Below, piece after piece: positions 1-64,000 of a stretch of 64,000 nucleotides of DNA. This stretch comes from Cognaticolwellia mytili. GTDB lineage: Bacteria > Pseudomonadota > Gammaproteobacteria > Enterobacterales > Alteromonadaceae. Below the pieces are notes generated by a model, which saw only the letters and a program-made list of their open reading frames with translations, ran no database searches and was not told the origin of the DNA. The stretch lies in contig NZ_NBOF01000002.1 in NCBI RefSeq assembly GCF_002104475.1, positions 434,001-498,000 of the forward strand, read 5' to 3'. Position numbers and translations under genes: made by a program. Each line of letters begins with the position of its first letter. The stretch's first letter is position 1.

Positions 1-925
1 CGCTCTGCCCTTTGCTTTGCTCCTTATCCCTAATGAAAAGGCTCATGCTGACATTTGGCAAGACCTTTGGAAAACGAAAGATCAACAAGGACAAGAACAC
101 TTTAAGCAAGAACAGTTTCAACAAGCTGCCGAGCAATTTAATAACCCGCTCTGGCAAGGCAGCTCGCATTATAAAGCTGGAGATTACGAGCAAGCATTAG
201 CTGCTTATCAGCATGTTGATAGTGCAGAATCTTTGTACAATCAAGGGAACGCTCTGGCAAAGTTACAACGAATGGATGAAGCGCTCGAAGCATATAGTAA
301 AGCCTTAGAAAAAGATCCAAACCTTGCTGACGCTAAAGCTAACAAAGAAGTTATTGAGCAGCTTAAGAAACAGCAAGAACAAGAACAAGAACAAGAACAA
401 GAACAACAAAAACAAGATCAACAATCTGGTGACGATGGCCAAGAGAATGGTGATCAACAAGGTGATGATCAGAAGAATCAAGACCAGCAAGGCGAAAACC
501 AAGACGGCCAGAATCAAGATAGTGAAAATCAAGATAGCGATCAGCAACAGCAAAATACTGATCAAAATTCTGGCTCACAAGAAAATAAAGATCAGCAGGC
601 ACAATCAAACGATGAACAAAGCACTAATGAACAGCAAGAGCAAAATAATCAACAAAATTCAGAACAAGAACAAAACGACAAACAGCAAGAATCAGCTGAA
701 CAACAAGCAAAAACGGCACAAGAAGGCGATGAGTCTGAAAACGAACAAAGTGCTCAAGCACAATTAGCGGCAGAACAACTCGCTAAAGAAACTGAGCAAA
801 AACATCAGCAACTACTTAATAAAGTTACCGACGACCCATACATGCTGCTACGCAATAAAATGCAGTTAGAGTATCAAAAACGTCGCCAAGACCGCCGAAA
901 TATAGGAGTTAAGAAAAAGTGGTAA
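1..925 (+). CDS. BatB-like VWA/TPR membrane protein, 3' part only
   Basis: The reading frame is open from base 2, so this is the C-terminal part of a gene that starts outside the window. What remains is the end of a hydrophobic segment (ALPFALLLIP), a linker, a TPR-like region at about residues 45-110 counted from base 17 (YKAGDYEQALAAY and YNQGNALAKLQRMDEALEAY), and then about 150 residues that are extremely rich in Gln, Glu, Asn and Asp. It ends with a basic tail. This arrangement, directly followed by a BatD gene that it overlaps by 7 bp, is typical of BatB/BatC-type proteins (von Willebrand A domain plus TPR) of the Bat/MoxR cluster, which are linked to envelope stress and oxygen tolerance. 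The VWA domain itself is not in view. The Q-rich tract is low-complexity and prone to repeat-length change. Confidence 0.8.
   Translation, partial: ALPFALLLIPNEKAHADIWQDLWKTKDQQGQEHFKQEQFQQAAEQFNNPLWQGSSHYKAGDYEQALAAYQHVDSAESLYNQGNALAKLQRMDEALEAYSKALEKDPNLADAKANKEVIEQLKKQQEQEQEQEQEQQKQDQQSGDDGQENGDQQGDDQKNQDQQGENQDGQNQDSENQDSDQQQQNTDQNSGSQENKDQQAQSNDEQSTNEQQEQNNQQNSEQEQNDKQQESAEQQAKTAQEGDESENEQSAQAQLAAEQLAKETEQKHQQLLNKVTDDPYMLLRNKMQLEYQKRRQDRRNIGVKKKW
361..750 (+). repeat. Low-complexity CAA/GAA-rich tract
   Basis: Within the batB-like gene, bases of the type CAAGAA and GATCAA recur for almost 400 bp and encode a Gln/Glu/Asn/Asp-rich disordered linker. The densest part is a run of CAAGAA repeats near 374-405. 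Composition, not exact periodicity, defines it. Such linkers follow the TPR in Bat proteins of related marine bacteria. Confidence 0.7.
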
Positions 926-2595
926 AGGTTATTTTTTCATTATTTGTTATTTTATTATCACTTAATAGTTATGCGCTAAGTAAAATTAGCGCTTCAGTAG
1001 ATAAAAATCCGGTTGTGGTTAATGAATCACTGATATTAACCGTCGTTGCTGACGATAATATTGATAACAATGCCTTAGACACCTCGGCATTGTTAAAAGA
1101 CTTCATTGTCGGTAGAACATCAGTTAGCTCACAAACTAGCATGGTAAACTTTAAAACAACTCGTACCACGAGATGGACTACGGTGTTAATTCCACGTAAG
1201 CCAGGTGAGTTAGTTATTCCTCCGTTCCTTATTGACGGGCTATCCAGCCAACCAATCGCAGTAAAAGCACTGGCAGCAAGTGATGCGACAGCATCTAGTC
1301 AGCAAGATTTATTTATTACTACAGAAGCCTCGGCTACCGACATTTATGTCCAGCAGCAAATTACCTTAAAAGTAAAATTACACTTTTCGACTGAACTAAA
1401 GCGTGGCAGCCTAACTGAGCCAGCACTGACTGGCGCTAATATTCTACAAATTGGCAAAGACAATGAATCTGAAAACATTATCAATGGTAAGCGCTACCGT
1501 ATTATTGAGCGTATTTACGCCATTAGCCCACAACAAAGTGGTACGGTAATGTTGAAATCACCAGTGTTCTCTGGTGAAATTATTATGCCATCAACACGAC
1601 GTTCTAACTTTTTAAGTTTTGCTGATACTAAGCCAGTTAGTGTTATCGGTGATGATATCACCTTGATAGTTAAAGGCATTCCAAAACAGGTGTCCGGTAC
1701 TTGGTTACCAAGTGAGTTATTAGCATTACATCAGGAATGGCAGCCAGAGCCAAGTCAGTTTAAAGTTGGCGAGCCTATTACACGTACCATAACTTTAACC
1801 GCTGCAGGACTTGCTGAAGCCCAGCTACCTGAATTGATCATGGCAGTACCACAAGGCTTGAAAGTTTATCCTGATCAAGATGAGCTTCATACCGGTTTAA
1901 ACAACGAACGCTTAGTCAGCCAAAAAGTTGTTAACTTTGCCATCGTTGCTAGCCAACCCGGTGAATATCAGTTACCTGAAATAGCTATTCCTTGGTGGAA
2001 TACAGTAACTAACAAAGCTGAAGTCGCAAAAATTGCTAGTCAAAAAATTATAGTACTACCGAACCCTGACATTACTCAAACACCTACAACAGTAACACCT
2101 AGCAGTGAAATTGAGCGGCCAACTACTGCAGCACCTGTTACTCAAACCGGTATTATTCAAGAAAGCTCGCTTTGGCCATGGATATTTTTACCGTTATGGC
2201 TATTAACTTTATTGGCTTGGTTTGTTTCTGTTAAGCGTCCATTTACCAAGAAAAATAATCACACCAAAAACAGTAATAGCGTCAATGGTGCTTATCTTGA
2301 ATTAATAGCAGCTTGTAAACGAAACGATGGTGAAGCAGCATTAACTCAATTAATACCTTGGGCTCGTTCACAAAGTGCTGGTGCAGCAGACGCTGAATTA
2401 TTAACAACATTAGATGCGTTGCATAGCCACTTTAATGACCAAGCCTTTTCAAGCGCACTCACTGAATTACAGCAAAGTTATTACGGTAAAGCTCCCGGTC
2501 AATGGTTAGGTAGTAACTTATTACAAGCAATTCAAAACCTACATAAAAAAGACCATAAGGTTGCTAATAGCAATGATATGTCGATTAATCCTTAA
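919..2595 (+). CDS. batD: BatD-like oxygen tolerance protein
   Basis: This 558-residue protein has an N-terminal signal peptide (hydrophobic FSLFVILLSLNSYAL), a large periplasmic part with repeated Ig-like beta domains opening with the BatD-typical phrase SASVDKNPVVVNESLILTV, one transmembrane helix at about residues 417-437 (LWPWIFLPLWLLTLLAWFV) and a cytoplasmic tail of about 120 residues. It matches the BatD / oxygen tolerance family in length and layout. The start is GTG at 919 with TAGGAG upstream, and it overlaps the preceding batB-like gene by 7 bp, so the two are co-translated. BatD is thought to act with MoxR ATPase and VWA proteins in the inner membrane; the exact reaction is unknown. 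A hairpin terminator follows. Confidence 0.9.
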   Translation: MVKVIFSLFVILLSLNSYALSKISASVDKNPVVVNESLILTVVADDNIDNNALDTSALLKDFIVGRTSVSSQTSMVNFKTTRTTRWTTVLIPRKPGELVIPPFLIDGLSSQPIAVKALAASDATASSQQDLFITTEASATDIYVQQQITLKVKLHFSTELKRGSLTEPALTGANILQIGKDNESENIINGKRYRIIERIYAISPQQSGTVMLKSPVFSGEIIMPSTRRSNFLSFADTKPVSVIGDDITLIVKGIPKQVSGTWLPSELLALHQEWQPEPSQFKVGEPITRTITLTAAGLAEAQLPELIMAVPQGLKVYPDQDELHTGLNNERLVSQKVVNFAIVASQPGEYQLPEIAIPWWNTVTNKAEVAKIASQKIIVLPNPDITQTPTTVTPSSEIERPTTAAPVTQTGIIQESSLWPWIFLPLWLLTLLAWFVSVKRPFTKKNNHTKNSNSVNGAYLELIAACKRNDGEAALTQLIPWARSQSAGAADAELLTTLDALHSHFNDQAFSSALTELQQSYYGKAPGQWLGSNLLQAIQNLHKKDHKVANSNDMSINP

Positions 2596-2648
2596 TCCTC
2601 TTATATCAATGACATTCATTTAGCCTAATGCTAACAGCCCGAGTAAAA

Positions 2649-2682
2649 GCAAAAAGAGCTTCATTCAGTAAGCTCTTTTTGC
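2649..2682 (+). terminator. Rho-independent terminator after batD
   Basis: A 12-bp inverted repeat, GCAAAAAGAGCT and AGCTCTTTTTGC, with a 10-nt loop. The descending arm carries a T-run. It closes the Bat operon and separates it from the sigma factor gene. Confidence 0.8.
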
Positions 2683-2758
2683 ATTCTAGCGCTAACAAGA
2701 TAAAATAAGTTGTTCTTTATTCAAAATCAAAATGATGTAAAAACTAAGTACTGTTTGT

Positions 2759-2794
2759 GTTAACTATCGACAGGTAATTCACGCTATAGTTAAC
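2759..2794. promoter_or_regulatory. Perfect 9-bp dyad upstream of the ECF sigma gene
   Basis: GTTAACTAT at 2759-2767 and its exact reverse complement ATAGTTAAC at 2786-2794 are separated by 18 bp, about 35 bp before the sigma factor gene. The position and symmetry fit an operator or a promoter-overlapping element. No known regulator consensus is recognised. Confidence 0.4.
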
Positions 2795-2827
2795 TTATCT
2801 AAAATATTTGTAATAATCCGAAATAAA

Positions 2828-3370
2828 ATGACAAAGCCTCAGGTCTCTTACAACATGGTGACAAAACAAGTTAGATACGAAGCACTCGTTAAAGCATTAC
2901 ATACTGATTTATATCGCTATGCATACTGGTTATGCCACGATAAGCATGTAGCTGAAGACCTAGTGCAAGAAACATTTTTACGTGCATGGCGCGCACTTGA
3001 CTCGTTGAAAGACGAAAAAGCAGCAAAGTCATGGTTAATAACTATTCTTCGAAGAGAAAATGCTCGTCGATTTGAGCGTAAGCGCTTTGACATGAGCGAA
3101 TACGAAGAAGCAACGATTATTGATGCAAAGGCCACCAGTAATGAGCAAGAAATAGAAAATCAATGGTTACGCGAAAGAATAGCACAGATGCCTGAAGAGT
3201 ATCGAGAGCCACTTGTATTGCAAATTATTGGCGGTTTTAGCGGTGAAGAAATTGCAAAAATGTTGTCGTTAAACAAAAACACAGTAATGACACGATTATT
3301 TCGTGCTAGAAATCAATTGAAAGAAGCCGTAGATGGCGAGCCAAAACTAAGAGGTCTACACAATGGATGA
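2828..3370 (+). CDS. ECF-type sigma-70 family RNA polymerase sigma factor
   Basis: This protein has up to 180 residues. It carries sigma region 2 (YRYAYWLCHDKHVAEDLVQE, then FLRAWRALDSL) at about residues 29-62 and region 4 (GFSGEEIAKMLSLNKNTVMT) at about 137-156. There is no region 1 or 3, which is the ECF layout. It binds core RNA polymerase and redirects it to alternative promoters. ATG at 2828 and ATG at 2855 are both possible starts; homologous proteins usually begin close to the second (MVTKQVRYEAL), and neither has a strong ribosome site. The stop overlaps the start of the downstream membrane protein gene by 8 bp, which fits a sigma/anti-sigma pair. The perfect dyad upstream may be its control site. 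Confidence 0.9.
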   Translation: MTKPQVSYNMVTKQVRYEALVKALHTDLYRYAYWLCHDKHVAEDLVQETFLRAWRALDSLKDEKAAKSWLITILRRENARRFERKRFDMSEYEEATIIDAKATSNEQEIENQWLRERIAQMPEEYREPLVLQIIGGFSGEEIAKMLSLNKNTVMTRLFRARNQLKEAVDGEPKLRGLHNG

Positions 3371-4076
3371 TTTGCATATTAGACGCAGCATATTAGCAAA
3401 TCCAAAAGCCCGCGACGAGGCAATGAATGAAGCTATCAAAAACGACCCGGCCAAACAAAAGTTTGTTCAGGATATTGACACTTTAGATGAAAAGATTGCC
3501 CAGGCGATGAATATCCCTGTTCCTGACGATTTATATAACAAATTAATTCTTCGTCAAACTTTGGCAAGCCATCAGCAACAAAAAAGTAAAACCCGTGTAC
3601 GTTTGGCTATGGCAGCTTCTGTTGCTTTTGTTATGGGTTTAACTGTTAATTTCATGATGTTTTCTAGCACTTATAAAAACTTAGGTGACTACGCTATTGC
3701 TCATGTCGATCATGAAGCATCACACTTTTCAAATACTGATCAGCCAAACGTAACACTTGCTTCATTAAACGACAAAATGGCATCATTTAAAGGAAGTTTT
3801 GACAGTACTTTTGGCACACTAATATTTGCTGATTATTGTCGCTTTGACGGCAGCAAGAGTTTGCATTTGGTTTTCCAAGGTGAATCAAGTCCAGTAAATG
3901 TTTTCGTATTACCTAATGATGAGGAAATAGAGTTTAATGCTAAGTTTGCTAATGATGCACTTGAAGGACGTTCATTAAACTTTAATCATACTAATGTTAT
4001 TGTTGTAGCTGATAAAAAAGAGCCATTAGAGCAATGGCAAGAGCGAATTAAAAACGACATCATTTGGTCAATATAG
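3363..4076 (+). CDS. DUF3379-type membrane protein, probable anti-sigma factor
   Basis: The protein has 237 residues: a cytoplasmic N-terminal part of about 80 residues, a single transmembrane helix at about 82-101 (LAMAASVAFVMGLTVNFMMF), and a periplasmic domain. The start of the N-terminal part (DDLHIRRSILANPKARDEAM) matches the DUF3379 family found next to ECF sigma factors in Shewanella and Colwellia relatives. The 8-bp overlap with the sigma gene and the topology support an anti-sigma role: it would hold the sigma factor at the inner membrane until an envelope signal arrives. That function is inferred from context. It ends before a strong terminator. Confidence 0.8.
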   Translation: MDDLHIRRSILANPKARDEAMNEAIKNDPAKQKFVQDIDTLDEKIAQAMNIPVPDDLYNKLILRQTLASHQQQKSKTRVRLAMAASVAFVMGLTVNFMMFSSTYKNLGDYAIAHVDHEASHFSNTDQPNVTLASLNDKMASFKGSFDSTFGTLIFADYCRFDGSKSLHLVFQGESSPVNVFVLPNDEEIEFNAKFANDALEGRSLNFNHTNVIVVADKKEPLEQWQERIKNDIIWSI

Positions 4077-4119
4077 TATTGGTTTAAATAAAGCCTAACA
4101 ATACTAATTTAGATTTACT

Positions 4120-4153
4120 AAAAAGCCGTTAATAATGTATTAACGGCTTTTTT
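4120..4153 (+). terminator. Rho-independent terminator after the sigma/anti-sigma operon
   Basis: Stem of AAAGCCGTTAA pairing with TTAACGGCTTT, 7-nt loop, followed by a T-run (TTTTTTATTTTTT). It lies between the convergent anti-sigma and putP genes. The A-run on the other side means it could also serve putP. Confidence 0.85.
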
Positions 4154-4231
4154 ATTTTTTAACAATTATGATTTTATAGAGCTTGCTAGACTAAGCAATA
4201 CATTGTCTAGTCTCATCCATAATCAAGTTGT

Positions 4232-5716
4232 TTAGTGTTTCTCAGCAACTTGGTCAAACAACGCTTCAATCTCTGATTGTGGTTTAGCCGTAAAGCGACT
4301 AACTGCAACAATGGCAATACTTGCCATAATAAAGCCAGGTACTATTTCATACATTATAGAACTAAGTGATCGTCCATCTATCGTTATTGGTGCGTATATC
4401 CAAATTAAAACTGTAGTCGCCCCCGTTAACATCCCCGCAAGAGCTCCTTGTTGAGTCATTTTTTTCCAATATAAACTAAAGATAACTAATGGACCAAAAG
4501 CGGCACCAAAACCTGCCCAAGCATTACTCACTAGGGTTAGAATTGAGCTATTTCTGTCATACGCAAGAAATACGGCAACTAGAGCTACTGCCGCTACTGA
4601 TAACCGGCCAACAAAGACCAACTGTTTATCTGTGGCATTCTTATTTAAAAACGCTTGATAAAAATCACCTGTAAGTGAACTAGAGGTCACTAATAGTTGT
4701 GATGAAATAGTGCTCATGATCGCCGCTAGAATCGCCGCTAGTAAAAACCCAGCGATTAATGGGTGAAATAATATTTGTGACAGTAAAATGAAAATAGTTT
4801 CGGCATCATTAAGCTGAACACTTGTTTTAGCAACATAGGCAACACCGGCAAAACCAGTAGCCATAGCACCAAACAAAGAAACGACCATCCAGCTCATACC
4901 AATTCTACGTGCCACAGGTAAATCTTCAACTGAGCGAATAGCCATAAACCGAACAATAATATGCGGTTGGCCAAAGTAGCCTAGGCCCCACGCCATAGCC
5001 GAAATGATTGCCACAATACTGACGCCATTAAACATGTTTAATAGTTCAGGATTGACTTGCTCAATACTCGTAAACATTGCACTAGTGCCGCCAAGGTCAT
5101 TAATAACAACAACAGGCACCAAAACCAAGGCAACAAACATAATACAACCTTGCACAAAATCAGTCAGACTAACCGCCAAAAAGCCGCCAAATAAAGTATA
5201 TAAAACCACTACGCCCGCAGTGATATACAAGCCAGTTTCATAACTTAAGCCGAAAGAACTTTCAAATAGCTTACCACCAGCAACAATGCCTGATGAGGTA
5301 TAAAGCGTAAAAAACAAAATGATGACAATAGAAGAGGCAATACGCAGTGTATGTGAGTTATCGGAAAAACGGTTCTCAAAAAAATCAGGTATGGTTATTG
5401 AGTCATTGGCAAGTTCAGTATAGGTTCGCAACCTTGGTGCTACAATAAGGTAATTTAAATACGCGCCAAGTACCAACCCAATAGATATCCAAGTACTACT
5501 CAAGCCATTTAAGTACATGGCACCAGGAACGCCCATTAACATCCAACCACTCATATCAGAAGCGCCAGCAGACAAGGCAGTTACTGATGGACTTAGGCTA
5601 CGACCACCCAGCATAAACCCAGCTGCATCGCTGGTAGACTTTCTATAGGCATACAAACCTATCCCTAACATAACAATAAAATATAACGCTAATGAAATTA
5701 TCGTTCCGATTGCCAA
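4232..5716 (-). CDS. putP: Sodium/proline symporter
   Basis: A polytopic membrane protein of the sodium:solute symporter family (SSS/SLC5) with about 13 hydrophobic segments. It imports proline (or a related solute) with Na+, consistent with a marine organism. Recognisable family stretches are GFMLGGRSLSPSVTALSAGA, SDMSGWMLMGVPGA and GYFGQPHIIVRFMA. The longest reading frame begins at 5749 (a TTG), but a TTG at 5716 has GGAGG five bases upstream and gives the family-like N-terminus MAIGTIISLALYF, so I place the start there, giving 494 residues. The gene is monocistronic and converges on the sigma/anti-sigma operon. The substrate could be another amino acid; PutP is the closest fit. Confidence 0.88.
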   Translation of the reverse strand: MAIGTIISLALYFIVMLGIGLYAYRKSTSDAAGFMLGGRSLSPSVTALSAGASDMSGWMLMGVPGAMYLNGLSSTWISIGLVLGAYLNYLIVAPRLRTYTELANDSITIPDFFENRFSDNSHTLRIASSIVIILFFTLYTSSGIVAGGKLFESSFGLSYETGLYITAGVVVLYTLFGGFLAVSLTDFVQGCIMFVALVLVPVVVINDLGGTSAMFTSIEQVNPELLNMFNGVSIVAIISAMAWGLGYFGQPHIIVRFMAIRSVEDLPVARRIGMSWMVVSLFGAMATGFAGVAYVAKTSVQLNDAETIFILLSQILFHPLIAGFLLAAILAAIMSTISSQLLVTSSSLTGDFYQAFLNKNATDKQLVFVGRLSVAAVALVAVFLAYDRNSSILTLVSNAWAGFGAAFGPLVIFSLYWKKMTQQGALAGMLTGATTVLIWIYAPITIDGRSLSSIMYEIVPGFIMASIAIVAVSRFTAKPQSEIEALFDQVAEKH

Positions 5717-5945
5717 CTTAGCCTCCACTACAATATTTAAAATGATCAATTAAACAATTAATTATCGCCCAATTAAGCTTGATAACGGATAGTATGAAGA
5801 GTTAATAGATGATTACCATGTTTTTTCATGAGTATTGTTATTTAATTGTGTTATAAATAAGTTACAGATGTATGAAGTATGATTTTAATCAGGTAAAAGC
5901 ATCAACTAAATAATTAGCAATAAAATAGAATTATCAGGACTTTTT

Positions 5946-7169
5946 ATGTACTTTTATGCTGCTAGGCAACCGATACTAGATATAGATAAAAAATTATTTG
6001 CCTACGAATTATTATTTCGCGATAGTATCGATAATGTCTTTCCTGAAGTTGATGCTGATGAAGCAACAACTAGAATGATTGAAGCTAGCAACTTTAACAT
6101 TGGTTTAAGTGAATTTACGGGTAATAAACCAGCCTTTATTAACTTTACTTTAGATACCTTATGTAAGGGCTACCCGGAGACATTATCACCTGAAGAGGTG
6201 GTTATCGAAATATTAGAAACGGTTAAACCTGGAAGAAAACTACTAGAGATCTGTCAATCTTTACATAAAAAAGGTTATGTCATCGCCTTAGATGATTATA
6301 TTCATCACTCAGTTTGGCGGTATTTTTACCCTTTTATAAAGATCATTAAAATTGACTGGCAAGATACTCCAATTGAAACAATTATAAGCGTCAAGGAAGC
6401 AATTATTGATTTTCCTCATATAAAATTGCTTGCAGAAAAAGTTGAAACTTATGAGGAATACAACCAAGCATTAGAATTAGGTTTTGAACTTTTTCAAGGC
6501 TTCTTTTTTGCCAAGCCAGAAATGGTAAAAACCAAAAGCTTATCACCTTCACAAATCGCAATGGCTGAACTACTTTATGAAACCTCTAAACCCGATCTTG
6601 ATTTAACAAGTATTACTTCAGTCTTTGAGCGTGATATTACACTTTCTTATAAGTTACTACAGTATGCCAACTCACCAATATTCCTCCGTCGAAATGAAAT
6701 TTCCACGATAAAGCAAGCGTTAGTCATATTAGGCTCAGGTGAATTAAAACGCTTTTTAGGTCTCATGTTTGCTACAAACGTAAATCCTAATAAGCCTTCT
6801 GAATTAATTAACTCTGCTATGACTCGAGCTAAATTTTTGGAGTTAACTGCCAAAAATATTAATGTCCCATTAGATCCATCAATTGCTTTTCTTACAGGAC
6901 TTCTCTCATTAATTGATGCCATTGTAGATGAAAACTTAGACAGTATTTTAGTTAAATTACCTTTGGCTCAAGAAATAAAAGACACTTTATTAACCCGTAA
7001 AGGAGTTATGGCTGGATTAATAAAGTTGGTTGAGTTTATCGAGCGCGCTGAATGGCACAAAACGAGTATTCTTATGGAAAAACTTGAAGTAGAAAAATCT
7101 ATAGTGGTTTGCAACTACAACCAAGCGATCATATGGGCTGATGAACAATCAAACACTGAATCTAATTAA
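5946..7169 (+). CDS. EAL-HDOD signalling protein
   Basis: The 407-residue cytoplasmic protein has an N-terminal EAL-type domain (about 1-200) and a C-terminal HDOD domain (about 205-395), the YuxH-like architecture. Several EAL motif residues are visible: ELLFR in place of EALLR, FINFT, EILE, ALDDY, IKIDW and AEKVET. Most metal and catalytic positions therefore look retained, but the signature motif is degenerate, so c-di-GMP hydrolysis is uncertain and c-di-GMP binding alone is possible. HDOD domains are non-enzymatic signalling modules. The gene stands alone on the plus strand between putP and galE, with a hairpin downstream. Confidence 0.85.
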   Translation: MYFYAARQPILDIDKKLFAYELLFRDSIDNVFPEVDADEATTRMIEASNFNIGLSEFTGNKPAFINFTLDTLCKGYPETLSPEEVVIEILETVKPGRKLLEICQSLHKKGYVIALDDYIHHSVWRYFYPFIKIIKIDWQDTPIETIISVKEAIIDFPHIKLLAEKVETYEEYNQALELGFELFQGFFFAKPEMVKTKSLSPSQIAMAELLYETSKPDLDLTSITSVFERDITLSYKLLQYANSPIFLRRNEISTIKQALVILGSGELKRFLGLMFATNVNPNKPSELINSAMTRAKFLELTAKNINVPLDPSIAFLTGLLSLIDAIVDENLDSILVKLPLAQEIKDTLLTRKGVMAGLIKLVEFIERAEWHKTSILMEKLEVEKSIVVCNYNQAIIWADEQSNTESN

Positions 7170-7197
7170 CACGATAATATTAAATTCATTACATATA

Positions 7198-7232
7198 AAA
7201 ATGCTCAATACATTAGTTTATTGAGCACTTTA
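7198..7232. terminator. Hairpin between convergent genes
   Basis: GCTCAATA at 7203-7210 pairs with TATTGAGC at 7219-7226, with A- and T-rich flanks on either side. It can terminate both the EAL-HDOD gene and galE, which converge here. Confidence 0.6.
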
Positions 7233-7264
7233 ATTTTACAAAATAGAGTTCAATTAAATTACTT

Positions 7265-8275
7265 TTATTCAAAACCATTCGGGTTTTTGGATTGCCAGCG
7301 CCATGTATCTTTAATCATAGTTGACAAGTCATATTGAGCACTCCAACCTAACAGCGAATTAGCAACACTTGCATCAGCGAATACTGTAGCAATATCTCCG
7401 GCCCGGCGAGGTACAACTTTGTAAGGTATCTCTTGCCCTGAAATATCTTTAAAGGTATTAACAATTTCTAATACCGAAGTACCATTTCCTGTACCTAAGT
7501 TAATTGGTACACAGCCCTTAATTTTGCTGAGTTTTTCTAACGCTTTCACATGCCCCTTAGCTAAGTCAACAACATGAATATAGTCGCGTACACCTGTACC
7601 ATCAACGGTATCGTAATCATCACCAAAAACTTGCAATTGTGCTAAGCGGCCAACCGCTACTTGAGCAACATAAGGCAATAAGTTGTTAGGAATACCATTA
7701 GGGTTTTCACCAATCAAACCAGACTCATGTGCGCCAATAGGATTAAAATAACGTAAACAGGCAATAGACCACTCTTCATCACTACTTGCCAAATCAAATA
7801 ATATATTTTCAATCATTAATTTAGTTTGGCCATACGGATTTGTTGCCGAGGTCGGCATGCTTTCATCTAATGGTGAAGGATTGTTTTCACCATAAACGGT
7901 CGCAGATGAGCTAAAAACTAAATTTTTAACACCATACTCAGCCATTACTTGAAAAAGAGTCACAGAGCCAGAAACATTGTTATGATAATAGCTCAAAGGA
8001 ATTGCGCTAGACTCGCCTACCGCCTTCAAACCTGCAAAATGTACCACTGCATCAATATCATGCTGCTGAAATACTTGTTGCATCGCTTGTCGATCACAAA
8101 TATCTGCTTGAATAAAGGTTACAGATTTTTCAGTTATTTTATTTATGCGATCAAGGACTAAAGTTGAAGAGTTAGCCAAATTGTCAACAATAATAATATC
8201 TTTGTCTAAGGCTAAAAGCTCAACAACAGTATGACTACCGATAAATCCCGTACCACCAGTGATCAACAAACTCAT
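7265..8275 (-). CDS. galE: UDP-glucose 4-epimerase
   Basis: An extended SDR enzyme of 336 residues that interconverts UDP-glucose and UDP-galactose using bound NAD. The Rossmann motif GGTGFIGSH is at residues 7-15, SSSATVYG carries the catalytic Ser, and the YxxxK pair is in NPYGQTKLMIE near residue 148. PIGAHESGLIGENP is typical of GalE. A TTG at 8278 is in frame, but the ATG at 8275 is preferred because AAGGA lies about 9 bases upstream. It follows the DHH gene by about 60 bp on the same strand and supplies sugar nucleotides for the polysaccharide genes elsewhere in the window. Confidence 0.95.
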   Translation of the reverse strand: MSLLITGGTGFIGSHTVVELLALDKDIIIVDNLANSSTLVLDRINKITEKSVTFIQADICDRQAMQQVFQQHDIDAVVHFAGLKAVGESSAIPLSYYHNNVSGSVTLFQVMAEYGVKNLVFSSSATVYGENNPSPLDESMPTSATNPYGQTKLMIENILFDLASSDEEWSIACLRYFNPIGAHESGLIGENPNGIPNNLLPYVAQVAVGRLAQLQVFGDDYDTVDGTGVRDYIHVVDLAKGHVKALEKLSKIKGCVPINLGTGNGTSVLEIVNTFKDISGQEIPYKVVPRRAGDIATVFADASVANSLLGWSAQYDLSTMIKDTWRWQSKNPNGFE

Positions 8276-8340
8276 CAAAAAAATCCTTACTAAATGCTAA
8301 TAACTATTAATCAAAATGGTCATCAAGCTGTGTTAAATAT

Positions 8341-9297
8341 CTATTGATAATATTTTGACACTAACTCAATGAACTTACCAAGTTTTTCTAACGAAAGTTG
8401 GTTTATTCCTGCTGCTGCCGCTCTACCACCACCCGTTTCAAATTGCGCGCAAATATCACCAGCACCTTGCTTATTTTCTAATGGGGCACGTAAGCTAACT
8501 AAATAGGTGCTATCTGGGTTCAAAGTGAGCACTGCATGTGCTCTAGCTGGATTTTGGTTAGCTAATTCATTACCAAAGACACCGCTCACTCTTCTTGACC
8601 ACGACGCATCCTCAAGCTCAAGTGCCTGTAATGCTTCATTTTCGTACAATACTTTAGCATTACTGGCTTGCTTCATATCAGAAAAGTAGGCCTTTTCAAG
8701 CGTAGAAAAAATAGAATCAGGCTCATCAATTAATGTAAACGGATTGGGATAAGATAATAAATTTTTAAAGAGTATTTCTGGCGCAATATGCAAATCATCA
8801 ACAGTAAGACCATAACCATTGTAGTTAATATAAATACCTAAGGCTTTTAGTTGTGCTTGTTCACTAATTGATAACCCCTGTTTTTCTGATAATTCTTCAG
8901 CTGCTTGCAACATGTTATCACCGAAAGCAGCCACAATTGCCCACAAAACATATCGACCTGCCAAATGCTGATTTACTAACAAGCTAGTACAGATATTGGC
9001 ATCAGTATCAATGATGCTTGTTAAATTTTCTGAGTTAGGAATATCACCAAATCGATGATGATCGACATAAAATACCTTAATATTATTATTGATAAGGCCT
9101 TCTAAAGCTGAGTAATTTTTTTCCATCGAAATATCGAGCACAGTAACAGAGCTTGCTTGAGTAATAGGCACTTGTTGCAATAACTGAATATCGCGTTTAA
9201 CCCCAGTGATTAACGTAGATTTTTTTGGCTCGGCAAGTCGCAATTGTAGCAAAGCAATAATGCCATCAGCATCGCCATTGAATACATCAAAGTGCAA
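8341..9297 (-). CDS. DHH family phosphoesterase
   Basis: This 318-residue protein has an N-terminal DHH domain with the metal-binding motifs FNGDADG (residues 6-12) and VDHHRFGD (near residue 80), and a C-terminal DHHA1-type motif GGGRAAAAG. DHH proteins hydrolyse phosphodiester or phosphomonoester bonds with Mn2+; NrnA-type members degrade nanoRNA and 3'-phosphoadenosine 5'-phosphate (pAp). The gene lies 43 bp downstream of cysC on the same strand, so pAp removal during sulfate assimilation is an attractive but unproven role. The start is TTG at 9297, with GGAAG upstream; no ATG lies near the motif. Confidence 0.85.
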   Translation of the reverse strand: MHFDVFNGDADGIIALLQLRLAEPKKSTLITGVKRDIQLLQQVPITQASSVTVLDISMEKNYSALEGLINNNIKVFYVDHHRFGDIPNSENLTSIIDTDANICTSLLVNQHLAGRYVLWAIVAAFGDNMLQAAEELSEKQGLSISEQAQLKALGIYINYNGYGLTVDDLHIAPEILFKNLLSYPNPFTLIDEPDSIFSTLEKAYFSDMKQASNAKVLYENEALQALELEDASWSRRVSGVFGNELANQNPARAHAVLTLNPDSTYLVSLRAPLENKQGAGDICAQFETGGGRAAAAGINQLSLEKLGKFIELVSKYYQ

Positions 9298-9340
9298 GGG
9301 AAACTTCCTTTTGATAAATTATAATTAAATTACTTAATAA

Positions 9341-9940
9341 TTATTGAATAAACTGTTTTTCAACTAAGTAATTAATCACTTGTTGAGCACATTGTTCAAT
9401 ACTTTTATCAGCAGTGCTGATATGTATTTGTGCTTTTTCTGGAGCATCATAAGCAGAGTCTATACCGGTAAAGTCTTTAATTTCACCAGCTCTAGCAAGC
9501 TTATATAAACCTTTAGGGTCGCGCTGTTCACAAACCTCTATTGGTGTATCAATAAAGACTTCGATAAATTCTCCTGAGGCTAACTTGCTCTCAGCTAATG
9601 CTCTGTCTGCTCGAAAAGGCGAAATAAAAGCCGTAGATACAATTAAACCTGAATCAACAAACAGCTTGGCAACTTCACTAATTCGGCGAATATTTTCAAC
9701 TCTGTCTTCATCACTAAAACCTAAATCACCATTTAAACCATGCCGAACATTATCACCATCGAGTAAATAACTATGACATGCTCGTTCAAAAAGCAAAGCA
9801 TCAACGGCATTAGCAATGGTTGATTTTCCTGAGCCACTAAGGCCGGTATACCACAATAAACAAGCTCGCTGCTGTTTCAGTGCAGCTCGTTGTTGCTTAT
9901 CTATTTGCTGGGCATGCCAAACGGTATTTTCAGTTTTCAT
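9341..9940 (-). CDS. cysC: Adenylylsulfate (APS) kinase
   Basis: The 199-residue enzyme phosphorylates adenosine 5'-phosphosulfate with ATP to give PAPS. The Walker A loop GLSGSGKST is near residues 33-41, followed by [20 protein letters not shown], which is diagnostic of APS kinases, and by the [12 protein letters not shown] region. Length is normal for CysC. It is the last of the cys genes on the minus strand (cysD-cysN-SLC13-cysC), followed closely by the DHH phosphoesterase gene. Confidence 0.95.
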
Positions 9941-10002
9941 ATTTTTCCAATTTATTTAGCAGTTTATTTCGACATAATTATTTGAGAATAATTGAGCTGT
10001 AG

Positions 10003-11730
10003 TTAAAATGAATAAACCAATGGCAACATAGTTAGCACAACAACACTATAAGCGACGGTGATTGGCCAACCAAACTTTATAAAATCTGATATTTTATAGT
10101 TACCGGCATTAAACACCATAATATTGGTTTGATAACCGTAAGGGCTAATAAAGCTGCCACTTGCGCCAAATGCAACCGCCATCACTAATGGTAATGGATT
10201 TACCTCTAACCCTACCGCAACACTGTAAGCAATAGGAAAAATCAGCGCTGCGGCTGCGCTATTAGTGATAACCTCAGTGAGCAACAATGTGATAAAGAAA
10301 ACAACAACAAGGGCAATAATCGCACTTTGATCGGCTAATAAAAATTCAATTTGATTAGCAAAAATAGTTGCTACTCCACTATTTTCAAAAGCCTGTGCCA
10401 AGGTTAATGCTCCGAGTACAATCAACCAAATTTCAATCGGAAAACGACGTTTGATTTCATTAACCGTTAAACAGCCAGTTAAAATAAGTATTGCAATATA
10501 AAACATCAAGCTCGAAAGCAAAGTAATCGGGGTTAACAGCGTTATCGCAATCGAAATAATAAAGCCAAATATAGCCAAAGAGTCACGCCAACCAGAAAGC
10601 ATACTGTCAGGTGTATGGCCAGAAAGTATATAGAAGTTTTTACTTAGATTTGTTCTGGCACTGAAGTCATTACCAACGGCTAATACCAGAAAATCTCCAG
10701 CTTGAATTTTTATCTCACCAAGCTTACCAGAGAGGGCAGCACCTTCTCGATGGATAGCCACAACTGCCGCATCAAATCGTGCGCGAAATCCTGCCGTTTT
10801 TAAAGTTTTACCAACGATAGCTGAGTCAGGTTTAATCAATACCTCGGTCAAATTTTCTCGCAACAAGCCATCTTGCTCGGCAAATAATGCTAAACCATCA
10901 AATTGTTGTAGCACTAAAACTTTACTGATGTCACCACTAAAAATAAGTCGATCATGCTGTTGAATAACCTCATCAGGCGCGACCGGCGATACTAAACGCC
11001 CTTCACGAACTAGTTCAACCAGAAATAAAGCATCTAGGTTTCGTAGACCATTATCTTCAATGCTTTTTCCAATTAGTTTTGAATGACTTTTAACTTGTGC
11101 TTCAACTAAATACTCTTTCGCCTTTAATTGCTCATTGCCCATGTCAGTTAAGGTATTTTGTCTAACTAAAATAATCAACAAACAAACGGTTAACGCAACA
11201 ATTCCCACAAGACTAAAGTCGAAAAAGCCAAGACTCTTTTCTCCTTGCTCTATCCATAAGGAATTCACAATAAGGTTGGTTGATGTGCCAATTAGGGTTA
11301 ATGTTCCGCCTAAAATAGCGGCGAATGACAGTGGTAAAAGTAATTTTCCAGGGTTAGCCAGCGTATTCTTTTTAACAGTAGAAATTAAAGTCGCAACAAC
11401 AGCGGTATTACTGATTAGCGCTGAACTAAGTGCAGTAAAAACTAAGGTTTTAATACTAGCGGTTTTTACATTACCGCTAAGCATTAAAGCTGATACTCGT
11501 CTTAGAATACTGGTACGCTCGTAGGCAAACGAACACAAAACTAATAACAATAATGTCACAAGCCCAGGGTTCACTGCATTATTTAAAATATCGGTTGAAG
11601 AAATAAAGGAGGTTGCTAGGCACGCCAATGTTGCGCTACCAAACACCCTTTCAGGAATATTTGGAAAGCGAACAAGTGCCAGTAATGTTGCAAAAAATAT
11701 CGCAACAAAAAGCCACTGAGTCCAAAGCAC
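10003..11730 (-). CDS. SLC13-family permease with TrkA-C domains, probable sulfate importer
   Basis: The 575-residue membrane protein has two blocks of membrane helices flanking a soluble middle of about 170 residues (roughly 200-370) that contains two RCK_C/TrkA-C-like domains. Family phrases are GGTLTLIGTSTNLIVNSLW and FGASGSFISPYGYQTNIMV. This is the layout of bacterial SLC13/DASS anion transporters that sit in cysteine loci (CysZ/SLT-like sulfate permeases). Position between cysN and cysC makes sulfate the likely substrate; that is inference. The start is GTG at 11730 with AAGG upstream. Confidence 0.88.
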   Translation of the reverse strand: MLWTQWLFVAIFFATLLALVRFPNIPERVFGSATLACLATSFISSTDILNNAVNPGLVTLLLLVLCSFAYERTSILRRVSALMLSGNVKTASIKTLVFTALSSALISNTAVVATLISTVKKNTLANPGKLLLPLSFAAILGGTLTLIGTSTNLIVNSLWIEQGEKSLGFFDFSLVGIVALTVCLLIILVRQNTLTDMGNEQLKAKEYLVEAQVKSHSKLIGKSIEDNGLRNLDALFLVELVREGRLVSPVAPDEVIQQHDRLIFSGDISKVLVLQQFDGLALFAEQDGLLRENLTEVLIKPDSAIVGKTLKTAGFRARFDAAVVAIHREGAALSGKLGEIKIQAGDFLVLAVGNDFSARTNLSKNFYILSGHTPDSMLSGWRDSLAIFGFIISIAITLLTPITLLSSLMFYIAILILTGCLTVNEIKRRFPIEIWLIVLGALTLAQAFENSGVATIFANQIEFLLADQSAIIALVVVFFITLLLTEVITNSAAAALIFPIAYSVAVGLEVNPLPLVMAVAFGASGSFISPYGYQTNIMVFNAGNYKISDFIKFGWPITVAYSVVVLTMLPLVYSF

Positions 11731-11775
11731 TACAGTGACCTTACCAATTGATGTGAATAAATAAAAATTTGCACG

Positions 11776-13182
11776 TTATTGCTTTAACAAGTCACGAGCA
11801 CCCCAGTGAGGGAAGTGTTTACGCACAAGTACATTCAGCTCTTTTTCAAAGTCAGAATACTGGTGTTCTTGCTGTGACTCTAACGCACCGTTAATCATAC
11901 CAGCACCAACAGTGATATTGCTTAATCTATCGATAATAATAAAGGCACCGGTGGCTTTATTATCGTTGTAAGCATCAAAATGCAAGGCCTCAGAAGTTGC
12001 TAGCTTTACAACACCTATTTCATTCAATGATAATTGATCAACAGCTGACTCTTCTAGTGTATTAACATCGATACGATGACTAATACTAAGGGCATGCCCT
12101 GTCGTAAGTTTACTACCGTGTTTAATATAATACTCTCGTCCAGGCTCTAATTCATCTTCGTGCATCCAAACAACGGTGGCACTTAATTCCTTAGCTGACG
12201 TAGGTACATTGCCTTTTTTGACAATCATCTCACCGCGACTAATATCTATTTCATCTTCTAAGGTTAATGTTATAGCCATACCTTGATCAGCGCGCTCTAT
12301 ATCGCCTTCAAACGTAACTATCGATTTTACCGTACTTTCTTTACCAGAAGGCAAAGCAACAATTTCATCACCAACACGAATATGACCAGAGCCAACCGTG
12401 CCAGCAAAACCTCTGAAGTTTAAATTAGGGCGATTAACGTATTGCACTTGTAGACGGAATTGAGTGAAATCTTTTTGCTCATCAACTTTAATAGTGTTTA
12501 GCAACTTCATCATTGTCGCGCCAGGGTACCAAGGCATATTGACACTTTCTTCAACAACATTATCGCCATTTAGGGCTGAAATAGGTACAAAGCGGACATC
12601 ATCAAACGCTAAGTCATCTGCAAAGTTTCGGTACTCTTTTTTAATCTCTTGATAACGCTCTTGGCTGAAGTCAACCAAGTCCATTTTATTCACAGCAACT
12701 AATACGTGCTTAATACCCAACAAAGAACAAATAAATGAATGGCGACGTGTTTGCACTTGAACGCCATGACGAGCATCAATCAAAATAATCGCTAAATCAC
12801 AGTTTGAAGCGCCGGTTGCCATGTTACGTGTGTATTGCTCATGGCCAGGAGTATCTGCAATAATAAATTTGCGTTTGTCGGTCGCAAAGTAGCGATAAGC
12901 AACATCAATAGTAATGCCCTGCTCACGCTCTGATTGCAAACCATCAACTAATAACGCTAAATCTACCGACTCACCTGTGGTACCTGATTTTTTACTGTCA
13001 TTTTCAATAGCAGCAAGCTGATCTTCAAAAATCATCTTAGAGTCATGTAGAAGTCGACCGATTAAGGTACTTTTACCGTCATCAACGCTACCACAGGTAA
13101 AAAATCGCACCATTTCTTTGTTTTCATGCTGCTTTAAATAAGCTTCAATATCGGTTTCAAGTAAGTCTGTTTGCTGACTCAT
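11776..13182 (-). CDS. cysN: Sulfate adenylyltransferase subunit 1 (GTPase)
   Basis: An EF-Tu-like GTPase of 468 residues that drives ATP sulfurylase. The G-domain motifs are [19 protein letters not shown] (G1), [20 protein letters not shown] (G3) and NKMD (G4), followed by two beta-barrel domains. With CysD it forms APS from sulfate and ATP. The frame is open up to 13212, but the ATG at 13182 is preceded by AAGGA at proper spacing and gives the usual MSQQTDLL start. It lies about 90 bp after cysD in the same direction. It is not fused to CysC, which is encoded separately. Confidence 0.96.
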
Positions 13183-13272
13183 GTTTAATCCTTGGGAATT
13201 TCTGCTCGACATACCGTCGATTAATTAAAATGCTAAAATCACTAAACTAAATTACAAAAGTAAAACTTAAGG

Positions 13273-14172
13273 TTAAAAGTAACCTTCCATTTTCTTTTTC
13301 TCCATCGAACCAGCAGAGTCATGATCAATAACGCGCCCTTGTCGTTCGGAAGTTTTTGTTAGTAGCATTTCTTGAATAATTTCAGGTAATGTTGTCGCAG
13401 TTGATTCAACTGCACCTGTTAATGGATAACAACCTAAAGTTCTAAAGCGTACGCTTTTCATTTGCACTTCTTCATCATCAGCAATAGGCATACGGTCATC
13501 ATCAACCATAATCAAAGTGCCATCACGTTCAACTACAGGACGTTTCTCAGCTAAATATAATGGAACAATTTGAATGTTTTCGAGATAAATGTATTGCCAA
13601 ATGTCTAACTCAGTCCAATTTGATAATGGGAAAACACGGATGCTTTCACCTTTATTTACTTTACCGTTGTAAACATTCCAAAGTTCAGGTCGTTGGCTTT
13701 TTGGATCCCAGCGATGATTTTTATCTCTAAATGAATAAACTCGCTCTTTTGCTCGTGATTTCTCTTCATCACGACGCGCACCACCAAATGCGGCGTCAAA
13801 ACCATACTGATCTAACGCTTGTTTCAAACCTTGAGTTTTCATAATATCGGTATGCGTTGCACTGCCGTGGGTAAATGGACCAACCCCCATAGCCATACCT
13901 TCTGGGTTTTGATGAACTAATAAATCAAAACCATACTCTTTTGCCATTTGATCACGAAATTCAATCATCTCTTTGAATTTCCAATTGGTGTCAACGTGAA
14001 GAAGCGGAAAAGGGATTTTACCGGGAGCAAAAGCTTTGCGGGCTAAATGTAGTAATACGGCGGAGTCTTTACCAACAGAGTAAAGCATTACAGGGTTATC
14101 GAACTCTGCGGCTACTTCACGAATGATATGAATAGATTCGGCTTCAAGCTTTTGTAAATGTGTTAAATGCAT
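13273..14172 (-). CDS. cysD: Sulfate adenylyltransferase subunit 2
   Basis: This 299-residue enzyme is the catalytic ATP sulfurylase subunit. It has the PP-loop motif [17 protein letters not shown] near residues 32-48, [16 protein letters not shown] and the C-terminal [11 protein letters not shown] stretch. Length and sequence are standard for CysD. It is the first gene of the cysD-cysN-SLC13-cysC-DHH set, so the promoter should lie in 14173-14308; no CysB site could be identified by eye. Confidence 0.96.
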
Positions 14173-14308
14173 CGCTGTTCACTAAAGGTGGTAACATAAT
14201 ATTGATAAATATCATGCCACAGCAATCAAGCATTATCCATATAAGTAAAAGCTTGTTTATATCAAAAAAGTATAACCAAGTGACTTCGATAGCAATTAAA
14301 TGTCTAAG

Positions 14309-15970
14309 TTAAACATTTGTCAGACGATCTTTGTAATAACGAATAAGTGATAAAGATGAAGAAGATAGCGTTGTACTTTCAATGCTTTCTAACGGGTTTG
14401 TCATAACATCAAGCACTTCTTTACCTAACTGCTTGCCTAATTCAACACCCCACTGATCGTAAGAGTTAACCCCCCAAATCACACCTTGAACAAATATTTT
14501 ATGTTCGTATAAAGCCAACAGTGCCCCCAATGATTTAGGGTCTAGCTGTTTCATTAAAAGTGTATTACTGGGAGTATTACCTTTCATAGTTTTGTGGCTT
14601 GCAAGTCTATTCACATCAGCTTCATTAGCACCTGATGCAAATAGCTCAGCTTTAGCCTGCACTAAAGTTTTACCTTGCATTAACGCTTCACTTTGGGCAA
14701 AACAGTTAGCAACTAAAGCATCATGATTAGCTAGAAATTTACTTGTCGGTGCCAGCGACAAAATAAAGTCAGTTGGAATAATATCTGCGCTTTGGTGCAT
14801 TAACTGCATAAAGGCATGCTGACCATTTGTGCCTTCTTGGCCAAAAACCACAGGGGCAGTTAAGTGGTCAAGTTGTTCACCATCATTAGTGACGGACTTA
14901 CCGTTACTTTCCATATCGGTTTGTTGCAAATAACCAGGTAACGCTCTAAGCGCATGGTTATAAGGTAATATAGCTAAACTAGGATAACCTAAGCCGTTAC
15001 GATTCCAAATACCTAGCATGGCCATAATAACAGGCATATTCTGCTCAAATGGAGCCTGCTGAAAGTGCTGATCCATTAAATAAGCGCCAGCTTTAAGTTC
15101 GCTAAAGTGTTTATTTCCGATCACTAACGCCAACGGTAAACCTACAGCAGACCAAAGCGAAAAGCGACCACCAACCCAGTCCCACATCGGAAGAATATTT
15201 TCTTCCTTAATACCAAACCCTGTCGCTGCAGGAATATTAGTGCTTACTGCATACCAATGTTGACTAATGATGTCATCGCCAATAATACCTGATGCAGAAA
15301 TACTGATATTCCTAGCAGCTTTAAGCATCCAGTCTTTAACAATAGTGGCATTCAATAATGTTTCTTGGGTAGTAAAGGTTTTCGAGATAACCACAACAAG
15401 TGTTGTCGCTGGATTAAGTTTATTAAACTTTTCTTGTGCTGCATCACCATCTACATTGGCCAATACATGTGCTTTTAAACCTTGTAGATGAAAGGGAACT
15501 AAAGCAGAAAGCGCGACTTTAACACCGTAGTACGAGCCGCCAATGCCAATAGCTAAAATATCAGTAAATTTTTCACCTGTAACGGATCGTACCTTTCCCG
15601 TTTGCACATCATCGACAATACGTGCCATTTTAGCTTCAGTGTCAACCAACTCTTGCGATTGCTCAGCTAAAACATTTCTTTTAACAGGTTCAGGTGCTCT
15701 AAGAACGCTATGCAGAACAGCACGCTGCTCAGTATTGTTTAATTTAATACCAGAAAACTGTGCAATGATTTTATCAGAGAGGTTCTCTTGATTTGCCAAG
15801 AACAATAAGCTCTTCAACTCACTATCAGTAATATTTTGCTTAGCATAATCTAAATGTAAGCCTGCGGCGGATAATGAATATTTATCGCTACGCTCTGTAT
15901 CCTTAAATAATGAGAAAAGATTACGTGATGACGCTGAGCTAGCGAGTTTTGCTAAATATTCAATATCCAT
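14309..15970 (-). CDS. pgi: Glucose-6-phosphate isomerase
   Basis: The 553-residue cytoplasmic enzyme interconverts glucose 6-phosphate and fructose 6-phosphate. PGI signatures are visible: WDWVGGRFSLWSAVGLP (signature 1), GIGGSYYGVKVA and the C-terminal NSYDQWGVELGKQLGKEV with the catalytic Lys region. It is monocistronic or co-transcribed with the galU gene that ends upstream of it on the same strand (about 65 bp apart). It links central metabolism with sugar nucleotide supply. Confidence 0.96.
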   Translation of the reverse strand: MDIEYLAKLASSASSRNLFSLFKDTERSDKYSLSAAGLHLDYAKQNITDSELKSLLFLANQENLSDKIIAQFSGIKLNNTEQRAVLHSVLRAPEPVKRNVLAEQSQELVDTEAKMARIVDDVQTGKVRSVTGEKFTDILAIGIGGSYYGVKVALSALVPFHLQGLKAHVLANVDGDAAQEKFNKLNPATTLVVVISKTFTTQETLLNATIVKDWMLKAARNISISASGIIGDDIISQHWYAVSTNIPAATGFGIKEENILPMWDWVGGRFSLWSAVGLPLALVIGNKHFSELKAGAYLMDQHFQQAPFEQNMPVIMAMLGIWNRNGLGYPSLAILPYNHALRALPGYLQQTDMESNGKSVTNDGEQLDHLTAPVVFGQEGTNGQHAFMQLMHQSADIIPTDFILSLAPTSKFLANHDALVANCFAQSEALMQGKTLVQAKAELFASGANEADVNRLASHKTMKGNTPSNTLLMKQLDPKSLGALLALYEHKIFVQGVIWGVNSYDQWGVELGKQLGKEVLDVMTNPLESIESTTLSSSSLSLIRYYKDRLTNV

Positions 15971-16034
15971 ATTTCTACCGTTTGAGAACTACTAAACTTA
16001 TTTCGAATTAAGCTTATTAAAATTTACTTGCTGT

Positions 16035-16937
16035 TTATTTATTAACAAGTTGCTGCAAATAAGCAGTAAACTCGTCGGCTAATTCAGGGTGGCGCAAACC
16101 ATATTCAACATTAGCTTTCATATAACCAAGTTTAGAACCACAGTCATGTGATTTTCCCGACATATGAAATGCTTCGACAGTTTCTCGTTCCATTAACATA
16201 GCAATAGCATCTGTTAACTGAATTTCGTCACCGGCACCTGGGGGTGTTATTTTCAATAGTTCCCAGATTTTTTCTGAAAGCACATAACGACCAACAACAG
16301 CCAAATTGGAAGGAGCTTCTTCAATAGGAGGTTTTTCAACAATAGCGGTCATAGGCTGAGATTCACCTGCGCTGAACTCAATACCACCACAATCAACAAC
16401 ACCATAACTACTGACCATATCCATTGGCACAGGTTCAACCATTATTTGGCTGTAACCACCAACTTCGTTATAACGCGTTAACATTGCCGATAAATTTTCT
16501 GTTTTTAAGTTTGCCGTAGCATCATCTAAAATAACATCAGGTAATACGACCACAAAAGGTTCATTACCAATAATTGGGCGGGCTTTTAAAACCGCATGAC
16601 CTAGCCCCTTAGCTTCTCCTTGACGGACATGTAAAATAGTGACGTCTTTAGGACAAATTGCTTGAATTTCATCAAGTAATTGACGTTTAACACGCTTTTC
16701 TAGCGTAGTTTCGAGTTCAAATGATTTATCAAAGTGATTTTCAATAGCATTCTTTGAAGAATGCGTCACTAATACAATTTCTTTAATTCCAGCGGAAATA
16801 CATTCATTAACAATATATTGAATCAAAGGTTTATCAACAATCGGCAGCATTTCTTTTGGAATAGCCTTAGTTGCAGGCAACATACGTGTACCTAAGCCAG
16901 CAACAGGTATTACAGCTTTTTTTATTCTATTTGGCAT
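16035..16937 (-). CDS. galU: UTP-glucose-1-phosphate uridylyltransferase
   Basis: A nucleotidyltransferase of 300 residues that makes UDP-glucose. Signature sequences are [41 protein letters not shown] and [20 protein letters not shown]. The frame is open from a TTG at 16955, but ATG at 16937 has TAGGAA upstream at good distance and gives the usual [14 protein letters not shown] start, so this start is chosen. It precedes pgi on the same strand and feeds UDP-glucose to GalE and polysaccharide synthesis. Confidence 0.95.
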
Positions 16938-17566
16938 ATTATTCCTAATTATCAATATTTTTGACTTATTCTAAGTCATGCTGAATATAGAGGCAAAATT
17001 TAATTAAGCAATAAAGTTTCAGAAAACGAAAAGCTTTCCCTTCGCATCCAACCGATTAGTATTGTAACCTGAATCATAAGTAAGCAACACTTGCTCAACA
17101 CTGCCTTTTATACCACTTTTTGCGTTAAAACGTTTATAAATAACTCACTATTAATAAACGTTTTGCTTTAGAAAAAGCATAAAATAAAGTATTGATGGTG
17201 TCTATAAGGACTTTTATCTTGCTATAGCATCTACTTCATAGCCTAAGCCTTTGATCTATTTAAATATCAAGTATTCATTATCCAGAGTTCAGGTTATTAT
17301 AAATAAGACGAATGAAAAAAATATTGTCACTACCTGCTATATTTTTCTCCTATTACTTTCTATTTTAAAAAGGACTTTACGATATAAAGCAATATCAGCT
17401 AAGTATTTAGTCCTCCACACTTGCCTTTCAAGTTCAGCAAAGGTATAAAACGGGCTGACTAACCCATTTTATACAATATTGCTCGGAAAATTAGTGCATT
17501 TCTTTGTAAATGCAATCAACCAATAATAATAATTATGTCTTCGAGCATCTTTTAAAGGAAACTTAA
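16938..17566. other. 629-bp intergenic region between divergent galU and the peptide transporter
   Basis: No convincing gene. A 65-codon frame at 17251-17448 has no ribosome site and no recognisable sequence. The only clear structure is an inverted repeat, AAAACGTTTA (17127-17136) and TAAACGTTTT (17155-17164) around 18 bp. The region must hold the galU promoter on the minus strand and the transporter promoter on the plus strand, with AAAGGA just before the transporter start. Confidence 0.6.
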
Positions 17567-19009
17567 ATGACTAAACCTACATCAGGCACATTACTCGGAC
17601 ATCCGAAGGGGCTATTCCTCCTTTTCGGCACAGAAATGTGGGAAAGATTCGGCTACTACGGCATGCGTGCCTTATTGGTTCTTTATTTGGTAGCAACTGT
17701 TGAAGACGGTGGTTTTGGCTGGACAACAGGTGAAGCACTTGGTCTATATGGTACTTTTACCATGGCCGTATACTTAACGCCAATGATTGGTGGATGGTTA
17801 GCCGATAACTTTATCGGTCAACGTAGAGCAATTATCTACGGTGGTATTCTATTTTCTGCAGGTTATTTCGTTTTAGGTATTCCTAAAACAATGATCGTAG
17901 GTATGGAAGAAAATGTCTTCTATATCGGCTTATTCTTAATTTGTTGTGGTAACGGTTTATTTAAAGCTAACGTATCTAGTCTTGTAGGTGAGTTATATGA
18001 AGACGGTGACCACCGTCGTGATGCTGCCTTTACAATATTCTACATGGGTATCAACTTAGGTGCTTTCTTATCACCTTTAATTGTTGGTTACTTAGGCGAA
18101 GAAGTTAACTGGCACTACGGTTTCATCGCTGCAGGTTGTGGTATGTTAATTGGTTTAGCACTTCAGCTAACATTAGCAAAAAGCTACTTAGGTGATATTG
18201 GTGTTACTCCTTCTGCTCATAAGATTAAAGCAGCGCAAGACGATTTAAAAACCCGAGCTTTATCAAAAGAAGAAAAAGATCGTACTAAAGTTATTTTAAT
18301 AATGAGTGTATTTTCAGTGATTTTCTGGGCAGGTTTTGAACAAGCTGGTGGCCTATTTAATATTTATGCATCACAATTTACCGATCGTAATATCATGGGT
18401 TTTGAAGTTCCCGCTACTTGGTTTCAATCTTTAAACGCCATGTTCATTATTATGCTTGCTCCGGTAATCGCATCAGTTTGGGTTAAAATGGGCAGCAAAG
18501 AGCCAACATCACCGGTTAAGTTCGCATTAGCTATGGTATTTTTAGCATTAGGCTTCTTTGTGATGGTTTGGGCAACTATGGTTCAAGGTGGCGATGTTAC
18601 GATTAAAGTAAGTATGCTGTTCTTAGTTTTTGCTTACTTATTCCATACCCTAGGCGAATTATGTTTATCGCCAATTGGCTTATCACTAGTATCAAAATTA
18701 GCACCAGTTAAATTCACATCATTATTAATGGGTGTTTGGTTCTTCTTTACGGCTCTATCTAACAAACTTGCAGCCTTTATTGGTCAATTTGTTGGTGAAG
18801 GTGAAGAACAAGTGGCTAATGCGGGTAATATCTTCTTAGGCGTTGGTATCGGCGCATTAATTACTGCTATTATTATTTTCCTATCAGCTAACAAGCTGGT
18901 TGAATGGATGCATGGAGCTGAAGGTGATGACAATCATGACCTTGAAGCTAAGCTTGAAGAAGAAATAGCCGTTACAGGTACTCACGAAGGTATTTCTGAG
19001 AAACAATAA
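17567..19009 (+). CDS. POT-family proton-dependent di/tripeptide transporter
   Basis: A 480-residue MFS-type membrane protein with at least 12 hydrophobic helices. The POT signature is clear: ETMWERFGYYGMR-like sequence EMWERFGYYGMRALLVLYL near residue 25 (ExxER motif used for proton coupling), followed by FTIFYMGINLGAFLSPLIVG and GELCLSPIGLSLVSKLAP. It imports di- and tripeptides with protons (DtpA/YdgR type). The start ATG at 17567 has AAAGGA at correct spacing. It stands alone with its own terminator. Confidence 0.93.
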   Translation: MTKPTSGTLLGHPKGLFLLFGTEMWERFGYYGMRALLVLYLVATVEDGGFGWTTGEALGLYGTFTMAVYLTPMIGGWLADNFIGQRRAIIYGGILFSAGYFVLGIPKTMIVGMEENVFYIGLFLICCGNGLFKANVSSLVGELYEDGDHRRDAAFTIFYMGINLGAFLSPLIVGYLGEEVNWHYGFIAAGCGMLIGLALQLTLAKSYLGDIGVTPSAHKIKAAQDDLKTRALSKEEKDRTKVILIMSVFSVIFWAGFEQAGGLFNIYASQFTDRNIMGFEVPATWFQSLNAMFIIMLAPVIASVWVKMGSKEPTSPVKFALAMVFLALGFFVMVWATMVQGGDVTIKVSMLFLVFAYLFHTLGELCLSPIGLSLVSKLAPVKFTSLLMGVWFFFTALSNKLAAFIGQFVGEGEEQVANAGNIFLGVGIGALITAIIIFLSANKLVEWMHGAEGDDNHDLEAKLEEEIAVTGTHEGISEKQ

Positions 19010-19052
19010 TACTGCTTAAAGTTTACGACTAGACTCCTAAACTTTAGACAAA

Positions 19053-19090
19053 TAAAACGAGTAATGGCTTCTGTTATTACTCGTTTTTTA
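19053..19090 (+). terminator. Rho-independent terminator after the peptide transporter
   Basis: AAAACGAGTAAT (19054-19065) pairs with ATTACTCGTTTT (19076-19087), with a 10-nt loop and T-run. Confidence 0.85.
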
Positions 19091-19234
19091 TTACCTTAAA
19101 ATAATCAAAAGCTAACATGATTAAGCTTTGATTTTCTCGCCTTAACCTCCCAATTTTGCTATAACTGGAATCGCTTAATTTAAGTAATATGTTATGTATT
19201 TTTAAGTATCCCTTCTATCTCACAGGTCCATGGT

Positions 19235-19840
19235 ATGAAAACGTCAAATAGAGCCGAAATTCGTCAACGAATCAGAAAACAACGATTTGAGTTAACGCCA
19301 GAACAACAAAGGAGTTCAGCGTTCGCATTGCTGCAGCATTTTTCAACTGACCAACGAGTCAAGCAGGCTCAATACCTAGCACTATACTTATCCTCCGATG
19401 GTGAACTTAATACTCAACCATTAATCGACTGGTGTTGGCAGCAAGGTAAAAGTGTTTACCTCCCTGTGATACACCCTTTCACAAAAGGCCACCTGCTTTT
19501 CTTGAAATATACGCCGCATACTCAGCTAACCCAAAATCAATATGGTATTAGTGAACCAAAGCTCGATATTCGTAGCATTATTTTACCTGCAAAATTAGAT
19601 ATAATTTGCACCCCGTTAGTTGCTTTTGATAACACTGGTGCTCGTTTAGGCATGGGAGGTGGTTTTTATGATCGAACCTTGAGTTCTTGGTATAAAGATT
19701 ATCAAACGAACAAGAACGCAAAGCCCTACCCTCTAGGTATTGCCCATAATTGCCAGCAAGTTGACTCTCTTCCTTGTGAAAGCTGGGATATCCCACTACC
19801 TGAAATATTCACGCCTAATAAGCAACACGTATTTAGTTAG
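19235..19840 (+). CDS. 5-formyltetrahydrofolate cyclo-ligase
   Basis: The 201-residue enzyme converts 5-formyl-THF to 5,10-methenyl-THF with ATP (YgfA/Fau, MTHFS family). The N-terminal basic motif RQRIRKQRFEL and the substrate/Mg-ATP loop RLGMGGGFYDRTL near residues 136-148 are diagnostic. The start is ATG at 19235. In many gammaproteobacteria this gene follows zapA and 6S RNA (ssrS); here the gene upstream is a peptide transporter and no 6S-like RNA was found, so that linkage is broken. Confidence 0.92.
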   Translation: MKTSNRAEIRQRIRKQRFELTPEQQRSSAFALLQHFSTDQRVKQAQYLALYLSSDGELNTQPLIDWCWQQGKSVYLPVIHPFTKGHLLFLKYTPHTQLTQNQYGISEPKLDIRSIILPAKLDIICTPLVAFDNTGARLGMGGGFYDRTLSSWYKDYQTNKNAKPYPLGIAHNCQQVDSLPCESWDIPLPEIFTPNKQHVFS

Positions 19841-19927
19841 CCTCGGCTCAGGGTAGTTAATTTGTACTTACCAGCGAAAACTTAATCGCGAAAGCGATTA
19901 TTTGCTATGACATCGATGAAACGCTAT

Positions 19928-19936
19928 TGCTATAAT
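19928..19936 (+). promoter_or_regulatory. Candidate extended -10 promoter for rpiA
   Basis: TGC followed by TATAAT (19931-19936) is a perfect extended -10 element, about 100 bp before rpiA. The -35 region near 19906-19913 (ATGACAT) is weak, as expected for extended -10 promoters. Confidence 0.45.
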
Positions 19937-20038
19937 ACACTAATATTATTGCTTAGTTTTACTGGTGGATTACCAACAAGTAATGCAAGCCTAACGTTAG
20001 ATACTACATTTCCATACTAATTTTAAATAAGGTTCGTT

Positions 20039-20695
20039 ATGACTCAAGATGAAATGAAAAAAGCCGCGGCAATTAAAGCCTTAGATTATGTTGAAGCTGA
20101 CACTATTGTTGGTGTAGGTACAGGTTCGACGGTTAATCATTTTATCGATGCATTAGCGACTATTAAGGATAAAATTGTTGGTGCTGTATCTAGTTCTGAA
20201 GCGTCAACACAGCGTTTAAAGTCTTACGGCATAGAAGTCTTTGATTTAAACAATGTTGATGGTATTGACGTATATGTTGATGGTGCAGACGAAGTTAATG
20301 CCCATATGCATATGATAAAAGGCGGCGGTGCCGCACTTACCAGAGAGAAGATTGTTGCTGCCGTTGCAAAAACCTTTGTGTGTATCGCTGACGATACTAA
20401 ACAAGTTCCGGTGTTAGGTCGCTTCCCATTGCCAGTAGAAGTTATCCCGATGGCACGTAGCTATGTCGCCAGAGAATTGGTTAAATTAGGCGGTGACCCT
20501 TCATATCGTACAGGCGTTGTAACCGATAACGGTAATGTTATTCTTGATGTTCATAACTTAGAAATAATAGATCCTATCGCACTTGAAAATAGCATCAACG
20601 CCATCGTAGGAGTTGTGACTAACGGCTTGTTCGCTAATCGAGCGGCAAACGTCTTAATTATCGGCAGTAATGAAGGGGCAAAAATTATAAAATAA
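20039..20695 (+). CDS. rpiA: Ribose-5-phosphate isomerase A
   Basis: The 218-residue enzyme interconverts ribose 5-phosphate and ribulose 5-phosphate in the pentose phosphate pathway. Motifs: [15 protein letters not shown] (phosphate loop), VDGADEVN (catalytic Asp/Glu) and [14 protein letters not shown] (catalytic Lys). Length equals that of other RpiA proteins. The start ATG at 20039 follows AAGG. It lies upstream of serA in the order known from many gammaproteobacteria. Confidence 0.97.
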
Positions 20696-20789
20696 CCCTT
20701 TAGAGTTTATACACTATATGATAGTTTAGAAATCTAGCCATCTAAAATTAACATTACATTAATGTTTGATCGAGAGAAGTTAAACTATC

Positions 20790-22019
20790 ATGAGCAACAA
20801 TTCATTAGCGAAAGAAAAAATTAAGATATTACTTCTAGAAGGTGTTCATCAAAGTGCACTAGAAGAATTGAAAGCCAAAGGCTATTCCAATATTGAATAC
20901 CTTAAAACTTCACTTTCAGAAGCAGAGTTAATCAAAAAGATTGCCGATGTTCATTTTATCGGCATTCGTTCTCGTACTAACTTAAACAAAAATGTTTTAA
21001 GTCACGCTAAGAAATTAGTTGCTATTGGTTGCTTTTGTATTGGCACTAACCAAGTTGATAAAGCAGCCGCACAGTCTTTCGGCATTCCAGTTTTTAATGC
21101 GCCATTTTCAAATACCCGTTCTGTTGCCGAGCTAGTTTTAGGTGAAACATTACTTTTACTTCGCGGCATTCCTGAAAAAAGCGCTCAAGCTCATCGCGGT
21201 GTGTGGAACAAATCAGCTGCCGGCTCTGTAGAAGCTAGAGGAAAAACTCTCGGCATCATTGGTTATGGCCATATTGGTATGCAGTTAGGAATTTTGGCTG
21301 AAACTTTAGGAATGAAAGTACGATTTTATGATATCGAAACTAAACTTCCTTTAGGTAACGCAAGCCAAGCGCCTACAATGACTGCACTTCTAAAAGAAGC
21401 TGATGTTATTAGCCTGCACGTGCCTGAAACACCGCAATCCAAAAATATGATGGGTGCTGCTGAATTTGAAGTAATGAAAAATGGTGTTATTTTTATTAAT
21501 GCATCGCGAGGCACTGTTGTTGATATCGATGCTTTATCTGAAGCTTTAGCCAATAAGAAAGTCGCTGGCGCCGCTATAGATGTATTTCCTATAGAGCCAA
21601 AAGGCAATGAGGAAGAGTTTATTAGCCCATTACGCGAATTTGATAACGTTATTTTAACGCCTCATATCGGTGGTAGCACTAAAGAAGCACAAGAAAATAT
21701 TGGCCTTGAAGTAGCAAGTAAGCTTGCTAAGTACTCTGATAACGGCTCAACTTTATCTGCCGTCAACTTCCCTGAAGTATCACTGCCAGAACATACAGGT
21801 ACCAGCCGATTATTACATATTCACCGTAATCAGCCTGGTGTATTAACACAAATTAACCAAGCTTTTGCTCAGCATAATATCAATATTGCCGCACAATACC
21901 TGCAAACAGCAGATCAAATAGGTTATGTGGTGATTGACATTGAAATCGAAAATAGTGAATTAGCATTAAAAGAATTAAAGCAAATTGATGCAACAATAAG
22001 AGCTAGGCTTTTACATTAA
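20790..22019 (+). CDS. serA: D-3-phosphoglycerate dehydrogenase
   Basis: A 409-residue NAD-dependent enzyme that starts serine biosynthesis from 3-phosphoglycerate. It has the NAD-binding GIIGYGHIGMQLG, the 2-hydroxyacid dehydrogenase signature with Arg in INASRGTVVDIDAL, the catalytic His in ILTPHIGGSTKEAQENIG, and a C-terminal ACT domain (about residues 335-409; LLHIHRNQPGVLTQINQAF) for serine feedback. The organisation matches E. coli SerA. A terminator follows immediately. Confidence 0.97.
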   Translation: MSNNSLAKEKIKILLLEGVHQSALEELKAKGYSNIEYLKTSLSEAELIKKIADVHFIGIRSRTNLNKNVLSHAKKLVAIGCFCIGTNQVDKAAAQSFGIPVFNAPFSNTRSVAELVLGETLLLLRGIPEKSAQAHRGVWNKSAAGSVEARGKTLGIIGYGHIGMQLGILAETLGMKVRFYDIETKLPLGNASQAPTMTALLKEADVISLHVPETPQSKNMMGAAEFEVMKNGVIFINASRGTVVDIDALSEALANKKVAGAAIDVFPIEPKGNEEEFISPLREFDNVILTPHIGGSTKEAQENIGLEVASKLAKYSDNGSTLSAVNFPEVSLPEHTGTSRLLHIHRNQPGVLTQINQAFAQHNINIAAQYLQTADQIGYVVIDIEIENSELALKELKQIDATIRARLLH

Positions 22020-22038
22020 TAATAACATCAAATGTTTT

Positions 22039-22069
22039 TAAAGAGCTTAAAGCGACTTTAAGCTCTTTA
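22039..22069 (+). terminator. Rho-independent terminator after serA
   Basis: AAAGAGCTTAAAG and CTTTAAGCTCTTT form a perfect 13-bp stem with a 3-nt loop, 20 bp after the serA stop, with T residues in the descending arm. Confidence 0.85.
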
Positions 22070-22206
22070 TAAACTGCTACAATTTAATGCACTAAAGAAC
22101 TAAAACACTTATTCCGATATGAATATACTCTATTTTTAATAGCTTCTAAGTTATAATCATTTTCTCTTTTTTAATTTCATCGCATTTTAGGTACGCATTG
22201 CATAAA

Positions 22207-23334
22207 ATGAAAATATTAACTGTGTTTGGTACTCGCCCTGAAGCGATAAAAATGGCACCTCTTGTTCATAAACTTGCTAGTGACAAGCGTTTCGATGCTA
22301 AAGTTTGTGTCACCGCTCAGCATCGTGAAATGCTTGATCAGGTTTTAAATTTGTTTGAAATCACACCTGATTATGATTTAAATTTAATGGAACCAGGGCA
22401 AGACTTGACTGGTATAACTTCTGGGATATTACATGGCCTTAAAGGCATTTTAGAAGAATTTAAGCCTGACTATGTACTAGTTCATGGCGATACTGCAACG
22501 ACATTTTCTGCGACGCTTGCAGCCTATTACCAGCAAATCAAAGTTGGACATGTTGAAGCCGGATTACGTACAGGTAATATTTATTCACCTTGGCCTGAGG
22601 AAGGAAACCGAAAGTTAACAGGGGCCTTAGCTGATGTACATTTTGTACCGACATCAACTTCCCAGCAAAACTTGTTATCTGAAGGTGTTAATCAGAATAA
22701 AATGGTGATTACTGGTAATACCGTTATTGATGCCTTATTAGAGGTGCAAACTAAGTTAGCTGAAAACTCTAGCATTCAAACTCAGATGTCTGAAAAGTTT
22801 CATTTTTTAGATCGCAGTAAAAAAATGATATTAATTACTGGCCATCGACGAGAGAGTTTTGGCGGTGGCTTCGAACGTATCTGTCAAGCGATATCAATAT
22901 TGTCGGAACGTTTTACTGATGTGCAATTTGTTTATCCTATGCACTTAAACCCAAATGTTCGCGAGCCTGTTAATCGATTATTAGCGTCTAAGGCTAATAT
23001 TTACCTAATTGAACCTGCTGACTATTTACCGTTTGTTTATTTGATGGATCACGCGAATGTTATCCTCACTGATTCAGGGGGAGTTCAAGAAGAAGCTCCG
23101 TCATTAGGGAAACCTGTTCTAGTGATGAGAGATACAACAGAGCGACCTGAAGCGGTAGATGCTGGTACGGTAAAGTTGGTGGGAACAGATGTTGATGCTA
23201 TTGTTTTTAATGTTAGCGAGTTACTCACTAATGTTGAAGAATATGAGAAAATGTCATTTGCTCATAACCCTTATGGCGATGGTAATGCCTGCCAAAGAAT
23301 CGTTGATGCATTATATCTGCGTAAAACCCGATAA
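22207..23334 (+). CDS. wecB: UDP-N-acetylglucosamine 2-epimerase (non-hydrolysing)
   Basis: The 375-residue enzyme makes UDP-ManNAc from UDP-GlcNAc. Diagnostic motifs are [13 protein letters not shown] at the N-terminus, [43 protein letters not shown] and [19 protein letters not shown]. The ATG at 22207 gives the family N-terminus [15 protein letters not shown]; a TTG nine bases upstream (22198) has the better ribosome site (TTTAGG), so three extra residues are possible. UDP-ManNAc would feed the ECA-like pathway; the next enzyme, WecC, is not in the window. It is separated from ribH by a terminator. Confidence 0.95.
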
Positions 23335-23341
23335 TTCTTTC

Positions 23342-23372
23342 AAAAACGTTAAGTATAGCGCTTAACGTTTTC
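23342..23372 (+). terminator. Rho-independent terminator after wecB
   Basis: AAAACGTTAAG (23343-23353) pairs with CTTAACGTTTT (23361-23371) with a 7-nt loop. Confidence 0.75.
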
Positions 23373-23562
23373 ATCTTAGAGCGCGTTGACCAAGATGATG
23401 CGGTAATATTTTGGCTTTGATATTAACCTCTTTACAGAAAAATATTTTAGTCGTATCGCGGATGGATATCTTTCACATCACGACATAATGAAATAAACGA
23501 GTACCTAAACTTTCAAATTTTTGATAGAATCGCGGAAATTTTTATCATTAGGCCAATTATTC

Positions 23563-24027
23563 ATGAACATCATAGAAGCTAATTTCGATGCAACCGGTAA
23601 AAAATTTGCCATTGTCGTCTCTCGTTTTAACAGTTTTGTTGTTGAGCGTTTACTTGAAGGCGCGGTAGATGCCCTTAAACGCCATGGTAATGTTGCAGAT
23701 GGTGATATTACTGTCATTCATGTACCTGGCGCATACGAGCTGCCAGTTGCCGCTAAAAAAGTTGCCGCAAAAGGCGGTTACGACGCTATCATCGCTATTG
23801 GTGCTGTAATTCGTGGTGGTACACCTCATTTTGATTTTGTTGCAGGTGAATGTAATAAAGGCTTAGCGCAAGTAGCAATGGAATATACTATGCCAGTTGC
23901 TTTTGGTGTTATTACGACAGATACCATTGAACAAGCTATTGATCGTGCAGGCCTGAAAGTGGGCAATAAAGGCGGAGAAGCAGCCTTAAGTGCATTAGAA
24001 ATGGTTAATGTATTAGATAAGTTATAA
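23563..24027 (+). CDS. ribH: 6,7-dimethyl-8-ribityllumazine synthase
   Basis: The 154-residue enzyme condenses 5-amino-6-ribitylaminouracil with dihydroxybutanone phosphate in riboflavin synthesis. Motifs: [33 protein letters not shown] and [19 protein letters not shown] with the catalytic His. The frame is open from 23521, but ATG at 23563 gives the family start [12 protein letters not shown], so it is chosen. It opens the conserved ribH-nusB-thiL-pgpA cluster. No FMN riboswitch pattern is seen upstream. Confidence 0.96.
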
Positions 24028-24040
24028 CAGGATATTTTTT

Positions 24041-24457
24041 GTGAAACCATCCCCTAGAAGAAAAGCCAGAGAATTAGCTGTACAAGCGGTATATTCTTGG
24101 CAATTAAGTCAAAATGATATTTCAGATATTGAAATGAATTTTTTGACTGAAAATAGTGCTCGTCGTTTTGATATCGACTACTTTCAACAATTATTTCGTG
24201 GTGTTTCGTCTAAAGTTAGTAGTCTTGATGAGAGTATTTCCCCACATGTTGATCGCCCACTTGACGATGTCGATCATGTTGAAAAAGCAATCTTACGTGT
24301 TGCTGTTTTTGAATTAACTGACTGTCAAGATGTGCCTTATCGCGTCATTATTAATGAAGCAATAGAATTGGCAAAGTCTTTTGCAGCAGATGATAGCCAC
24401 AAGTTTATTAATGGCGTGTTAGATAAGGTTGTCAAACTCGTTCGCCCTAACGAGTAA
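24041..24457 (+). CDS. nusB: Transcription antitermination factor NusB
   Basis: An all-helical RNA-binding protein of 138 residues that, with NusE/S10, binds boxA of rRNA leaders and prevents premature termination. The N-terminal arginine-rich motif [19 protein letters not shown] and the C-terminal [15 protein letters not shown] and [10 protein letters not shown] are typical. The start is GTG at 24041, 13 bp after ribH, with AGGA upstream (ACAGGATATTTTTTG). Confidence 0.96.
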
Positions 24458-24475
24458 CAGTAAATTGGTTGTACT

Positions 24476-25447
24476 ATGAAAGAGTTTGAATTGATCAAGC
24501 GTTTCTTTACTGAGCAGGTTATTAAACGTAAAGATGTTTTGCTTGGGATCGGTGATGATTGTGCCTTGGTCAGCCCATCAGACCGTCAAAATATAGCAAT
24601 TACAACAGATACATTAGTTGCAGGTGTCCATTTCCCTCATGAAACGAGTGCAAGAGCTATTGGACATAAATCTATTGCGGTTAATTTATCAGATTTAGCG
24701 GCAATGGGGGCTGAACCAACTTGGGTTTCTTTAGCGATCACTATGCCTGAAGTTGACTTACAATGGATTGAAGAGTTTTGTACTGGCGTTTTTGAACTTT
24801 GTGAATTTTATAATGTGCAACTTATTGGCGGCGACACCACACAAGGGCCGTTAAGTATTACGATAACGGCTCAAGGTTTGACACCTTTTGATAAGCACAT
24901 TACTCGCTCGGGTGCTAAGCCAGGCGATTGGATTTATGTAACTGGCGAAATTGGTGATGCAGCACTAGCATTAAAAGATATTTTTAATACAGTGAAGGTT
25001 ACCCCTGAATATCGCGAGAAGATCCGTCATAGTCTAGATTTCCCTACACCAAGAATTTTAGCAGGCCAGGCATTGCGTGAGTATGCCAGTGCCGCTATTG
25101 ATCTTTCTGATGGCTTAATGTCTGATCTTGGCCATCTTTGCACTGCCTCGAAAGTGGGAGCTAATATTGTGCTTGAAGATTTACCAATTTCTAATGCACT
25201 GCGAGACAGTGTTAGTATTGAAGAAGCATTCGATATTGCACTCGTTGGCGGCGATGATTATGAGTTGCTATTTACGGTTTCAGAAGACAATAAAGTTGGT
25301 ATGGAAACAGCGTTAGCAAATAGTGGCAACATTATTACTTGTATAGGGCAGCTTAATGGTAGTGATAAAATTTCTACCACGTTAAATAGTAAGCCTGTCG
25401 CAATTAATGCTAAAAGCTTCGAACATTTTTCTCAGAGCAAAGATTAA
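24476..25447 (+). CDS. thiL: Thiamine-monophosphate kinase
   Basis: The 323-residue enzyme phosphorylates thiamine phosphate to thiamine diphosphate. The PurM/AIRS-like fold is shown by GIGDDCALV, TTDTLVAGVHFP, LSDLAAMGAEPTWVSLAI, LIGGDTTQGPLSIT and AIDLSDGLMSDLGHL. Length is normal. It lies between nusB and pgpA with 18-bp and 2-bp gaps, so it is in the same operon. Confidence 0.95.
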   Translation: MKEFELIKRFFTEQVIKRKDVLLGIGDDCALVSPSDRQNIAITTDTLVAGVHFPHETSARAIGHKSIAVNLSDLAAMGAEPTWVSLAITMPEVDLQWIEEFCTGVFELCEFYNVQLIGGDTTQGPLSITITAQGLTPFDKHITRSGAKPGDWIYVTGEIGDAALALKDIFNTVKVTPEYREKIRHSLDFPTPRILAGQALREYASAAIDLSDGLMSDLGHLCTASKVGANIVLEDLPISNALRDSVSIEEAFDIALVGGDDYELLFTVSEDNKVGMETALANSGNIITCIGQLNGSDKISTTLNSKPVAINAKSFEHFSQSKD

Positions 25448-25449
25448 CG

Positions 25450-25920
25450 ATGGCTGCATCAACAGAAAATTTTCAACTTTCAAATCCAATTCATTTTTTA
25501 GCTTTAGGTTTCGGAAGCGGTTTAGCGCCAAAAGCACCGGGAACTTTTGGTACGCTTGCTGCAGTTCCTGTTTTTTTTTTAGCAATTAACTTAGATAATT
25601 TATATTATTTAGCACTGTTAATTATCATGAGTATCGCAGGGGTTTATATTTGCGGTAAAGCAGCAAAAGATGCTGGCGTACATGACCACGGCGCAATTGT
25701 TTGGGATGAAATTGTTGGTTTTATGATCACCATGTATCTGATCCCGGTAAGCTGGCTAACAGTATTAGTTGGTTTTGCTTTATTTCGTTTTTTCGATATC
25801 TTAAAGCCTTGGCCAATCTCTTATTTAGATAAAAACTGTCATGGTGGCTTAGGTATTATGCTCGATGATATTGTTGCAGGAATAGCGTCTTGGGCTTGTA
25901 TGATGTTAATTTTCAGATAA
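25450..25920 (+). CDS. pgpA: Phosphatidylglycerophosphatase A
   Basis: The 156-residue inner-membrane phosphatase converts phosphatidylglycerol phosphate to phosphatidylglycerol. The motif GFGSGLAPKAPGTFGTLAAVP near residues 17-37 and the catalytic-region VWDEIVGFMI identify the family. There are about 4 hydrophobic segments. The start codon is 2 bp after the thiL stop, so translation is coupled. Inside it is a T10 homopolymer near 25570-25579, which is in frame here but is a potential slippage site. Confidence 0.94.
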   Translation: MAASTENFQLSNPIHFLALGFGSGLAPKAPGTFGTLAAVPVFFLAINLDNLYYLALLIIMSIAGVYICGKAAKDAGVHDHGAIVWDEIVGFMITMYLIPVSWLTVLVGFALFRFFDILKPWPISYLDKNCHGGLGIMLDDIVAGIASWACMMLIFR

Positions 25921-26103
25921 TCTAGTCTTTCGACATTAAAGCAGCTTGCTGACAACCTCCTGCTCTAGAACTTGATTCTACACTTCATTTAATTTTTATC
26001 ATGTTAGCTGGCAGAAAGCTAAGTTTCTTCACTGTAAATAGTCGATGCTTGCGGTATAATTTAGCATATTGCTTTTCTAACATTTAAACATCAGAGGTAC
26101 TCT

Positions 26104-26808
26104 TTGCCACCTATTTCTACCCAGCTATTTGGTTTTAATATCACTAGCTTCAGCTCTTTACAGCAACTGACTGACTACTGCCTTGAAAATCCGGCAATTT
26201 ATGTCTCTTTAAATGCAGAAGCTTTATATCACGAATCAAAAGAGCTTACCGATGTTGTCAATAAGAATATTGGCTATTGTGACGGTATCGGCGCTGTATT
26301 TGCAGTTAACCTACTTAACAGGCAGAAGATAAGAAAAACCCCAGGTTGTGAATTATGGCTTAGTGTGCTCAATAAACTGAAATCTGAGAAAATTGCACTT
26401 ATTGGTGCTGAGTATTCAACTCTTGAAATAGTCAAAAAGAACATAGGCGCTGACTATCCAAATGTTGATATTGCCTACAGCCATGATGGCTTTTTTCAAA
26501 ATAAAGAAAAAGTACTTAATGAAATTGTCCAAGCACACCCTAAGTTTGTGTTTGTTGCATTAGGACAACCTAAACAAGAGCAATTATGCATGGAACTTCA
26601 ACGTCACTTACCTGACGCAACCTTTTTTCCTATTGGTGGTTCATTTGATGTCTATGCAGGTAAAGTTAACAGAGCCCCAAAATGGTTAATAAAGTTACAT
26701 CTTGAATGGCTATACAGACTAATAAAAGACCCTAAGAGATGGCGGAGGCAGTTAGTACTTCCAATGTTTTTATTTAAAACAATTACCCATAAATTAAAAA
26801 TTAACTAG
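26104..26808 (+). CDS. WecG/TagA/CpsF-family glycosyltransferase
   Basis: A GT26-family transferase of 234 residues. Motifs: GYCDGIGAVFAVNLL, KTPGCELWLSVLNKL, FVALGQPKQEQLCME and the C-terminal GGSFDVYAGKVNRAPKWL followed by LEWLYRLIKDPKRWRRQ. Family members add ManNAcA (WecG) or ManNAc (TagA) to undecaprenyl-PP-GlcNAc on the cytoplasmic face. With wecB in the same block, a ManNAc-derived sugar is likely, but WecC is not seen. The start is TTG at 26104, supported by AGAGG 8 bp upstream and by the absence of an earlier ATG. It faces the minus-strand polysaccharide genes. Confidence 0.9.
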   Translation: MPPISTQLFGFNITSFSSLQQLTDYCLENPAIYVSLNAEALYHESKELTDVVNKNIGYCDGIGAVFAVNLLNRQKIRKTPGCELWLSVLNKLKSEKIALIGAEYSTLEIVKKNIGADYPNVDIAYSHDGFFQNKEKVLNEIVQAHPKFVFVALGQPKQEQLCMELQRHLPDATFFPIGGSFDVYAGKVNRAPKWLIKLHLEWLYRLIKDPKRWRRQLVLPMFLFKTITHKLKIN

Positions 26809-26856
26809 TGCTCCATCCTTTCACTAAATTCAAGCTTAAAATATCCATATTAAACG

Positions 26857-26892
26857 TCAGGTGTTATGAGCCTCTCAATATATAACACCTGA
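26857..26892. terminator. Hairpin between convergent wecG-like and wzy-like genes
   Basis: TCAGGTGTTAT (26857-26867) pairs with ATAACACCTGA (26882-26892), a perfect 11-bp stem. There is no long T-run on either side, so its terminator strength is uncertain. Confidence 0.5.
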
Positions 26893-26944
26893 ACTAAAGT
26901 TCATTTAAGGTAAAAATACGATAATTTTGTGTGGAAATACAATT

Positions 26945-28198
26945 TTATTTCAATGTGTTTCTTAATACTTCTACATTTAACTCATGGCTATAGTGCTTTT
27001 TTATTTTCTCAGGCTTAAGGTATCTCTTCCCTGCAATGACACCTAAAACTAGCCAAAAGAAATAGAAAAAACAAACAGTAAAATAAACTGGACCAGCCAA
27101 CATTGCGATAACTAAAGCAATAAAAGTATAAAATGTAGCTGATTCAAGGGCTGCCCCCTCTCTAGAAGCAACATATAAAGGCTTAACTAATTTATAATGA
27201 TAATAAATAAATACAGAGAAAAATATAGGTCCAAGCTCAACTAAGTATTTTAACCAGTCAGAATGAGCGGAATAGCCTTTACCGTCGGATATTTTTAACG
27301 CGTTCATATTTACGGCTTGCCCTATTCCCGAACCTTGAAAGAAAAATCGTCCTATCCAATCATCTAATAATAATTTCCAGTGTAACACTCGCCACTGTAA
27401 TGATGACTCTAGCTTTTCCCCCTCTTCAACCTCAACATTTACGCCAGCTATAGCTGTTTCAATTAATCTTTCGCCAATTGGCGTATAAAAAATAACGAGG
27501 TAAGTTAACGGCAAAGCAAGGATAATGAAAAAGAATGCTGATACTATTTTGTTTTTACTTGAAAGAAACACATAAACAACATAAGCACCGAACAAGCTGA
27601 TAATATTCTTTAAAGTTCCGCTTAATAAAATAAGAATAAATGATGAGAAGCTAATATAAAATAACAACCAACGGTTCTTATTCTCTAAAAAACAACGTAT
27701 TCCATAAAAAACACAAGAAAACAAAGCTATATTTGCTAAAATATTTACTCTGCCAGTAATACCTGTAGGCCTAAGAACATCCTCAATAATAATACCAACA
27801 CCTAAAAAGTAGCCGATAATACCACAGGATATATGGACAAAAATAACAAAAGTTAAGGTCCCTAAGGCCACTGATGTTTTGTTATATATGCATAAAATAA
27901 AACCTAAAAAAAAGAAGCCTCCCATTAACAAAATCTTCATTAGCTCAGCTAACGAAGACATAATTGGCATTCCGTTATAAAGTGCTACCAAAGTCGATAG
28001 AAGGGAAACGATCAATATTGCTAAGTAATTCCTGGTAAACGTTGTTTTAAGAAATAGAGAAAGAGAGTTCTTATTGATCATCAAAAAAATAAATAGTAAC
28101 GAGAGCATAAAGACCGGAACGCCCAAACGTAATAGGTTACTATCAAATGATATTGTTAATACTCTGGACAACCAAAAAGATAGAATTATAAAGCTCAC
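26945..28198 (-). CDS. O-antigen polymerase/ligase-like membrane protein (Wzy-type)
   Basis: The 417-residue protein is almost wholly hydrophobic, with about 10-12 predicted membrane helices and a larger periplasmic loop at about 220-300 that contains WRVLHWKLLLDDWIGRFFFQ and GIGQAVN, followed by SAHSDWLKYLVELG. This pattern (short WR..W motif, then H..(Y/W)L.. in the last loop) fits the Wzy_C/WaaL O-antigen ligase and polymerase superfamily. Its place downstream of glycosyltransferases and near Wzx and Wzz favours a repeat-unit polymerase. The start is GTG at 28198 with GAGG upstream. Confidence 0.8.
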   Translation of the reverse strand: MSFIILSFWLSRVLTISFDSNLLRLGVPVFMLSLLFIFLMINKNSLSLFLKTTFTRNYLAILIVSLLSTLVALYNGMPIMSSLAELMKILLMGGFFFLGFILCIYNKTSVALGTLTFVIFVHISCGIIGYFLGVGIIIEDVLRPTGITGRVNILANIALFSCVFYGIRCFLENKNRWLLFYISFSSFILILLSGTLKNIISLFGAYVVYVFLSSKNKIVSAFFFIILALPLTYLVIFYTPIGERLIETAIAGVNVEVEEGEKLESSLQWRVLHWKLLLDDWIGRFFFQGSGIGQAVNMNALKISDGKGYSAHSDWLKYLVELGPIFFSVFIYYHYKLVKPLYVASREGAALESATFYTFIALVIAMLAGPVYFTVCFFYFFWLVLGVIAGKRYLKPEKIKKHYSHELNVEVLRNTLK

Positions 28199-28219
28199 CG
28201 CATACCTCTATAATACTAG

Positions 28220-29158
28220 CTACTTAAAATGAAGCTGTTGATAGCACTTTATGATTTCTTGACAAACAATACGGTTTGACAGTGACTCTTGATGCTTCTT
28301 ATCATAAGAAAAACCACTTTTATAATTGGCTAGAAAGTGGCACACAGCAGTAACTAATTTTGCTTTATCCACCGAAACAACACATTCGTCATAAGCTTTA
28401 AGTAAAAGAGGTACATCACCAGCAGGTGTAGACACAACTGGTAGCCCGCACAATATAGCTTCTTTAACCGCTTGGGGTGAACCTTCATAATGAGAAGTCA
28501 TCAGCATACAAGCAGATTTCTGCAACAAGTTGGCAACGTCTTTACGACTTAAATTTTCTAACACTTTAACTTCAAAAGGAGAATTAAAGTCTTGCTTCAC
28601 CTCTTCAATAATTGAACAAAATAGTTCGTAGTTTTTTTCATGTCTTGTCGGGCTTGATGGAAAAACAATAATTTTTTCTCGTTTAGCATCATTTTGCTTA
28701 AATATACCAGCAATACCACAGGGTAAATATAAATAACGACTAGTATAGTTTTTAACTTTTTGTGTGATTTCTTCGCTTACACAGATAGAACAATCAGATA
28801 TACCTATGCCAAGCTTAGTTATCCATAAAACAGGAAGATTATTACCAACAACATCGCCTCCATGCAATGTTAGGACAATTTTACACTTACGATACTTAAG
28901 CAATGGATAGAGTAAAATAACAGGAAGCATAGTTAAGCCAAAATGCACATGCAAAATATCAGGTTTAAACTGATTTAATTTTTTCCATAAACCAAAAATC
29001 GATAATAGATATTTTGCCACCATATTATCACCATCAAGAAAAAAGTAGTCGACATCTTTGAGCGATTTTTTTAGCTCCTCGACCTGCTCTTTTACAAAAA
29101 TCCCATAATAAGGTTTATCTTTTGTGGGATACATGTTGGTCAATGTTAATATTCTCAT
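28220..29158 (-). CDS. Glycosyltransferase family 4-like protein
   Basis: A GT-B type glycosyltransferase of 312 residues. The N-terminal part opens with LTLTNMYPTKDKPYYGIFVK and LTLHGGDVVGNN, and the C-terminal part has SCMLMTSHYEGSPQAVKEAI and LPVVSTPAGDVPLLL, the conserved E(x7)E nucleotide-sugar-binding region of GT4 enzymes. It probably adds one sugar of the O-unit on the cytoplasmic membrane face; donor and acceptor cannot be read. It overlaps the GT2 gene stop by 1 bp and is followed by the wzy-like gene. Confidence 0.85.
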   Translation of the reverse strand: MRILTLTNMYPTKDKPYYGIFVKEQVEELKKSLKDVDYFFLDGDNMVAKYLLSIFGLWKKLNQFKPDILHVHFGLTMLPVILLYPLLKYRKCKIVLTLHGGDVVGNNLPVLWITKLGIGISDCSICVSEEITQKVKNYTSRYLYLPCGIAGIFKQNDAKREKIIVFPSSPTRHEKNYELFCSIIEEVKQDFNSPFEVKVLENLSRKDVANLLQKSACMLMTSHYEGSPQAVKEAILCGLPVVSTPAGDVPLLLKAYDECVVSVDKAKLVTAVCHFLANYKSGFSYDKKHQESLSNRIVCQEIIKCYQQLHFK

Positions 29159-30015
29159 TAAAATTTATGTCCTAAAAAAATAGCTGTTGCGCGCAACCAA
29201 TTCCGAAAACCTTTAACACTAAAGCAACGAACAAGCTCAAGCACTGGTAGCTTTTGGTTGGAAAATATAGACTTTCTCAAAATAGCATTTTTTATTTGTT
29301 TTTTATCCATCAAATACATATATCTATCGTAATATTTAAAGCAACCAAGTTGCCCCTTCGAAGTTGTAATGCGTAGTCTATTAGGCTCTATATCGGCAAT
29401 ATATAAAACCGTATTAATTCTTCGGCCTACACCATATTTTAGACTCAGCCTTGTCCATGTGTCATAATCTTGCCATGCTGGCATCTCTTCACAAAAGCCA
29501 TCTATAGCTCGTAGCTTTTCAGTTGTTGTAAATACCTGATTACCAATTTCGTTATTGAATAATAAATCGCTCAGAGTGATATTGGTTAATTCACCTAGTG
29601 GTGCTATATCAGGAAATTCAACAGAAGAAATGTCTACTAGCTTCTCTTCAGCAAGCGATGAACACAAGAAAGCATCGCTCTCATTGAAAAGCTTAACAAA
29701 TATGGCAACTCTTTCAGGATGAAAAACATCGTCATCATCGAGCCCTGTAATAAAATACCCATTAGCATTATTAATACAGACATTTCGAGCAACACAAGCT
29801 CCTTGAGGTGTCGCATTTTTGAAATAACGAATATTGCTATATCTAGTACAATATTCCTGCATCACTGTATCGGTATTATCAGATGAGCCATCACTACAAA
29901 CTAAAATTTCAATATTTTCATATGATTGCCCTAATACAGACTCAATCGCTCGAATAAGAAAATCACTTCGATTATGTGTCGGAATATATATAGAAACCAA
30001 CGGAAGTTCAGACAT
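29158..30015 (-). CDS. Glycosyltransferase family 2 protein
   Basis: A GT-A enzyme of 285 residues. The N-terminal VSIYIPTHNRSDFLIRAIES, then SDGSSDNTDTVM and the metal-binding DDDDVFHPER (DxD motif near residue 95) identify family GT2. The later PAWQDYDTWTRLSLKYG is the acceptor region common in O-antigen transferases. The sugar donor is unknown. It is co-transcribed with the downstream GT4 gene (1-bp overlap) and follows wzz by 36 bp. Confidence 0.88.
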   Translation of the reverse strand: MSELPLVSIYIPTHNRSDFLIRAIESVLGQSYENIEILVCSDGSSDNTDTVMQEYCTRYSNIRYFKNATPQGACVARNVCINNANGYFITGLDDDDVFHPERVAIFVKLFNESDAFLCSSLAEEKLVDISSVEFPDIAPLGELTNITLSDLLFNNEIGNQVFTTTEKLRAIDGFCEEMPAWQDYDTWTRLSLKYGVGRRINTVLYIADIEPNRLRITTSKGQLGCFKYYDRYMYLMDKKQIKNAILRKSIFSNQKLPVLELVRCFSVKGFRNWLRATAIFLGHKF

Positions 30016-30051
30016 TACATTTACCTAATTTAATAACGATTAGAAGTCACA

Positions 30052-30969
30052 CTAATCTTTCTTTGCATTAAAGTGTCGGATTAATACAAACATTAACGCT
30101 AAAACAAAACCTGCAAGCGTAGCTATAATACAAATAAGTGCACGTTTTGGAGATGCCTTAACTTCAGGGAATGTCGCAGGGTCAATCACTTTAAAAACAT
30201 ATTCGTCACGTACATTTGTCATCAAAAGTGTTCGCATTTGCTCTTCTATGATCTGATAAAAGGCTTGTCGTGTTGTTGCGTTTTCTATATCCTGAATAGT
30301 ACCTTTTAGATAAGTTATACTCTGCTCTGCCTCTTTCTTATCGCGTTCTTTAATAGCTAAATTAATTTCTTTAACTAATAGTGTTAGCCAATATTGCGCT
30401 ATTTTAGGATCAAAAAACTCTAACGTTATATTAATAATACCATTCTTACTTGCCTTGTTTACCACCATAATTTGCTTAAAACGCACAAATATATCTTCAG
30501 ACGATGGAATCACAGGTTTAGGCGCAATAACTGCTCGAATCCATTTATTACTATCAGAATCATACAGTTTATTGTTTATAATTATTTCACCTTTATCATT
30601 AGTTCCTTTTCCTGCAATCAGAGGAACAAGAATTTTATATTTATTAACAAAGTCGGTTAAAAACATACGTGACTGCAGCACTTCAAGCGCTAATGCTGTT
30701 TTTTCCCCACCACCACCAGGAAGGCTAATACCAGCCATACTTGCCAAACCACCAAGCCCTCCAGCTAAAGATGATAAGCCACCTGCAGATTCTCCGGCTG
30801 ACATAAGTTTAACCTCAGAACGATAAAGATTCGGCAAGCTTATACTGTAGAATATCGATGAGATGGCAAATAGACTAACAATCAAAATAACAATTAATTT
30901 ATTAGTATAAACAACATGCCAAATCTCGCTCAGTGTTACTTCTTTTTCAACAACAAATTGTTCTTTCAT
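30052..30969 (-). CDS. Wzz-type polysaccharide chain-length determinant
   Basis: The 305-residue inner-membrane protein has transmembrane helices near residues 26-46 and 277-297 flanking a periplasmic domain, the PCP1/Wzz layout. The conserved entry LSEIWHVVYTNKLIVILIVS and the exit SPKRALICIIATLAGF (P/G-rich TM2) are visible. A glycine-rich insert (GGLSSLAGGLGGLASMAG) follows the first beta strand, as in Wzz proteins of Vibrio and Shewanella. There is no C-terminal kinase domain. It would set O-unit number together with the Wzy-like protein encoded downstream. Confidence 0.9.
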   Translation of the reverse strand: MKEQFVVEKEVTLSEIWHVVYTNKLIVILIVSLFAISSIFYSISLPNLYRSEVKLMSAGESAGGLSSLAGGLGGLASMAGISLPGGGGEKTALALEVLQSRMFLTDFVNKYKILVPLIAGKGTNDKGEIIINNKLYDSDSNKWIRAVIAPKPVIPSSEDIFVRFKQIMVVNKASKNGIINITLEFFDPKIAQYWLTLLVKEINLAIKERDKKEAEQSITYLKGTIQDIENATTRQAFYQIIEEQMRTLLMTNVRDEYVFKVIDPATFPEVKASPKRALICIIATLAGFVLALMFVLIRHFNAKKD

Positions 30970-31040
30970 TTTTTACTCAAAGTTAATCATCTTAATTTCA
31001 GTTCAATACAATCAGTACAAAGGAAACTGTTATTGGCATG

Positions 31041-31904
31041 CTAATCAATTAGCTTACGCAGGTACTGTCCGTAATCTGTTTTCAATAATGCCTGGCTAAG
31101 TACTTCAATTGCTCCACGATCAATCCAACCATTATTGAAAGCTATTTCTTCTAAACAAGCTATTTTAAAGCCTTGTCTCTTTTCAACAGTTTGCACAAAG
31201 CTTGACGCTTCCATCAAACTATCATGAGTGCCGGTATCTAACCAAGCAAAGCCTCTCCCTAACACCTCAACTTTTAATTTTTTCTGCTTTAAGTAAGCTT
31301 CATTTACCGACGTAATTTCTAATTCGCCCCGGCTAGAAGGCTCAATTGACTTTGCAATTTCAATCACTGAATTATCATAAAAGTACAACCCTGTTACCGC
31401 ATAATTAGAAGCTGGATACTCAGGTTTTTCTACAATAGATACAGCATTAAAGTCACTATCAACCTCAACGACGCCAAAACGTTCCGGATCGTTAACCTGA
31501 TAAGCAAACACGGTTGCTCCATCTTCAACTTTTGCAGCTTGCTTTAACTTGGGCGAAAAATTAGCACCATAAAAAACATTATCTCCCAGAATAAGACAAA
31601 CACTATCATCACCAATAAACTCTTCTCCAAGAATAAAGGCTTGCGCTAAGCCATCCGGTGAAGGCTGAACAACATAAGAAATCTCTATACCAAAATCACG
31701 TCCATCACCAAGTAAATTCACATATTGTTGCTGATCTTCTGGTGTTGTAATAATTAAAATTTCTCTAATACCCGCTAGCATAAGCACCGATAATGGATAA
31801 TAAATCATTGGCTTATCATAAACAGGTAAAAGCTGCTTAGAAACACCACGAGTTATCGGATGCAAACGCGTCCCGCTGCCACCAGCTAAAATTATTCCTT
31901 TCAT
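31041..31904 (-). CDS. rfbA: Glucose-1-phosphate thymidylyltransferase
   Basis: The 287-residue enzyme makes dTDP-glucose from glucose-1-phosphate and dTTP (RmlA/RffH). Signature [20 protein letters not shown] at residues 8-27, followed by [28 protein letters not shown] and [15 protein letters not shown]. Length is standard. Its start overlaps the rfbB stop by 4 bp (translational coupling). Confidence 0.97.
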
Positions 31905-32971
31905 GTATCACTAGTTCCTAAACGTTGGCGCTGATATGCACCCGATTGTACCTGTTCACACCATAAGTGGTTATTTAAATACCATTGAACTGTTTTTTTG
32001 ATACCTGATTCAAATGTTTCTTCTGGTACCCAATCCAATGTTTGTTTGATTTTATCTGCATCGATCGCATAGCGTAAATCATGTCCAGGTCTATCTTTCA
32101 CATGAACAATAAGTTCTTCAAAACAAGTTACTCCCTTTGGTTTATCAGGGACAGCATCATCTAATATTCGACAAATTGTCTTAACAACATCAATGTTGGT
32201 TTTTTCATTATGCCCACCAATATTATATGTTTGCCCTGGCTTACCCTGAGTTATCACTTGATACAAAGCACGCGCATGATCTTCAACATATAACCAATCC
32301 CTAATTTGGCTACCTTCACCATAAATTGGCAAGTTTTTGCCTTCAAGTGCATTCAAAATAACTAGTGGAATTAGTTTTTCTGGAAAATGGTAAGGTCCAT
32401 AATTATTAGAGCAATTAGTTATAACCGTAGGTAAACCATAAGTTTTATGCCATGCTCGTACTAAATGATCTGAACTTGCCTTAGATGCAGAATACGGAGA
32501 GCTAGGATCATAAGACGTATTTTCAGTGAACAGTAAGCCACTATCTTTTAAATCGCCATACACCTCATCAGTAGAAATATGATGGAACCGGAAAAGTTCT
32601 TTTTTCGGAGAAGCGAGAGAATCCCAATAATTTTTAGCTACATCAAGTAATGTAAAAGTACCTACTATATTGGTTTGAATAAATTCTGCTGGGCCATCGA
32701 TAGAACGATCAACATGAGACTCTGCCGCTAAGTGCATGATCGCATCAGGCTCAAAACGGTCAAATAACGCTGTTATCGCTTGCTTATCACAAATATCAAC
32801 TTGGGCGAAATTATAATTAACATGGTTTTCAATATCAGCTAAAGATAGTAAATTCCCAGCATAAGTAAGCTTATCAATATTAATAACGTTGCAATTAGTT
32901 TCAGTCAACAAAAAACGAACAACAGCACTACCAATAAAGCCAGCACCACCTGTCACCATAATTGTTTTCAT
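31901..32971 (-). CDS. rfbB: dTDP-glucose 4,6-dehydratase
   Basis: An extended SDR enzyme of 356 residues that converts dTDP-glucose to dTDP-4-keto-6-deoxyglucose (RmlB/RffG). Motifs are [36 protein letters not shown] with the catalytic Asp-Glu pair, and [15 protein letters not shown] (YxxxK). No rfbC or rfbD is near, so the product is unlikely to go to rhamnose here; the DegT aminotransferase at 38147-39244 is the likely next step. Confidence 0.97.
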
Positions 32972-33143
32972 TTAAAGCCTTGTAATTTTTAAATAGATAT
33001 ATAGGTTATTAGCCGTTACCAAGCCAATAATATGGGATAGACTAGACGGAATATTATTATCTCAAAATTAATTGTAATTTACCAATTCTGTTAGCTTGAA
33101 ATTATGAATATAGATAACTCTGCATCATTAAAAAATAGAATAT

Positions 33144-33183
33144 ACACAAGTCACTTGAAAATGCACTTTCAAGTGACTTGTGC
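33144..33183 (-). terminator. Strong hairpin after the asparagine-synthase-like gene
   Basis: A 16-bp perfect stem (33145-33160 with 33167-33182) with a 6-nt loop lies just past the stop of the minus-strand gene. On the minus strand it is followed by a T-rich tract (TATTTTTTAATG at about 33125-33139). It probably separates this gene from rfbB-rfbA. Confidence 0.7.
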
Positions 33184-33190
33184 GTAAGAG

Positions 33191-34978
33191 TTACTTATTA
33201 TTTTTAATATTCAAAGATTTGAATGTAGATAACTTAAGCAAATATATTTCAAGTGTAAGTAAGCAACCTATAACATCAATCTGTACATTGGCTTTTCCTT
33301 TAAAGTAATCACTTACAATACGCTCTACCCGACTTTTCCCTAATACGTTATGCATTAAACAATCTTCTGTTAATAGTGTCGCATTAATATATTCACGAAA
33401 CTCCGGATGTTTCAACCAATCTTCATAAACAGCATAATTTCGTTTGCCAGATAGAACACGGTATAACTTTCTAGCTGTAGCTTCTAAAGGCCCTCCTTTT
33501 AAAAGCCGAACGAAAAATTGCCGAATGCTATATGCAGTATTCGACGGTCTGATTTCTTCACTTACTGTGCCGATAACTTTACCCGTTTTTTGCCAAACAA
33601 TGGTAGAAAAGTAATCTGGATAATATTTTAAAAGCATCGCATTATAGAGCTTACTGTTAGCTCTATAATGATCAGGTAAAGAGTAGGCATATTCAATCAG
33701 GTCATTGTCTATAAAAGGCTTCAAGCTATTTAACTTATGACTAAGCAAATCACTACCGGCAGAGACAAAACGCACACAGCGTTGATAAAGAAAGAAGGGA
33801 TCAGTGCCAGGAAAATTAAAATATTCTTCATTAGCGTCAATTATATGCTTGTACGGCTCATAACTATCCGCACACAACTTACCTGGAGATGAAAATTTAT
33901 CTTTTTCATCATATAAATAACTGCCACCAAGGACTAAATCCCCAACATAGCCATTGAGTAAGTAATTCGAACATTTTGAAATATTATCAACAGAACTTAG
34001 TGCATGCATATGCAAAATATTTTTATTACCATCTGTTGACCAAACGCCATTTTCACGGCCTTCATACCAGTTATTTTGCTCAATACTCACTAAGGAGTTA
34101 GCTACGCCAGCGATATCACTTACTTGTCGCGCAATTTTTGCATCATCACAATCTTCTTGGCCAAAAGTAAAGGTACTTATTTCGCCCTTAAAGTGCTGCT
34201 TAGCAGAGGCAAGTAATACGCGAGAATCAAGGCCACCACTTAAAGTAATAGCTAACCTGCCTTGATTTATTGAAGACATACAACGTTGCATTGCCTTATC
34301 AAAGTAGCAATATAAATCATCAACGGCTTGGTCAAAAGAAATCGTAAGATTTTTTTTAATCTCACTCCAACGCCAATACTGGCACTGACTATACATATGA
34401 TTATTTGTGTCTATTGTCATGATGGTTGCAGGTGCTAGTCGATGTATATTACTAAAGAGTGTTTTAGTACCTAACATTTGCCCCACATTAATAAACATAT
34501 CGGCTATTGAATCATCGATATCGATTGTATGTTCAGGGTGCAGTAATATACCTTTAGGCTCACTAGAAAATCCTAAACATTGATTATCTTCTAACCAAAG
34601 GTGTAAAGGCCGGTGTCCAAACCGATCACTTATAAGAGACACTTTATGGCTGTTTTTATCAAATATTGTAATGATAAAGTAACCATTAAGTTCTGTTAAA
34701 AATGTCTCCAATTGACCAAGCTGATATTGCTCAGCAATTGTTACTGACCAATTATCAGAGCTGTGTGTTTTATGAGAAAAAACATCACCAAATATATCAA
34801 CATTGCAACTACCATTACTATAGCTTTGATGTGCTACGTTTTCTTCCGGCGCTTTCAATATTAACTGGCATGTAGAGGTTTGCCATGTATTAACAACTTT
34901 TCCTGATAACTCATTTATGCATATACTATTTTGCTTTACAGCGTATTTATTACCTATAAAGCCCACTAAGCCCGTCAT
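33191..34978 (-). CDS. Asparagine-synthase-like protein of the polysaccharide locus
   Basis: The protein has 595 residues with an Ntn-type glutamine-amidotransferase-like N-terminal domain (about 1-190) and an asparagine-synthetase PP-loop domain (SGGLDSRVLLASAKQHF near residue 245; YVGDLVLGGSYLY further on). True glutamine-hydrolysing enzymes start MCG; this one starts MTG, so the catalytic Cys2 is replaced by Thr and the glutaminase half is probably inactive. Related proteins (for example WbpS) occur in O-antigen clusters and are thought to amidate sugar carboxylates. Here ammonia or another amine might be used. It sits between wzx-like and rfbB and ends in a strong hairpin. Confidence 0.85.
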   Translation of the reverse strand: MTGLVGFIGNKYAVKQNSICINELSGKVVNTWQTSTCQLILKAPEENVAHQSYSNGSCNVDIFGDVFSHKTHSSDNWSVTIAEQYQLGQLETFLTELNGYFIITIFDKNSHKVSLISDRFGHRPLHLWLEDNQCLGFSSEPKGILLHPEHTIDIDDSIADMFINVGQMLGTKTLFSNIHRLAPATIMTIDTNNHMYSQCQYWRWSEIKKNLTISFDQAVDDLYCYFDKAMQRCMSSINQGRLAITLSGGLDSRVLLASAKQHFKGEISTFTFGQEDCDDAKIARQVSDIAGVANSLVSIEQNNWYEGRENGVWSTDGNKNILHMHALSSVDNISKCSNYLLNGYVGDLVLGGSYLYDEKDKFSSPGKLCADSYEPYKHIIDANEEYFNFPGTDPFFLYQRCVRFVSAGSDLLSHKLNSLKPFIDNDLIEYAYSLPDHYRANSKLYNAMLLKYYPDYFSTIVWQKTGKVIGTVSEEIRPSNTAYSIRQFFVRLLKGGPLEATARKLYRVLSGKRNYAVYEDWLKHPEFREYINATLLTEDCLMHNVLGKSRVERIVSDYFKGKANVQIDVIGCLLTLEIYLLKLSTFKSLNIKNNK

Positions 34979-34997
34979 CTATCTATATCCTAAACGT

Positions 34998-36413
34998 TTA
35001 CTTTCTAATAAAAGAAATCACCTTGATTATTGAAGGAATAATCAATAAGCAATAGCTCACTGCAATAATCAACATGATATAAAAATCATTAATGGAAATC
35101 ACATATTGGTTAATTAAAAACACACTAACGCTGGCCAGTAAAAACAAGCTCAACGGTAGAAGTATTGCACTTAAAAATTTAATAACTGACATGCTAATCA
35201 CGGGGCGAATCAAGAAGCACCAATGCATCAATAATATAACAATTTGGGCAGCAACAAGCACCTTAACAAGTACAATAACCCCAGAAGCTATAGAAGTGAT
35301 AATAAGTAAAGGCCGTATAGCTATAGTTACTAAATTCCAATAAAAGCTACGTTTTACTTCGCCGGTAGCCTTTAATAGTGTTCCTATTGGGTTTATCAGT
35401 GAGATAAGTAACATATAAAGTGCAAGCCATCGCATCAACTCAGCATGAGCAACCCAGCTTGCACCAAAAATAAGCTCTAAAATAACCCCTGGAAAGCTAG
35501 CCATCAGCAAATACAGTGGTACATTAATTAAACTTAGTAAATGAATAATCTGATAATATATTCCACTAAGTGAGTGCTCTTGCTTGTATTTCACCATTAA
35601 AGGAAAAGTTACTCGGTTAACAATTGGGTTAATCACTTGCATCGCAGGGCGAAAAACAAGTTCCTTAATATAAGCGTATATCCCCAATGTTTCAGCGCCT
35701 AACAGCTTACCAATTAACAACTGATCGAACTGTGAACTAATATAGTTCAATAACCCTTCACCTGTTTGATATAAGCCGTATTTAACCGGCTTGATAACTG
35801 AAGGCCAATTTACTTTTTCAAATGTAGGCATTAATGAACGATGTAAAAATAAGGTAACACCTGTCAAAACAGTCGCGTTTACTAATTGTGAGAATACAAC
35901 AGATTCAACTCTTTCACCTAAGTATAATAATATCAGCAAAACAATAAACGCCATTGTGCTTGCTATCATCTCTATTTTCGCAATGGCATTAAACTGCAAT
36001 TTTTGCTGAAGCAATGCAATATGTTGCTGACTTAAGCTACGGATCAAAAATATTGGCGAAAGCAACAGCAGCAGCTCAGTTAATCGAGGTAAGCTGAAAA
36101 ACATTGCCAATGGATACGACAATAACAACATGATTGCCGTCATGGTAAGTCCCAAAACAACGTTAATAAGATATAACTGATTAAGTTGGCTTCTCTTGAG
36201 ATTTTGATGAAAAATTAATGAATTTGAAATCCCAGCATCGCCAAAAATTTGCGCGAAACCTATCACCAAATTAATTAATGCCAGTAACCCCAACTCTACA
36301 GGCGTTAAAAAGCGCGCTAAAATAATTAACTGTAGTAACTGTAATGCGCCCTTGTACAACGTTGAAATTGCTGACCATGACACACCAGCAAAGGCTGACT
36401 TTGCTATGGTCAA
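34998..36413 (-). CDS. Wzx-type oligosaccharide flippase (MOP superfamily)
   Basis: A 471-residue polytopic protein with about 12-14 helices. The start AFAGVSWSAISTLYKGALQL followed by LARFLTPVELGLLALINLVI is typical of Wzx/RfbX and lipopolysaccharide flippases of the polysaccharide transport family. It should move undecaprenyl-PP-linked O-units across the inner membrane. It is 34 bp from the wecF-like gene and 19 bp from the asparagine-synthase-like gene, on the same strand, so all are one operon. Confidence 0.9.
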   Translation of the reverse strand: MTIAKSAFAGVSWSAISTLYKGALQLLQLIILARFLTPVELGLLALINLVIGFAQIFGDAGISNSLIFHQNLKRSQLNQLYLINVVLGLTMTAIMLLLSYPLAMFFSLPRLTELLLLLSPIFLIRSLSQQHIALLQQKLQFNAIAKIEMIASTMAFIVLLILLYLGERVESVVFSQLVNATVLTGVTLFLHRSLMPTFEKVNWPSVIKPVKYGLYQTGEGLLNYISSQFDQLLIGKLLGAETLGIYAYIKELVFRPAMQVINPIVNRVTFPLMVKYKQEHSLSGIYYQIIHLLSLINVPLYLLMASFPGVILELIFGASWVAHAELMRWLALYMLLISLINPIGTLLKATGEVKRSFYWNLVTIAIRPLLIITSIASGVIVLVKVLVAAQIVILLMHWCFLIRPVISMSVIKFLSAILLPLSLFLLASVSVFLINQYVISINDFYIMLIIAVSYCLLIIPSIIKVISFIRK

Positions 36414-36447
36414 AACTTCCCCTCACTTTGCTCAACTGCGCTAAGCA

Positions 36448-37506
36448 TTACAGTGCATTAACCATTTTTGACCATTTAGGTGCTAATGCTTGCTCAGTGT
36501 AGTGTTCAGCCATCAACGCTTGATTATTGGTATTAGGCGACTTAACCAAGGCTTTTAATTCTTCAACATTAAATTCATTCAAACCTTCAAACGCCTTAAC
36601 ATCAAAGCCTAACGCCGAAAGGTTACTATAGCTTGACGTTGAACGTCGTAAGAATATGGTTTTACCCATTTCTAACATCGCATATACAACATATAAACCT
36701 TGCTGGCGTTGGTGGGCAAAAACAGTAATATCCACTGTTGACAGTAACTGGTCATAAGCTGATTTTTCTAACATATCGGTTATTGCAACAAATTTATCAG
36801 CAAATAGCCTTTTTCCTTCACAAACAACCGCGTTAATGTACTCATCATTACCAGCATAATTTAGCGGCATAACAACCTCAACATTAGCATCAGCTAAGTG
36901 TGCTAGTTGTGAAAGTACTTGTAAATGCTCATTGCTTTTATCAGCCGAATTACCAACTAAAATACGTAAAGGTTGCGCAGCTGAATAAGTGACTTGCTTG
37001 TGTTGCTCGCGTACCAATCCAATTAAAGGATAAGCAAGCACTTTTACATCTTTTCTTTTCAAGTACCGAGTCACCAACTCAGCATCACCCGGGGTTAAGG
37101 CAAAAACATTGGCAAAACGGCTAATCAACCGTTGATGAAGCCAAAGCGCAACAAAATCTTTCCATGAACGATTAGGCTTACGATGCCGATATAACTCAGT
37201 TCCCCAAATCACACAACTGCAACGTTTAACAATAGGGTGTAACAGTAAACGACGCCAAGTATGTATATCGAATAAACCATGAAAAATAACTTTAGCATTT
37301 ACGGGTAGCTGTGCTAAATAAGTAAAAAGCTGGTCATTATTTTCGTAATAAGTAAAGGGCTCTGCCGTATTGTTAGCTTTAGCACTGGTATGCTGTGTTT
37401 TTTTCACCCAATAAAATTGCGCAGGCTCGACCTGGCATGTTTTAGAAAAAAAGCTTTGCATCGGCTTATAGTGATGGGGAGTTTCATCAAAAATATGAAT
37501 AATCAT
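36448..37506 (-). CDS. WecF-like TDP-Fuc4NAc:lipid-linked sugar transferase
   Basis: The protein has 352 residues and resembles the Glyco_transf_56 family (4-alpha-L-fucosyltransferase / TDP-N-acetylfucosamine transferase). Visible family traits are the N-terminal IIHIFDETPHHYKPMQSFF, IFHGLFDIHTWRRLLLHP, CVIWGTELYRHRKP and the C-terminal EMGKTIFLRRSTSSYSNL. In ECA synthesis WecF adds Fuc4NAc from dTDP-Fuc4NAc onto lipid II. The neighbouring rfbA, rfbB and aminotransferase genes could supply that donor. It directly abuts the acyltransferase gene (0 bp gap). Confidence 0.85.
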   Translation of the reverse strand: MIIHIFDETPHHYKPMQSFFSKTCQVEPAQFYWVKKTQHTSAKANNTAEPFTYYENNDQLFTYLAQLPVNAKVIFHGLFDIHTWRRLLLHPIVKRCSCVIWGTELYRHRKPNRSWKDFVALWLHQRLISRFANVFALTPGDAELVTRYLKRKDVKVLAYPLIGLVREQHKQVTYSAAQPLRILVGNSADKSNEHLQVLSQLAHLADANVEVVMPLNYAGNDEYINAVVCEGKRLFADKFVAITDMLEKSAYDQLLSTVDITVFAHQRQQGLYVVYAMLEMGKTIFLRRSTSSYSNLSALGFDVKAFEGLNEFNVEELKALVKSPNTNNQALMAEHYTEQALAPKWSKMVNAL

Positions 37507-38091
37507 TTACAACCTATCTAAGGGGTTTTTATGTTTTTCTTCAAAACTGGTTGCTAAGGTAAGTAGTTGTCGGTTGCGCTGTTTAATAAACTTCGCCGGT
37601 TGACCTGCGTAAATCCCCCACTCAGCAAGAGAATGACTCACTAAAGACAAAGCCCCGACCGCAACACCTAAGCCAATAGTAACACTTGGCAATACCACAC
37701 TGTTGGCACCAATAATAACATGCTCTTTAATAACAACAGGTTTACTAAGTACATTCGTATAGGCACTATCAACCATAGGATTAGTCATATAATTACCCGA
37801 GTAATCATCGCTGCTACTATAAATAGCGACACGCGAGGAAATATTACAATAATCACCCAAGCTAATATTTGCTGCGCCAATAAGAGAACTATAAACGGCA
37901 ATATGAATATAATTACCAATAGTTATGCCCCCCTCACCAGCTGAAAGCACACAAAAATCATCAATACGGACGTTATTGCCAATGCTAATTCGACTAGCAC
38001 CATAAAATGATGCCTTACGGGAAATGCAGACATTACTACCAACAGCAGCAAATCCTAATTGCCGTAGTTCGTCATTGCTGTATATAGTCAT
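37507..38091 (-). CDS. Hexapeptide-repeat acyltransferase, possible sugar N-acetyltransferase
   Basis: The protein has 194 residues built of left-handed beta-helix hexapeptide repeats (for example ISIGNNVRIDDFCVLSAG, ITIGNYIHIAVYSSLIGA, ISLGDYCNISSRVAIY, VVIKEHVIIGANSVVLPSV), ending with GIYAGQPAKFIKQ. It resembles the CysE/LacA/NodL superfamily and acyltransferases of dTDP-amino sugars. Between wecF-like and the DegT aminotransferase it is well placed to N-acetylate the 4-amino sugar, replacing the GNAT-type WecD of E. coli. ATG at 38091 has AAGGA six bases upstream; the earlier TTG at 38097 has none. O-acetylation is an alternative. Confidence 0.85.
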   Translation of the reverse strand: MTIYSNDELRQLGFAAVGSNVCISRKASFYGASRISIGNNVRIDDFCVLSAGEGGITIGNYIHIAVYSSLIGAANISLGDYCNISSRVAIYSSSDDYSGNYMTNPMVDSAYTNVLSKPVVIKEHVIIGANSVVLPSVTIGLGVAVGALSLVSHSLAEWGIYAGQPAKFIKQRNRQLLTLATSFEEKHKNPLDRL

Positions 38092-38146
38092 CGGCAATCC
38101 TTAAATGTTTTGACTTGTTAATCGCAAAATCAATTTATTTCGTTAT

Positions 38147-39244
38147 TTAGTTCAAACTTATACGAACCCTTTCACAAATAAAATCAACATCCTCAATCGT
38201 TAGCGCTGTATACATCGGTAAACATAACACTCTTTGGGCTACATCATTTGCGATTGGTGTACGACCTTTCTTGCCATAAACATCAACCTGCGACAAACTT
38301 GGATAAAAATAACGTCGGGTCTGAATACCAGCATCATTTAGCTGTGCACTTAAGCTTAATAACATTGCTTCATTTTCAAGTAAAACAGGCATATAAGCGC
38401 CATTTCGCTCACCGTTTACGTGCCATTGCTGAAGCGTTATTCCAGCCACGTCAACTAGGTTAGCATGATAACGCTCAACGATTGCTTTACGACTCGCGGT
38501 GATATGGGCAATATCATCAAGTACCGCTAAACCCATAGCCGCATGCATTTCACTCATTTTTGCATTTATGCCAACGTATTGCGGCATATTGTCTTTATCA
38601 AAACCAAAATTAATTAACTGCTTAGCTTTTTCGTAATCTTCGCGCTTATTAAAAATTATCGCGCCGCCTTCTACGGCGTGAAATAACTTAGTTGCATGTA
38701 AACTCAAAGTTGATGCATCGCCATATTTTAGAACAGAGCTTAAAACAGAGCCTTGCTTATAGTCACTAGCAAACGCATGTGCGGCATCATAAATAACCTT
38801 TAATTGATTCTGTTCAGCAAAGCTCGCTATTTCTTCAACCTCGCAAGGGTTACCAAAAACATGCACGCCTAAAATAGCTGAAGCTTGCTCAGCTTGTGCA
38901 GCGGTAATGCTTTTATAATTAATATTTAAAGTTTCAGGGGCAATATCAATAAATACCGGTTTCAAGCCTTGCCAGCATAATGAACTTGCCGTTGCGGCAA
39001 ACGAAAAAGGCGTGGTTAATACCTCGCCTTTAACGCCAAGTGCCGCATAAGCTACTTGTAACGCTAATGTGCCGTTAGCTACTAGCAATAAATGCTCAAC
39101 ACCTAAATACTCAGCTAAACGCTGTTCAAGCTGTTGTAGCAATGGGCCATTATTGGTTAACCAATTACGTTCAAATACAGTTTCAATATGCTGTTGATAG
39201 CGAGAAAATTCAGGAAGGTAAGGTTTTACAATTGGGTATTGCAC
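38147..39244 (-). CDS. DegT/DnrJ/EryC1/StrS-type PLP sugar aminotransferase
   Basis: An aminotransferase of 365 residues. The substrate-entry segment NWLTNNGPLLQQLEQRLAEY, the aspartate in VIYDAAHAFASDY that binds the pyridine nitrogen, and the PLP lysine in SLHATKLFHAVEGG (near residue 183) are all present. With RfbA and RfbB it would give a dTDP-4-amino-4,6-dideoxy sugar (RffA/WecE or VioA/FdtB type); which epimer cannot be told by eye. The frame begins with GTG at 39244 and has no clear ribosome site. It is the first gene of the 39244-to-26945 polysaccharide run. Confidence 0.9.
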   Translation of the reverse strand: MQYPIVKPYLPEFSRYQQHIETVFERNWLTNNGPLLQQLEQRLAEYLGVEHLLLVANGTLALQVAYAALGVKGEVLTTPFSFAATASSLCWQGLKPVFIDIAPETLNINYKSITAAQAEQASAILGVHVFGNPCEVEEIASFAEQNQLKVIYDAAHAFASDYKQGSVLSSVLKYGDASTLSLHATKLFHAVEGGAIIFNKREDYEKAKQLINFGFDKDNMPQYVGINAKMSEMHAAMGLAVLDDIAHITASRKAIVERYHANLVDVAGITLQQWHVNGERNGAYMPVLLENEAMLLSLSAQLNDAGIQTRRYFYPSLSQVDVYGKKGRTPIANDVAQRVLCLPMYTALTIEDVDFICERVRISLN

Positions 39245-39418
39245 AAATGCGGTTCACAGCAGTCTGAAAATATAGGCGGCTAGTTTAGCAAATGAATGAT
39301 CTGGGGTCTATAAAGGCAAGGGTGGATAGTAGTAATATCAATTGAATTATCTACTTAACGTCGACAAATTAAATTAACAATGGTAAATAAAGTAAAGCAC
39401 AAATAAATTTTGAGCAAT

Positions 39419-39445
39419 AAAAAACGCGCCGAAGCGCGTTTAAAA
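39419..39445 (-). terminator. Terminator with C(UUCG)G tetraloop after the S-layer-like gene
   Basis: Read on the minus strand, AAACGCGC, loop TTCG, GCGCGTTTTTTATT. The GC stem closed by the very stable C(UUCG)G tetraloop, followed by a T-run, lies about 45 bp after the stop. This suits a highly expressed gene. Confidence 0.85.
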
Positions 39446-39488
39446 AAATCGTTTATTTATTAAGCTTTATGCTCAATAACTTGACATA

Positions 39489-40837
39489 CTAGTGAGTACG
39501 TACACGATCTTGTGTTGCTTTGTGGAAGTAAATACCTTCAACTTGGATGTTAGCAGCAGGAGCATTAACAATAATGTTCAAGCCTGCGTTACCGTTAATA
39601 CCAGAAGCTTTAGCAAATTGTGCTACTTCAGTACTGATGTTAGTTACTGAATCAGCAGCAGCAGGAGCAACTAAAGTAGTCTTATATTCTGTGCCGTTAG
39701 CAAATAAAACAACAGAGATATCTCCAACAACTTTACCGTTATTAGTTACGGTAATTGATTGTGCATATTCATCACTGAAAGGCAAGAACGCTATATCATC
39801 AGATGAACCGTCTAAGCCCCAAGCACCAGCAGAAAGAGAATTTGTTGCTTTTGCAACAGCACCTGACTTAGGAGCATATGTAGCAGAAGTATCAACAGTA
39901 AACGCTTGGCTAGTAATTGTTGTATCACCTGCAGCATTACCAGCTGTAATAGTTAGACCAGACGCACCAAAACCAGCAGGGCCAGCAAATGCTACTGAAT
40001 CAACTTTAGCTGTAATAGCTGTTGCTGTAGAAGCTGCAGCTTGTGCAAACGGAGTCGTAATTTTATCAGTAGCTGTAATTTTTCCATCAGCATTTGTATC
40101 TAAAAAGTTAAAATCACCTTTAAGAGTAGTAGCCGTAGCTGAAGGTGCAGCACCTTGTAGAGCTAAACCAGCAATCCAGGCTTCACCTGCAGCTGGAGTA
40201 TAGTCAGAATATGTCACAATAACATCATCAGCATAAACTGGAGCAGCTGTAGTACCAAATTGAGTACGTAAAGTACCAACTTTTACTTCAGCATTAGCAG
40301 CAGTTGTAACTTTAACTAGGTATTGACTTACTGCTTTTTGAATAACTTTAGTGTTAGTCGTTGCAGAGTCAATTGCAATACCTGTGCTAGTTTCAGCAGA
40401 GAAAGTTACTGAAACAGTAGATGCAGCTACAGCAGAAGCCGTAGTCATTTTAACACCAGATAACGTTAAAGTATCACCAGTAAGGTTCGAGTGATCACCA
40501 GTAGCAGCTGTAACACGGTAAGTTAGTACATTTGCAGAAGTACTAATCAAGCCAACTGTCATAGTTGAAGCAGCACCAACATCAGCAAAAGCAACAGCAG
40601 GAACACTGTTCACTAAATCAAAATCAGCACCAGCGATAGTGAATTTAAGAATATCACCAACAGAATACTGAGCACCTAAAGCTACGATTGGAGTATCTAA
40701 TGCTACACCTGTTGCTTCATTAGCAATAAATTCAGCACCCATTAGAGCAACATTAGCAGTTGAACCAGTTACTTTTGCTGCACTTGCATTTAATGCTACT
40801 GCAGTTAAAGCTGCTGCAAGAAGAGTTTTTTAAACAT
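39489..40837 (-). CDS. S-layer-like secreted protein, coding frame broken in the signal peptide
   Basis: The continuous frame runs from 40742 (417 residues). An ATG at 40837 with AAAGGA upstream reads MFKK and then runs out of frame; adding one base to the A6 run gives MFKKTLLAAALTAVALNASA, a textbook signal peptide, joined to the long frame for 449 residues. The mature protein is rich in Ala, Thr, Val and Ser, acidic, without cysteine, and has a perfect EF-hand loop DTNADGKITATD (40065-40100). These are traits of S-layer proteins of marine gammaproteobacteria; identity is inferred. It has its own leader and strong terminator, and follows a T2SS operon that may export it. The break may be natural or a sequencing error. 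Confidence 0.75.
40826..40831 (-). other. A6 homopolymer with apparent one-base deletion
   Basis: On the minus strand the start reads ATG TTT then six A. With seven A the frame would join the rest of the gene; with six, translation stops after 10 codons. Causes could be a real mutation, slippage-based switching, or an assembly error. Confidence 0.7.
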
Positions 40838-41150
40838 TTTTAATTTCCTTTGTTTCATGAAACTTGACGTATTAAATAATTTTAATACCCAAGATTTTAT
40901 TTTCGTTAAATTTACACTTAGGTAGATTAACACTTAGGCCGTCGCCTAAGCGACTTTTAACAGTGTCTAAGTTTAAGCATTCAATTTCGCTTGTCAATAC
41001 TATTTTGACATTCTTATAGAATTAAAACAGTAAATCGATTAAAAATTAAACTACCAAATAACACCAACTTAACACTTGTTAGACGTTACCTAATTAATCA
41101 ATATTGTTCAAGCACTAAACAACAAAATATCATATGGAAAGTCAATTTAA
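40838..41150 (-). other. 313-bp leader and promoter region of the S-layer-like gene
   Basis: This contains no gene. On the minus strand it holds a promoter candidate, overlapping short inverted repeats at 40933-40954 (CTTAGGC..GCCTAAG and GTCGC..GCGAC, mutually exclusive), and AAAGGA just before the ATG. The rest is A/T-rich without recognised motifs. Confidence 0.6.
40970..40997 (-). promoter_or_regulatory. Sigma-70 promoter candidate for the S-layer-like gene
   Basis: On the minus strand TTGACA (40992-40997, perfect -35) is followed after 16 bp by TAAACT (40970-40975). Transcription would start near 40963, giving a 5' leader of about 125 nt before the ATG at 40837. Confidence 0.5.
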
Positions 41151-43265
41151 TCAATTAAGATCAATATTTTGAAATTTAACAGCAAATTTTGCTTTAATAT
41201 CTTCCCATTCATTACCAGACTCTATTATTTTAGGGGTAACTAAAACCACTAACTCTGTTTTGCCACCTGTGTCACTTGTGGTATCAAAAAGCTTTCCTAT
41301 CAATGGAATACTAGAAAAGAACGGCACACTAGTATCATTAATGGTACGTGTTTCACTGATTAAACCACCAAGAATAATGGTTTGTCCACTTTCTGCAACC
41401 ACTTCGGTTTTAATACTACGTTCAAGCAGGATAGGATTACCTGATACAGCACTACTACCTGCTGCTTGATTGTTAATTTCTTGGTCTATTTCCATAATGA
41501 CAGTACCGCGAGCATTAATAGTCGGCTTAACTTGTAGTTTTATACCTGTATTTAAATACACAACAGAGGTTGTTGTGGTGCCACTTTCTTGGACAATAGT
41601 TTCGCCAACGGTTGGTATTTTATCACCAACGGTAATATTAGCCGTTACGCCATCACGCACCAATAACGAAGGTCGTGACAAAACATTAACATTATCGTTT
41701 TTCTGAAGAAGGTTAATATTAAGCTTGCCATTATTACCGGTTAATAGATAAGTAAGCCCCTTAGCATCGCTGTCAAATTTGAAGCCGCCCGTTGGAGTCG
41801 CAGTACCTTGGTTAGTCAGCGAAAAGCTAACCCCTTGTTTAAATTCATCGGTGAGTTTTACTTCAGCAATCATTACTTCTAAAATCACTTGCTTAGGCAT
41901 CACGTCTAAGCGCTTAATTAATGGCAACAATTGACGATATTTGTCACCGGTAGCATTAAAAATTAGCGTATTAGCGCGTTCATCTACCACTAGCGCCATA
42001 TCTTCATTTGAAGAAAAAGAACTTTTACTGCCTTTATTAGCTGAGCTAGTATTTTGTTTATTTTGCCCTGCTGCTGAAGTTGTTGCTGATGGCTGTGTGC
42101 CTCGACTTCCTTTTCCTCCAATCAAAAGCTGCAAGCTTTCACCTAAATCTGCAGCGCGAGCAAACTTTGGCGCATACAAAAAGTACTGTAACTGGCTACC
42201 GCTTGGTACTTGGTCTATTTGTTTCGCCCAAAACGCAACACGTTCAATTAATTGTTTATCGTTTGCAAAAATAACCAGCGTGCCAATACGATCTAATGAC
42301 ACCATAGAAACCGCAAGATCGTTTTGTTTGCTGGCACTTACTGATATGCCTTCCTGCTTTAACAACTCAGGGAGCTTTTCAATTAATTCATCTGTGCTTA
42401 CGTACGTGCCTTTATAAACACCTATATGCCTATTTTTAAAAATAGGCTGATCCATAAGCTTCACAAACTCAAGTGCTTTAATGATTTCTTTACGCTTTCC
42501 TTGCAGTATTATATTGCTGCGCTGAAAGTCAGCAGAAGCCTTGACTGACATCAGCTGTTGTATGGTATTAGCAAGTGACGTTTGCATACCATAAACAAAT
42601 GGCACTAATTGAACAATAGTTTCGGAGGTATTTGGTACATCAGTAATATCTTGCCCATAGCCGTAAACAAGGTTTCCTTGACTACCACTGCCTTCTGCTT
42701 TGTGGATATAATAAATATCATCTTCAAAGCGAATAACATAACCACGTTCGCTTAGTAGCTGTTCACTAACATTAAATACTCTTTGTTGGCTGATGCTTTG
42801 TTGCAAGTTCAGTGTTACTGATTTGTTGTCGGCTTTAACTTGCTCGCCTAATATATAACTAACGCCTAATAAATCACCTAAAACATGGTGTAAGTAATCT
42901 TTTAATGGCAGGCTATCAGCGCTGAGTTGTAACAACTTAACAGCACTAAATTGTTGGGTTAGATCAACAGCGCTGACTTCATTAGCTTGCTTGGGTTGTA
43001 TAGATGATAAATAAGCAAGCCCCAACTTTTTATCTTCACTAGCAAGCAAATTCCCAGCACTATCAGAAAACTCAACCTTAGTCTTGCTTTCAGCTGTACT
43101 ATCGTTACTACTCTTATCCTGTAAATAAGAATCTCCGTTTAATTTGGGGTTTTGTGGCGAGCTAGCACACGCGCTAAGTGTTAAGGCTATTATTACACCT
43201 AAGGCGACGTACTTTAGTCTACTGATACAATTTTTATTGCTTATATTTTTATTGCTTTTCATCAT
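41151..43265 (-). CDS. gspD: Type II secretion system secretin, lipoprotein type
   Basis: The 704-residue outer-membrane channel has a lipoprotein signal ending in LTLSAC (Cys33), N-domains to about residue 390, a low-complexity Ser/Thr/Asn stretch (about 385-420), and the secretin core at about 455-690 with VILEVMIAEVKL, VPFFSSIPLIGKLF and TELVVLVTPKII. Lipidation of the secretin itself, known for HxcQ of Pseudomonas, would remove the need for a GspS pilotin; none is encoded here. It is the last T2SS gene, just upstream of the S-layer-like gene, which has its own promoter candidate. Order and neighbours exclude an MSHA or type IV pilus locus. Confidence 0.9.
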   Translation of the reverse strand: MMKSNKNISNKNCISRLKYVALGVIIALTLSACASSPQNPKLNGDSYLQDKSSNDSTAESKTKVEFSDSAGNLLASEDKKLGLAYLSSIQPKQANEVSAVDLTQQFSAVKLLQLSADSLPLKDYLHHVLGDLLGVSYILGEQVKADNKSVTLNLQQSISQQRVFNVSEQLLSERGYVIRFEDDIYYIHKAEGSGSQGNLVYGYGQDITDVPNTSETIVQLVPFVYGMQTSLANTIQQLMSVKASADFQRSNIILQGKRKEIIKALEFVKLMDQPIFKNRHIGVYKGTYVSTDELIEKLPELLKQEGISVSASKQNDLAVSMVSLDRIGTLVIFANDKQLIERVAFWAKQIDQVPSGSQLQYFLYAPKFARAADLGESLQLLIGGKGSRGTQPSATTSAAGQNKQNTSSANKGSKSSFSSNEDMALVVDERANTLIFNATGDKYRQLLPLIKRLDVMPKQVILEVMIAEVKLTDEFKQGVSFSLTNQGTATPTGGFKFDSDAKGLTYLLTGNNGKLNINLLQKNDNVNVLSRPSLLVRDGVTANITVGDKIPTVGETIVQESGTTTTSVVYLNTGIKLQVKPTINARGTVIMEIDQEINNQAAGSSAVSGNPILLERSIKTEVVAESGQTIILGGLISETRTINDTSVPFFSSIPLIGKLFDTTSDTGGKTELVVLVTPKIIESGNEWEDIKAKFAVKFQNIDLN

Positions 43266-43303
43266 ATTTTCTTAGCGTTGGCTTTTAATAAAGGTGGCTA
43301 TAT

Positions 43304-43870
43304 TTAGTTTTTGTACATGGTTAAGATAATCTTCTGGCTACGTCCATCAAACATTCTCACTAACTTAACTTGCGTATTTTTCTCAATGGTTAAGTGGTAA
43401 CCATAAATCTCACTATTGTGAGCATATTTTTCAATTTTTTCGCTACCAGTATTTATGTCAACAATTGATATTAACGCAACTGTTTTTTCAACACTATTTT
43501 CAACGGCTAAAGCATCATTACGAATAACGGCTTTTAACGATAATTTATTGTTATCAATAAAAACTTCTGTCAATTCTCCTTGCTGGTTATTTTGCTCATT
43601 CATTGACATACCAAAAATTTTGTTATCAGGAGACTCATCAATGATTTTTCCATACTTTTGGTAGCGTTGATTTAATTCGTTTACCATTGAAGCTGCTAGG
43701 TTAGGAGAGGCTATAGGTGTGACAATAGCATCATCTTTTTCTTTGATATTTAAAATATTATTCGGTAATAACCGGGTGCTAATGTCAAACATTGACCAAA
43801 CAATGCTTATGACTATTACCAATAAAGCTAGCTTATTGGTTAATAAAAATTTAATTTCATTCCAATTCAC
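43304..43870 (-). CDS. GspC-like inner-membrane T2SS protein without PDZ domain
   Basis: The protein has 188 residues with one N-terminal transmembrane helix (LALLVIVISIVWSMFDIS, about 14-31) and a periplasmic part with an HR-like beta segment around IFGMSMNEQ and LKAVIRNDALA. It looks like the homology region of GspC, which links the inner-membrane platform to the secretin, but it stops before a PDZ or coiled-coil domain. Its GTG start overlaps the gspM-like stop (GTGA), and secretin follows 38 bp later. Sequence similarity is weak by eye, so the assignment rests partly on gene order. Confidence 0.7.
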   Translation of the reverse strand: MNWNEIKFLLTNKLALLVIVISIVWSMFDISTRLLPNNILNIKEKDDAIVTPIASPNLAASMVNELNQRYQKYGKIIDESPDNKIFGMSMNEQNNQQGELTEVFIDNNKLSLKAVIRNDALAVENSVEKTVALISIVDINTGSEKIEKYAHNSEIYGYHLTIEKNTQVKLVRMFDGRSQKIILTMYKN

Positions 43871-44430
43871 GAGCTTCCCCCAACGTCATTAGCAAAAACA
43901 TTCAAAGTAATACGGCCATTTATACGCCCTAAATTGTTATTTTGTTGACCTTTAAGTGAAAGGTTAAACTTTGATATTTCAATAAACTGTTGATACGTTT
44001 CAAGCTCAGCTGTGAAATTTATTATATCAATAGTTTTTCCTTTAACGGTCAATTTGAGCGGGTAACGACTCTTAGATAAACTTGGCAACATGGTTAATGT
44101 TTGCCAACCGATATCTTGTAATGTAAGTTTATGTTTAGCTAACATTTTCTCAATTAACTTTTGTTGCTCAAGCTTAAAACTTGCAACTGATTTAAAGGTT
44201 GCGAAAAGAGGTCTTACTTGCTCAAGCTCAATTCCTAACGCTTTATTGAGACCAAGATTACTTGCGTTATTTGCAAGTACTTGTGTTATTTTATTTTGTT
44301 TTTTCTCAAGTTGGGTAATTTGTGCAATAAGTTCATCTTGCCATGTGATAATAGGTAAGAAAAGAAACTTCACTATGATCAGCAAAGCGATTATCGACAA
44401 GAGAAATGCATGTTTTTTTAGCTCTGCCAC
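43867..44430 (-). CDS. GspM/PilO-like T2SS assembly protein
   Basis: About 187 residues, with an N-terminal transmembrane helix (AFLLSIIALLIIVKFLFLPI), a coiled-coil (QDELIAQITQLEKKQNKITQ) and a small ferredoxin-like periplasmic domain. This is the GspM layout. The frame is open from 44463, but GTG at 44430 lies 2 bp after the gspL stop and has a G-rich ribosome site (GGGGGGAG), so it is chosen. It pairs with GspL in the inner-membrane platform. Confidence 0.75.
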   Translation of the reverse strand: MAELKKHAFLLSIIALLIIVKFLFLPIITWQDELIAQITQLEKKQNKITQVLANNASNLGLNKALGIELEQVRPLFATFKSVASFKLEQQKLIEKMLAKHKLTLQDIGWQTLTMLPSLSKSRYPLKLTVKGKTIDIINFTAELETYQQFIEISKFNLSLKGQQNNNLGRINGRITLNVFANDVGGSS

Positions 44431-44431
44431 A

Positions 44432-45688
44432 CTACTCCCCCCCTTTTCTATTATCAATTTCATTAACTATTACTGTCGGAATTTGCAACTTAAAACTAAT
44501 CACAAAAGAGTCTAGGTTACGCTGTTTACGTGTAGGAAAATCAAACTTTGCATCCATTACTTGCGGTTTTTTACTAAGTAATTCTAGTAAGCTCGTCGCA
44601 TTAAGTGTTTTTCCCCTTAAAACAAAACGCTCGTCTACTATTCTAATATTATTAAATTGAGCTTCAGGAAATAAGTCAGCAATAATAAGCCAAAATGGTG
44701 CCTTGTTTTCTGCCATGGCAAAAAACGCTTTGTTTGCTGAGTATGCTGCCCATTGTTGGTCAAAAAGTTGTTGCTGGCCAAGTGCTTGCGAAACTTCTTC
44801 ACTCTGTCTACTGAGTTTTTGCTGTAAATTATATTGTTTAGCAGTTAAATAAGCACTGGAAAGCGCCAAGTACAGTGATAAAGAAAGAAATAAAGGTAAG
44901 GATATATTTTTTAACAGTTGTAATTTACTTTCATTTTTGGGCAATCGAATGAAACTTGAAAGTACGGGTAACGATAACCGCTTAACACCTTGAACCACAT
45001 GATTTGCAAAGGTATTATCACCGGTTAGAGATTCAACATTTGAGTGTTCTGTTTTAGCGTTATCAATTTTAGATTCATTAAATGCCATTAAGCTCGTATC
45101 TGCACTCGGAATAACGCGTGTAGTTCCAGATATCGTAATACCTACTGATGTTGAAAAGCGACGACTGGTATTAATCAATGAAGAAGCTGGCAACGAAACT
45201 ATAGTTTCTGCCAATCGCCCTACATATAATAAATCGACATTATCATCCGATACAGCGGTTACTTGATGCTTATCTGCTGTAAGCGCAAGTAATAAAGTTT
45301 CAGGTAACATGATATTTGATTTTGGTATTGATTTATCAAATTGCCAAATGTTAACTTGGCTTTTTTCATTTACACTTTCCCAGTGGTGAAAATAGCTATG
45401 GTTTTCATCAGAAAACTCCAGTTGCAATAATTTTTTTAACTCGGCTTTGTTTTCTATCGGGTACTCTTTCGCTTGTTCTTTGTAAAAAGAGCGAGAAACG
45501 ATCAATATACTCGGTACATTGTCAGTAATTTCCGTTAGCACAAAGTTATGATTTTCATCTAAAGAAAATTTATGCAACTTTCCATTATAGTAGCCCAAAA
45601 AACGACATGTAAGCCACTTAAAAAACAATGAAACATTTGAAGTTTTCAGTGTTTTTTTTGATTTTATTGTTATAGATGAGAAATTCAA
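44432..45688 (-). CDS. GspL-like T2SS inner-membrane protein
   Basis: The protein has 418 residues: an N-terminal cytoplasmic part (about 1-240), one transmembrane helix (about 258-278; NISLPLFLSLSLYLALSSAY), then a coiled-coil (LQQKLSRQSEEVSQALGQQQ) and a PilN-like periplasmic domain ending FVISFKLQIPTVIV. This resembles GspL, which tethers GspE to the membrane. The start at 45688 is a TTG with no strong ribosome site; translation probably couples to gspK, whose stop lies a few bases upstream. Confidence 0.75.
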   Translation of the reverse strand: MNFSSITIKSKKTLKTSNVSLFFKWLTCRFLGYYNGKLHKFSLDENHNFVLTEITDNVPSILIVSRSFYKEQAKEYPIENKAELKKLLQLEFSDENHSYFHHWESVNEKSQVNIWQFDKSIPKSNIMLPETLLLALTADKHQVTAVSDDNVDLLYVGRLAETIVSLPASSLINTSRRFSTSVGITISGTTRVIPSADTSLMAFNESKIDNAKTEHSNVESLTGDNTFANHVVQGVKRLSLPVLSSFIRLPKNESKLQLLKNISLPLFLSLSLYLALSSAYLTAKQYNLQQKLSRQSEEVSQALGQQQLFDQQWAAYSANKAFFAMAENKAPFWLIIADLFPEAQFNNIRIVDERFVLRGKTLNATSLLELLSKKPQVMDAKFDFPTRKQRNLDSFVISFKLQIPTVIVNEIDNRKGGE

Positions 45689-45691
45689 AAT

Positions 45692-46588
45692 TTACCCATT
45701 TGTGGCAAAAATATTGATGGGTGCTTGAAATGCATTGGCATATGGATTTAACTCTACAATAATTTTTTTATAAACTTTTGAAGAGCCGACAGCCCCTTCA
45801 AGTTCAATTGCTAATATATTTGATGGATATAGTAATACTTTTTCACTATCAACAATGCCCGTAAGTTGGCTAAACTGCCTCGTTGATAGTTGATTGCTTT
45901 CACGTCGTTGTATTATTTGCTCTGCAATCTCAATGTTTGTAATTGCCACTAATAATTGCTTTGGCGAATTCATTGGATTAAAAAAGCCTTTACTGTTTAA
46001 AGTGGTATTTTTTAATAACGATTGATGTAATTCACTTGAAACATTTTTAACAAACTTTGAATCATGCAAGTCAGGGAATGCTCCATTTCTTATGGATTGC
46101 ATTGCACCGAGCGATTCATTGCCATTTGTGCGAGGGATGTTATCAAGATCTTGCCAATCTAACAAGTTATCGAAAATAACATTTGTTTCATTTGTTGTAT
46201 GCCCAACATGAGCGATCAATTTTTTGAGTATTTTTGCATCAGGAAAATGTGCATTAATTAATGCTGACTGATCTTGAATTTTAACCGTTACTTGCTTGCT
46301 AATGTTAAAAGGAAGGGCAAAAAAGTTCCAACGTTTGTTAATTGCTTGACCTGACACCTCAGCATTGCTTTCTGACTGGACTTTTTTATTGGTTAATAGC
46401 TCAAACAACAATTCAGCTTCAGCACTATGAACAGCAACTAATGCAGTTGCTTTATCATCAGACCATTGTGCAACTTTCACCTGATCTTTTGCCGTAGTTG
46501 TTAAATACATTGCCAATACAGATAAAACAGCGGTGATCAATAGTATCTGAATTAATGCTATGCCCTGAACTTTGTTTGATAAATGCAT
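45692..46588 (-). CDS. gspK: GspK-like large minor pseudopilin
   Basis: About 298 residues. The N-terminus has a prepilin-like segment (KVQGIALIQILLITAVLSVL) lacking Glu5, as is usual in GspK. The large body contains LLDWQDLDNIPRTNGNES and the FSQLTGI / NPYANAF region, typical of the helical GspK domain at the tip of the pseudopilus. ATG at 46588 is preferred over the frame start at 46621, because it overlaps the gspJ stop (TAATG) and follows AAGGA. Confidence 0.85.
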   Translation of the reverse strand: MHLSNKVQGIALIQILLITAVLSVLAMYLTTTAKDQVKVAQWSDDKATALVAVHSAEAELLFELLTNKKVQSESNAEVSGQAINKRWNFFALPFNISKQVTVKIQDQSALINAHFPDAKILKKLIAHVGHTTNETNVIFDNLLDWQDLDNIPRTNGNESLGAMQSIRNGAFPDLHDSKFVKNVSSELHQSLLKNTTLNSKGFFNPMNSPKQLLVAITNIEIAEQIIQRRESNQLSTRQFSQLTGIVDSEKVLLYPSNILAIELEGAVGSSKVYKKIIVELNPYANAFQAPINIFATNG

Positions 46589-47295
46589 TATTGATTTTCC
46601 TTGAAATAAGGTGACAACCAACGCTCAGGCCTTGCTTCCAACTGAATAGGTATACTTAAGTCTTTTCCTGCTTGTGTTAGCGTTACAGCATACTTTTCAG
46701 GCATTATTTGGTTATTAATACCTGAAAAACGTGTATACCATTGCGCCTTTTTACCTTTTTTATCTAAAGCATTTTTTTCATATAAATGCGGCCAACCATA
46801 ATAACTAAACTGGACATTATCTAAATTTGAAAACAAAACTAATTGATGCGTAAAGTTGATACTTTGATCTGTACCTTTAAGTAATATCTGTTCTGTAGAT
46901 GCTGATTGATAAATTAAATCTACTTTACCTTCTCCTGCATCTATCGTACTTAAACGAAAAATTTCAGGATAATCGCCACTAAACAGTCCTGAGCGACTGA
47001 CAGCAAGCAAACTGTTATCATCACCAATAAAGAAAAATGATGGTTTTTTATTATCGTCTACCACGACATATGGCTGAACACCTTCAAGTAATCTCTGTAT
47101 TAATTCCAAATGCTTATAGTTTTTAGCTGAATGATTAAATTGACCTAGTTCTTTATTCCAGCGCTCAGACATTAAACTATAAGTATACGAGCCAGTAAAA
47201 AGCAGTAATGATAAAATTGAGATAGCGATCATCAACTCTACCAAGGTAAAGCCTTGATTTTTCGCTCTTTTTTTATAGTTTTGAAGACTATTCAT
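46588..47295 (-). CDS. gspJ: GspJ-like minor pseudopilin
   Basis: This 235-residue protein carries the prepilin signature NQGFTLVELMIAISILSLLL; cleavage falls after Gly15 with Glu5 of the mature helix present. The globular part has several beta strands and ends with a WLSPYF tail. The order H-I-J-K, with a short gap on one side and an overlap on the other, identifies it as the J position of the pseudopilus tip. Confidence 0.82.
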   Translation of the reverse strand: MNSLQNYKKRAKNQGFTLVELMIAISILSLLLFTGSYTYSLMSERWNKELGQFNHSAKNYKHLELIQRLLEGVQPYVVVDDNKKPSFFFIGDDNSLLAVSRSGLFSGDYPEIFRLSTIDAGEGKVDLIYQSASTEQILLKGTDQSINFTHQLVLFSNLDNVQFSYYGWPHLYEKNALDKKGKKAQWYTRFSGINNQIMPEKYAVTLTQAGKDLSIPIQLEARPERWLSPYFKENQ

Positions 47296-47297
47296 AA

Positions 47298-47756
47298 CTA
47301 ATCACTTGACCAACTTAATTCATTAAATTGATGTTGCTGAGTTAAGTTTTTATAGCTTAACGTTAAGTTAACTTGCCATAATTTGTATTTTAATGGCTGG
47401 GTGGTAAGTTGATGAGTAACTGGGTCTAATTTTTTCGGCGCCCCTTTATTTGAGACTAACTCAGCTTGCCATTGATAATTCACATCCCAAGTAGTATTTT
47501 TTTCACTTATTTGAGTGCTATTAGAATTACCTTGCTGCCGAATTGAGGTTCTTATATTAGCAAGCACAGAGGGTAATACGCCTGCGATAACAATGTGGCT
47601 ATTTGCTTTTTCACTACTTAAAAAAGCACCTCGATAAACCATAGAAACAAGCGCAATTGAAGAAAATAAAATAACGGAGGCAACTAAAACCTCTATTAAA
47701 GTAAAGCCGTTATTATTTTTAGCTGAAAACGATTTATAAAGGTGAATGTTATTCAT
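47298..47756 (-). CDS. gspI: GspI-like minor pseudopilin
   Basis: The protein has 152 residues and a prepilin signature NNGFTLIEVLVASVILFSSI with Gly at the cleavage site and Glu5. It is a short minor pseudopilin, as expected for GspI. ATG at 47756 overlaps the gspH stop by 8 bp; a longer start at 47780 with eight extra residues is possible. Neither has a good ribosome site. It precedes gspJ by 2 bp. Confidence 0.8.
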   Translation of the reverse strand: MNNIHLYKSFSAKNNNGFTLIEVLVASVILFSSIALVSMVYRGAFLSSEKANSHIVIAGVLPSVLANIRTSIRQQGNSNSTQISEKNTTWDVNYQWQAELVSNKGAPKKLDPVTHQLTTQPLKYKLWQVNLTLSYKNLTQQHQFNELSWSSD

Positions 47757-48180
47757 CAATAGTAATTGCCGTTTCATCATTTACCCATTGGCTAAGGTTA
47801 ATCACCATAGGCTTACCTCGAAAGGTACCGGAGAGTAATTTAGGACTAACGAAACCTTTTGCGCTGTAGCTGAGTTGTTGCGGTTGAAAAAATAACGATT
47901 CAAAGGTTTTATTTTCAATCGGAGATAATGCTTCTCCTTTTAAATGAAGAATAATATTTTTTCCTGAAAACTTAACAACATGTTCTTTTCCTGTTGTAAA
48001 AGCACGAAAGCTTACTTTTTTCAACCAGTTTTTCACCGTTAGCATTTCTTGTTTTGCTTGCGCTTTTTCTAAACTATTTATTGCCAGAGGCCCAACCATG
48101 CCCATTAAGAGCGCAACAATAGACATGACTATCATTAATTCAATAAGCGTGAAGCCACGTGGCTGAATTTTACCTTTCAT
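47749..48180 (-). CDS. gspH: GspH-like minor pseudopilin
   Basis: The protein has 143 residues. The prepilin motif PRGFTLIELMIVMSIVALLM has Gly at the cleavage site and Glu5. The C-terminal part resembles a GspH fold with a basic RGKPMVINLSQW segment. It is the first gene after the MntA-HepT pair and directly adjoins the hepT stop, so the toxin-antitoxin genes interrupt the T2SS between F and H. Confidence 0.8.
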   Translation of the reverse strand: MKGKIQPRGFTLIELMIVMSIVALLMGMVGPLAINSLEKAQAKQEMLTVKNWLKKVSFRAFTTGKEHVVKFSGKNIILHLKGEALSPIENKTFESLFFQPQQLSYSAKGFVSPKLLSGTFRGKPMVINLSQWVNDETAITIDE

Positions 48181-48182
48181 AT

Positions 48183-48602
48183 TTAATTAAGTGTTATTGC
48201 CAGTGATTTAACTTCTTTAATAAAGTCTTCAAAGTCAGTTAAGTGGTTTTCTATCACATGTTTTACAATGTCTATATTGAGTTCTTGATAGTCGTGCACT
48301 GCAATATTTCTCAGCCCAATCATTTTCTTTAAGCTATTACTTACTCTTTCCGACAATACACCGTGCTTTTTTAATAACTCAAAACTATCTTTGCTACTTT
48401 GAGGTATGCCAGTTTTTTTTATTTTATTAATATAATTAGCAACATCTATTGTTGCTTCGCAAGCACGCTGCAAGTTTAAAATTACTGAGTCTTGTTTGGT
48501 ATAATCAATAGAGAAGTCACTACCCGCTTGAGCGTAAACATCCCTTATACGTAGCAAGCACCGAGCAATTGTTGAAAGCTTATTTATAATGACATCATTC
48601 AT
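48183..48602 (-). CDS. hepT: HepT-type HEPN ribonuclease toxin
   Basis: About 139 residues, mostly helical. The catalytic RX4-6H motif, here RNIAVHDY, matches the HepT pattern RX4HXY with the Tyr that MntA-type partners AMPylate. HepT toxins cleave RNA (often tRNA) and are silenced by their partner. ATG at 48602 is likely; TTG at 48611 is an alternative. It lies 15 bp after the antitoxin gene. Embedding in a T2SS operon is odd. Confidence 0.85.
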   Translation of the reverse strand: MNDVIINKLSTIARCLLRIRDVYAQAGSDFSIDYTKQDSVILNLQRACEATIDVANYINKIKKTGIPQSSKDSFELLKKHGVLSERVSNSLKKMIGLRNIAVHDYQELNIDIVKHVIENHLTDFEDFIKEVKSLAITLN

Positions 48603-48617
48603 ATTTTTCAATTCTAT

Positions 48618-49004
48618 TTATTCAGCGAAAAACTGTAAAAGAATATCTTTACGCTCTTCATTTAAATGTTGATACATAGACATTATGTGCATTGAAAATT
48701 TATCAGCAGTTTTCTGAGGATCATAAATACATATTCCGTTATGAATGATCTCGTTTTGCATAACAGTAGAGGCTGATAATAAATCAACAAAATCAACAGA
48801 CTGGTTTAAATTGTCGGCTAATTCGCTAGCGTAATTCCATCGGTCAACAGTATTTAATTTGCAATCTAACAATATGGCTATATCTAAATCGCTACCAACA
48901 CTTGCCGTTCCTGAAGCATGAGAGCCAAACAAATAAATTAGTTTTACTTTGGGTATTAAGTTTACCACAGCATGGGTAATACGATTTTGTAATGATTTAG
49001 CCAT
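48618..49004 (-). CDS. mntA: MntA-type nucleotidyltransferase antitoxin
   Basis: About 128 residues. The minimal nucleotidyltransferase motif is clear: LFGSHASGTASVGSDLDIAI, i.e. GSX9-10(G/S)DXD. Such MNT proteins adenylylate the HEPN toxin and so neutralise it (type VII toxin-antitoxin). ATG at 49004 has a strong ribosome site, AAGAGGG, four bases before it; the frame is open further, to 49052, but without support. Tandem 8-bp repeats lie just upstream. Confidence 0.85.
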   Translation of the reverse strand: MAKSLQNRITHAVVNLIPKVKLIYLFGSHASGTASVGSDLDIAILLDCKLNTVDRWNYASELADNLNQSVDFVDLLSASTVMQNEIIHNGICIYDPQKTADKFSMHIMSMYQHLNEERKDILLQFFAE

Positions 49005-49053
49005 ACTGCCCTCTTGTATTACGTTATTGGTCAAATAAGTAAATATCTTCAAT

Positions 49054-49077
49054 AATCAATGAATCAATGAATCAATG
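49054..49077. repeat. Tandem 8-bp repeat ATCAATGA x3
   Basis: Three perfect head-to-tail copies of ATCAATGA, followed by the partial copy ATGATTC, lie between gspF and mntA. They may mark the insertion site or a regulatory element; copy number may vary. Confidence 0.8.
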
Positions 49078-49128
49078 AATGATTCTATTATTTACTTAAA
49101 CAATTTAGTCTGCCAAATTATTCTTATA

Positions 49129-50331
49129 CTATATACCCATTTCGTTAATAGATACCATACTCATCAACATAACAACAACAACACCACCAACAAAGCCGCC
49201 CATAAAAAGTATCATTAAAGGCTCTAATAATGTTGTCATGCGATCAGCCCAACTTTCGAACTCTTGCCGTGAACGGTTAGCAATTTCATCGAATACACGT
49301 TCTAAATTGCCTGATTCTTCGCCCACTTCTAACAATGAGATATAAAAATCGGGATAGAGTGAAGTTTGTTTTAATGCAGGTGTAAGTGCGCTACCACTTT
49401 TAACTTTCTTTTTAGCAATTTCAAGCTCACGTTTTAGTGCCGTATTCTTTATATTACCTGCCGATAAACCAATAGCTCGGTCAATTTGTACTCCTGCTTT
49501 TACCATCATCGCTAAGCCACTATTAAAACGAATACGCTCAACGGTAATTATCGCTTTCTTCATTATTGGTAGTTTAAGACTTATTTTTTGCCACCACTTT
49601 ACGAATTCAGGCTTCTTAGCCAGCGTTATGATACCAAATATACTAGTAATAACCCCCACCACTAATAACCCTTGATATTGTAGCATCCATTCACTAGCAG
49701 AAAGCATAGCACTGGTATACCAAGGCAAAGAGTCAACGTCATTAAACATGACCGCCATTTTGGGAATAATAAAGTTAAAAATAAAAAATATACTTAACAT
49801 ACAAACAAAAAATATCACCATTGGATAAGCTAAAGAGCTAATTATTTTTCGTTGTAATTCTCGTCTAAACTTTAGGTCTTTGGCTAGTCCGTCAAATATT
49901 TCGCTTAAATTACCCGACGCTTCACCTAGCTCAATAAGGTTGCAGTAAAGCGGGTCAAATATATCGTCATGAGCTTTGAATGAATCAGATAAGCTTTTGC
50001 CTTTTTTTAGGTTGCTGCTAATGTCGGTCAATAATTTTGCTAAGGCGGGTTTTGCTTTGGTACGCTTTATAATATCAATACCGCGATCAATTCTAACACC
50101 TGACTCAAGTAACAAGCTGAGCTCTGCGGTTAAAAACTCTAGATCAGCAAGCGATACTTTGCTTGAAAAGCCAAAAACACTCTTGCCTGTGTCGCTAAGG
50201 TCTTTTACTTCAGTGGTCAATAAGCCTTGCTGTTTAAGCTGTGCCAGTACCGCGGTTTTGTCACTTGACTCTATTTGCCCATCAACTTTTGCGCCAGAGC
50301 TATCGTAGGCTTTATAGCTAAACAGTGCCAT
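49129..50331 (-). CDS. gspF: T2SS inner-membrane platform protein GspF
   Basis: The 400-residue protein has two repeated T2SSF domains (about 65-185 and 268-390) with three transmembrane helices, the typical GspF/PilC form. Motifs: ELSLLLESGVRIDRGIDIIK, LIELGEASGNLSEIFDGLA and LLEVGEESGNLERVFDEIAN. It overlaps gspE by one base. Downstream, after about 80 bp, the operon is interrupted by mntA-hepT. Confidence 0.95.
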   Translation of the reverse strand: MALFSYKAYDSSGAKVDGQIESSDKTAVLAQLKQQGLLTTEVKDLSDTGKSVFGFSSKVSLADLEFLTAELSLLLESGVRIDRGIDIIKRTKAKPALAKLLTDISSNLKKGKSLSDSFKAHDDIFDPLYCNLIELGEASGNLSEIFDGLAKDLKFRRELQRKIISSLAYPMVIFFVCMLSIFFIFNFIIPKMAVMFNDVDSLPWYTSAMLSASEWMLQYQGLLVVGVITSIFGIITLAKKPEFVKWWQKISLKLPIMKKAIITVERIRFNSGLAMMVKAGVQIDRAIGLSAGNIKNTALKRELEIAKKKVKSGSALTPALKQTSLYPDFYISLLEVGEESGNLERVFDEIANRSRQEFESWADRMTTLLEPLMILFMGGFVGGVVVVMLMSMVSINEMGI

Positions 50332-51983
50332 TAGCCAGCTACTCGTACAACTTCGTCAACTGTAGTTAAACCTAAAATGGCCTTATATAAACCATCTTCA
50401 AGCAAGGTTCTACGCTGCATGTTGGCATTATGCTTTTTAGCTTTTGGAATGAAATCTGAATCTTTTGGCATGGCTTTGATTTCTTCATCACAGCGCAAAT
50501 ACTCAGTAACAGCCATGCGGCCTTTGTAACCTGAATGAGAACAATTGTCACAACCTACACCGTGCATAAGTGATATTTCCGGTAGTGAAAATTTATCCGC
50601 TAAGGTTTTTAATTGATACTTTTCAATAATTTTTTCAGCATCAGGATGTGGCTCTGCACACTCGCTGCATATTTTTCGCGCTAAACGCTGGGCAACAATT
50701 GAAACAAGCGCCGCATTTAATAAGAACTCCTCTACACCTAAATCAAGCAAACGTGTGTAGGCACTTGCTGCGTCATTGGTATGTACGGTTGAAAATACTA
50801 AATGCCCTGTAAGCGCTGATTGCAATGCTATTTGCGCGGTTTCTTTATCGCGTATTTCACCTAACATAATAATATCAGGATCTTGTCGTACAATGCTTCG
50901 CAGCCCTGCTGAGAAGTCAAAACCTATGTCACTGTTCACTTGTACTTGGTTAATGCCCGGCAGTTGATATTCAACAGGATCTTCAAGGGTAATAATTTTT
51001 ACGTCATCGTTATTTAAGGCATTTAAAAAGGTGTATAAGGTCGTTGTTTTACCTGACCCCGTAGGTCCTGTCAGTAACACGACACCAGCTGTAGTTTTTA
51101 TATCTTCACGTATCATGGTTTCGATATCGTTAGACAAGCCTAATACTGACATATCGTATTGCACATTATCTTTGCGTAAGAAACGTAACACCATTGATTC
51201 ACCGTCATTTAATGGCAGTGCTGAGACACGAATATCGAGTTCTTGATTGGCAATTTTCATTTCTATTTTGCCATCTTGCGGCCGTCTTTTTTCTGCAATA
51301 TCCATACCTGAAAGTATTTTTAAGCGTGTAACAATCGGCAATTGCATTCTAGGTGCTAGTATTTCTGCCTCATGTAATACTCCATCAACTCTAAACCTCG
51401 CTCTATAGCGACCTTTATAGGGCTCAAGGTGCATATCTGACGCACCTTGACGTAACGCTCGAGAGATAAGAGAGTTGAGAAGGTTTACAGTCGGCGCTTC
51501 AGTCGCTAACTCTCTTAATCGTTCTTCTTCATCACCAGTAAATTCTTCATGATCAACAGTAGACTGTTGCTGATCGAACTTACTCGACAAGGCTTGAATA
51601 TCAGACTCATCAGCAAGTAAAATAGTTGCCGTTATATTTTGCTGGCTAAGCCATTCATTAACCGATAATTCTAGCGGAAAACGACAAGCAAATGTCCAAT
51701 TATTATCAACTTTAGCTAAAGGTATCCACTGCTTCTCCAACAAAAAAGTCAAGACCTTGGACTCGATACTAATCGTTTTTTGCTCTTGCCACTCGGCTAT
51801 GTCTAGCAAAGGAAGAGCAAGATACTTGCTGTAAAGAATAGGAACTTGATCATCGGGTAAACTACCCATATTAACAAGTATTTGATCTAAACGACCACCG
51901 AAACGACTTTGATAACTTTCCGCCCGACTTAAGTCTTCAGGCAAGATGTTAAATTGCTCAACCAACAACTGATTCAATTGCAT
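50331..51983 (-). CDS. gspE: T2SS assembly ATPase GspE
   Basis: The 550-residue secretion ATPase powers pseudopilus assembly. It has an N-terminal GspE domain (about 1-150), Walker A GPTGSGKTTTLYTFL near residue 303, the Asp box ITLEDPVEYQLPGINQVQV, Walker B region IIMLGEIRDKETAQIALQSA, His box LVFSTVHTNDA, and a zinc-binding CSEC...CDNC motif near residues 443-475. It overlaps gspG and gspF by one base each (TAATG). The zinc motif and length match GspE/PilB. Confidence 0.95.
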   Translation of the reverse strand: MQLNQLLVEQFNILPEDLSRAESYQSRFGGRLDQILVNMGSLPDDQVPILYSKYLALPLLDIAEWQEQKTISIESKVLTFLLEKQWIPLAKVDNNWTFACRFPLELSVNEWLSQQNITATILLADESDIQALSSKFDQQQSTVDHEEFTGDEEERLRELATEAPTVNLLNSLISRALRQGASDMHLEPYKGRYRARFRVDGVLHEAEILAPRMQLPIVTRLKILSGMDIAEKRRPQDGKIEMKIANQELDIRVSALPLNDGESMVLRFLRKDNVQYDMSVLGLSNDIETMIREDIKTTAGVVLLTGPTGSGKTTTLYTFLNALNNDDVKIITLEDPVEYQLPGINQVQVNSDIGFDFSAGLRSIVRQDPDIIMLGEIRDKETAQIALQSALTGHLVFSTVHTNDAASAYTRLLDLGVEEFLLNAALVSIVAQRLARKICSECAEPHPDAEKIIEKYQLKTLADKFSLPEISLMHGVGCDNCSHSGYKGRMAVTEYLRCDEEIKAMPKDSDFIPKAKKHNANMQRRTLLEDGLYKAILGLTTVDEVVRVAG

Positions 51984-52378
51984 TATTTGTGTACTATATC
52001 TTCATTATTGTCAGTACCACCGGGTTGGCCGTCAGCCGCGTAAGACATTATTTTATAGGGATTTCCATTATCCCCTGGTGTGGTGTACACATATGGGTTT
52101 TTCCACGGATCAAGTGGCACTTCTTTTGGTAAATATGGTCCATCCCAACGTGGTTTATCGCTTTTTCTTAACTCTTCTAAAGTCGACGGATAAGCTCCCA
52201 TATCAAGTCTATAGGTATCCAGTGCTGTTTCAAATGCATTCATTTGTGCCGAAGCTATACCGCGTTCAGCAGTACCTAATTGAGAGAAAAATTTAGGGGC
52301 AACGAGTGAGGCTAACAAGCCTAAGATAACAATAACGATGAGTAGTTCGATCATCGTAAAACCTGTATTTTTGCGCAT
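51983..52378 (-). CDS. gspG: Major pseudopilin GspG
   Basis: The 131-residue protein has a short leader, MRKNTG, then FTMIELLIVIVILGLLASLV with Glu5, and a body with DLGAYPSTLEEL, WDGPYLPKEVPLDPWKNPYV and TPGDNGNPYKIMSYAADGQPG, followed by GTDNNEDI. This is the T2SS-G signature with its calcium site. It is the first gene of the T2SS operon, so the promoter should be within 52379-52587; no consensus promoter was found there by eye. Confidence 0.95.
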   Translation of the reverse strand: MRKNTGFTMIELLIVIVILGLLASLVAPKFFSQLGTAERGIASAQMNAFETALDTYRLDMGAYPSTLEELRKSDKPRWDGPYLPKEVPLDPWKNPYVYTTPGDNGNPYKIMSYAADGQPGGTDNNEDIVHK

Positions 52379-52587
52379 AATATCTTGAATGTGAGTTATT
52401 TTGCAAAGAGTCTACCAGTTGAAAAAACGACTGTCGAATAGTTAGTGGTTGTTTGCAACATTTATAAACAATAAATATTGCAATAGAGTGTATGTTGAAT
52501 TACTACGTGAATATTTTGATATAAAAATCAACAGTAACAATATAGCTGCAGTCGGTTTTATGCAAAACTAACTAAACTCAATTTTGC

Positions 52588-53658
52588 TTAACGATTAATA
52601 ACTCGAATAAACTTCCACGCATGTTGCAAGGCGTAGGAATAACACAAAAACAAGCTAATAAAGAGCGTTAACATTATCCAATCGTTTATTAATAAGTACT
52701 CTCCCAATACACCAAAAGATGCAAGCGCGATAGAAAAAACACTGATCACTCTTAATGCTTGTCTGGAGGATAATCCTGCACGCATACAAATGTGGTGCAA
52801 ATGACCATTGTCCGCTTTAAATGGTGAATCACCTTTTCTTATTCTTCTTATCATAATGGCAAACATGTCCATTAAAGGCACAGCGATTACCCACAATGCG
52901 GTCACTGGCCTAAAAGATGCCACTTGTGTACCTTGAGTTTGTGAGCCTAGCACTAACAGCCACATCACAGTTAACCCCATGAACATGCTGCCTGCATCAC
53001 CCATGAATATTTTTTTACCACGTGGATTTCGTGTACTAACGTTATAAAATAAATAAGGAAGAGTCGCGACAACAAGTATAAGTGGCAATAGTACGTCAGC
53101 ATTGTTATTGGCAAGTAACGTTAGAATTGCTACTGATGAAATAGAAATAATACTCATAGACCCAGCCAAACCATCAATGCCATCAATCATATTAAAAGCA
53201 TTAATCGCTGCGATACACGCAAGCATGGTAAATATCATGCCATAGCCTTCAATATCGACATTGCCAATCAAGTGAAAATAACCGAATTCATGAATATATA
53301 TTCCGCCACCAAAAACCATAATAGTGGCAACAATACCTTGAAAAATAATTCTAGGGGCAACATTTAAATCGTAAATATCGTCCATCGTGCCGATAAATAC
53401 TAATAAAGCTGAAGATATTAAATAAAGATTAAGTAACTGACTTTGTTCGACGAATATGCTTGACGCTATTAGCACGCCAGTAAAAATAGAAAGCCCGCCA
53501 ATTAAGGGAATTGCACCATCGTGTTTTTTTCTTTCATTGGGTAGGTCAACTAAACCAACATGAGGAGCTAACGGTAATAATGCTTTGATTGTCAAAATTG
53601 ACACAGAGAATGCAACAAATAAAGCAAGGGAGAATATAAGCATTAAATAATTAACCAA
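52588..53658 (-). CDS. WecA-like undecaprenyl-phosphate GlcNAc-1-phosphate transferase
   Basis: The 356-residue membrane protein has about 11 helices and family GT/MraY motifs: PNERKKHDGAIPLIGGLSIF, GTMDDIYDLN, AINAFNMIDGIDGLAGSMSI, KIFMGDAGSMFMGL and DNGHLHHICMRAGLS. It starts O-antigen/ECA synthesis by moving GlcNAc-1-P onto undecaprenyl phosphate. The start is TTG 53658 or ATG 53643; neither has a clear ribosome site. It lies between the Wza-like gene and the T2SS operon on the same strand. Confidence 0.92.
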   Translation of the reverse strand: MVNYLMLIFSLALFVAFSVSILTIKALLPLAPHVGLVDLPNERKKHDGAIPLIGGLSIFTGVLIASSIFVEQSQLLNLYLISSALLVFIGTMDDIYDLNVAPRIIFQGIVATIMVFGGGIYIHEFGYFHLIGNVDIEGYGMIFTMLACIAAINAFNMIDGIDGLAGSMSIISISSVAILTLLANNNADVLLPLILVVATLPYLFYNVSTRNPRGKKIFMGDAGSMFMGLTVMWLLVLGSQTQGTQVASFRPVTALWVIAVPLMDMFAIMIRRIRKGDSPFKADNGHLHHICMRAGLSSRQALRVISVFSIALASFGVLGEYLLINDWIMLTLFISLFLCYSYALQHAWKFIRVINR

Positions 53659-53810
53659 TAAATAATTGTATAAAAACGCGTATATTATAGCGTTTTACTC
53701 CAACGATACCAGTGTAATATAAGCTTATTCATAATTATTATTAGATATTATATGCAATTGCAGAGGGGAAGCAGTAAGGATATACGGCTTTCCTCTGCAT
53801 TCATATTTAC

Positions 53811-56576
53811 TTACAAACCACTTATTGCCTTAACAGCAACTGCAGATTGATAAATAATTTGCGTTACAGATGCCCATAAGGTTAAGTCTTCCATGAAATA
53901 AGTATCTAATGGTACAACCACAGTATCACCGGGTTTCAAACCTTGACCAGTGCTGCTGAACCAGTTTTCATCACTTGGAATTTCCACTGCACCATTCGCC
54001 TTGATTACGTATACTCTATCTTCATCAGCTTGCTTTTTACTTCCGCCACTAAGTTGAATATAGTCAAATGCGGAAAAATCATCTTTATGGATATGTGAGG
54101 TAGCAAGTTGAACTTGTCCTACCACATTCACTGAGTTCAATTTGACTGGCATGTATAACACATCACCATCTTCTAAAATGACATCGAATTTATCGTCAGA
54201 CATAATTAATGGTATATCGAGTACCAATCGCCCCACAGGTTCAACATTCGTTAAATCGGCCAGTAACTGGCTCGTTTGCTCATAGTCAATACTGGCGGTA
54301 TTTTCCCGTTGAGATAAGCTTTTAGATGCTATTTCCATTCGTAAATTTTCAGACACTTTAACTAGGTTTTGTAACTCTAACGTTTTTAACTTTTCACGGG
54401 TAAAAAGCGATGCATCTAAGTAAGCAAAATCTGTAAAACCACCAGCTCGCTCTATAAGTTTTCGTAGTGTTTCACCTCTTTGAATAGTGTACTTACCCGG
54501 AAACATAAACTCGCCACGTAACTCTACAATATGGTTTTCTTGCCATGCTGGAATATGATGAACGTTCAATCTATCTTTACTTTTCAACACGAGGTTTTTA
54601 TCTACATCACCTTGAAGAGCAGATCCAAGGTCTATTTTCATTGCCAGTTTTCTTGCATGGTTACTGACAATTTCATTACGTGTTAATTCAGCATTACTTA
54701 AATAGGCCGATTCTTTCAAACCACCTGCAGCTTTGATTAAATCACTTACTTTGTTATTGATAACTAACGGATACATGCCTGGAGTTTTTACTGCGCCATC
54801 AACTTCAACTAATTGCAATGGTTGCCCTGCAGCTGCCTGTCTTCTTAATTGTTCAATAACAGGAGTAAGTAATCTTTTTCTTGAGAAAAAATTAAGCTCA
54901 CGAACTTCAGGCTCCACTTCACTGTCTACGCCGGTTAATTCATCAATTGATGCTAGGGTTTGTTTCAGTGTTTCTTCAGCTTTATTAACTTCAATATCAC
55001 CATAGATAGAGGTTGTATCAGCATTTTCACCATAATATTGCCAAAACATTTTTTCTTCATGTCGGTTTTCGGCTTCTTCTTTTTCTTTTTCAAGTAGTTC
55101 CTGCTTGGTTAATGCAAAAGAATTTAACGCTTTAATATCAATAGAAGGTACTTCTACATTCGAGAAAATTAGTAGTTTATCTCGAGGGTTTAATGCGAGA
55201 TTGTCTGCAGATAATGGATTACTAATTGCGTCAAAGAGGCTAAATTGTAGTACTTCAATATTACGACCAATATTTTTTTCGCGAATAACCAAGCTATAAG
55301 TTAAATCAGCATCATCAAGCATGTAGGAATGAATATTAGGTAATAAATCAGCAATTTTTTGCCCTGCAACCCACTGATAATTACCTGGTCGAGTAACCGC
55401 ACCAATAACAGTCACCGACTCCTGAAATAACTCTGTTGTTTCCATCACGTTAATGAAATCACCAGCTTTTACTGATGATGACAATGCTTCTTTGTTCGAT
55501 AAATCAACATTAACAATTGAACGAAGGTTATTATTATTAAAGCGCTCAACTACTGTTGCAGAAGGAAATGCTGATGGTAGTAATCCACCCGCCATTTTAA
55601 TAACATCATCAAAACTTTCAGTACCTTGCAACTCATAAATAGCTGGTCTTCTCACTTCACCAGAGACAGTGACTTGCTTACCAAGTGGCGCAACAAAAAC
55701 AACGTCACCTGATTTTAGTAACAAGTCATCTGATGAATCACCTGTTATAAGTAGATCGTATAAATCAAGCGTTGCAACAAGCTTACCCGCACGTTTTAAT
55801 TGAACATTACGTAATGAGCCAATGTCGTTTATTCCGCCAGCAGCAAATAATGCATGAGTAATACTCGAGAGTGAATTTAGTACATACGAGCCTGGTTTAA
55901 ATGCATCCCCTAAAACAAAAACACGGAGTGAGCGCATATCACTCAAAGTAACAACGACATCAACACCAAATATTTTATTTTTAATTTCATTAGCAAGATA
56001 TTTTTTTAATTCAGAAAAAGTCAGTCCTGCAACCGAAAAGGGGCCTAACTCCGGTATAACAACCTTTCCTTCTCTTGATATTTCCAATTCAAAGTCTAAG
56101 TTTTCTTTACCGAATACTTGCACATTCAATACGTCGCCAGCTCCAATAATATAATGAGCAGGAACAGCTATATCCATCGTTGGTGCAAATGTCGTTGGTG
56201 CATTAGCAAAGACATCATAACCAAAAGGTTTAGGTGTTCCGTCGTCTTCCTCTTCTTGCTCGTTCGTTTCGGTAAACTCATCGTCAAACATTGGGTTACC
56301 GAATTCATCAAACTTAGTTCCTCGAGGGAAGTATTGCTGATTTTTGGACTCAGTACCTTCAGTAGAAGATTTTTTTGTCGAAGACATTTGCTTTTGTAAA
56401 GAACGAATATCAACGCCCATACTCTGAGCAAGGGACTTTTGCTGTGCGGGAGAGAGTTTTTTAAATTGCTCTAATTGTTGCGGAGATACATTGTTTAGTG
56501 ATTGCGCTGCATACAATGAGAAACTACTACACAATATTGTAAGTAAGAGAATATACTGATAAATAAATTTTTTCAT
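53811..56576 (-). CDS. Large SLBB-repeat polysaccharide export protein (Wza-like)
   Basis: The 921-residue protein has a signal peptide (FIYQYILLLTILCSSFSLYA), a Gln/Ser-rich linker, a Poly_export domain starting near residue 135 (PAHYIIGAGDVLNVQVFGKE), and several SLBB domains (for example VFVLGDAFKPGSYVLNSLS, VTVSGEVRRPAIYEL, VTVIGAVTRPGNYQWV, VEVDGAVKTPGMYPLV, VELRGEFMFPGKYTI). No lipobox Cys is seen, unlike E. coli Wza. It is much longer than Wza (about 380) and resembles OtnA/WbfF-type proteins of Vibrio capsule loci. No Wzc-type kinase or Wzb phosphatase is in the window. It probably carries polysaccharide across the periplasm/outer membrane. Confidence 0.88.
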   Translation of the reverse strand: MKKFIYQYILLLTILCSSFSLYAAQSLNNVSPQQLEQFKKLSPAQQKSLAQSMGVDIRSLQKQMSSTKKSSTEGTESKNQQYFPRGTKFDEFGNPMFDDEFTETNEQEEEDDGTPKPFGYDVFANAPTTFAPTMDIAVPAHYIIGAGDVLNVQVFGKENLDFELEISREGKVVIPELGPFSVAGLTFSELKKYLANEIKNKIFGVDVVVTLSDMRSLRVFVLGDAFKPGSYVLNSLSSITHALFAAGGINDIGSLRNVQLKRAGKLVATLDLYDLLITGDSSDDLLLKSGDVVFVAPLGKQVTVSGEVRRPAIYELQGTESFDDVIKMAGGLLPSAFPSATVVERFNNNNLRSIVNVDLSNKEALSSSVKAGDFINVMETTELFQESVTVIGAVTRPGNYQWVAGQKIADLLPNIHSYMLDDADLTYSLVIREKNIGRNIEVLQFSLFDAISNPLSADNLALNPRDKLLIFSNVEVPSIDIKALNSFALTKQELLEKEKEEAENRHEEKMFWQYYGENADTTSIYGDIEVNKAEETLKQTLASIDELTGVDSEVEPEVRELNFFSRKRLLTPVIEQLRRQAAAGQPLQLVEVDGAVKTPGMYPLVINNKVSDLIKAAGGLKESAYLSNAELTRNEIVSNHARKLAMKIDLGSALQGDVDKNLVLKSKDRLNVHHIPAWQENHIVELRGEFMFPGKYTIQRGETLRKLIERAGGFTDFAYLDASLFTREKLKTLELQNLVKVSENLRMEIASKSLSQRENTASIDYEQTSQLLADLTNVEPVGRLVLDIPLIMSDDKFDVILEDGDVLYMPVKLNSVNVVGQVQLATSHIHKDDFSAFDYIQLSGGSKKQADEDRVYVIKANGAVEIPSDENWFSSTGQGLKPGDTVVVPLDTYFMEDLTLWASVTQIIYQSAVAVKAISGL

Positions 56577-56672
56577 TGAAAATGCCGTTTCCTATATAAA
56601 AATCATAAACTAATGGACCTGCGCAAGCGCAAAGTTACGCGAATTCTATCACCATCACTTATTAAGCGCTAT

Positions 56673-56678
56673 ATTATA
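56673..56678 (-). promoter_or_regulatory. Possible -10 box for the Wza-like gene
   Basis: TATAAT on the minus strand, about 97 bp before the start. The -35 region is poor, and no JUMPstart/ops (GGCGGTAG) is present. A short dyad, TGCGC-AA-GCGCA (56620-56631), lies in the leader. Confidence 0.3.
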
Positions 56679-56811
56679 GTCACCACAGGATTAGATAAGT
56701 TCCATTACACATAAAAAAAATTAACATTGAGATAATTTTACCGCTGATAACTAGCTCATAAATTTTACATTAGTTACAATAATATAAATTTATCGTTTTC
56801 CTAATACACTT

Positions 56812-57120
56812 ATGACAATTTATTTTTCTTCTAATAAAATACCTGAACTCATACCGTACAATTTACACCAGCGCCAAGCTATTCTTGCCTTAGCTCAAGC
56901 TAAGCTTACCGCGCCTGAAAAACTCCTGCTAAACATTATTAAATTAATACTGTTAATACCGCCTTTTCTCTTTATTGCCAACTTACAGGGTATGGCTATA
57001 GTCGGTTCTATCATCATAGTTATGCTGGCTTACTTTACTTTTTTACGGCCAATTATGTTGCACGTTACCCTTAAGCACTTAAATAGCGCGATTAATCAAT
57101 ATAAAAAAAGCGAACATTAA
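56812..57120 (+). CDS. Small two-helix membrane protein of unknown function
   Basis: The 102-residue protein has a hydrophilic N-terminus (TIYFSSNKIPELIPYNLHQR), two adjacent membrane helices at about 45-63 and 65-85, and a basic C-terminal tail. I recognise no catalytic domain. Coding is supported by a sensible codon pattern, a start in a normal spacing from the divergent wza-like gene, and a terminator right after the stop. It may belong to a small Alteromonadales family; function unknown. Confidence 0.65.
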   Translation: MTIYFSSNKIPELIPYNLHQRQAILALAQAKLTAPEKLLLNIIKLILLIPPFLFIANLQGMAIVGSIIIVMLAYFTFLRPIMLHVTLKHLNSAINQYKKSEH

Positions 57121-57132
57121 GTTCGCTTTTTC
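57104..57132. terminator. Bidirectional terminator
   Basis: AAAAAGCGAAC pairs with GTTCGCTTTTT, with a 5-nt loop, between the convergent small membrane protein gene and mlaA. A- and T-runs on the two sides allow termination both ways. Confidence 0.85.
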
Positions 57133-57152
57133 AGTTATACCAAAGAACTTTG

Positions 57153-57959
57153 TTAAGGCTCTAGTTCATCTAGTTCATCTAGTTCATCAAGATATGAATC
57201 AATATCATCCTCTTCTTGTGCATCCACTTCAATCGGTGGATTTCCGTCGTACACTTTATACTGCATATTCTGAAAATAAGCATTTTTAACAAACTCATAT
57301 GGGTCAATCGCATCATTTAAAATGGCTTCTTGATCAGCTAACGATGCTCTTGCTTCAAGCCCTAAAACACCTGAGCGCAGTAAGTTAGGCCAAAAATCAA
57401 TAATTGCTAAAGGCCAATAATAACGATCAACAAAATCACCAACTTCTTCACGAACTGACGATGGTCCTAATGCAGGAACAACTAAATAAGGTCCGTCACC
57501 AACACCATAACTACCTAATACTTCGCCAAATTCTTCTTGGCTTCTATCCCAACCAAAATCGCTTGCAGGGTCGAAAAATCCCAGTAAGCCAACCGTTGAA
57601 TTTAAAACAAAGCGCCCTGTTGTTTTAGCAGCATCAGTAAACTTGGCTTGCAATATATTATTGATAATGGTCGATGGTTCATTTAAGTTCAGTGCCATGT
57701 TGTGAACGCCTGAACGCAGTTCTTTCGGCATATATTCTACATAGCTTTCAGATGCTGGCTTAAAAACATATTTATCAGCATAATCCCAAGTGAAAGTCCA
57801 AAATGGTCGGTTAATAGATTCTAATGGATCTTTCGGGTCAGAAACTGACTCTTCTGATGTTGGTGTTGAAGAACAAGCACCTAGAAGTAATGAAAGCAAT
57901 ACAGCGGCGATCGTTGTACTATTTTTAATATTCGAAATAATTTTTCTTATGGTATTCAC
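57153..57959 (-). CDS. mlaA: MlaA outer-membrane lipoprotein
   Basis: About 268 residues. A lipobox (LLLGACSS) follows a hydrophobic stretch. The VacJ/MlaA core shows DPLESINRPFWTFTWDYADK, NLNEPSTIINNILQAKF, RFVLNSTVGLLGFFDPASD, FGEVLGSYGVGDGPYLVVP and LGLEARASL. MlaA takes mislocalised phospholipid from the outer-membrane outer leaflet. GTG at 57959 has AAGGA at good spacing and gives a signal peptide of normal length; the upstream GTG at 58001 has none, so the shorter start is chosen. The C-terminal tail ends in DELDELDELEP from a 9-bp tandem repeat. Confidence 0.92.
   Translation of the reverse strand: MNTIRKIISNIKNSTTIAAVLLSLLLGACSSTPTSEESVSDPKDPLESINRPFWTFTWDYADKYVFKPASESYVEYMPKELRSGVHNMALNLNEPSTIINNILQAKFTDAAKTTGRFVLNSTVGLLGFFDPASDFGWDRSQEEFGEVLGSYGVGDGPYLVVPALGPSSVREEVGDFVDRYYWPLAIIDFWPNLLRSGVLGLEARASLADQEAILNDAIDPYEFVKNAYFQNMQYKVYDGNPPIEVDAQEEDDIDSYLDELDELDELEP
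57161..57187. repeat. Tandem 9-bp repeat CTAGTTCAT x3
   Basis: Three exact copies at the 3' end of mlaA encode the acidic DEL repeats of the C-terminal tail. In-frame copy changes would be tolerated. Confidence 0.8.
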
Positions 57960-58152
57960 TGCAAAGTCCTTGAACAATAACAATTGATTTTTAGCTTTCA
58001 CTAGTATTTATTGAATTTTCAAAATATATTAGCGAGCACTTTTTTATAGATAGTTTAGCATGAGCAATAAGTGACGAGTATCAAGAGTTTTGTTTAAAAA
58101 ATGTAAAGTTTATATTTCTGTGCTATTTACTTTATTATGAACTCGACAGTCT

Positions 58153-58623
58153 TCAATAATTTGACGATTGTTGTTTATGGACAGCCATTAACATTTCAGC
58201 TTCTGGACGTGGAATATCGCACTCTCGCATTATCTCTTCAACATCAGCTCCTAATTCCACTAGTTTTTGCGCCCGGGAATATAACTTATCTTCGGGTTGC
58301 TGCTGTAATAATTGTTCTATAGTTTGGAGTTGTGTCTTGAATTGTTCCTGGATCACCTTAATACGGTGCTCTAATTGCTTAGAAACCTGTTCATTTTCAA
58401 GCAAAGATTCATCGCACTGATGCTTATTTTCATTAAGCTGAGTTTGACTTTTCGCAAGTAACATTTGTAAGTCACTTAACATTAACGCTTGGTTTTGTAC
58501 TTGTTTCGATAGTTCTACAACTTGCTCTGACAAACGACTTTTCAAAGCTAATAATAACAAGGCAACTAACATCACTAATGAAAGTGCGACTAAACTGATC
58601 AAGTTTGCAGGTATATTTTCCAT
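58153..58623 (-). CDS. DUF2802-family protein of the chemotaxis cluster
   Basis: The 156-residue protein has an N-terminal membrane helix (LISLVALSLVMLVALLLLAL), a long coiled coil, and a C-terminal helical DUF2802 segment (YSRAQKLVELGADVEEIM, then RECDIPRPEAEMLMAVH). DUF2802 proteins follow cheW in many polar-flagellum chemotaxis operons; the function is not known. A terminator lies between cheW and this gene, so expression may be reduced or from its own promoter. Confidence 0.85.
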   Translation of the reverse strand: MENIPANLISLVALSLVMLVALLLLALKSRLSEQVVELSKQVQNQALMLSDLQMLLAKSQTQLNENKHQCDESLLENEQVSKQLEHRIKVIQEQFKTQLQTIEQLLQQQPEDKLYSRAQKLVELGADVEEIMRECDIPRPEAEMLMAVHKQQSSNY

Positions 58624-58646
58624 AGACTATTTAAGTACAACTCAAT

Positions 58647-58671
58647 TGAAAAAGCCTGTAATACAGGCTTA
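58647..58671 (-). terminator. Rho-independent terminator after cheW
   Basis: On the minus strand AAGCCTGT, loop ATT, ACAGGCTT followed by TTTTCAATT, 12 bp beyond the cheW stop. Confidence 0.75.
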
Positions 58672-58682
58672 AACAAGTAGCG

Positions 58683-59177
58683 CTAGAATTGTTTTAACTC
58701 ATCCCATTCAACATCTGAGAGTAGCTTATCTAAGTCGACTAGGATCAATAATTCACCTTCTCGGTTTGAAACTCCTTGAATATATTTAGCACTTTCATCG
58801 TTACCAACATTAGGAGCTAGATCAATTTCAGACGTTTTCAAATATACCACTTCAGCGACACTATCAACTAATATACCAATAACTTGCGTTTCAGCTTCAA
58901 TAATAACAATTCGACTATTGTCAGTAAGCTCAGTCGATTCCATACCAAAACGAGCACGAGTATCAATAACGGTAACAACATTACCACGCAGGTTAATAAT
59001 ACCTAAAACATATTCTGGCGCCCCAGGTACTGGCGCTATTTCTGTGTAACGTAAAATTTCTTGCACTTGCATTACGTTGATGCCGTATGTTTCGTTATCG
59101 AGTTTAAATGTAACTCGTTGAACGACTTCATCATTAGCGCCTACATTCTTGCTTGCATTGCGTCTTTCATCAGACAT
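58683..59177 (-). CDS. cheW: Chemotaxis coupling protein CheW
   Basis: About 164 residues of a single CheW domain: VQRVTFKLDNETYGINVMQV, QEILRYTEIAPVPGAPEYVL, GIINLRGNVVTVIDTRARFG and GVSNREGELLILVDLDKLL. It bridges chemoreceptors and CheA in the array. ATG at 59177 has AAGAGG eight bases upstream; the TTG at 59195 lacks support. It follows parP in the che/mot/par operon. Confidence 0.95.
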   Translation of the reverse strand: MSDERRNASKNVGANDEVVQRVTFKLDNETYGINVMQVQEILRYTEIAPVPGAPEYVLGIINLRGNVVTVIDTRARFGMESTELTDNSRIVIIEAETQVIGILVDSVAEVVYLKTSEIDLAPNVGNDESAKYIQGVSNREGELLILVDLDKLLSDVEWDELKQF

Positions 59178-59264
59178 ACCACTGGCCTCTTTCAATATTT
59201 ATATTCAATTTTGGTGACTAAAGTACTTATTCCCTAAGTATACTGACAAGTTCAAATTCAGCAA

Positions 59265-60119
59265 TTATTCTTGGGTAATATTTACGCCTTTTTCCAATAA
59301 CTTAATTAATGAATCAACATCTAATAGCGCACACATACGATCTTTTACTAATCCTGCTAACCATGGCCGCTTGTTCGACGAATCTAGCCATTTCACGTCT
59401 TCTTGCTTTAAGGTCACTGTATCAACCAAGTTTTCTGCAGTTAACCCCCAATTTGAATCATTCAACATAATAATATATTGGTAGTCCAAAGCAGAAAGTA
59501 ATTTTTCATCACATTTTTCTGGCATTACCCATAATGCAGTATCGACAACATTAATTTTTTCATCTCTGCGTAACATTACGCCTTTAAACCATTTAGGCTT
59601 TCCCATCAAGGCAGTAGTTTTATCACTATTGTGAATCCCGCCAAGTTCAATTAGCGGCACAGCGACAGTTAAGCCAGCTACATCAAAAAACATCGCTTGA
59701 AAGTCTCCTTTGCGATAGTCTTTTTGCGGTAAAACTTCGAACGCCCCTGCACTTTTACGGGTAGTAATTTCTTCTCGATCGATTTTATCAATATTTTTTT
59801 CTTTAGCAGCACCTGCTACTCTATCAACAACCTTGTCCGTGATACTATCTATAACAGGCTCTGAACTTACATTAGCTTTAGATTTTTTATTTACAATCTG
59901 TGTTTTTGATATTTCACGAGCATTAGTTTTATGGCTGCTGACAGTATCCCTTTGATTGGTCGCTACTGCAGGCAAGCTTACTTGGTTTAATAACTGTTCA
60001 ATGGGTTGTGCTTGTTTTTCTTTGACCTGAACAGCCACTTTATCGTTAGTTTCTTCGGTGAGTAATTCAGACAAATATGTCTGCATTAATCGCTTACTTG
60101 CCGCTAAGGACTTTGACAT
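59265..60119 (-). CDS. ParP-like CheW-domain protein
   Basis: The 284-residue protein has a Lys/Val/Ser-rich, probably disordered N-terminal part (about 1-135) and a C-terminal CheW-like domain (about 138-280; FQAMFFDVAGLTVAVPLIEL, KPKWFKGVMLRRDEKINVVD-like GVMLRRDEKINVVDTALW). This, together with the position 2 bp after a ParA-type gene in a che operon, matches ParP of Vibrio, which binds ParC and CheA and holds signalling arrays at the cell pole. It is not a second ordinary CheW. The ParP name is by architecture and context. Confidence 0.82.
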   Translation of the reverse strand: MSKSLAASKRLMQTYLSELLTEETNDKVAVQVKEKQAQPIEQLLNQVSLPAVATNQRDTVSSHKTNAREISKTQIVNKKSKANVSSEPVIDSITDKVVDRVAGAAKEKNIDKIDREEITTRKSAGAFEVLPQKDYRKGDFQAMFFDVAGLTVAVPLIELGGIHNSDKTTALMGKPKWFKGVMLRRDEKINVVDTALWVMPEKCDEKLLSALDYQYIIMLNDSNWGLTAENLVDTVTLKQEDVKWLDSSNKRPWLAGLVKDRMCALLDVDSLIKLLEKGVNITQE

Positions 60120-60121
60120 TT

Positions 60122-60898
60122 TTATTTACTCACTGACTTTAAATACACTAAATGCTTTAATAAATTACTATAAGCCACGATACCACGAGAAGCTGCAGCA
60201 TAGTCAGATGGTACTTTTTGTTCAACACTGGCATTACGAAAATTAGTATCTATCGGTATCACACCAGGCCAAACAGCATCACCATAAAGCTCCTGTAATC
60301 TACGGTATGTCATCAATGATGCTTTCGTTCTTTTATCAAACATGGTTGGCACTATCGTGTATTTAAACACTTCACTTTGCTCACCCTGCATAATTTCAAG
60401 AGTTTTCATCATCCGGTCAAGTCCTTTAAGCGCTAAAAACTCAGTTTGTACCGGCACAATAATACGTTCACAGGCAGCCAATGCATTTACCATCAGCACT
60501 CCTAAAATAGGAGGACAATCAATCAATACGTAATCATACTCATCAGCTATCTTTTGTATGGCCTTTTTTAATACTAATCCCATACCACCCTTATTTCCTA
60601 ATGAGCGGTCAAGTGTTGCCAAGCCCATAGTAGCGGGCAATATATCAATATTTTCATAATGAGTCGGACACAAGCCTTGCATGATTTGCTCTTTGGTTGA
60701 AACTTGCAAAAACAAATCATAAACACTTAAGTCTAAGTCTTCAGATTCAATACCAAAATAATAACTTAGCGATGCATGGGGATCAGTATCGACTAAAAGT
60801 ACACGATAGCCTTCTTCTGCCAGCAATCCGGCTAAGGAAATAGTTGATGTTGTTTTACCAACACCACCTTTTTGGTTTGCTACTGTCCAAACTACCAA
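60122..60898 (-). CDS. ParC-like ParA-family ATPase of polar chemotaxis arrays
   Basis: The 258-residue deviant Walker A ATPase has VANQKGGVGKTTSTISLAGL (residues 6-25), the Walker B IDCPPILGVLMVNALA, and DTDPHASLSYYFG. In the che/mot cluster beside a ParP-like gene it should be ParC, which places chemotaxis clusters at the flagellated pole, not a plasmid partition ATPase. The start is TTG at 60898 with TAGGA upstream; the N-terminal sequence MVVWTVANQKGG fits the family. Confidence 0.88.
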   Translation of the reverse strand: MVVWTVANQKGGVGKTTSTISLAGLLAEEGYRVLLVDTDPHASLSYYFGIESEDLDLSVYDLFLQVSTKEQIMQGLCPTHYENIDILPATMGLATLDRSLGNKGGMGLVLKKAIQKIADEYDYVLIDCPPILGVLMVNALAACERIIVPVQTEFLALKGLDRMMKTLEIMQGEQSEVFKYTIVPTMFDKRTKASLMTYRRLQELYGDAVWPGVIPIDTNFRNASVEQKVPSDYAAASRGIVAYSNLLKHLVYLKSVSK

Positions 60899-60910
60899 TT
60901 GAATATCCTA

Positions 60911-61876
60911 TTATTTACTGTCATCTGCATCATTGCCACGTGTAGTAATGCGAATACCACCATTCTTGAGTCTTATAATACGAATATCGTCTTGTTCAAT
61001 ACTATTAATATCAATTTTCTTGATAGCTTCTACATCTTTGACCGATATCGTCGGCGTTGCCAATAAATTGGCTTTTTCTAAACCATATTTTGAAATTGCA
61101 ATGACCACACGCCTATTTTTTGCTCGCCCTATTGCCGTTTTATTGGTTGCATTGGGGTAATATTGCCCATATCCTTCTATGGCCATGCGCGCAGGATCTA
61201 AGTTCATCTTTTCTAAAGCTCTTAAAACAGCTGTGGCTCTAAACACCGACAACTCCCAATTAGATGAAAAAATCTCTGTTTCAATCGGTTGATTATCAGT
61301 ATAACCCCTGACACGAATATAGTTGCTAGAATTACTAATTACTTGAGAAATGACAGTCAAAATATCTCGTGCCGCATTAGTTGGGGATGAAGAACCACTT
61401 GGAAACAACAACCCACTGTTTAACTCTATTTCGAGCCAGTCGCCATCAATTTGTAGCTGTGCATAACCTGATTCGACAAGGTCATATAATGCTTCATTTA
61501 GCTCTTCTTCTATCGAAGTTAGCGTTGATCCCACTTGCGCATCTGAGATATTCGACAAATCGACTTCACCTTCAACTAGCTCAGGACCGGCAACTTCCAA
61601 AATACCATTTCCAAATAAACGCTTATTAGTTTTCGAACTATTTACAGGCAAAATATCATCGCCGTGGCCACGATTTTTCGTTTGTTCTTCATTAGCTTGA
61701 AATACTCGTCCAATTGACTCGGTTGCCGTTTCGAAAGGTTTATCATTAACCATGGCCATGGCATAAAGGACAACAAACAAAGCAAAAAGCAAGGTCATAT
61801 AATCAGCATAAGAGACCAACCAGCGTTCTACGTTGTCGTGCTCTACTGAATGACGCTTGGTACGTAATCGACTCAC
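60911..61876 (-). CDS. motD: MotB/MotD-type flagellar stator protein
   Basis: The 321-residue protein has an N-terminal cytoplasmic tail, one membrane helix (WLVSYADYMTLLFALFVVLYAMAMV-like, with the Asp of SYADYMT that carries the ion), and a C-terminal OmpA/MotB peptidoglycan-binding domain (VRGYTDNQPIETEIFSSNWE, and FRATAVLRALEKMNLDPARM). The C-terminal tail is extended. GTG start at 61876 overlaps the motC stop (GTGA). In polar-flagella che operons this pair is MotC/MotD. Confidence 0.92.
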   Translation of the reverse strand: MSRLRTKRHSVEHDNVERWLVSYADYMTLLFALFVVLYAMAMVNDKPFETATESIGRVFQANEEQTKNRGHGDDILPVNSSKTNKRLFGNGILEVAGPELVEGEVDLSNISDAQVGSTLTSIEEELNEALYDLVESGYAQLQIDGDWLEIELNSGLLFPSGSSSPTNAARDILTVISQVISNSSNYIRVRGYTDNQPIETEIFSSNWELSVFRATAVLRALEKMNLDPARMAIEGYGQYYPNATNKTAIGRAKNRRVVIAISKYGLEKANLLATPTISVKDVEAIKKIDINSIEQDDIRIIRLKNGGIRITTRGNDADDSK

Positions 61877-62619
61877 TGCTCTAACCGAAATGCAGAAAGC
61901 TTATTTTCAATTGAATGTGGATTCTCAGCATTTGCAATAGCAATTAAGCCCTCAGTCATCATCTCACGATACATGGTTTGCTCATGAATAATGGTTTTAA
62001 TCTTATTCGCTACGGGTAAATAAATAAGGTTAGCAAAACCGACACCATAAATAGTAGCAACAAAAGCCGTCGCAATACCTTGACCTAATAGTTGTGGATC
62101 AGCCAAGTTAGACATAGCATGAATTAGGCCAAGAACCGCACCTAGGATACCAATGGTTGGGCTATAACCTCCCATCGACTCGTAAACATGAGCAGAACGC
62201 AAGTTATGCTCTCGATATAAGTCCAAATCAAGCTCGAGAGAGTCCCTTAAGTTTTCAACTTCAGCACCATCAACTAAAAGGTTTAGGCCTTTACTAATAA
62301 AAAAGTCACTCTCTTCTTCAGCAATATGCTCAAGCGACAAAAAACCTAGTTCTCGGGCTTTTTCGGCCCAAATAACAATCGACTCGATACCTTGTTCAAT
62401 ATCATATTTAGGAGCCCAAAAAATCCATTTTAGCAATGACATTGCGTGCAAAAACTGGCTTTGTGATGATTGCAACATCACTGCACCAATAGTACCACCA
62501 AAAACAATAATGAAAGCAGGGAACTCCAGTAAAGAAGTAATACTTCCACCGTCTATAACAAAACCAAGATAAATTGCTAATATGGCTATAATTAAGCCCG
62601 AAATAGTCAATTTATCCAT
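61873..62619 (-). CDS. motC: MotA/MotC-type flagellar stator protein
   Basis: The 248-residue inner-membrane protein has four membrane helices and the cytoplasmic loop. MotA traits are [20 protein letters not shown], then [23 protein letters not shown] at 62619 has AAGGA at good spacing and overlaps the cheB stop; the frame start at 62658 gives an unusual hydrophilic leader, so the shorter start is used. It forms the ion channel with MotD. Confidence 0.92.
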
Positions 62620-63733
62620 GCTGTATTTCCTTGAGAATTGCAGATGGAAAACTTTCAATTGCCAAAGAGAGTGTAGATATGCCCGCTACGGCTACCGCTT
62701 GCGGCATACCATAAACAACACAAGATTCCTCATCTTGAGCCCAAATAGTTGCGCCTTTATTTTTTAATAATTTAGAGCCGTCGCGTCCATCTGCTCCCAT
62801 TCCTGTTAAAATAATAGCTAAAACGTTACCACCAAAAACTTTTGCCGCCGAACCAAAACTAATATCGACACTTGGCTTAAAAGCAATTCGTTCTGAATCA
62901 TCTTCAAGTATCCTTAATTTTGCAGCGCTTTCTGTACCATCAATCACCATTTGTTTGCCACCAGGGGCTAAATAGGCACAACCAGGTTTAAGAACATCGC
63001 CAGCCTCAGCTTGCTTAACTTTTATTTTACAAAGAGTATTCAATCGATTAGCAAAGGCTAAAGTGAATGCAGCCGGCATATGTTGCACCATAATGATCGG
63101 TAGTGGAAAATCTTCAGGTAATTGGGTTAATAACTTTTGTAATGCGACAGGACCGCCGGTCGATGTCCCAATAGCTAATAATTTATACTGTTTTCCTGAG
63201 CTTTTCTTTGGTATGGCATGAGTTCGTTCACTTCGCGTTGCTGTTACTGTTTGTGAAACCTGTGGAGTAGTGTTACATGTTACATCATTGCGAGAGCGAG
63301 AACGAGAGGTTGAAATTCGCGGTGTTCTAACTGATTTCTTACGGGCTAATTGAATAACCCGTTGACGTAACAAGCTTCCAGCATCATCAGTATTCTTAGC
63401 AATCTCATTAAATTTTTTCGGCAGAAAGTCTAAAGCACCAGCATCTAATGCCTCCAGTGTTGCTTTAGCACCGTCATGCGTTAAAGAAGAAAACATAATA
63501 ATAGCAGTGGGGGTTTTAGCCATTATTTGCTTAACCGCTTCAATGCCATTTAACAATGGCATCTCAATATCCATGGTAATGACGTCAGGTTTCAAAGCAA
63601 TAGCTTTTTCTACTGCGTCAACTCCATTAATAGCGGTATCAATAACTTCAAGATTAGGATCTTTATTGAGAATATCCGTCACTCGGCGTCGAAAAAAACT
63701 GGAGTCATCAACCACCAACACTTTAAAGGACAT
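62612..63733 (-). CDS. cheB: Chemotaxis response regulator and methylesterase CheB
   Basis: The 373-residue protein has a receiver domain (about 1-125) with [14 protein letters not shown] and phosphoacceptor Asp in [18 protein letters not shown], a linker rich in Arg/Ser/Thr, and a methylesterase domain (about 185-370) with [16 protein letters not shown] (catalytic Ser), [17 protein letters not shown] (His) and [16 protein letters not shown] (Asp). It demethylates receptors during adaptation. It follows cheA and overlaps motC by 8 bp. Confidence 0.96.
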
Positions 63734-63764
63734 TTACAATCTACTTCCTATTATTATTATGTAA

Positions 63765-64000
63765 TTATGAACGTAGCTTTTTATTCACAGCTGCTTTCTT
63801 TGCGTAGTATTTCAACATATTAGGTACATCGATAATCAAGGCAATTCCACCATCACTAGTTATAGTTGCCCCTGCCATACCTGGTGTACCATGTAGTAAC
63901 CGATCTAATGGCTTAATAACCACTTCCTCTTGACCAATTAAGCTATCAACAACAAAGCCTACTTGTTGATTACCTAATTGCACAATCACTACATGACCAC
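63765..64000 (-). CDS. cheA: CheA C-terminal end (partial)
   Basis: The frame runs off the window end. The visible 78 residues are the P5 (CheW-like) regulatory domain: VIVQLGNQQVGFVVDSLIGQ followed by EEVVIKPLDRLL, then GMAGATITSDGGIALIIDVP. This is the CheA C-terminus by its wording and by cheB lying 31 bp downstream. The kinase and Hpt domains lie outside. Confidence 0.88.
   Translation of the reverse strand, partial: GHVVIVQLGNQQVGFVVDSLIGQEEVVIKPLDRLLHGTPGMAGATITSDGGIALIIDVPNMLKYYAKKAAVNKKLRS

Follow-up and report, generated by a model that had tools for sequence, protein, structure and literature searches.

What purpose does a set of T2SS genes serve when it lies beside the gene for a secreted protein and within a glycan cluster? 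The question arose from a 64,000-nucleotide stretch of the Cognaticolwellia mytili genome (the window). The earlier note on this DNA proposed an S-layer protein with a dedicated T2SS, by analogy with Aeromonas, in which the S-layer protein (VapA/AhsA) is exported by a dedicated T2SS-type system. As described, the two cases share an S-layer protein and T2SS-type export. Slr4 is the nearer known system.

The secreted protein belongs to the Slr4 family, matching PF19526 over profile positions 1–370 of 370 (E = 3e-46; 158.8 bits against a Pfam cut-off of 25). A knockout in Pseudoalteromonas tunicata, which loses the paracrystalline Slr4 lattice, established Slr4 as an S-layer family; the T2SS neighboring slr4 was published together with it, and Aeromonas S-layer export by a T2SS-type system is named in the same paper (PMC7821379). 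In the slr4 cluster of P. tunicata D2, too, the PF19526 protein immediately follows a T2SS cluster that includes GspG, E, F, K, D, and further components, whereas the slr4 of the window is out of frame and its cluster holds MntA/HepT (PMC7821379). The published slr4 neighborhood of C. mytili shares Slr4, the upstream T2SS, and a PF18765 plus HepT-like pair with the window (PMC11094555). The proposal of an S-layer protein with a dedicated T2SS is supported and had already been published for the Slr4 family, and the locus, being in print, is not the little-described system that had been supposed (PMC7821379; PMC11094555).

We are fairly confident that the window holds an Slr4 S-layer locus that would combine a Sec signal, export by a dedicated T2SS, a surface lattice, and expression of slr4 through a conserved leader. 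On this reading, a Sec signal peptide brings Slr4 to the periplasm, from which the dedicated T2SS (GspG-E-F-H-I-J-K-L-M-C-D) would carry it out to form a lattice on the cell. The genes concerned are as follows.

39422..39441, minus strand: intrinsic terminator after slr4 (terminator analysis)
39489..40837, minus strand: slr4, S-layer protein gene, out of frame (sequence, PF19526, frame reading)
41151..43265, minus strand: gspD, secretin with a lipobox-like N terminus (profile matches)
43304..43870, minus strand: gspC-like (position and recurrence, no Pfam match)
43867..44463, minus strand: gspM-like (position and recurrence, no Pfam match)
44432..45688, minus strand: gspL-like (weak PilN match under cut-off)
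45692..46621, minus strand: gspK (T2SSK_1st just under cut-off)
46588..47295, minus strand: gspJ-like minor pseudopilin (N_methyl)
47298..47780, minus strand: gspI-like minor pseudopilin (N_methyl)
47749..48180, minus strand: gspH-like minor pseudopilin (N_methyl)
48183..48611, minus strand: hepT, type VII toxin of the inserted pair (157.8 bits, cut-off 60)
48618..49052, minus strand: mntA, antitoxin of the inserted pair (104.8 bits, cut-off 60)
49129..50331, minus strand: gspF (T2SSF, 4.8e-56)
50331..51983, minus strand: gspE, ATPase with an MshEN-type N-terminal domain (T2SSE, 2.8e-123; MshEN, 33.2 bits, cut-off 23.1)
51983..52378, minus strand: gspG, major pseudopilin (TIGR01710 over cut-off)

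The minus-strand run GspG-E-F-(MntA, HepT)-H-I-J-K-L-M-C-D was confirmed at 52378–41151. GspD, GspE, GspF, and GspG gave clear family matches, so that secretin, ATPase, inner-membrane platform, and major pseudopilin are all present; among the NCBIfam equivalog models, GspG alone scored over its cut-off and D, E, and F fell below. GspH, GspI, and GspJ are putative assignments from pilin N-terminal motifs, GspK and GspL have Pfam matches just under cut-off, and GspM and GspC were assigned from position and from recurrence in relatives. In a secretin tree, the GspD of the cluster stands apart from the other T2SS-like secretin of the same genome. The strict lipobox pattern occurs in 49 of 57 secretins, and inspection by eye places a GC among the first 60 residues of the remaining 8. 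The lipobox suggests that the secretin may be self-targeting. Hxc-type T2SSs have a lipidated secretin; as described, they resemble the cluster in the lipobox-like secretin N terminus and the MshEN-type GspE domain, whereas their cargo and gene set differ from those of the slr4 cluster. The GspE N termini share letters like GGRLEQILVNMG, as judged by eye, and control of GspE by c-di-GMP is a guess.

The tie between cargo and machine was followed across genomes. Slr4 is present in 53 of the 54 family genomes that have the strong form of the cluster's secretin, a secretin match at E 1e-30 is found in 55/57 Slr4 genomes, and within the genus the same 2 of 17 genomes hold both. The slr4 gene adjoins gspD in 54/57 loci. 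This is the co-occurrence check that the earlier note had called for, and neither of the genomic outcomes that it named as fatal was found, namely Slr4 common without the T2SS or genes that are not neighbors. The core T2SS gene order recurs in 52/57 loci, so the idea of a gene order peculiar to the window was dropped. There are exceptions: in genomes G081 and G158 Slr4 was matched and the secretin was not, and G106 has the strong secretin and a glycosyltransferase-like ORF at the expected place of slr4, which makes a contig end the wrong explanation for its missing Slr4. A search for plasmid carriage of slr4 gave no match.

T2SS machines often carry several substrates, and the cluster might be a second general export machine for which Slr4 is just one substrate among many; G106, which keeps the cluster with no detected Slr4, fits such a machine. 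We consider this improbable, as Slr4 and the secretin co-occur nearly one to one from adjacent genes and sister clusters have their own large secreted protein alongside. Export of Slr4 by the adjoining T2SS is what we infer from these patterns. Beside the sister T2SS loci lies one cargo group that escapes the Pfam Slr4 model and matches Slr4 over its length (hhalign E 1e-17). A further group, archIII (3 loci), was not counted as Slr4 because its similarity is limited to 55 columns of the C-terminal part (94%).

The glycan surroundings of the cluster were confirmed and recur in other loci. The WecA-like/Wza-like pair noted upstream and the glycan cluster noted downstream were both borne out.

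33191..39244, minus strand: DegT aminotransferase, hexapeptide transferase, GT56-type transferase, flippase, and asparagine-synthase-like genes (profile matches)
52588..53658, minus strand: wecA-like (TIGR02380 over cut-off)
53811..56576, minus strand: Wza/SLBB-type polysaccharide export protein (profile match)

Wza and/or wecA lie upstream of the cassette in 40 of 54 eligible loci, and neither was found in 17/57 loci within the stretch covered. Within the genus, the slr4-T2SS cassette adjoins wecA. A surface glycan may hold Slr4.

Between gspF and gspH lies a HepT/MntA type VII toxin-antitoxin pair, in which the genes are adjacent and both equivalog models score over their cut-offs. Its place inside the operon could mean that it belongs to the S-layer system, for example by keeping the cluster in the genome. 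We give this very little credence: the pair was matched in the window alone among 81 loci, and the AnnoView authors, who published the PF18765 plus HepT-like insertion in the C. mytili slr4 neighborhood, read it as a mobile insert (PMC11094555). As for the inserts of its own that the earlier note proposed, this pair was confined to the window among those 81 loci but was already in print.

The slr4 gene itself had been described as encoding a 449-residue, cysteine-free protein with a signal peptide, an EF-hand loop, its own promoter candidate, and a strong terminator. The frame from the ATG at 40837–40835 closes after 10 codons. The Slr4 frame opens just 3′ of a run of six A, the frame being lost directly after the start codon.

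40826..40831, minus strand: run of six A just past the first slr4 codons, the point where the frames part (sequence, frames)

The first ATG/GTG/TTG in the Slr4 frame is at 40742, beyond the signal-peptide-like stretch, and gives an open frame of 417 amino acids (40742–39489) that lacks cysteine as claimed. An intact slr4 with a Sec signal peptide is therefore not found in the present assembly, and with this sequence the genome should be unable to export Slr4. We regard programmed frameshifting at the six A as unlikely, since none of the usual slippery heptamers is formed there in that frame. The break could be a sequence or assembly error in a gene that is intact in the cell. We put this slightly short of an even chance: the break sits at a single-base run, the remaining genes of the cluster all read open, and relatives are intact at the matching place, whereas slr4 is also broken in three other genomes, in other ways and at other places (four broken genes, that of the window included), and S-layer loss during culture is well known. 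Apart from such an error, the break may be a genuine loss or an off state that can be reversed.

An EF-hand-like loop is present, but such a pattern occurs in only 15/48 Slr4 sequences and was dropped as a hallmark of the family. The promoter candidate (TTGACA at 40997, TAAACT to 40970) did not survive comparison with shuffled controls, the region having 3 sites against a shuffle mean of 5.3; a sigma-70 promoter for slr4 is not above chance frequency. The strong terminator was found 3′ of slr4. An Rfam rsmX match at 39419–39484 (30.2 bits against a gathering score of 56) overlaps it and was taken as chance.

How, then, is slr4 expressed? A conserved leader precedes the gene, with the order, 5′ to 3′, of a sequence-variable hairpin (P1), the motif NUUUC(AU|UA)GAAAN′, and the ribosome site (AGGA at 40849–40846, minus strand).

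40852..40863, minus strand: GTTTCATGAAAC, conserved leader motif 5′ of the ribosome site (motif comparison)
40864..40892, minus strand: hairpin P1, whose 3′ arm abuts the motif (−5.6 kcal/mol as a local hairpin)

The leader is conserved, covarying, biased to the sense strand, and nearly restricted to slr4. It is present at 49/58 slr4 genes; the strict motif count failed at 9, of which 2 are broken copies. The outer letters of the motif covary (GC 31, AU 15, UA 3, none unpaired of 49). Covariance model R2 matches 27/57 Slr4-positive and 1/139 Slr4-negative genomes; the leader of the window is missed by R2 and by R1, and its whole-leader fold holds only a variant of P1, seen in the centroid. The hairpin abutting the motif folds more stably on the mRNA strand (−8.9 kcal/mol) than on the other strand (−6.5 kcal/mol; p = 1.7e-6), a comparison in which P1 was chosen for pairing and hairpins shifted by 30 bases likewise have fair stability. 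In minimum-energy whole-leader folds, P1 is present in 3/4 and the motif forms a hairpin of its own in 0/4. The core may therefore stay single-stranded, pair with another molecule, or act at the DNA level.

The last of these possibilities would make the palindrome an operator for a dimeric transcription factor and not an RNA element. Its dyad symmetry is perfect and survives the alternation of the center between CATG and CTAG, and the fold result agrees. Against this, only a few bases separate the palindrome from the ribosome site, the abutting hairpin favors the mRNA strand, and two loci of another family carry a variant form whose pairing holds only through G.U. We regard a DNA operator as unlikely.

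We favor a leader that acts as RNA and affects how stable the slr4 mRNA is or how well it is translated, through a factor that would read the invariant core. In its full form, the proposal is that slr4 genes share a cis-acting structured RNA absent from Rfam, in which a covarying hairpin directly adjoins an invariant UUUC(AU|UA)GAAA core and the ribosome site follows. A factor acting in trans, be it a protein, a small RNA, or, as the core is self-complementary, a second leader copy, would read it and set the level of the S-layer protein post-transcriptionally, for example between planktonic and biofilm growth, with loss or switching of the coat gene as a second control. We judge this evenly balanced between right and wrong.

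Rfam gave no match to the leader, the sub-threshold rsmX at the terminator being the only one in the window stretch, and in 5 related loci no match reached the gathering score. No description of an slr4 or S-layer leader, or of the control of slr4, was found in the literature searched, and a search by motif letters returned no S-layer paper among the matches listed. The available parts of PMC7821379 hold no mention of the leader, and those of PMC11094555 none of the frame loss or the leader. As far as these searches show, the slr4 leader is new.

S-layer proteins rank among the most abundant proteins of the cell. In P. tunicata, Slr4 rises in abundance from about 2% to 7.5% over biofilm growth (PMC12153261). 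The conserved leader is a direct place to look for the control of slr4, and the remote Slr4 relatives beside sister T2SS loci, which the Pfam model misses, suggest that T2SS-borne surface layers are more common in this bacterial family than the model shows.

The secreted protein encoded next after gspD on the minus strand of the window is the S-layer protein Slr4, since it matches PF19526 at 158.8 bits (cut-off 25) across the full profile. The S-layer protein beside a T2SS, as proposed in the earlier note, is a real system that is already published. A T2SS cluster lies directly upstream of slr4 in P. tunicata and its relatives, an adjacency that suggests a dedicated operon for Slr4 export; the same source describes Slr4 homologs in Colwellia and a knockout without an S-layer (PMC7821379). 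The relevant features of the window are as follows.

52378-41151, minus strand: gspG-E-F, mntA-hepT, three small pseudopilin-type genes, gspK, L, M, C and D
50331-51983: GspE, with an MshEN-type domain
48183-49052: MntA/HepT pair, inserted between gspF and gspH

WecA-like and Wza-like genes are found upstream of the cluster and further glycan genes downstream; the anchoring proposed in the note is a possible role for this setting. Given the MshEN-type domain of GspE, export might, speculatively, respond to c-di-GMP. A sub-threshold Rfam match to rsmX (39419-39484) covers the slr4 terminator and is probably due to chance.

The locus had been credited with a gene order and inserts of its own. 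The order is the usual one: the full core order recurs in 52 of 57 Slr4-type loci, a set classed by secretin (L044-L096, L100, L104, L122 and the window, with L088 of genome G106 as the exception). MntA and HepT matches occur in the window alone among 81 loci, but the insert is already known: two inserted genes (PF18765 and HepT-like) have been published for the slr4 neighborhood of Cognaticolwellia mytili (PMC11094555). The expectation that slr4 and the T2SS would be neighbors in relatives was borne out, with slr4 adjoining gspD in 54/57 Slr4-type loci by profile search. The exceptions are L088, L095 (at a contig end) and L104; in L104, the neighbor of gspD coincides with a Pfam Slr4 match of genome G082. 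Of the 54 eligible Slr4-type loci, 40 have wza and/or wecA on the upstream side. Within the genus, wza is present in 17/17 genomes and wecA in 14 of the 16 stretches taken after wza; wecA is followed by gspG in G196, as in the window, and by other genes in 12, and one stretch ends there.

Slr4 was found in 57/196 family genomes, and matches to the window secretin at E 1e-30 or better in 79/196. The predicted co-occurrence held: 53 of the 54 genomes with the strongest secretin matches (428 bits or more) have Slr4. The exception, G106, has wza, wecA and a T2SS cluster of the slr4 type at L088; after gspD, a glycosyltransferase-like ORF on the opposite strand takes the place of slr4, and the contig ends 2.4 kb beyond it. 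Conversely, 55/57 Slr4 genomes have a secretin match, and G081 and G158 gave none in the E 1e-30 search. Several genomes or loci contain 2 to 4 Slr4 matches (L056, L072, L084; G075, G082, G102, G153). In a secretin tree built by a quick method, with long branches flagged, the window groups with 54 Slr4-group rows in a single branch (support 100). Adjoining this branch are L097, L100, L104 and five "tier 2" rows that lack Slr4, and the other secretin of the window's own genome (contig C41) is distant from it. At the order level, Slr4 occurs in 14 of 295 sampled genomes; at the genus level, it occurs in 2/17, the same two that have a strong secretin. The secretins of these two genomes fall in separate regions of the tree, with that of the window adjoining G148, which fits separate acquisition.

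The gene for the secreted protein, given as 449 residues in the note, is not intact in this assembly. The frame from ATG 40837 stops after 10 codons, and the Slr4 frame, including signal-peptide-like codons, opens directly past a six-A run, with no ATG, GTG or TTG ahead of 40742; intact relatives start with MFKKTL- or similar. Three further slr4 genes are broken: L077 by a frame shift near codon 70, L081 by one in the vicinity of residue 290, where a short tandem repeat lies, and L123, in which slr4 is fused in sequence to gspF and the intervening genes are missing. Real loss, switching or an assembly fault may lie behind these genes.

The slr4 leader consists of a hairpin, P1, abutting the motif NTTTC(AT|TA)GAAAN', and a ribosome site within a few bases. 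Counted strictly, the motif precedes 49 of the 58 slr4 genes that reach a profile score of at least 100, with outer letters GC in 31, AT in 14 and TA in 4, always complementary. The nine failures include the broken L081 and L123 and second copies at L056, L072 and L084; in L081, the motif does precede the first part of the broken gene. Of 52 aligned leaders, 49 are distinct. Their core is invariant by selection because the leaders were chosen for it; the outer pair, unlike the core, was left free, and is GC in 31, AU in 15, UA in 3 and unpaired in none. Pairing fails at the next two pairs outward in 19/49 and 30/49 leaders. Elsewhere in the order, seven Slr4 loci of other families include four with the exact motif, two with a G.U form and one without it. 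In a named collection whose genomes partly overlap the other counts, it lies near slr4 in 25/27 Slr4-matching loci.

P1 averages -7.2 kcal/mol over 52 leaders (one of them on the wrong strand) versus -2.0 in dinucleotide shuffles, and -2.5, -1.7 and -1.9 kcal/mol when the leaders are slid by 6, 12 and 20 bases; 39/52 reach -5 kcal/mol or lower, versus 7, 3 and 8 when slid. For 60 less similar leaders, P1 is at -8.9 on the mRNA strand versus -6.5 on the opposite strand (p 1.7e-6). Sliding by 8, 16 and 30 gives -3.2, -3.7 and -5.5, the last indicating other hairpins upstream of P1, and 52/60 leaders have P1 at -5 or lower versus 15, 19 and 32 when slid. The arms are diverse (33 different 5-base arms; 41 hairpins, 45 representatives). 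When 29 leaders were aligned to a model, which leans the alignment to structure, 10 of 13 pairs had changes on both sides, with 67 such cells versus 27.3 in shuffles (0/500 as high). Whole-leader folds (z-scores -2.6 for the window, -1.7, -2.4 and -3.4) place P1 in the minimum-energy structure of three of four leaders; in the window, P1 appears as a variant only, in the centroid. The core formed its own hairpin in none of the four. Judged by these energies, the covariation and the folds, P1 is the firm part of the modeled leader structure.

Two covariance models were used to probe specificity. With R1 (eight seeds), a search of 81 sources totaling 1.34 Mb yielded 55 matches at an E of 1 or lower. 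Each of them covers a motif, and 48 fall on the mRNA strand and seven on the opposite one; 33/81 sources, including the window, had no mRNA-strand match. R2 (29 leaders), run over 196 whole genomes at E up to 0.05, matched 27/57 Slr4 genomes versus 1/139 others (G052, E 0.042), and missed the window's genome. The plain pattern TTTCATGAAAN{1,6}RGGA was searched for in 40 genomes, 20 with Slr4 and 20 others; the window's own genome has one match, at slr4. Among the 37 matches listed, 16 belong to slr4 leaders and come from 15 of the 20 Slr4 genomes; the remaining 21 are elsewhere, versus 31 for the backwards control.

Thirteen loci with weaker secretins (L106, L109-L120) follow another operon plan, with K to E running one way and L to D the opposite way, and their secretins form a single tree branch. 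Near gspK, they encode a secreted-looking protein of 444-594 aa with an MLNKK- start, often with a second paralogue. None of the 13 matched PF19526 at E 0.1; a profile of this cargo matched Slr4 across 418 columns with a probability of 98.9% and E 1e-17, and these proteins are taken as remote Slr4 relatives. A neighboring set of seven matches the cargo at E 3.5e-53. In a third group (L105, L107, L108), cargo of 566-567 aa lies beside a T2SS cluster ordered E-F-G and resembles Slr4 in the C-terminal part alone (55 columns, 94%). The leader motif was not found in L105-L121. The leader and the remote Slr4 relatives seem to be the new part of this system, and the leader may act in stability, in translation or through a trans factor.
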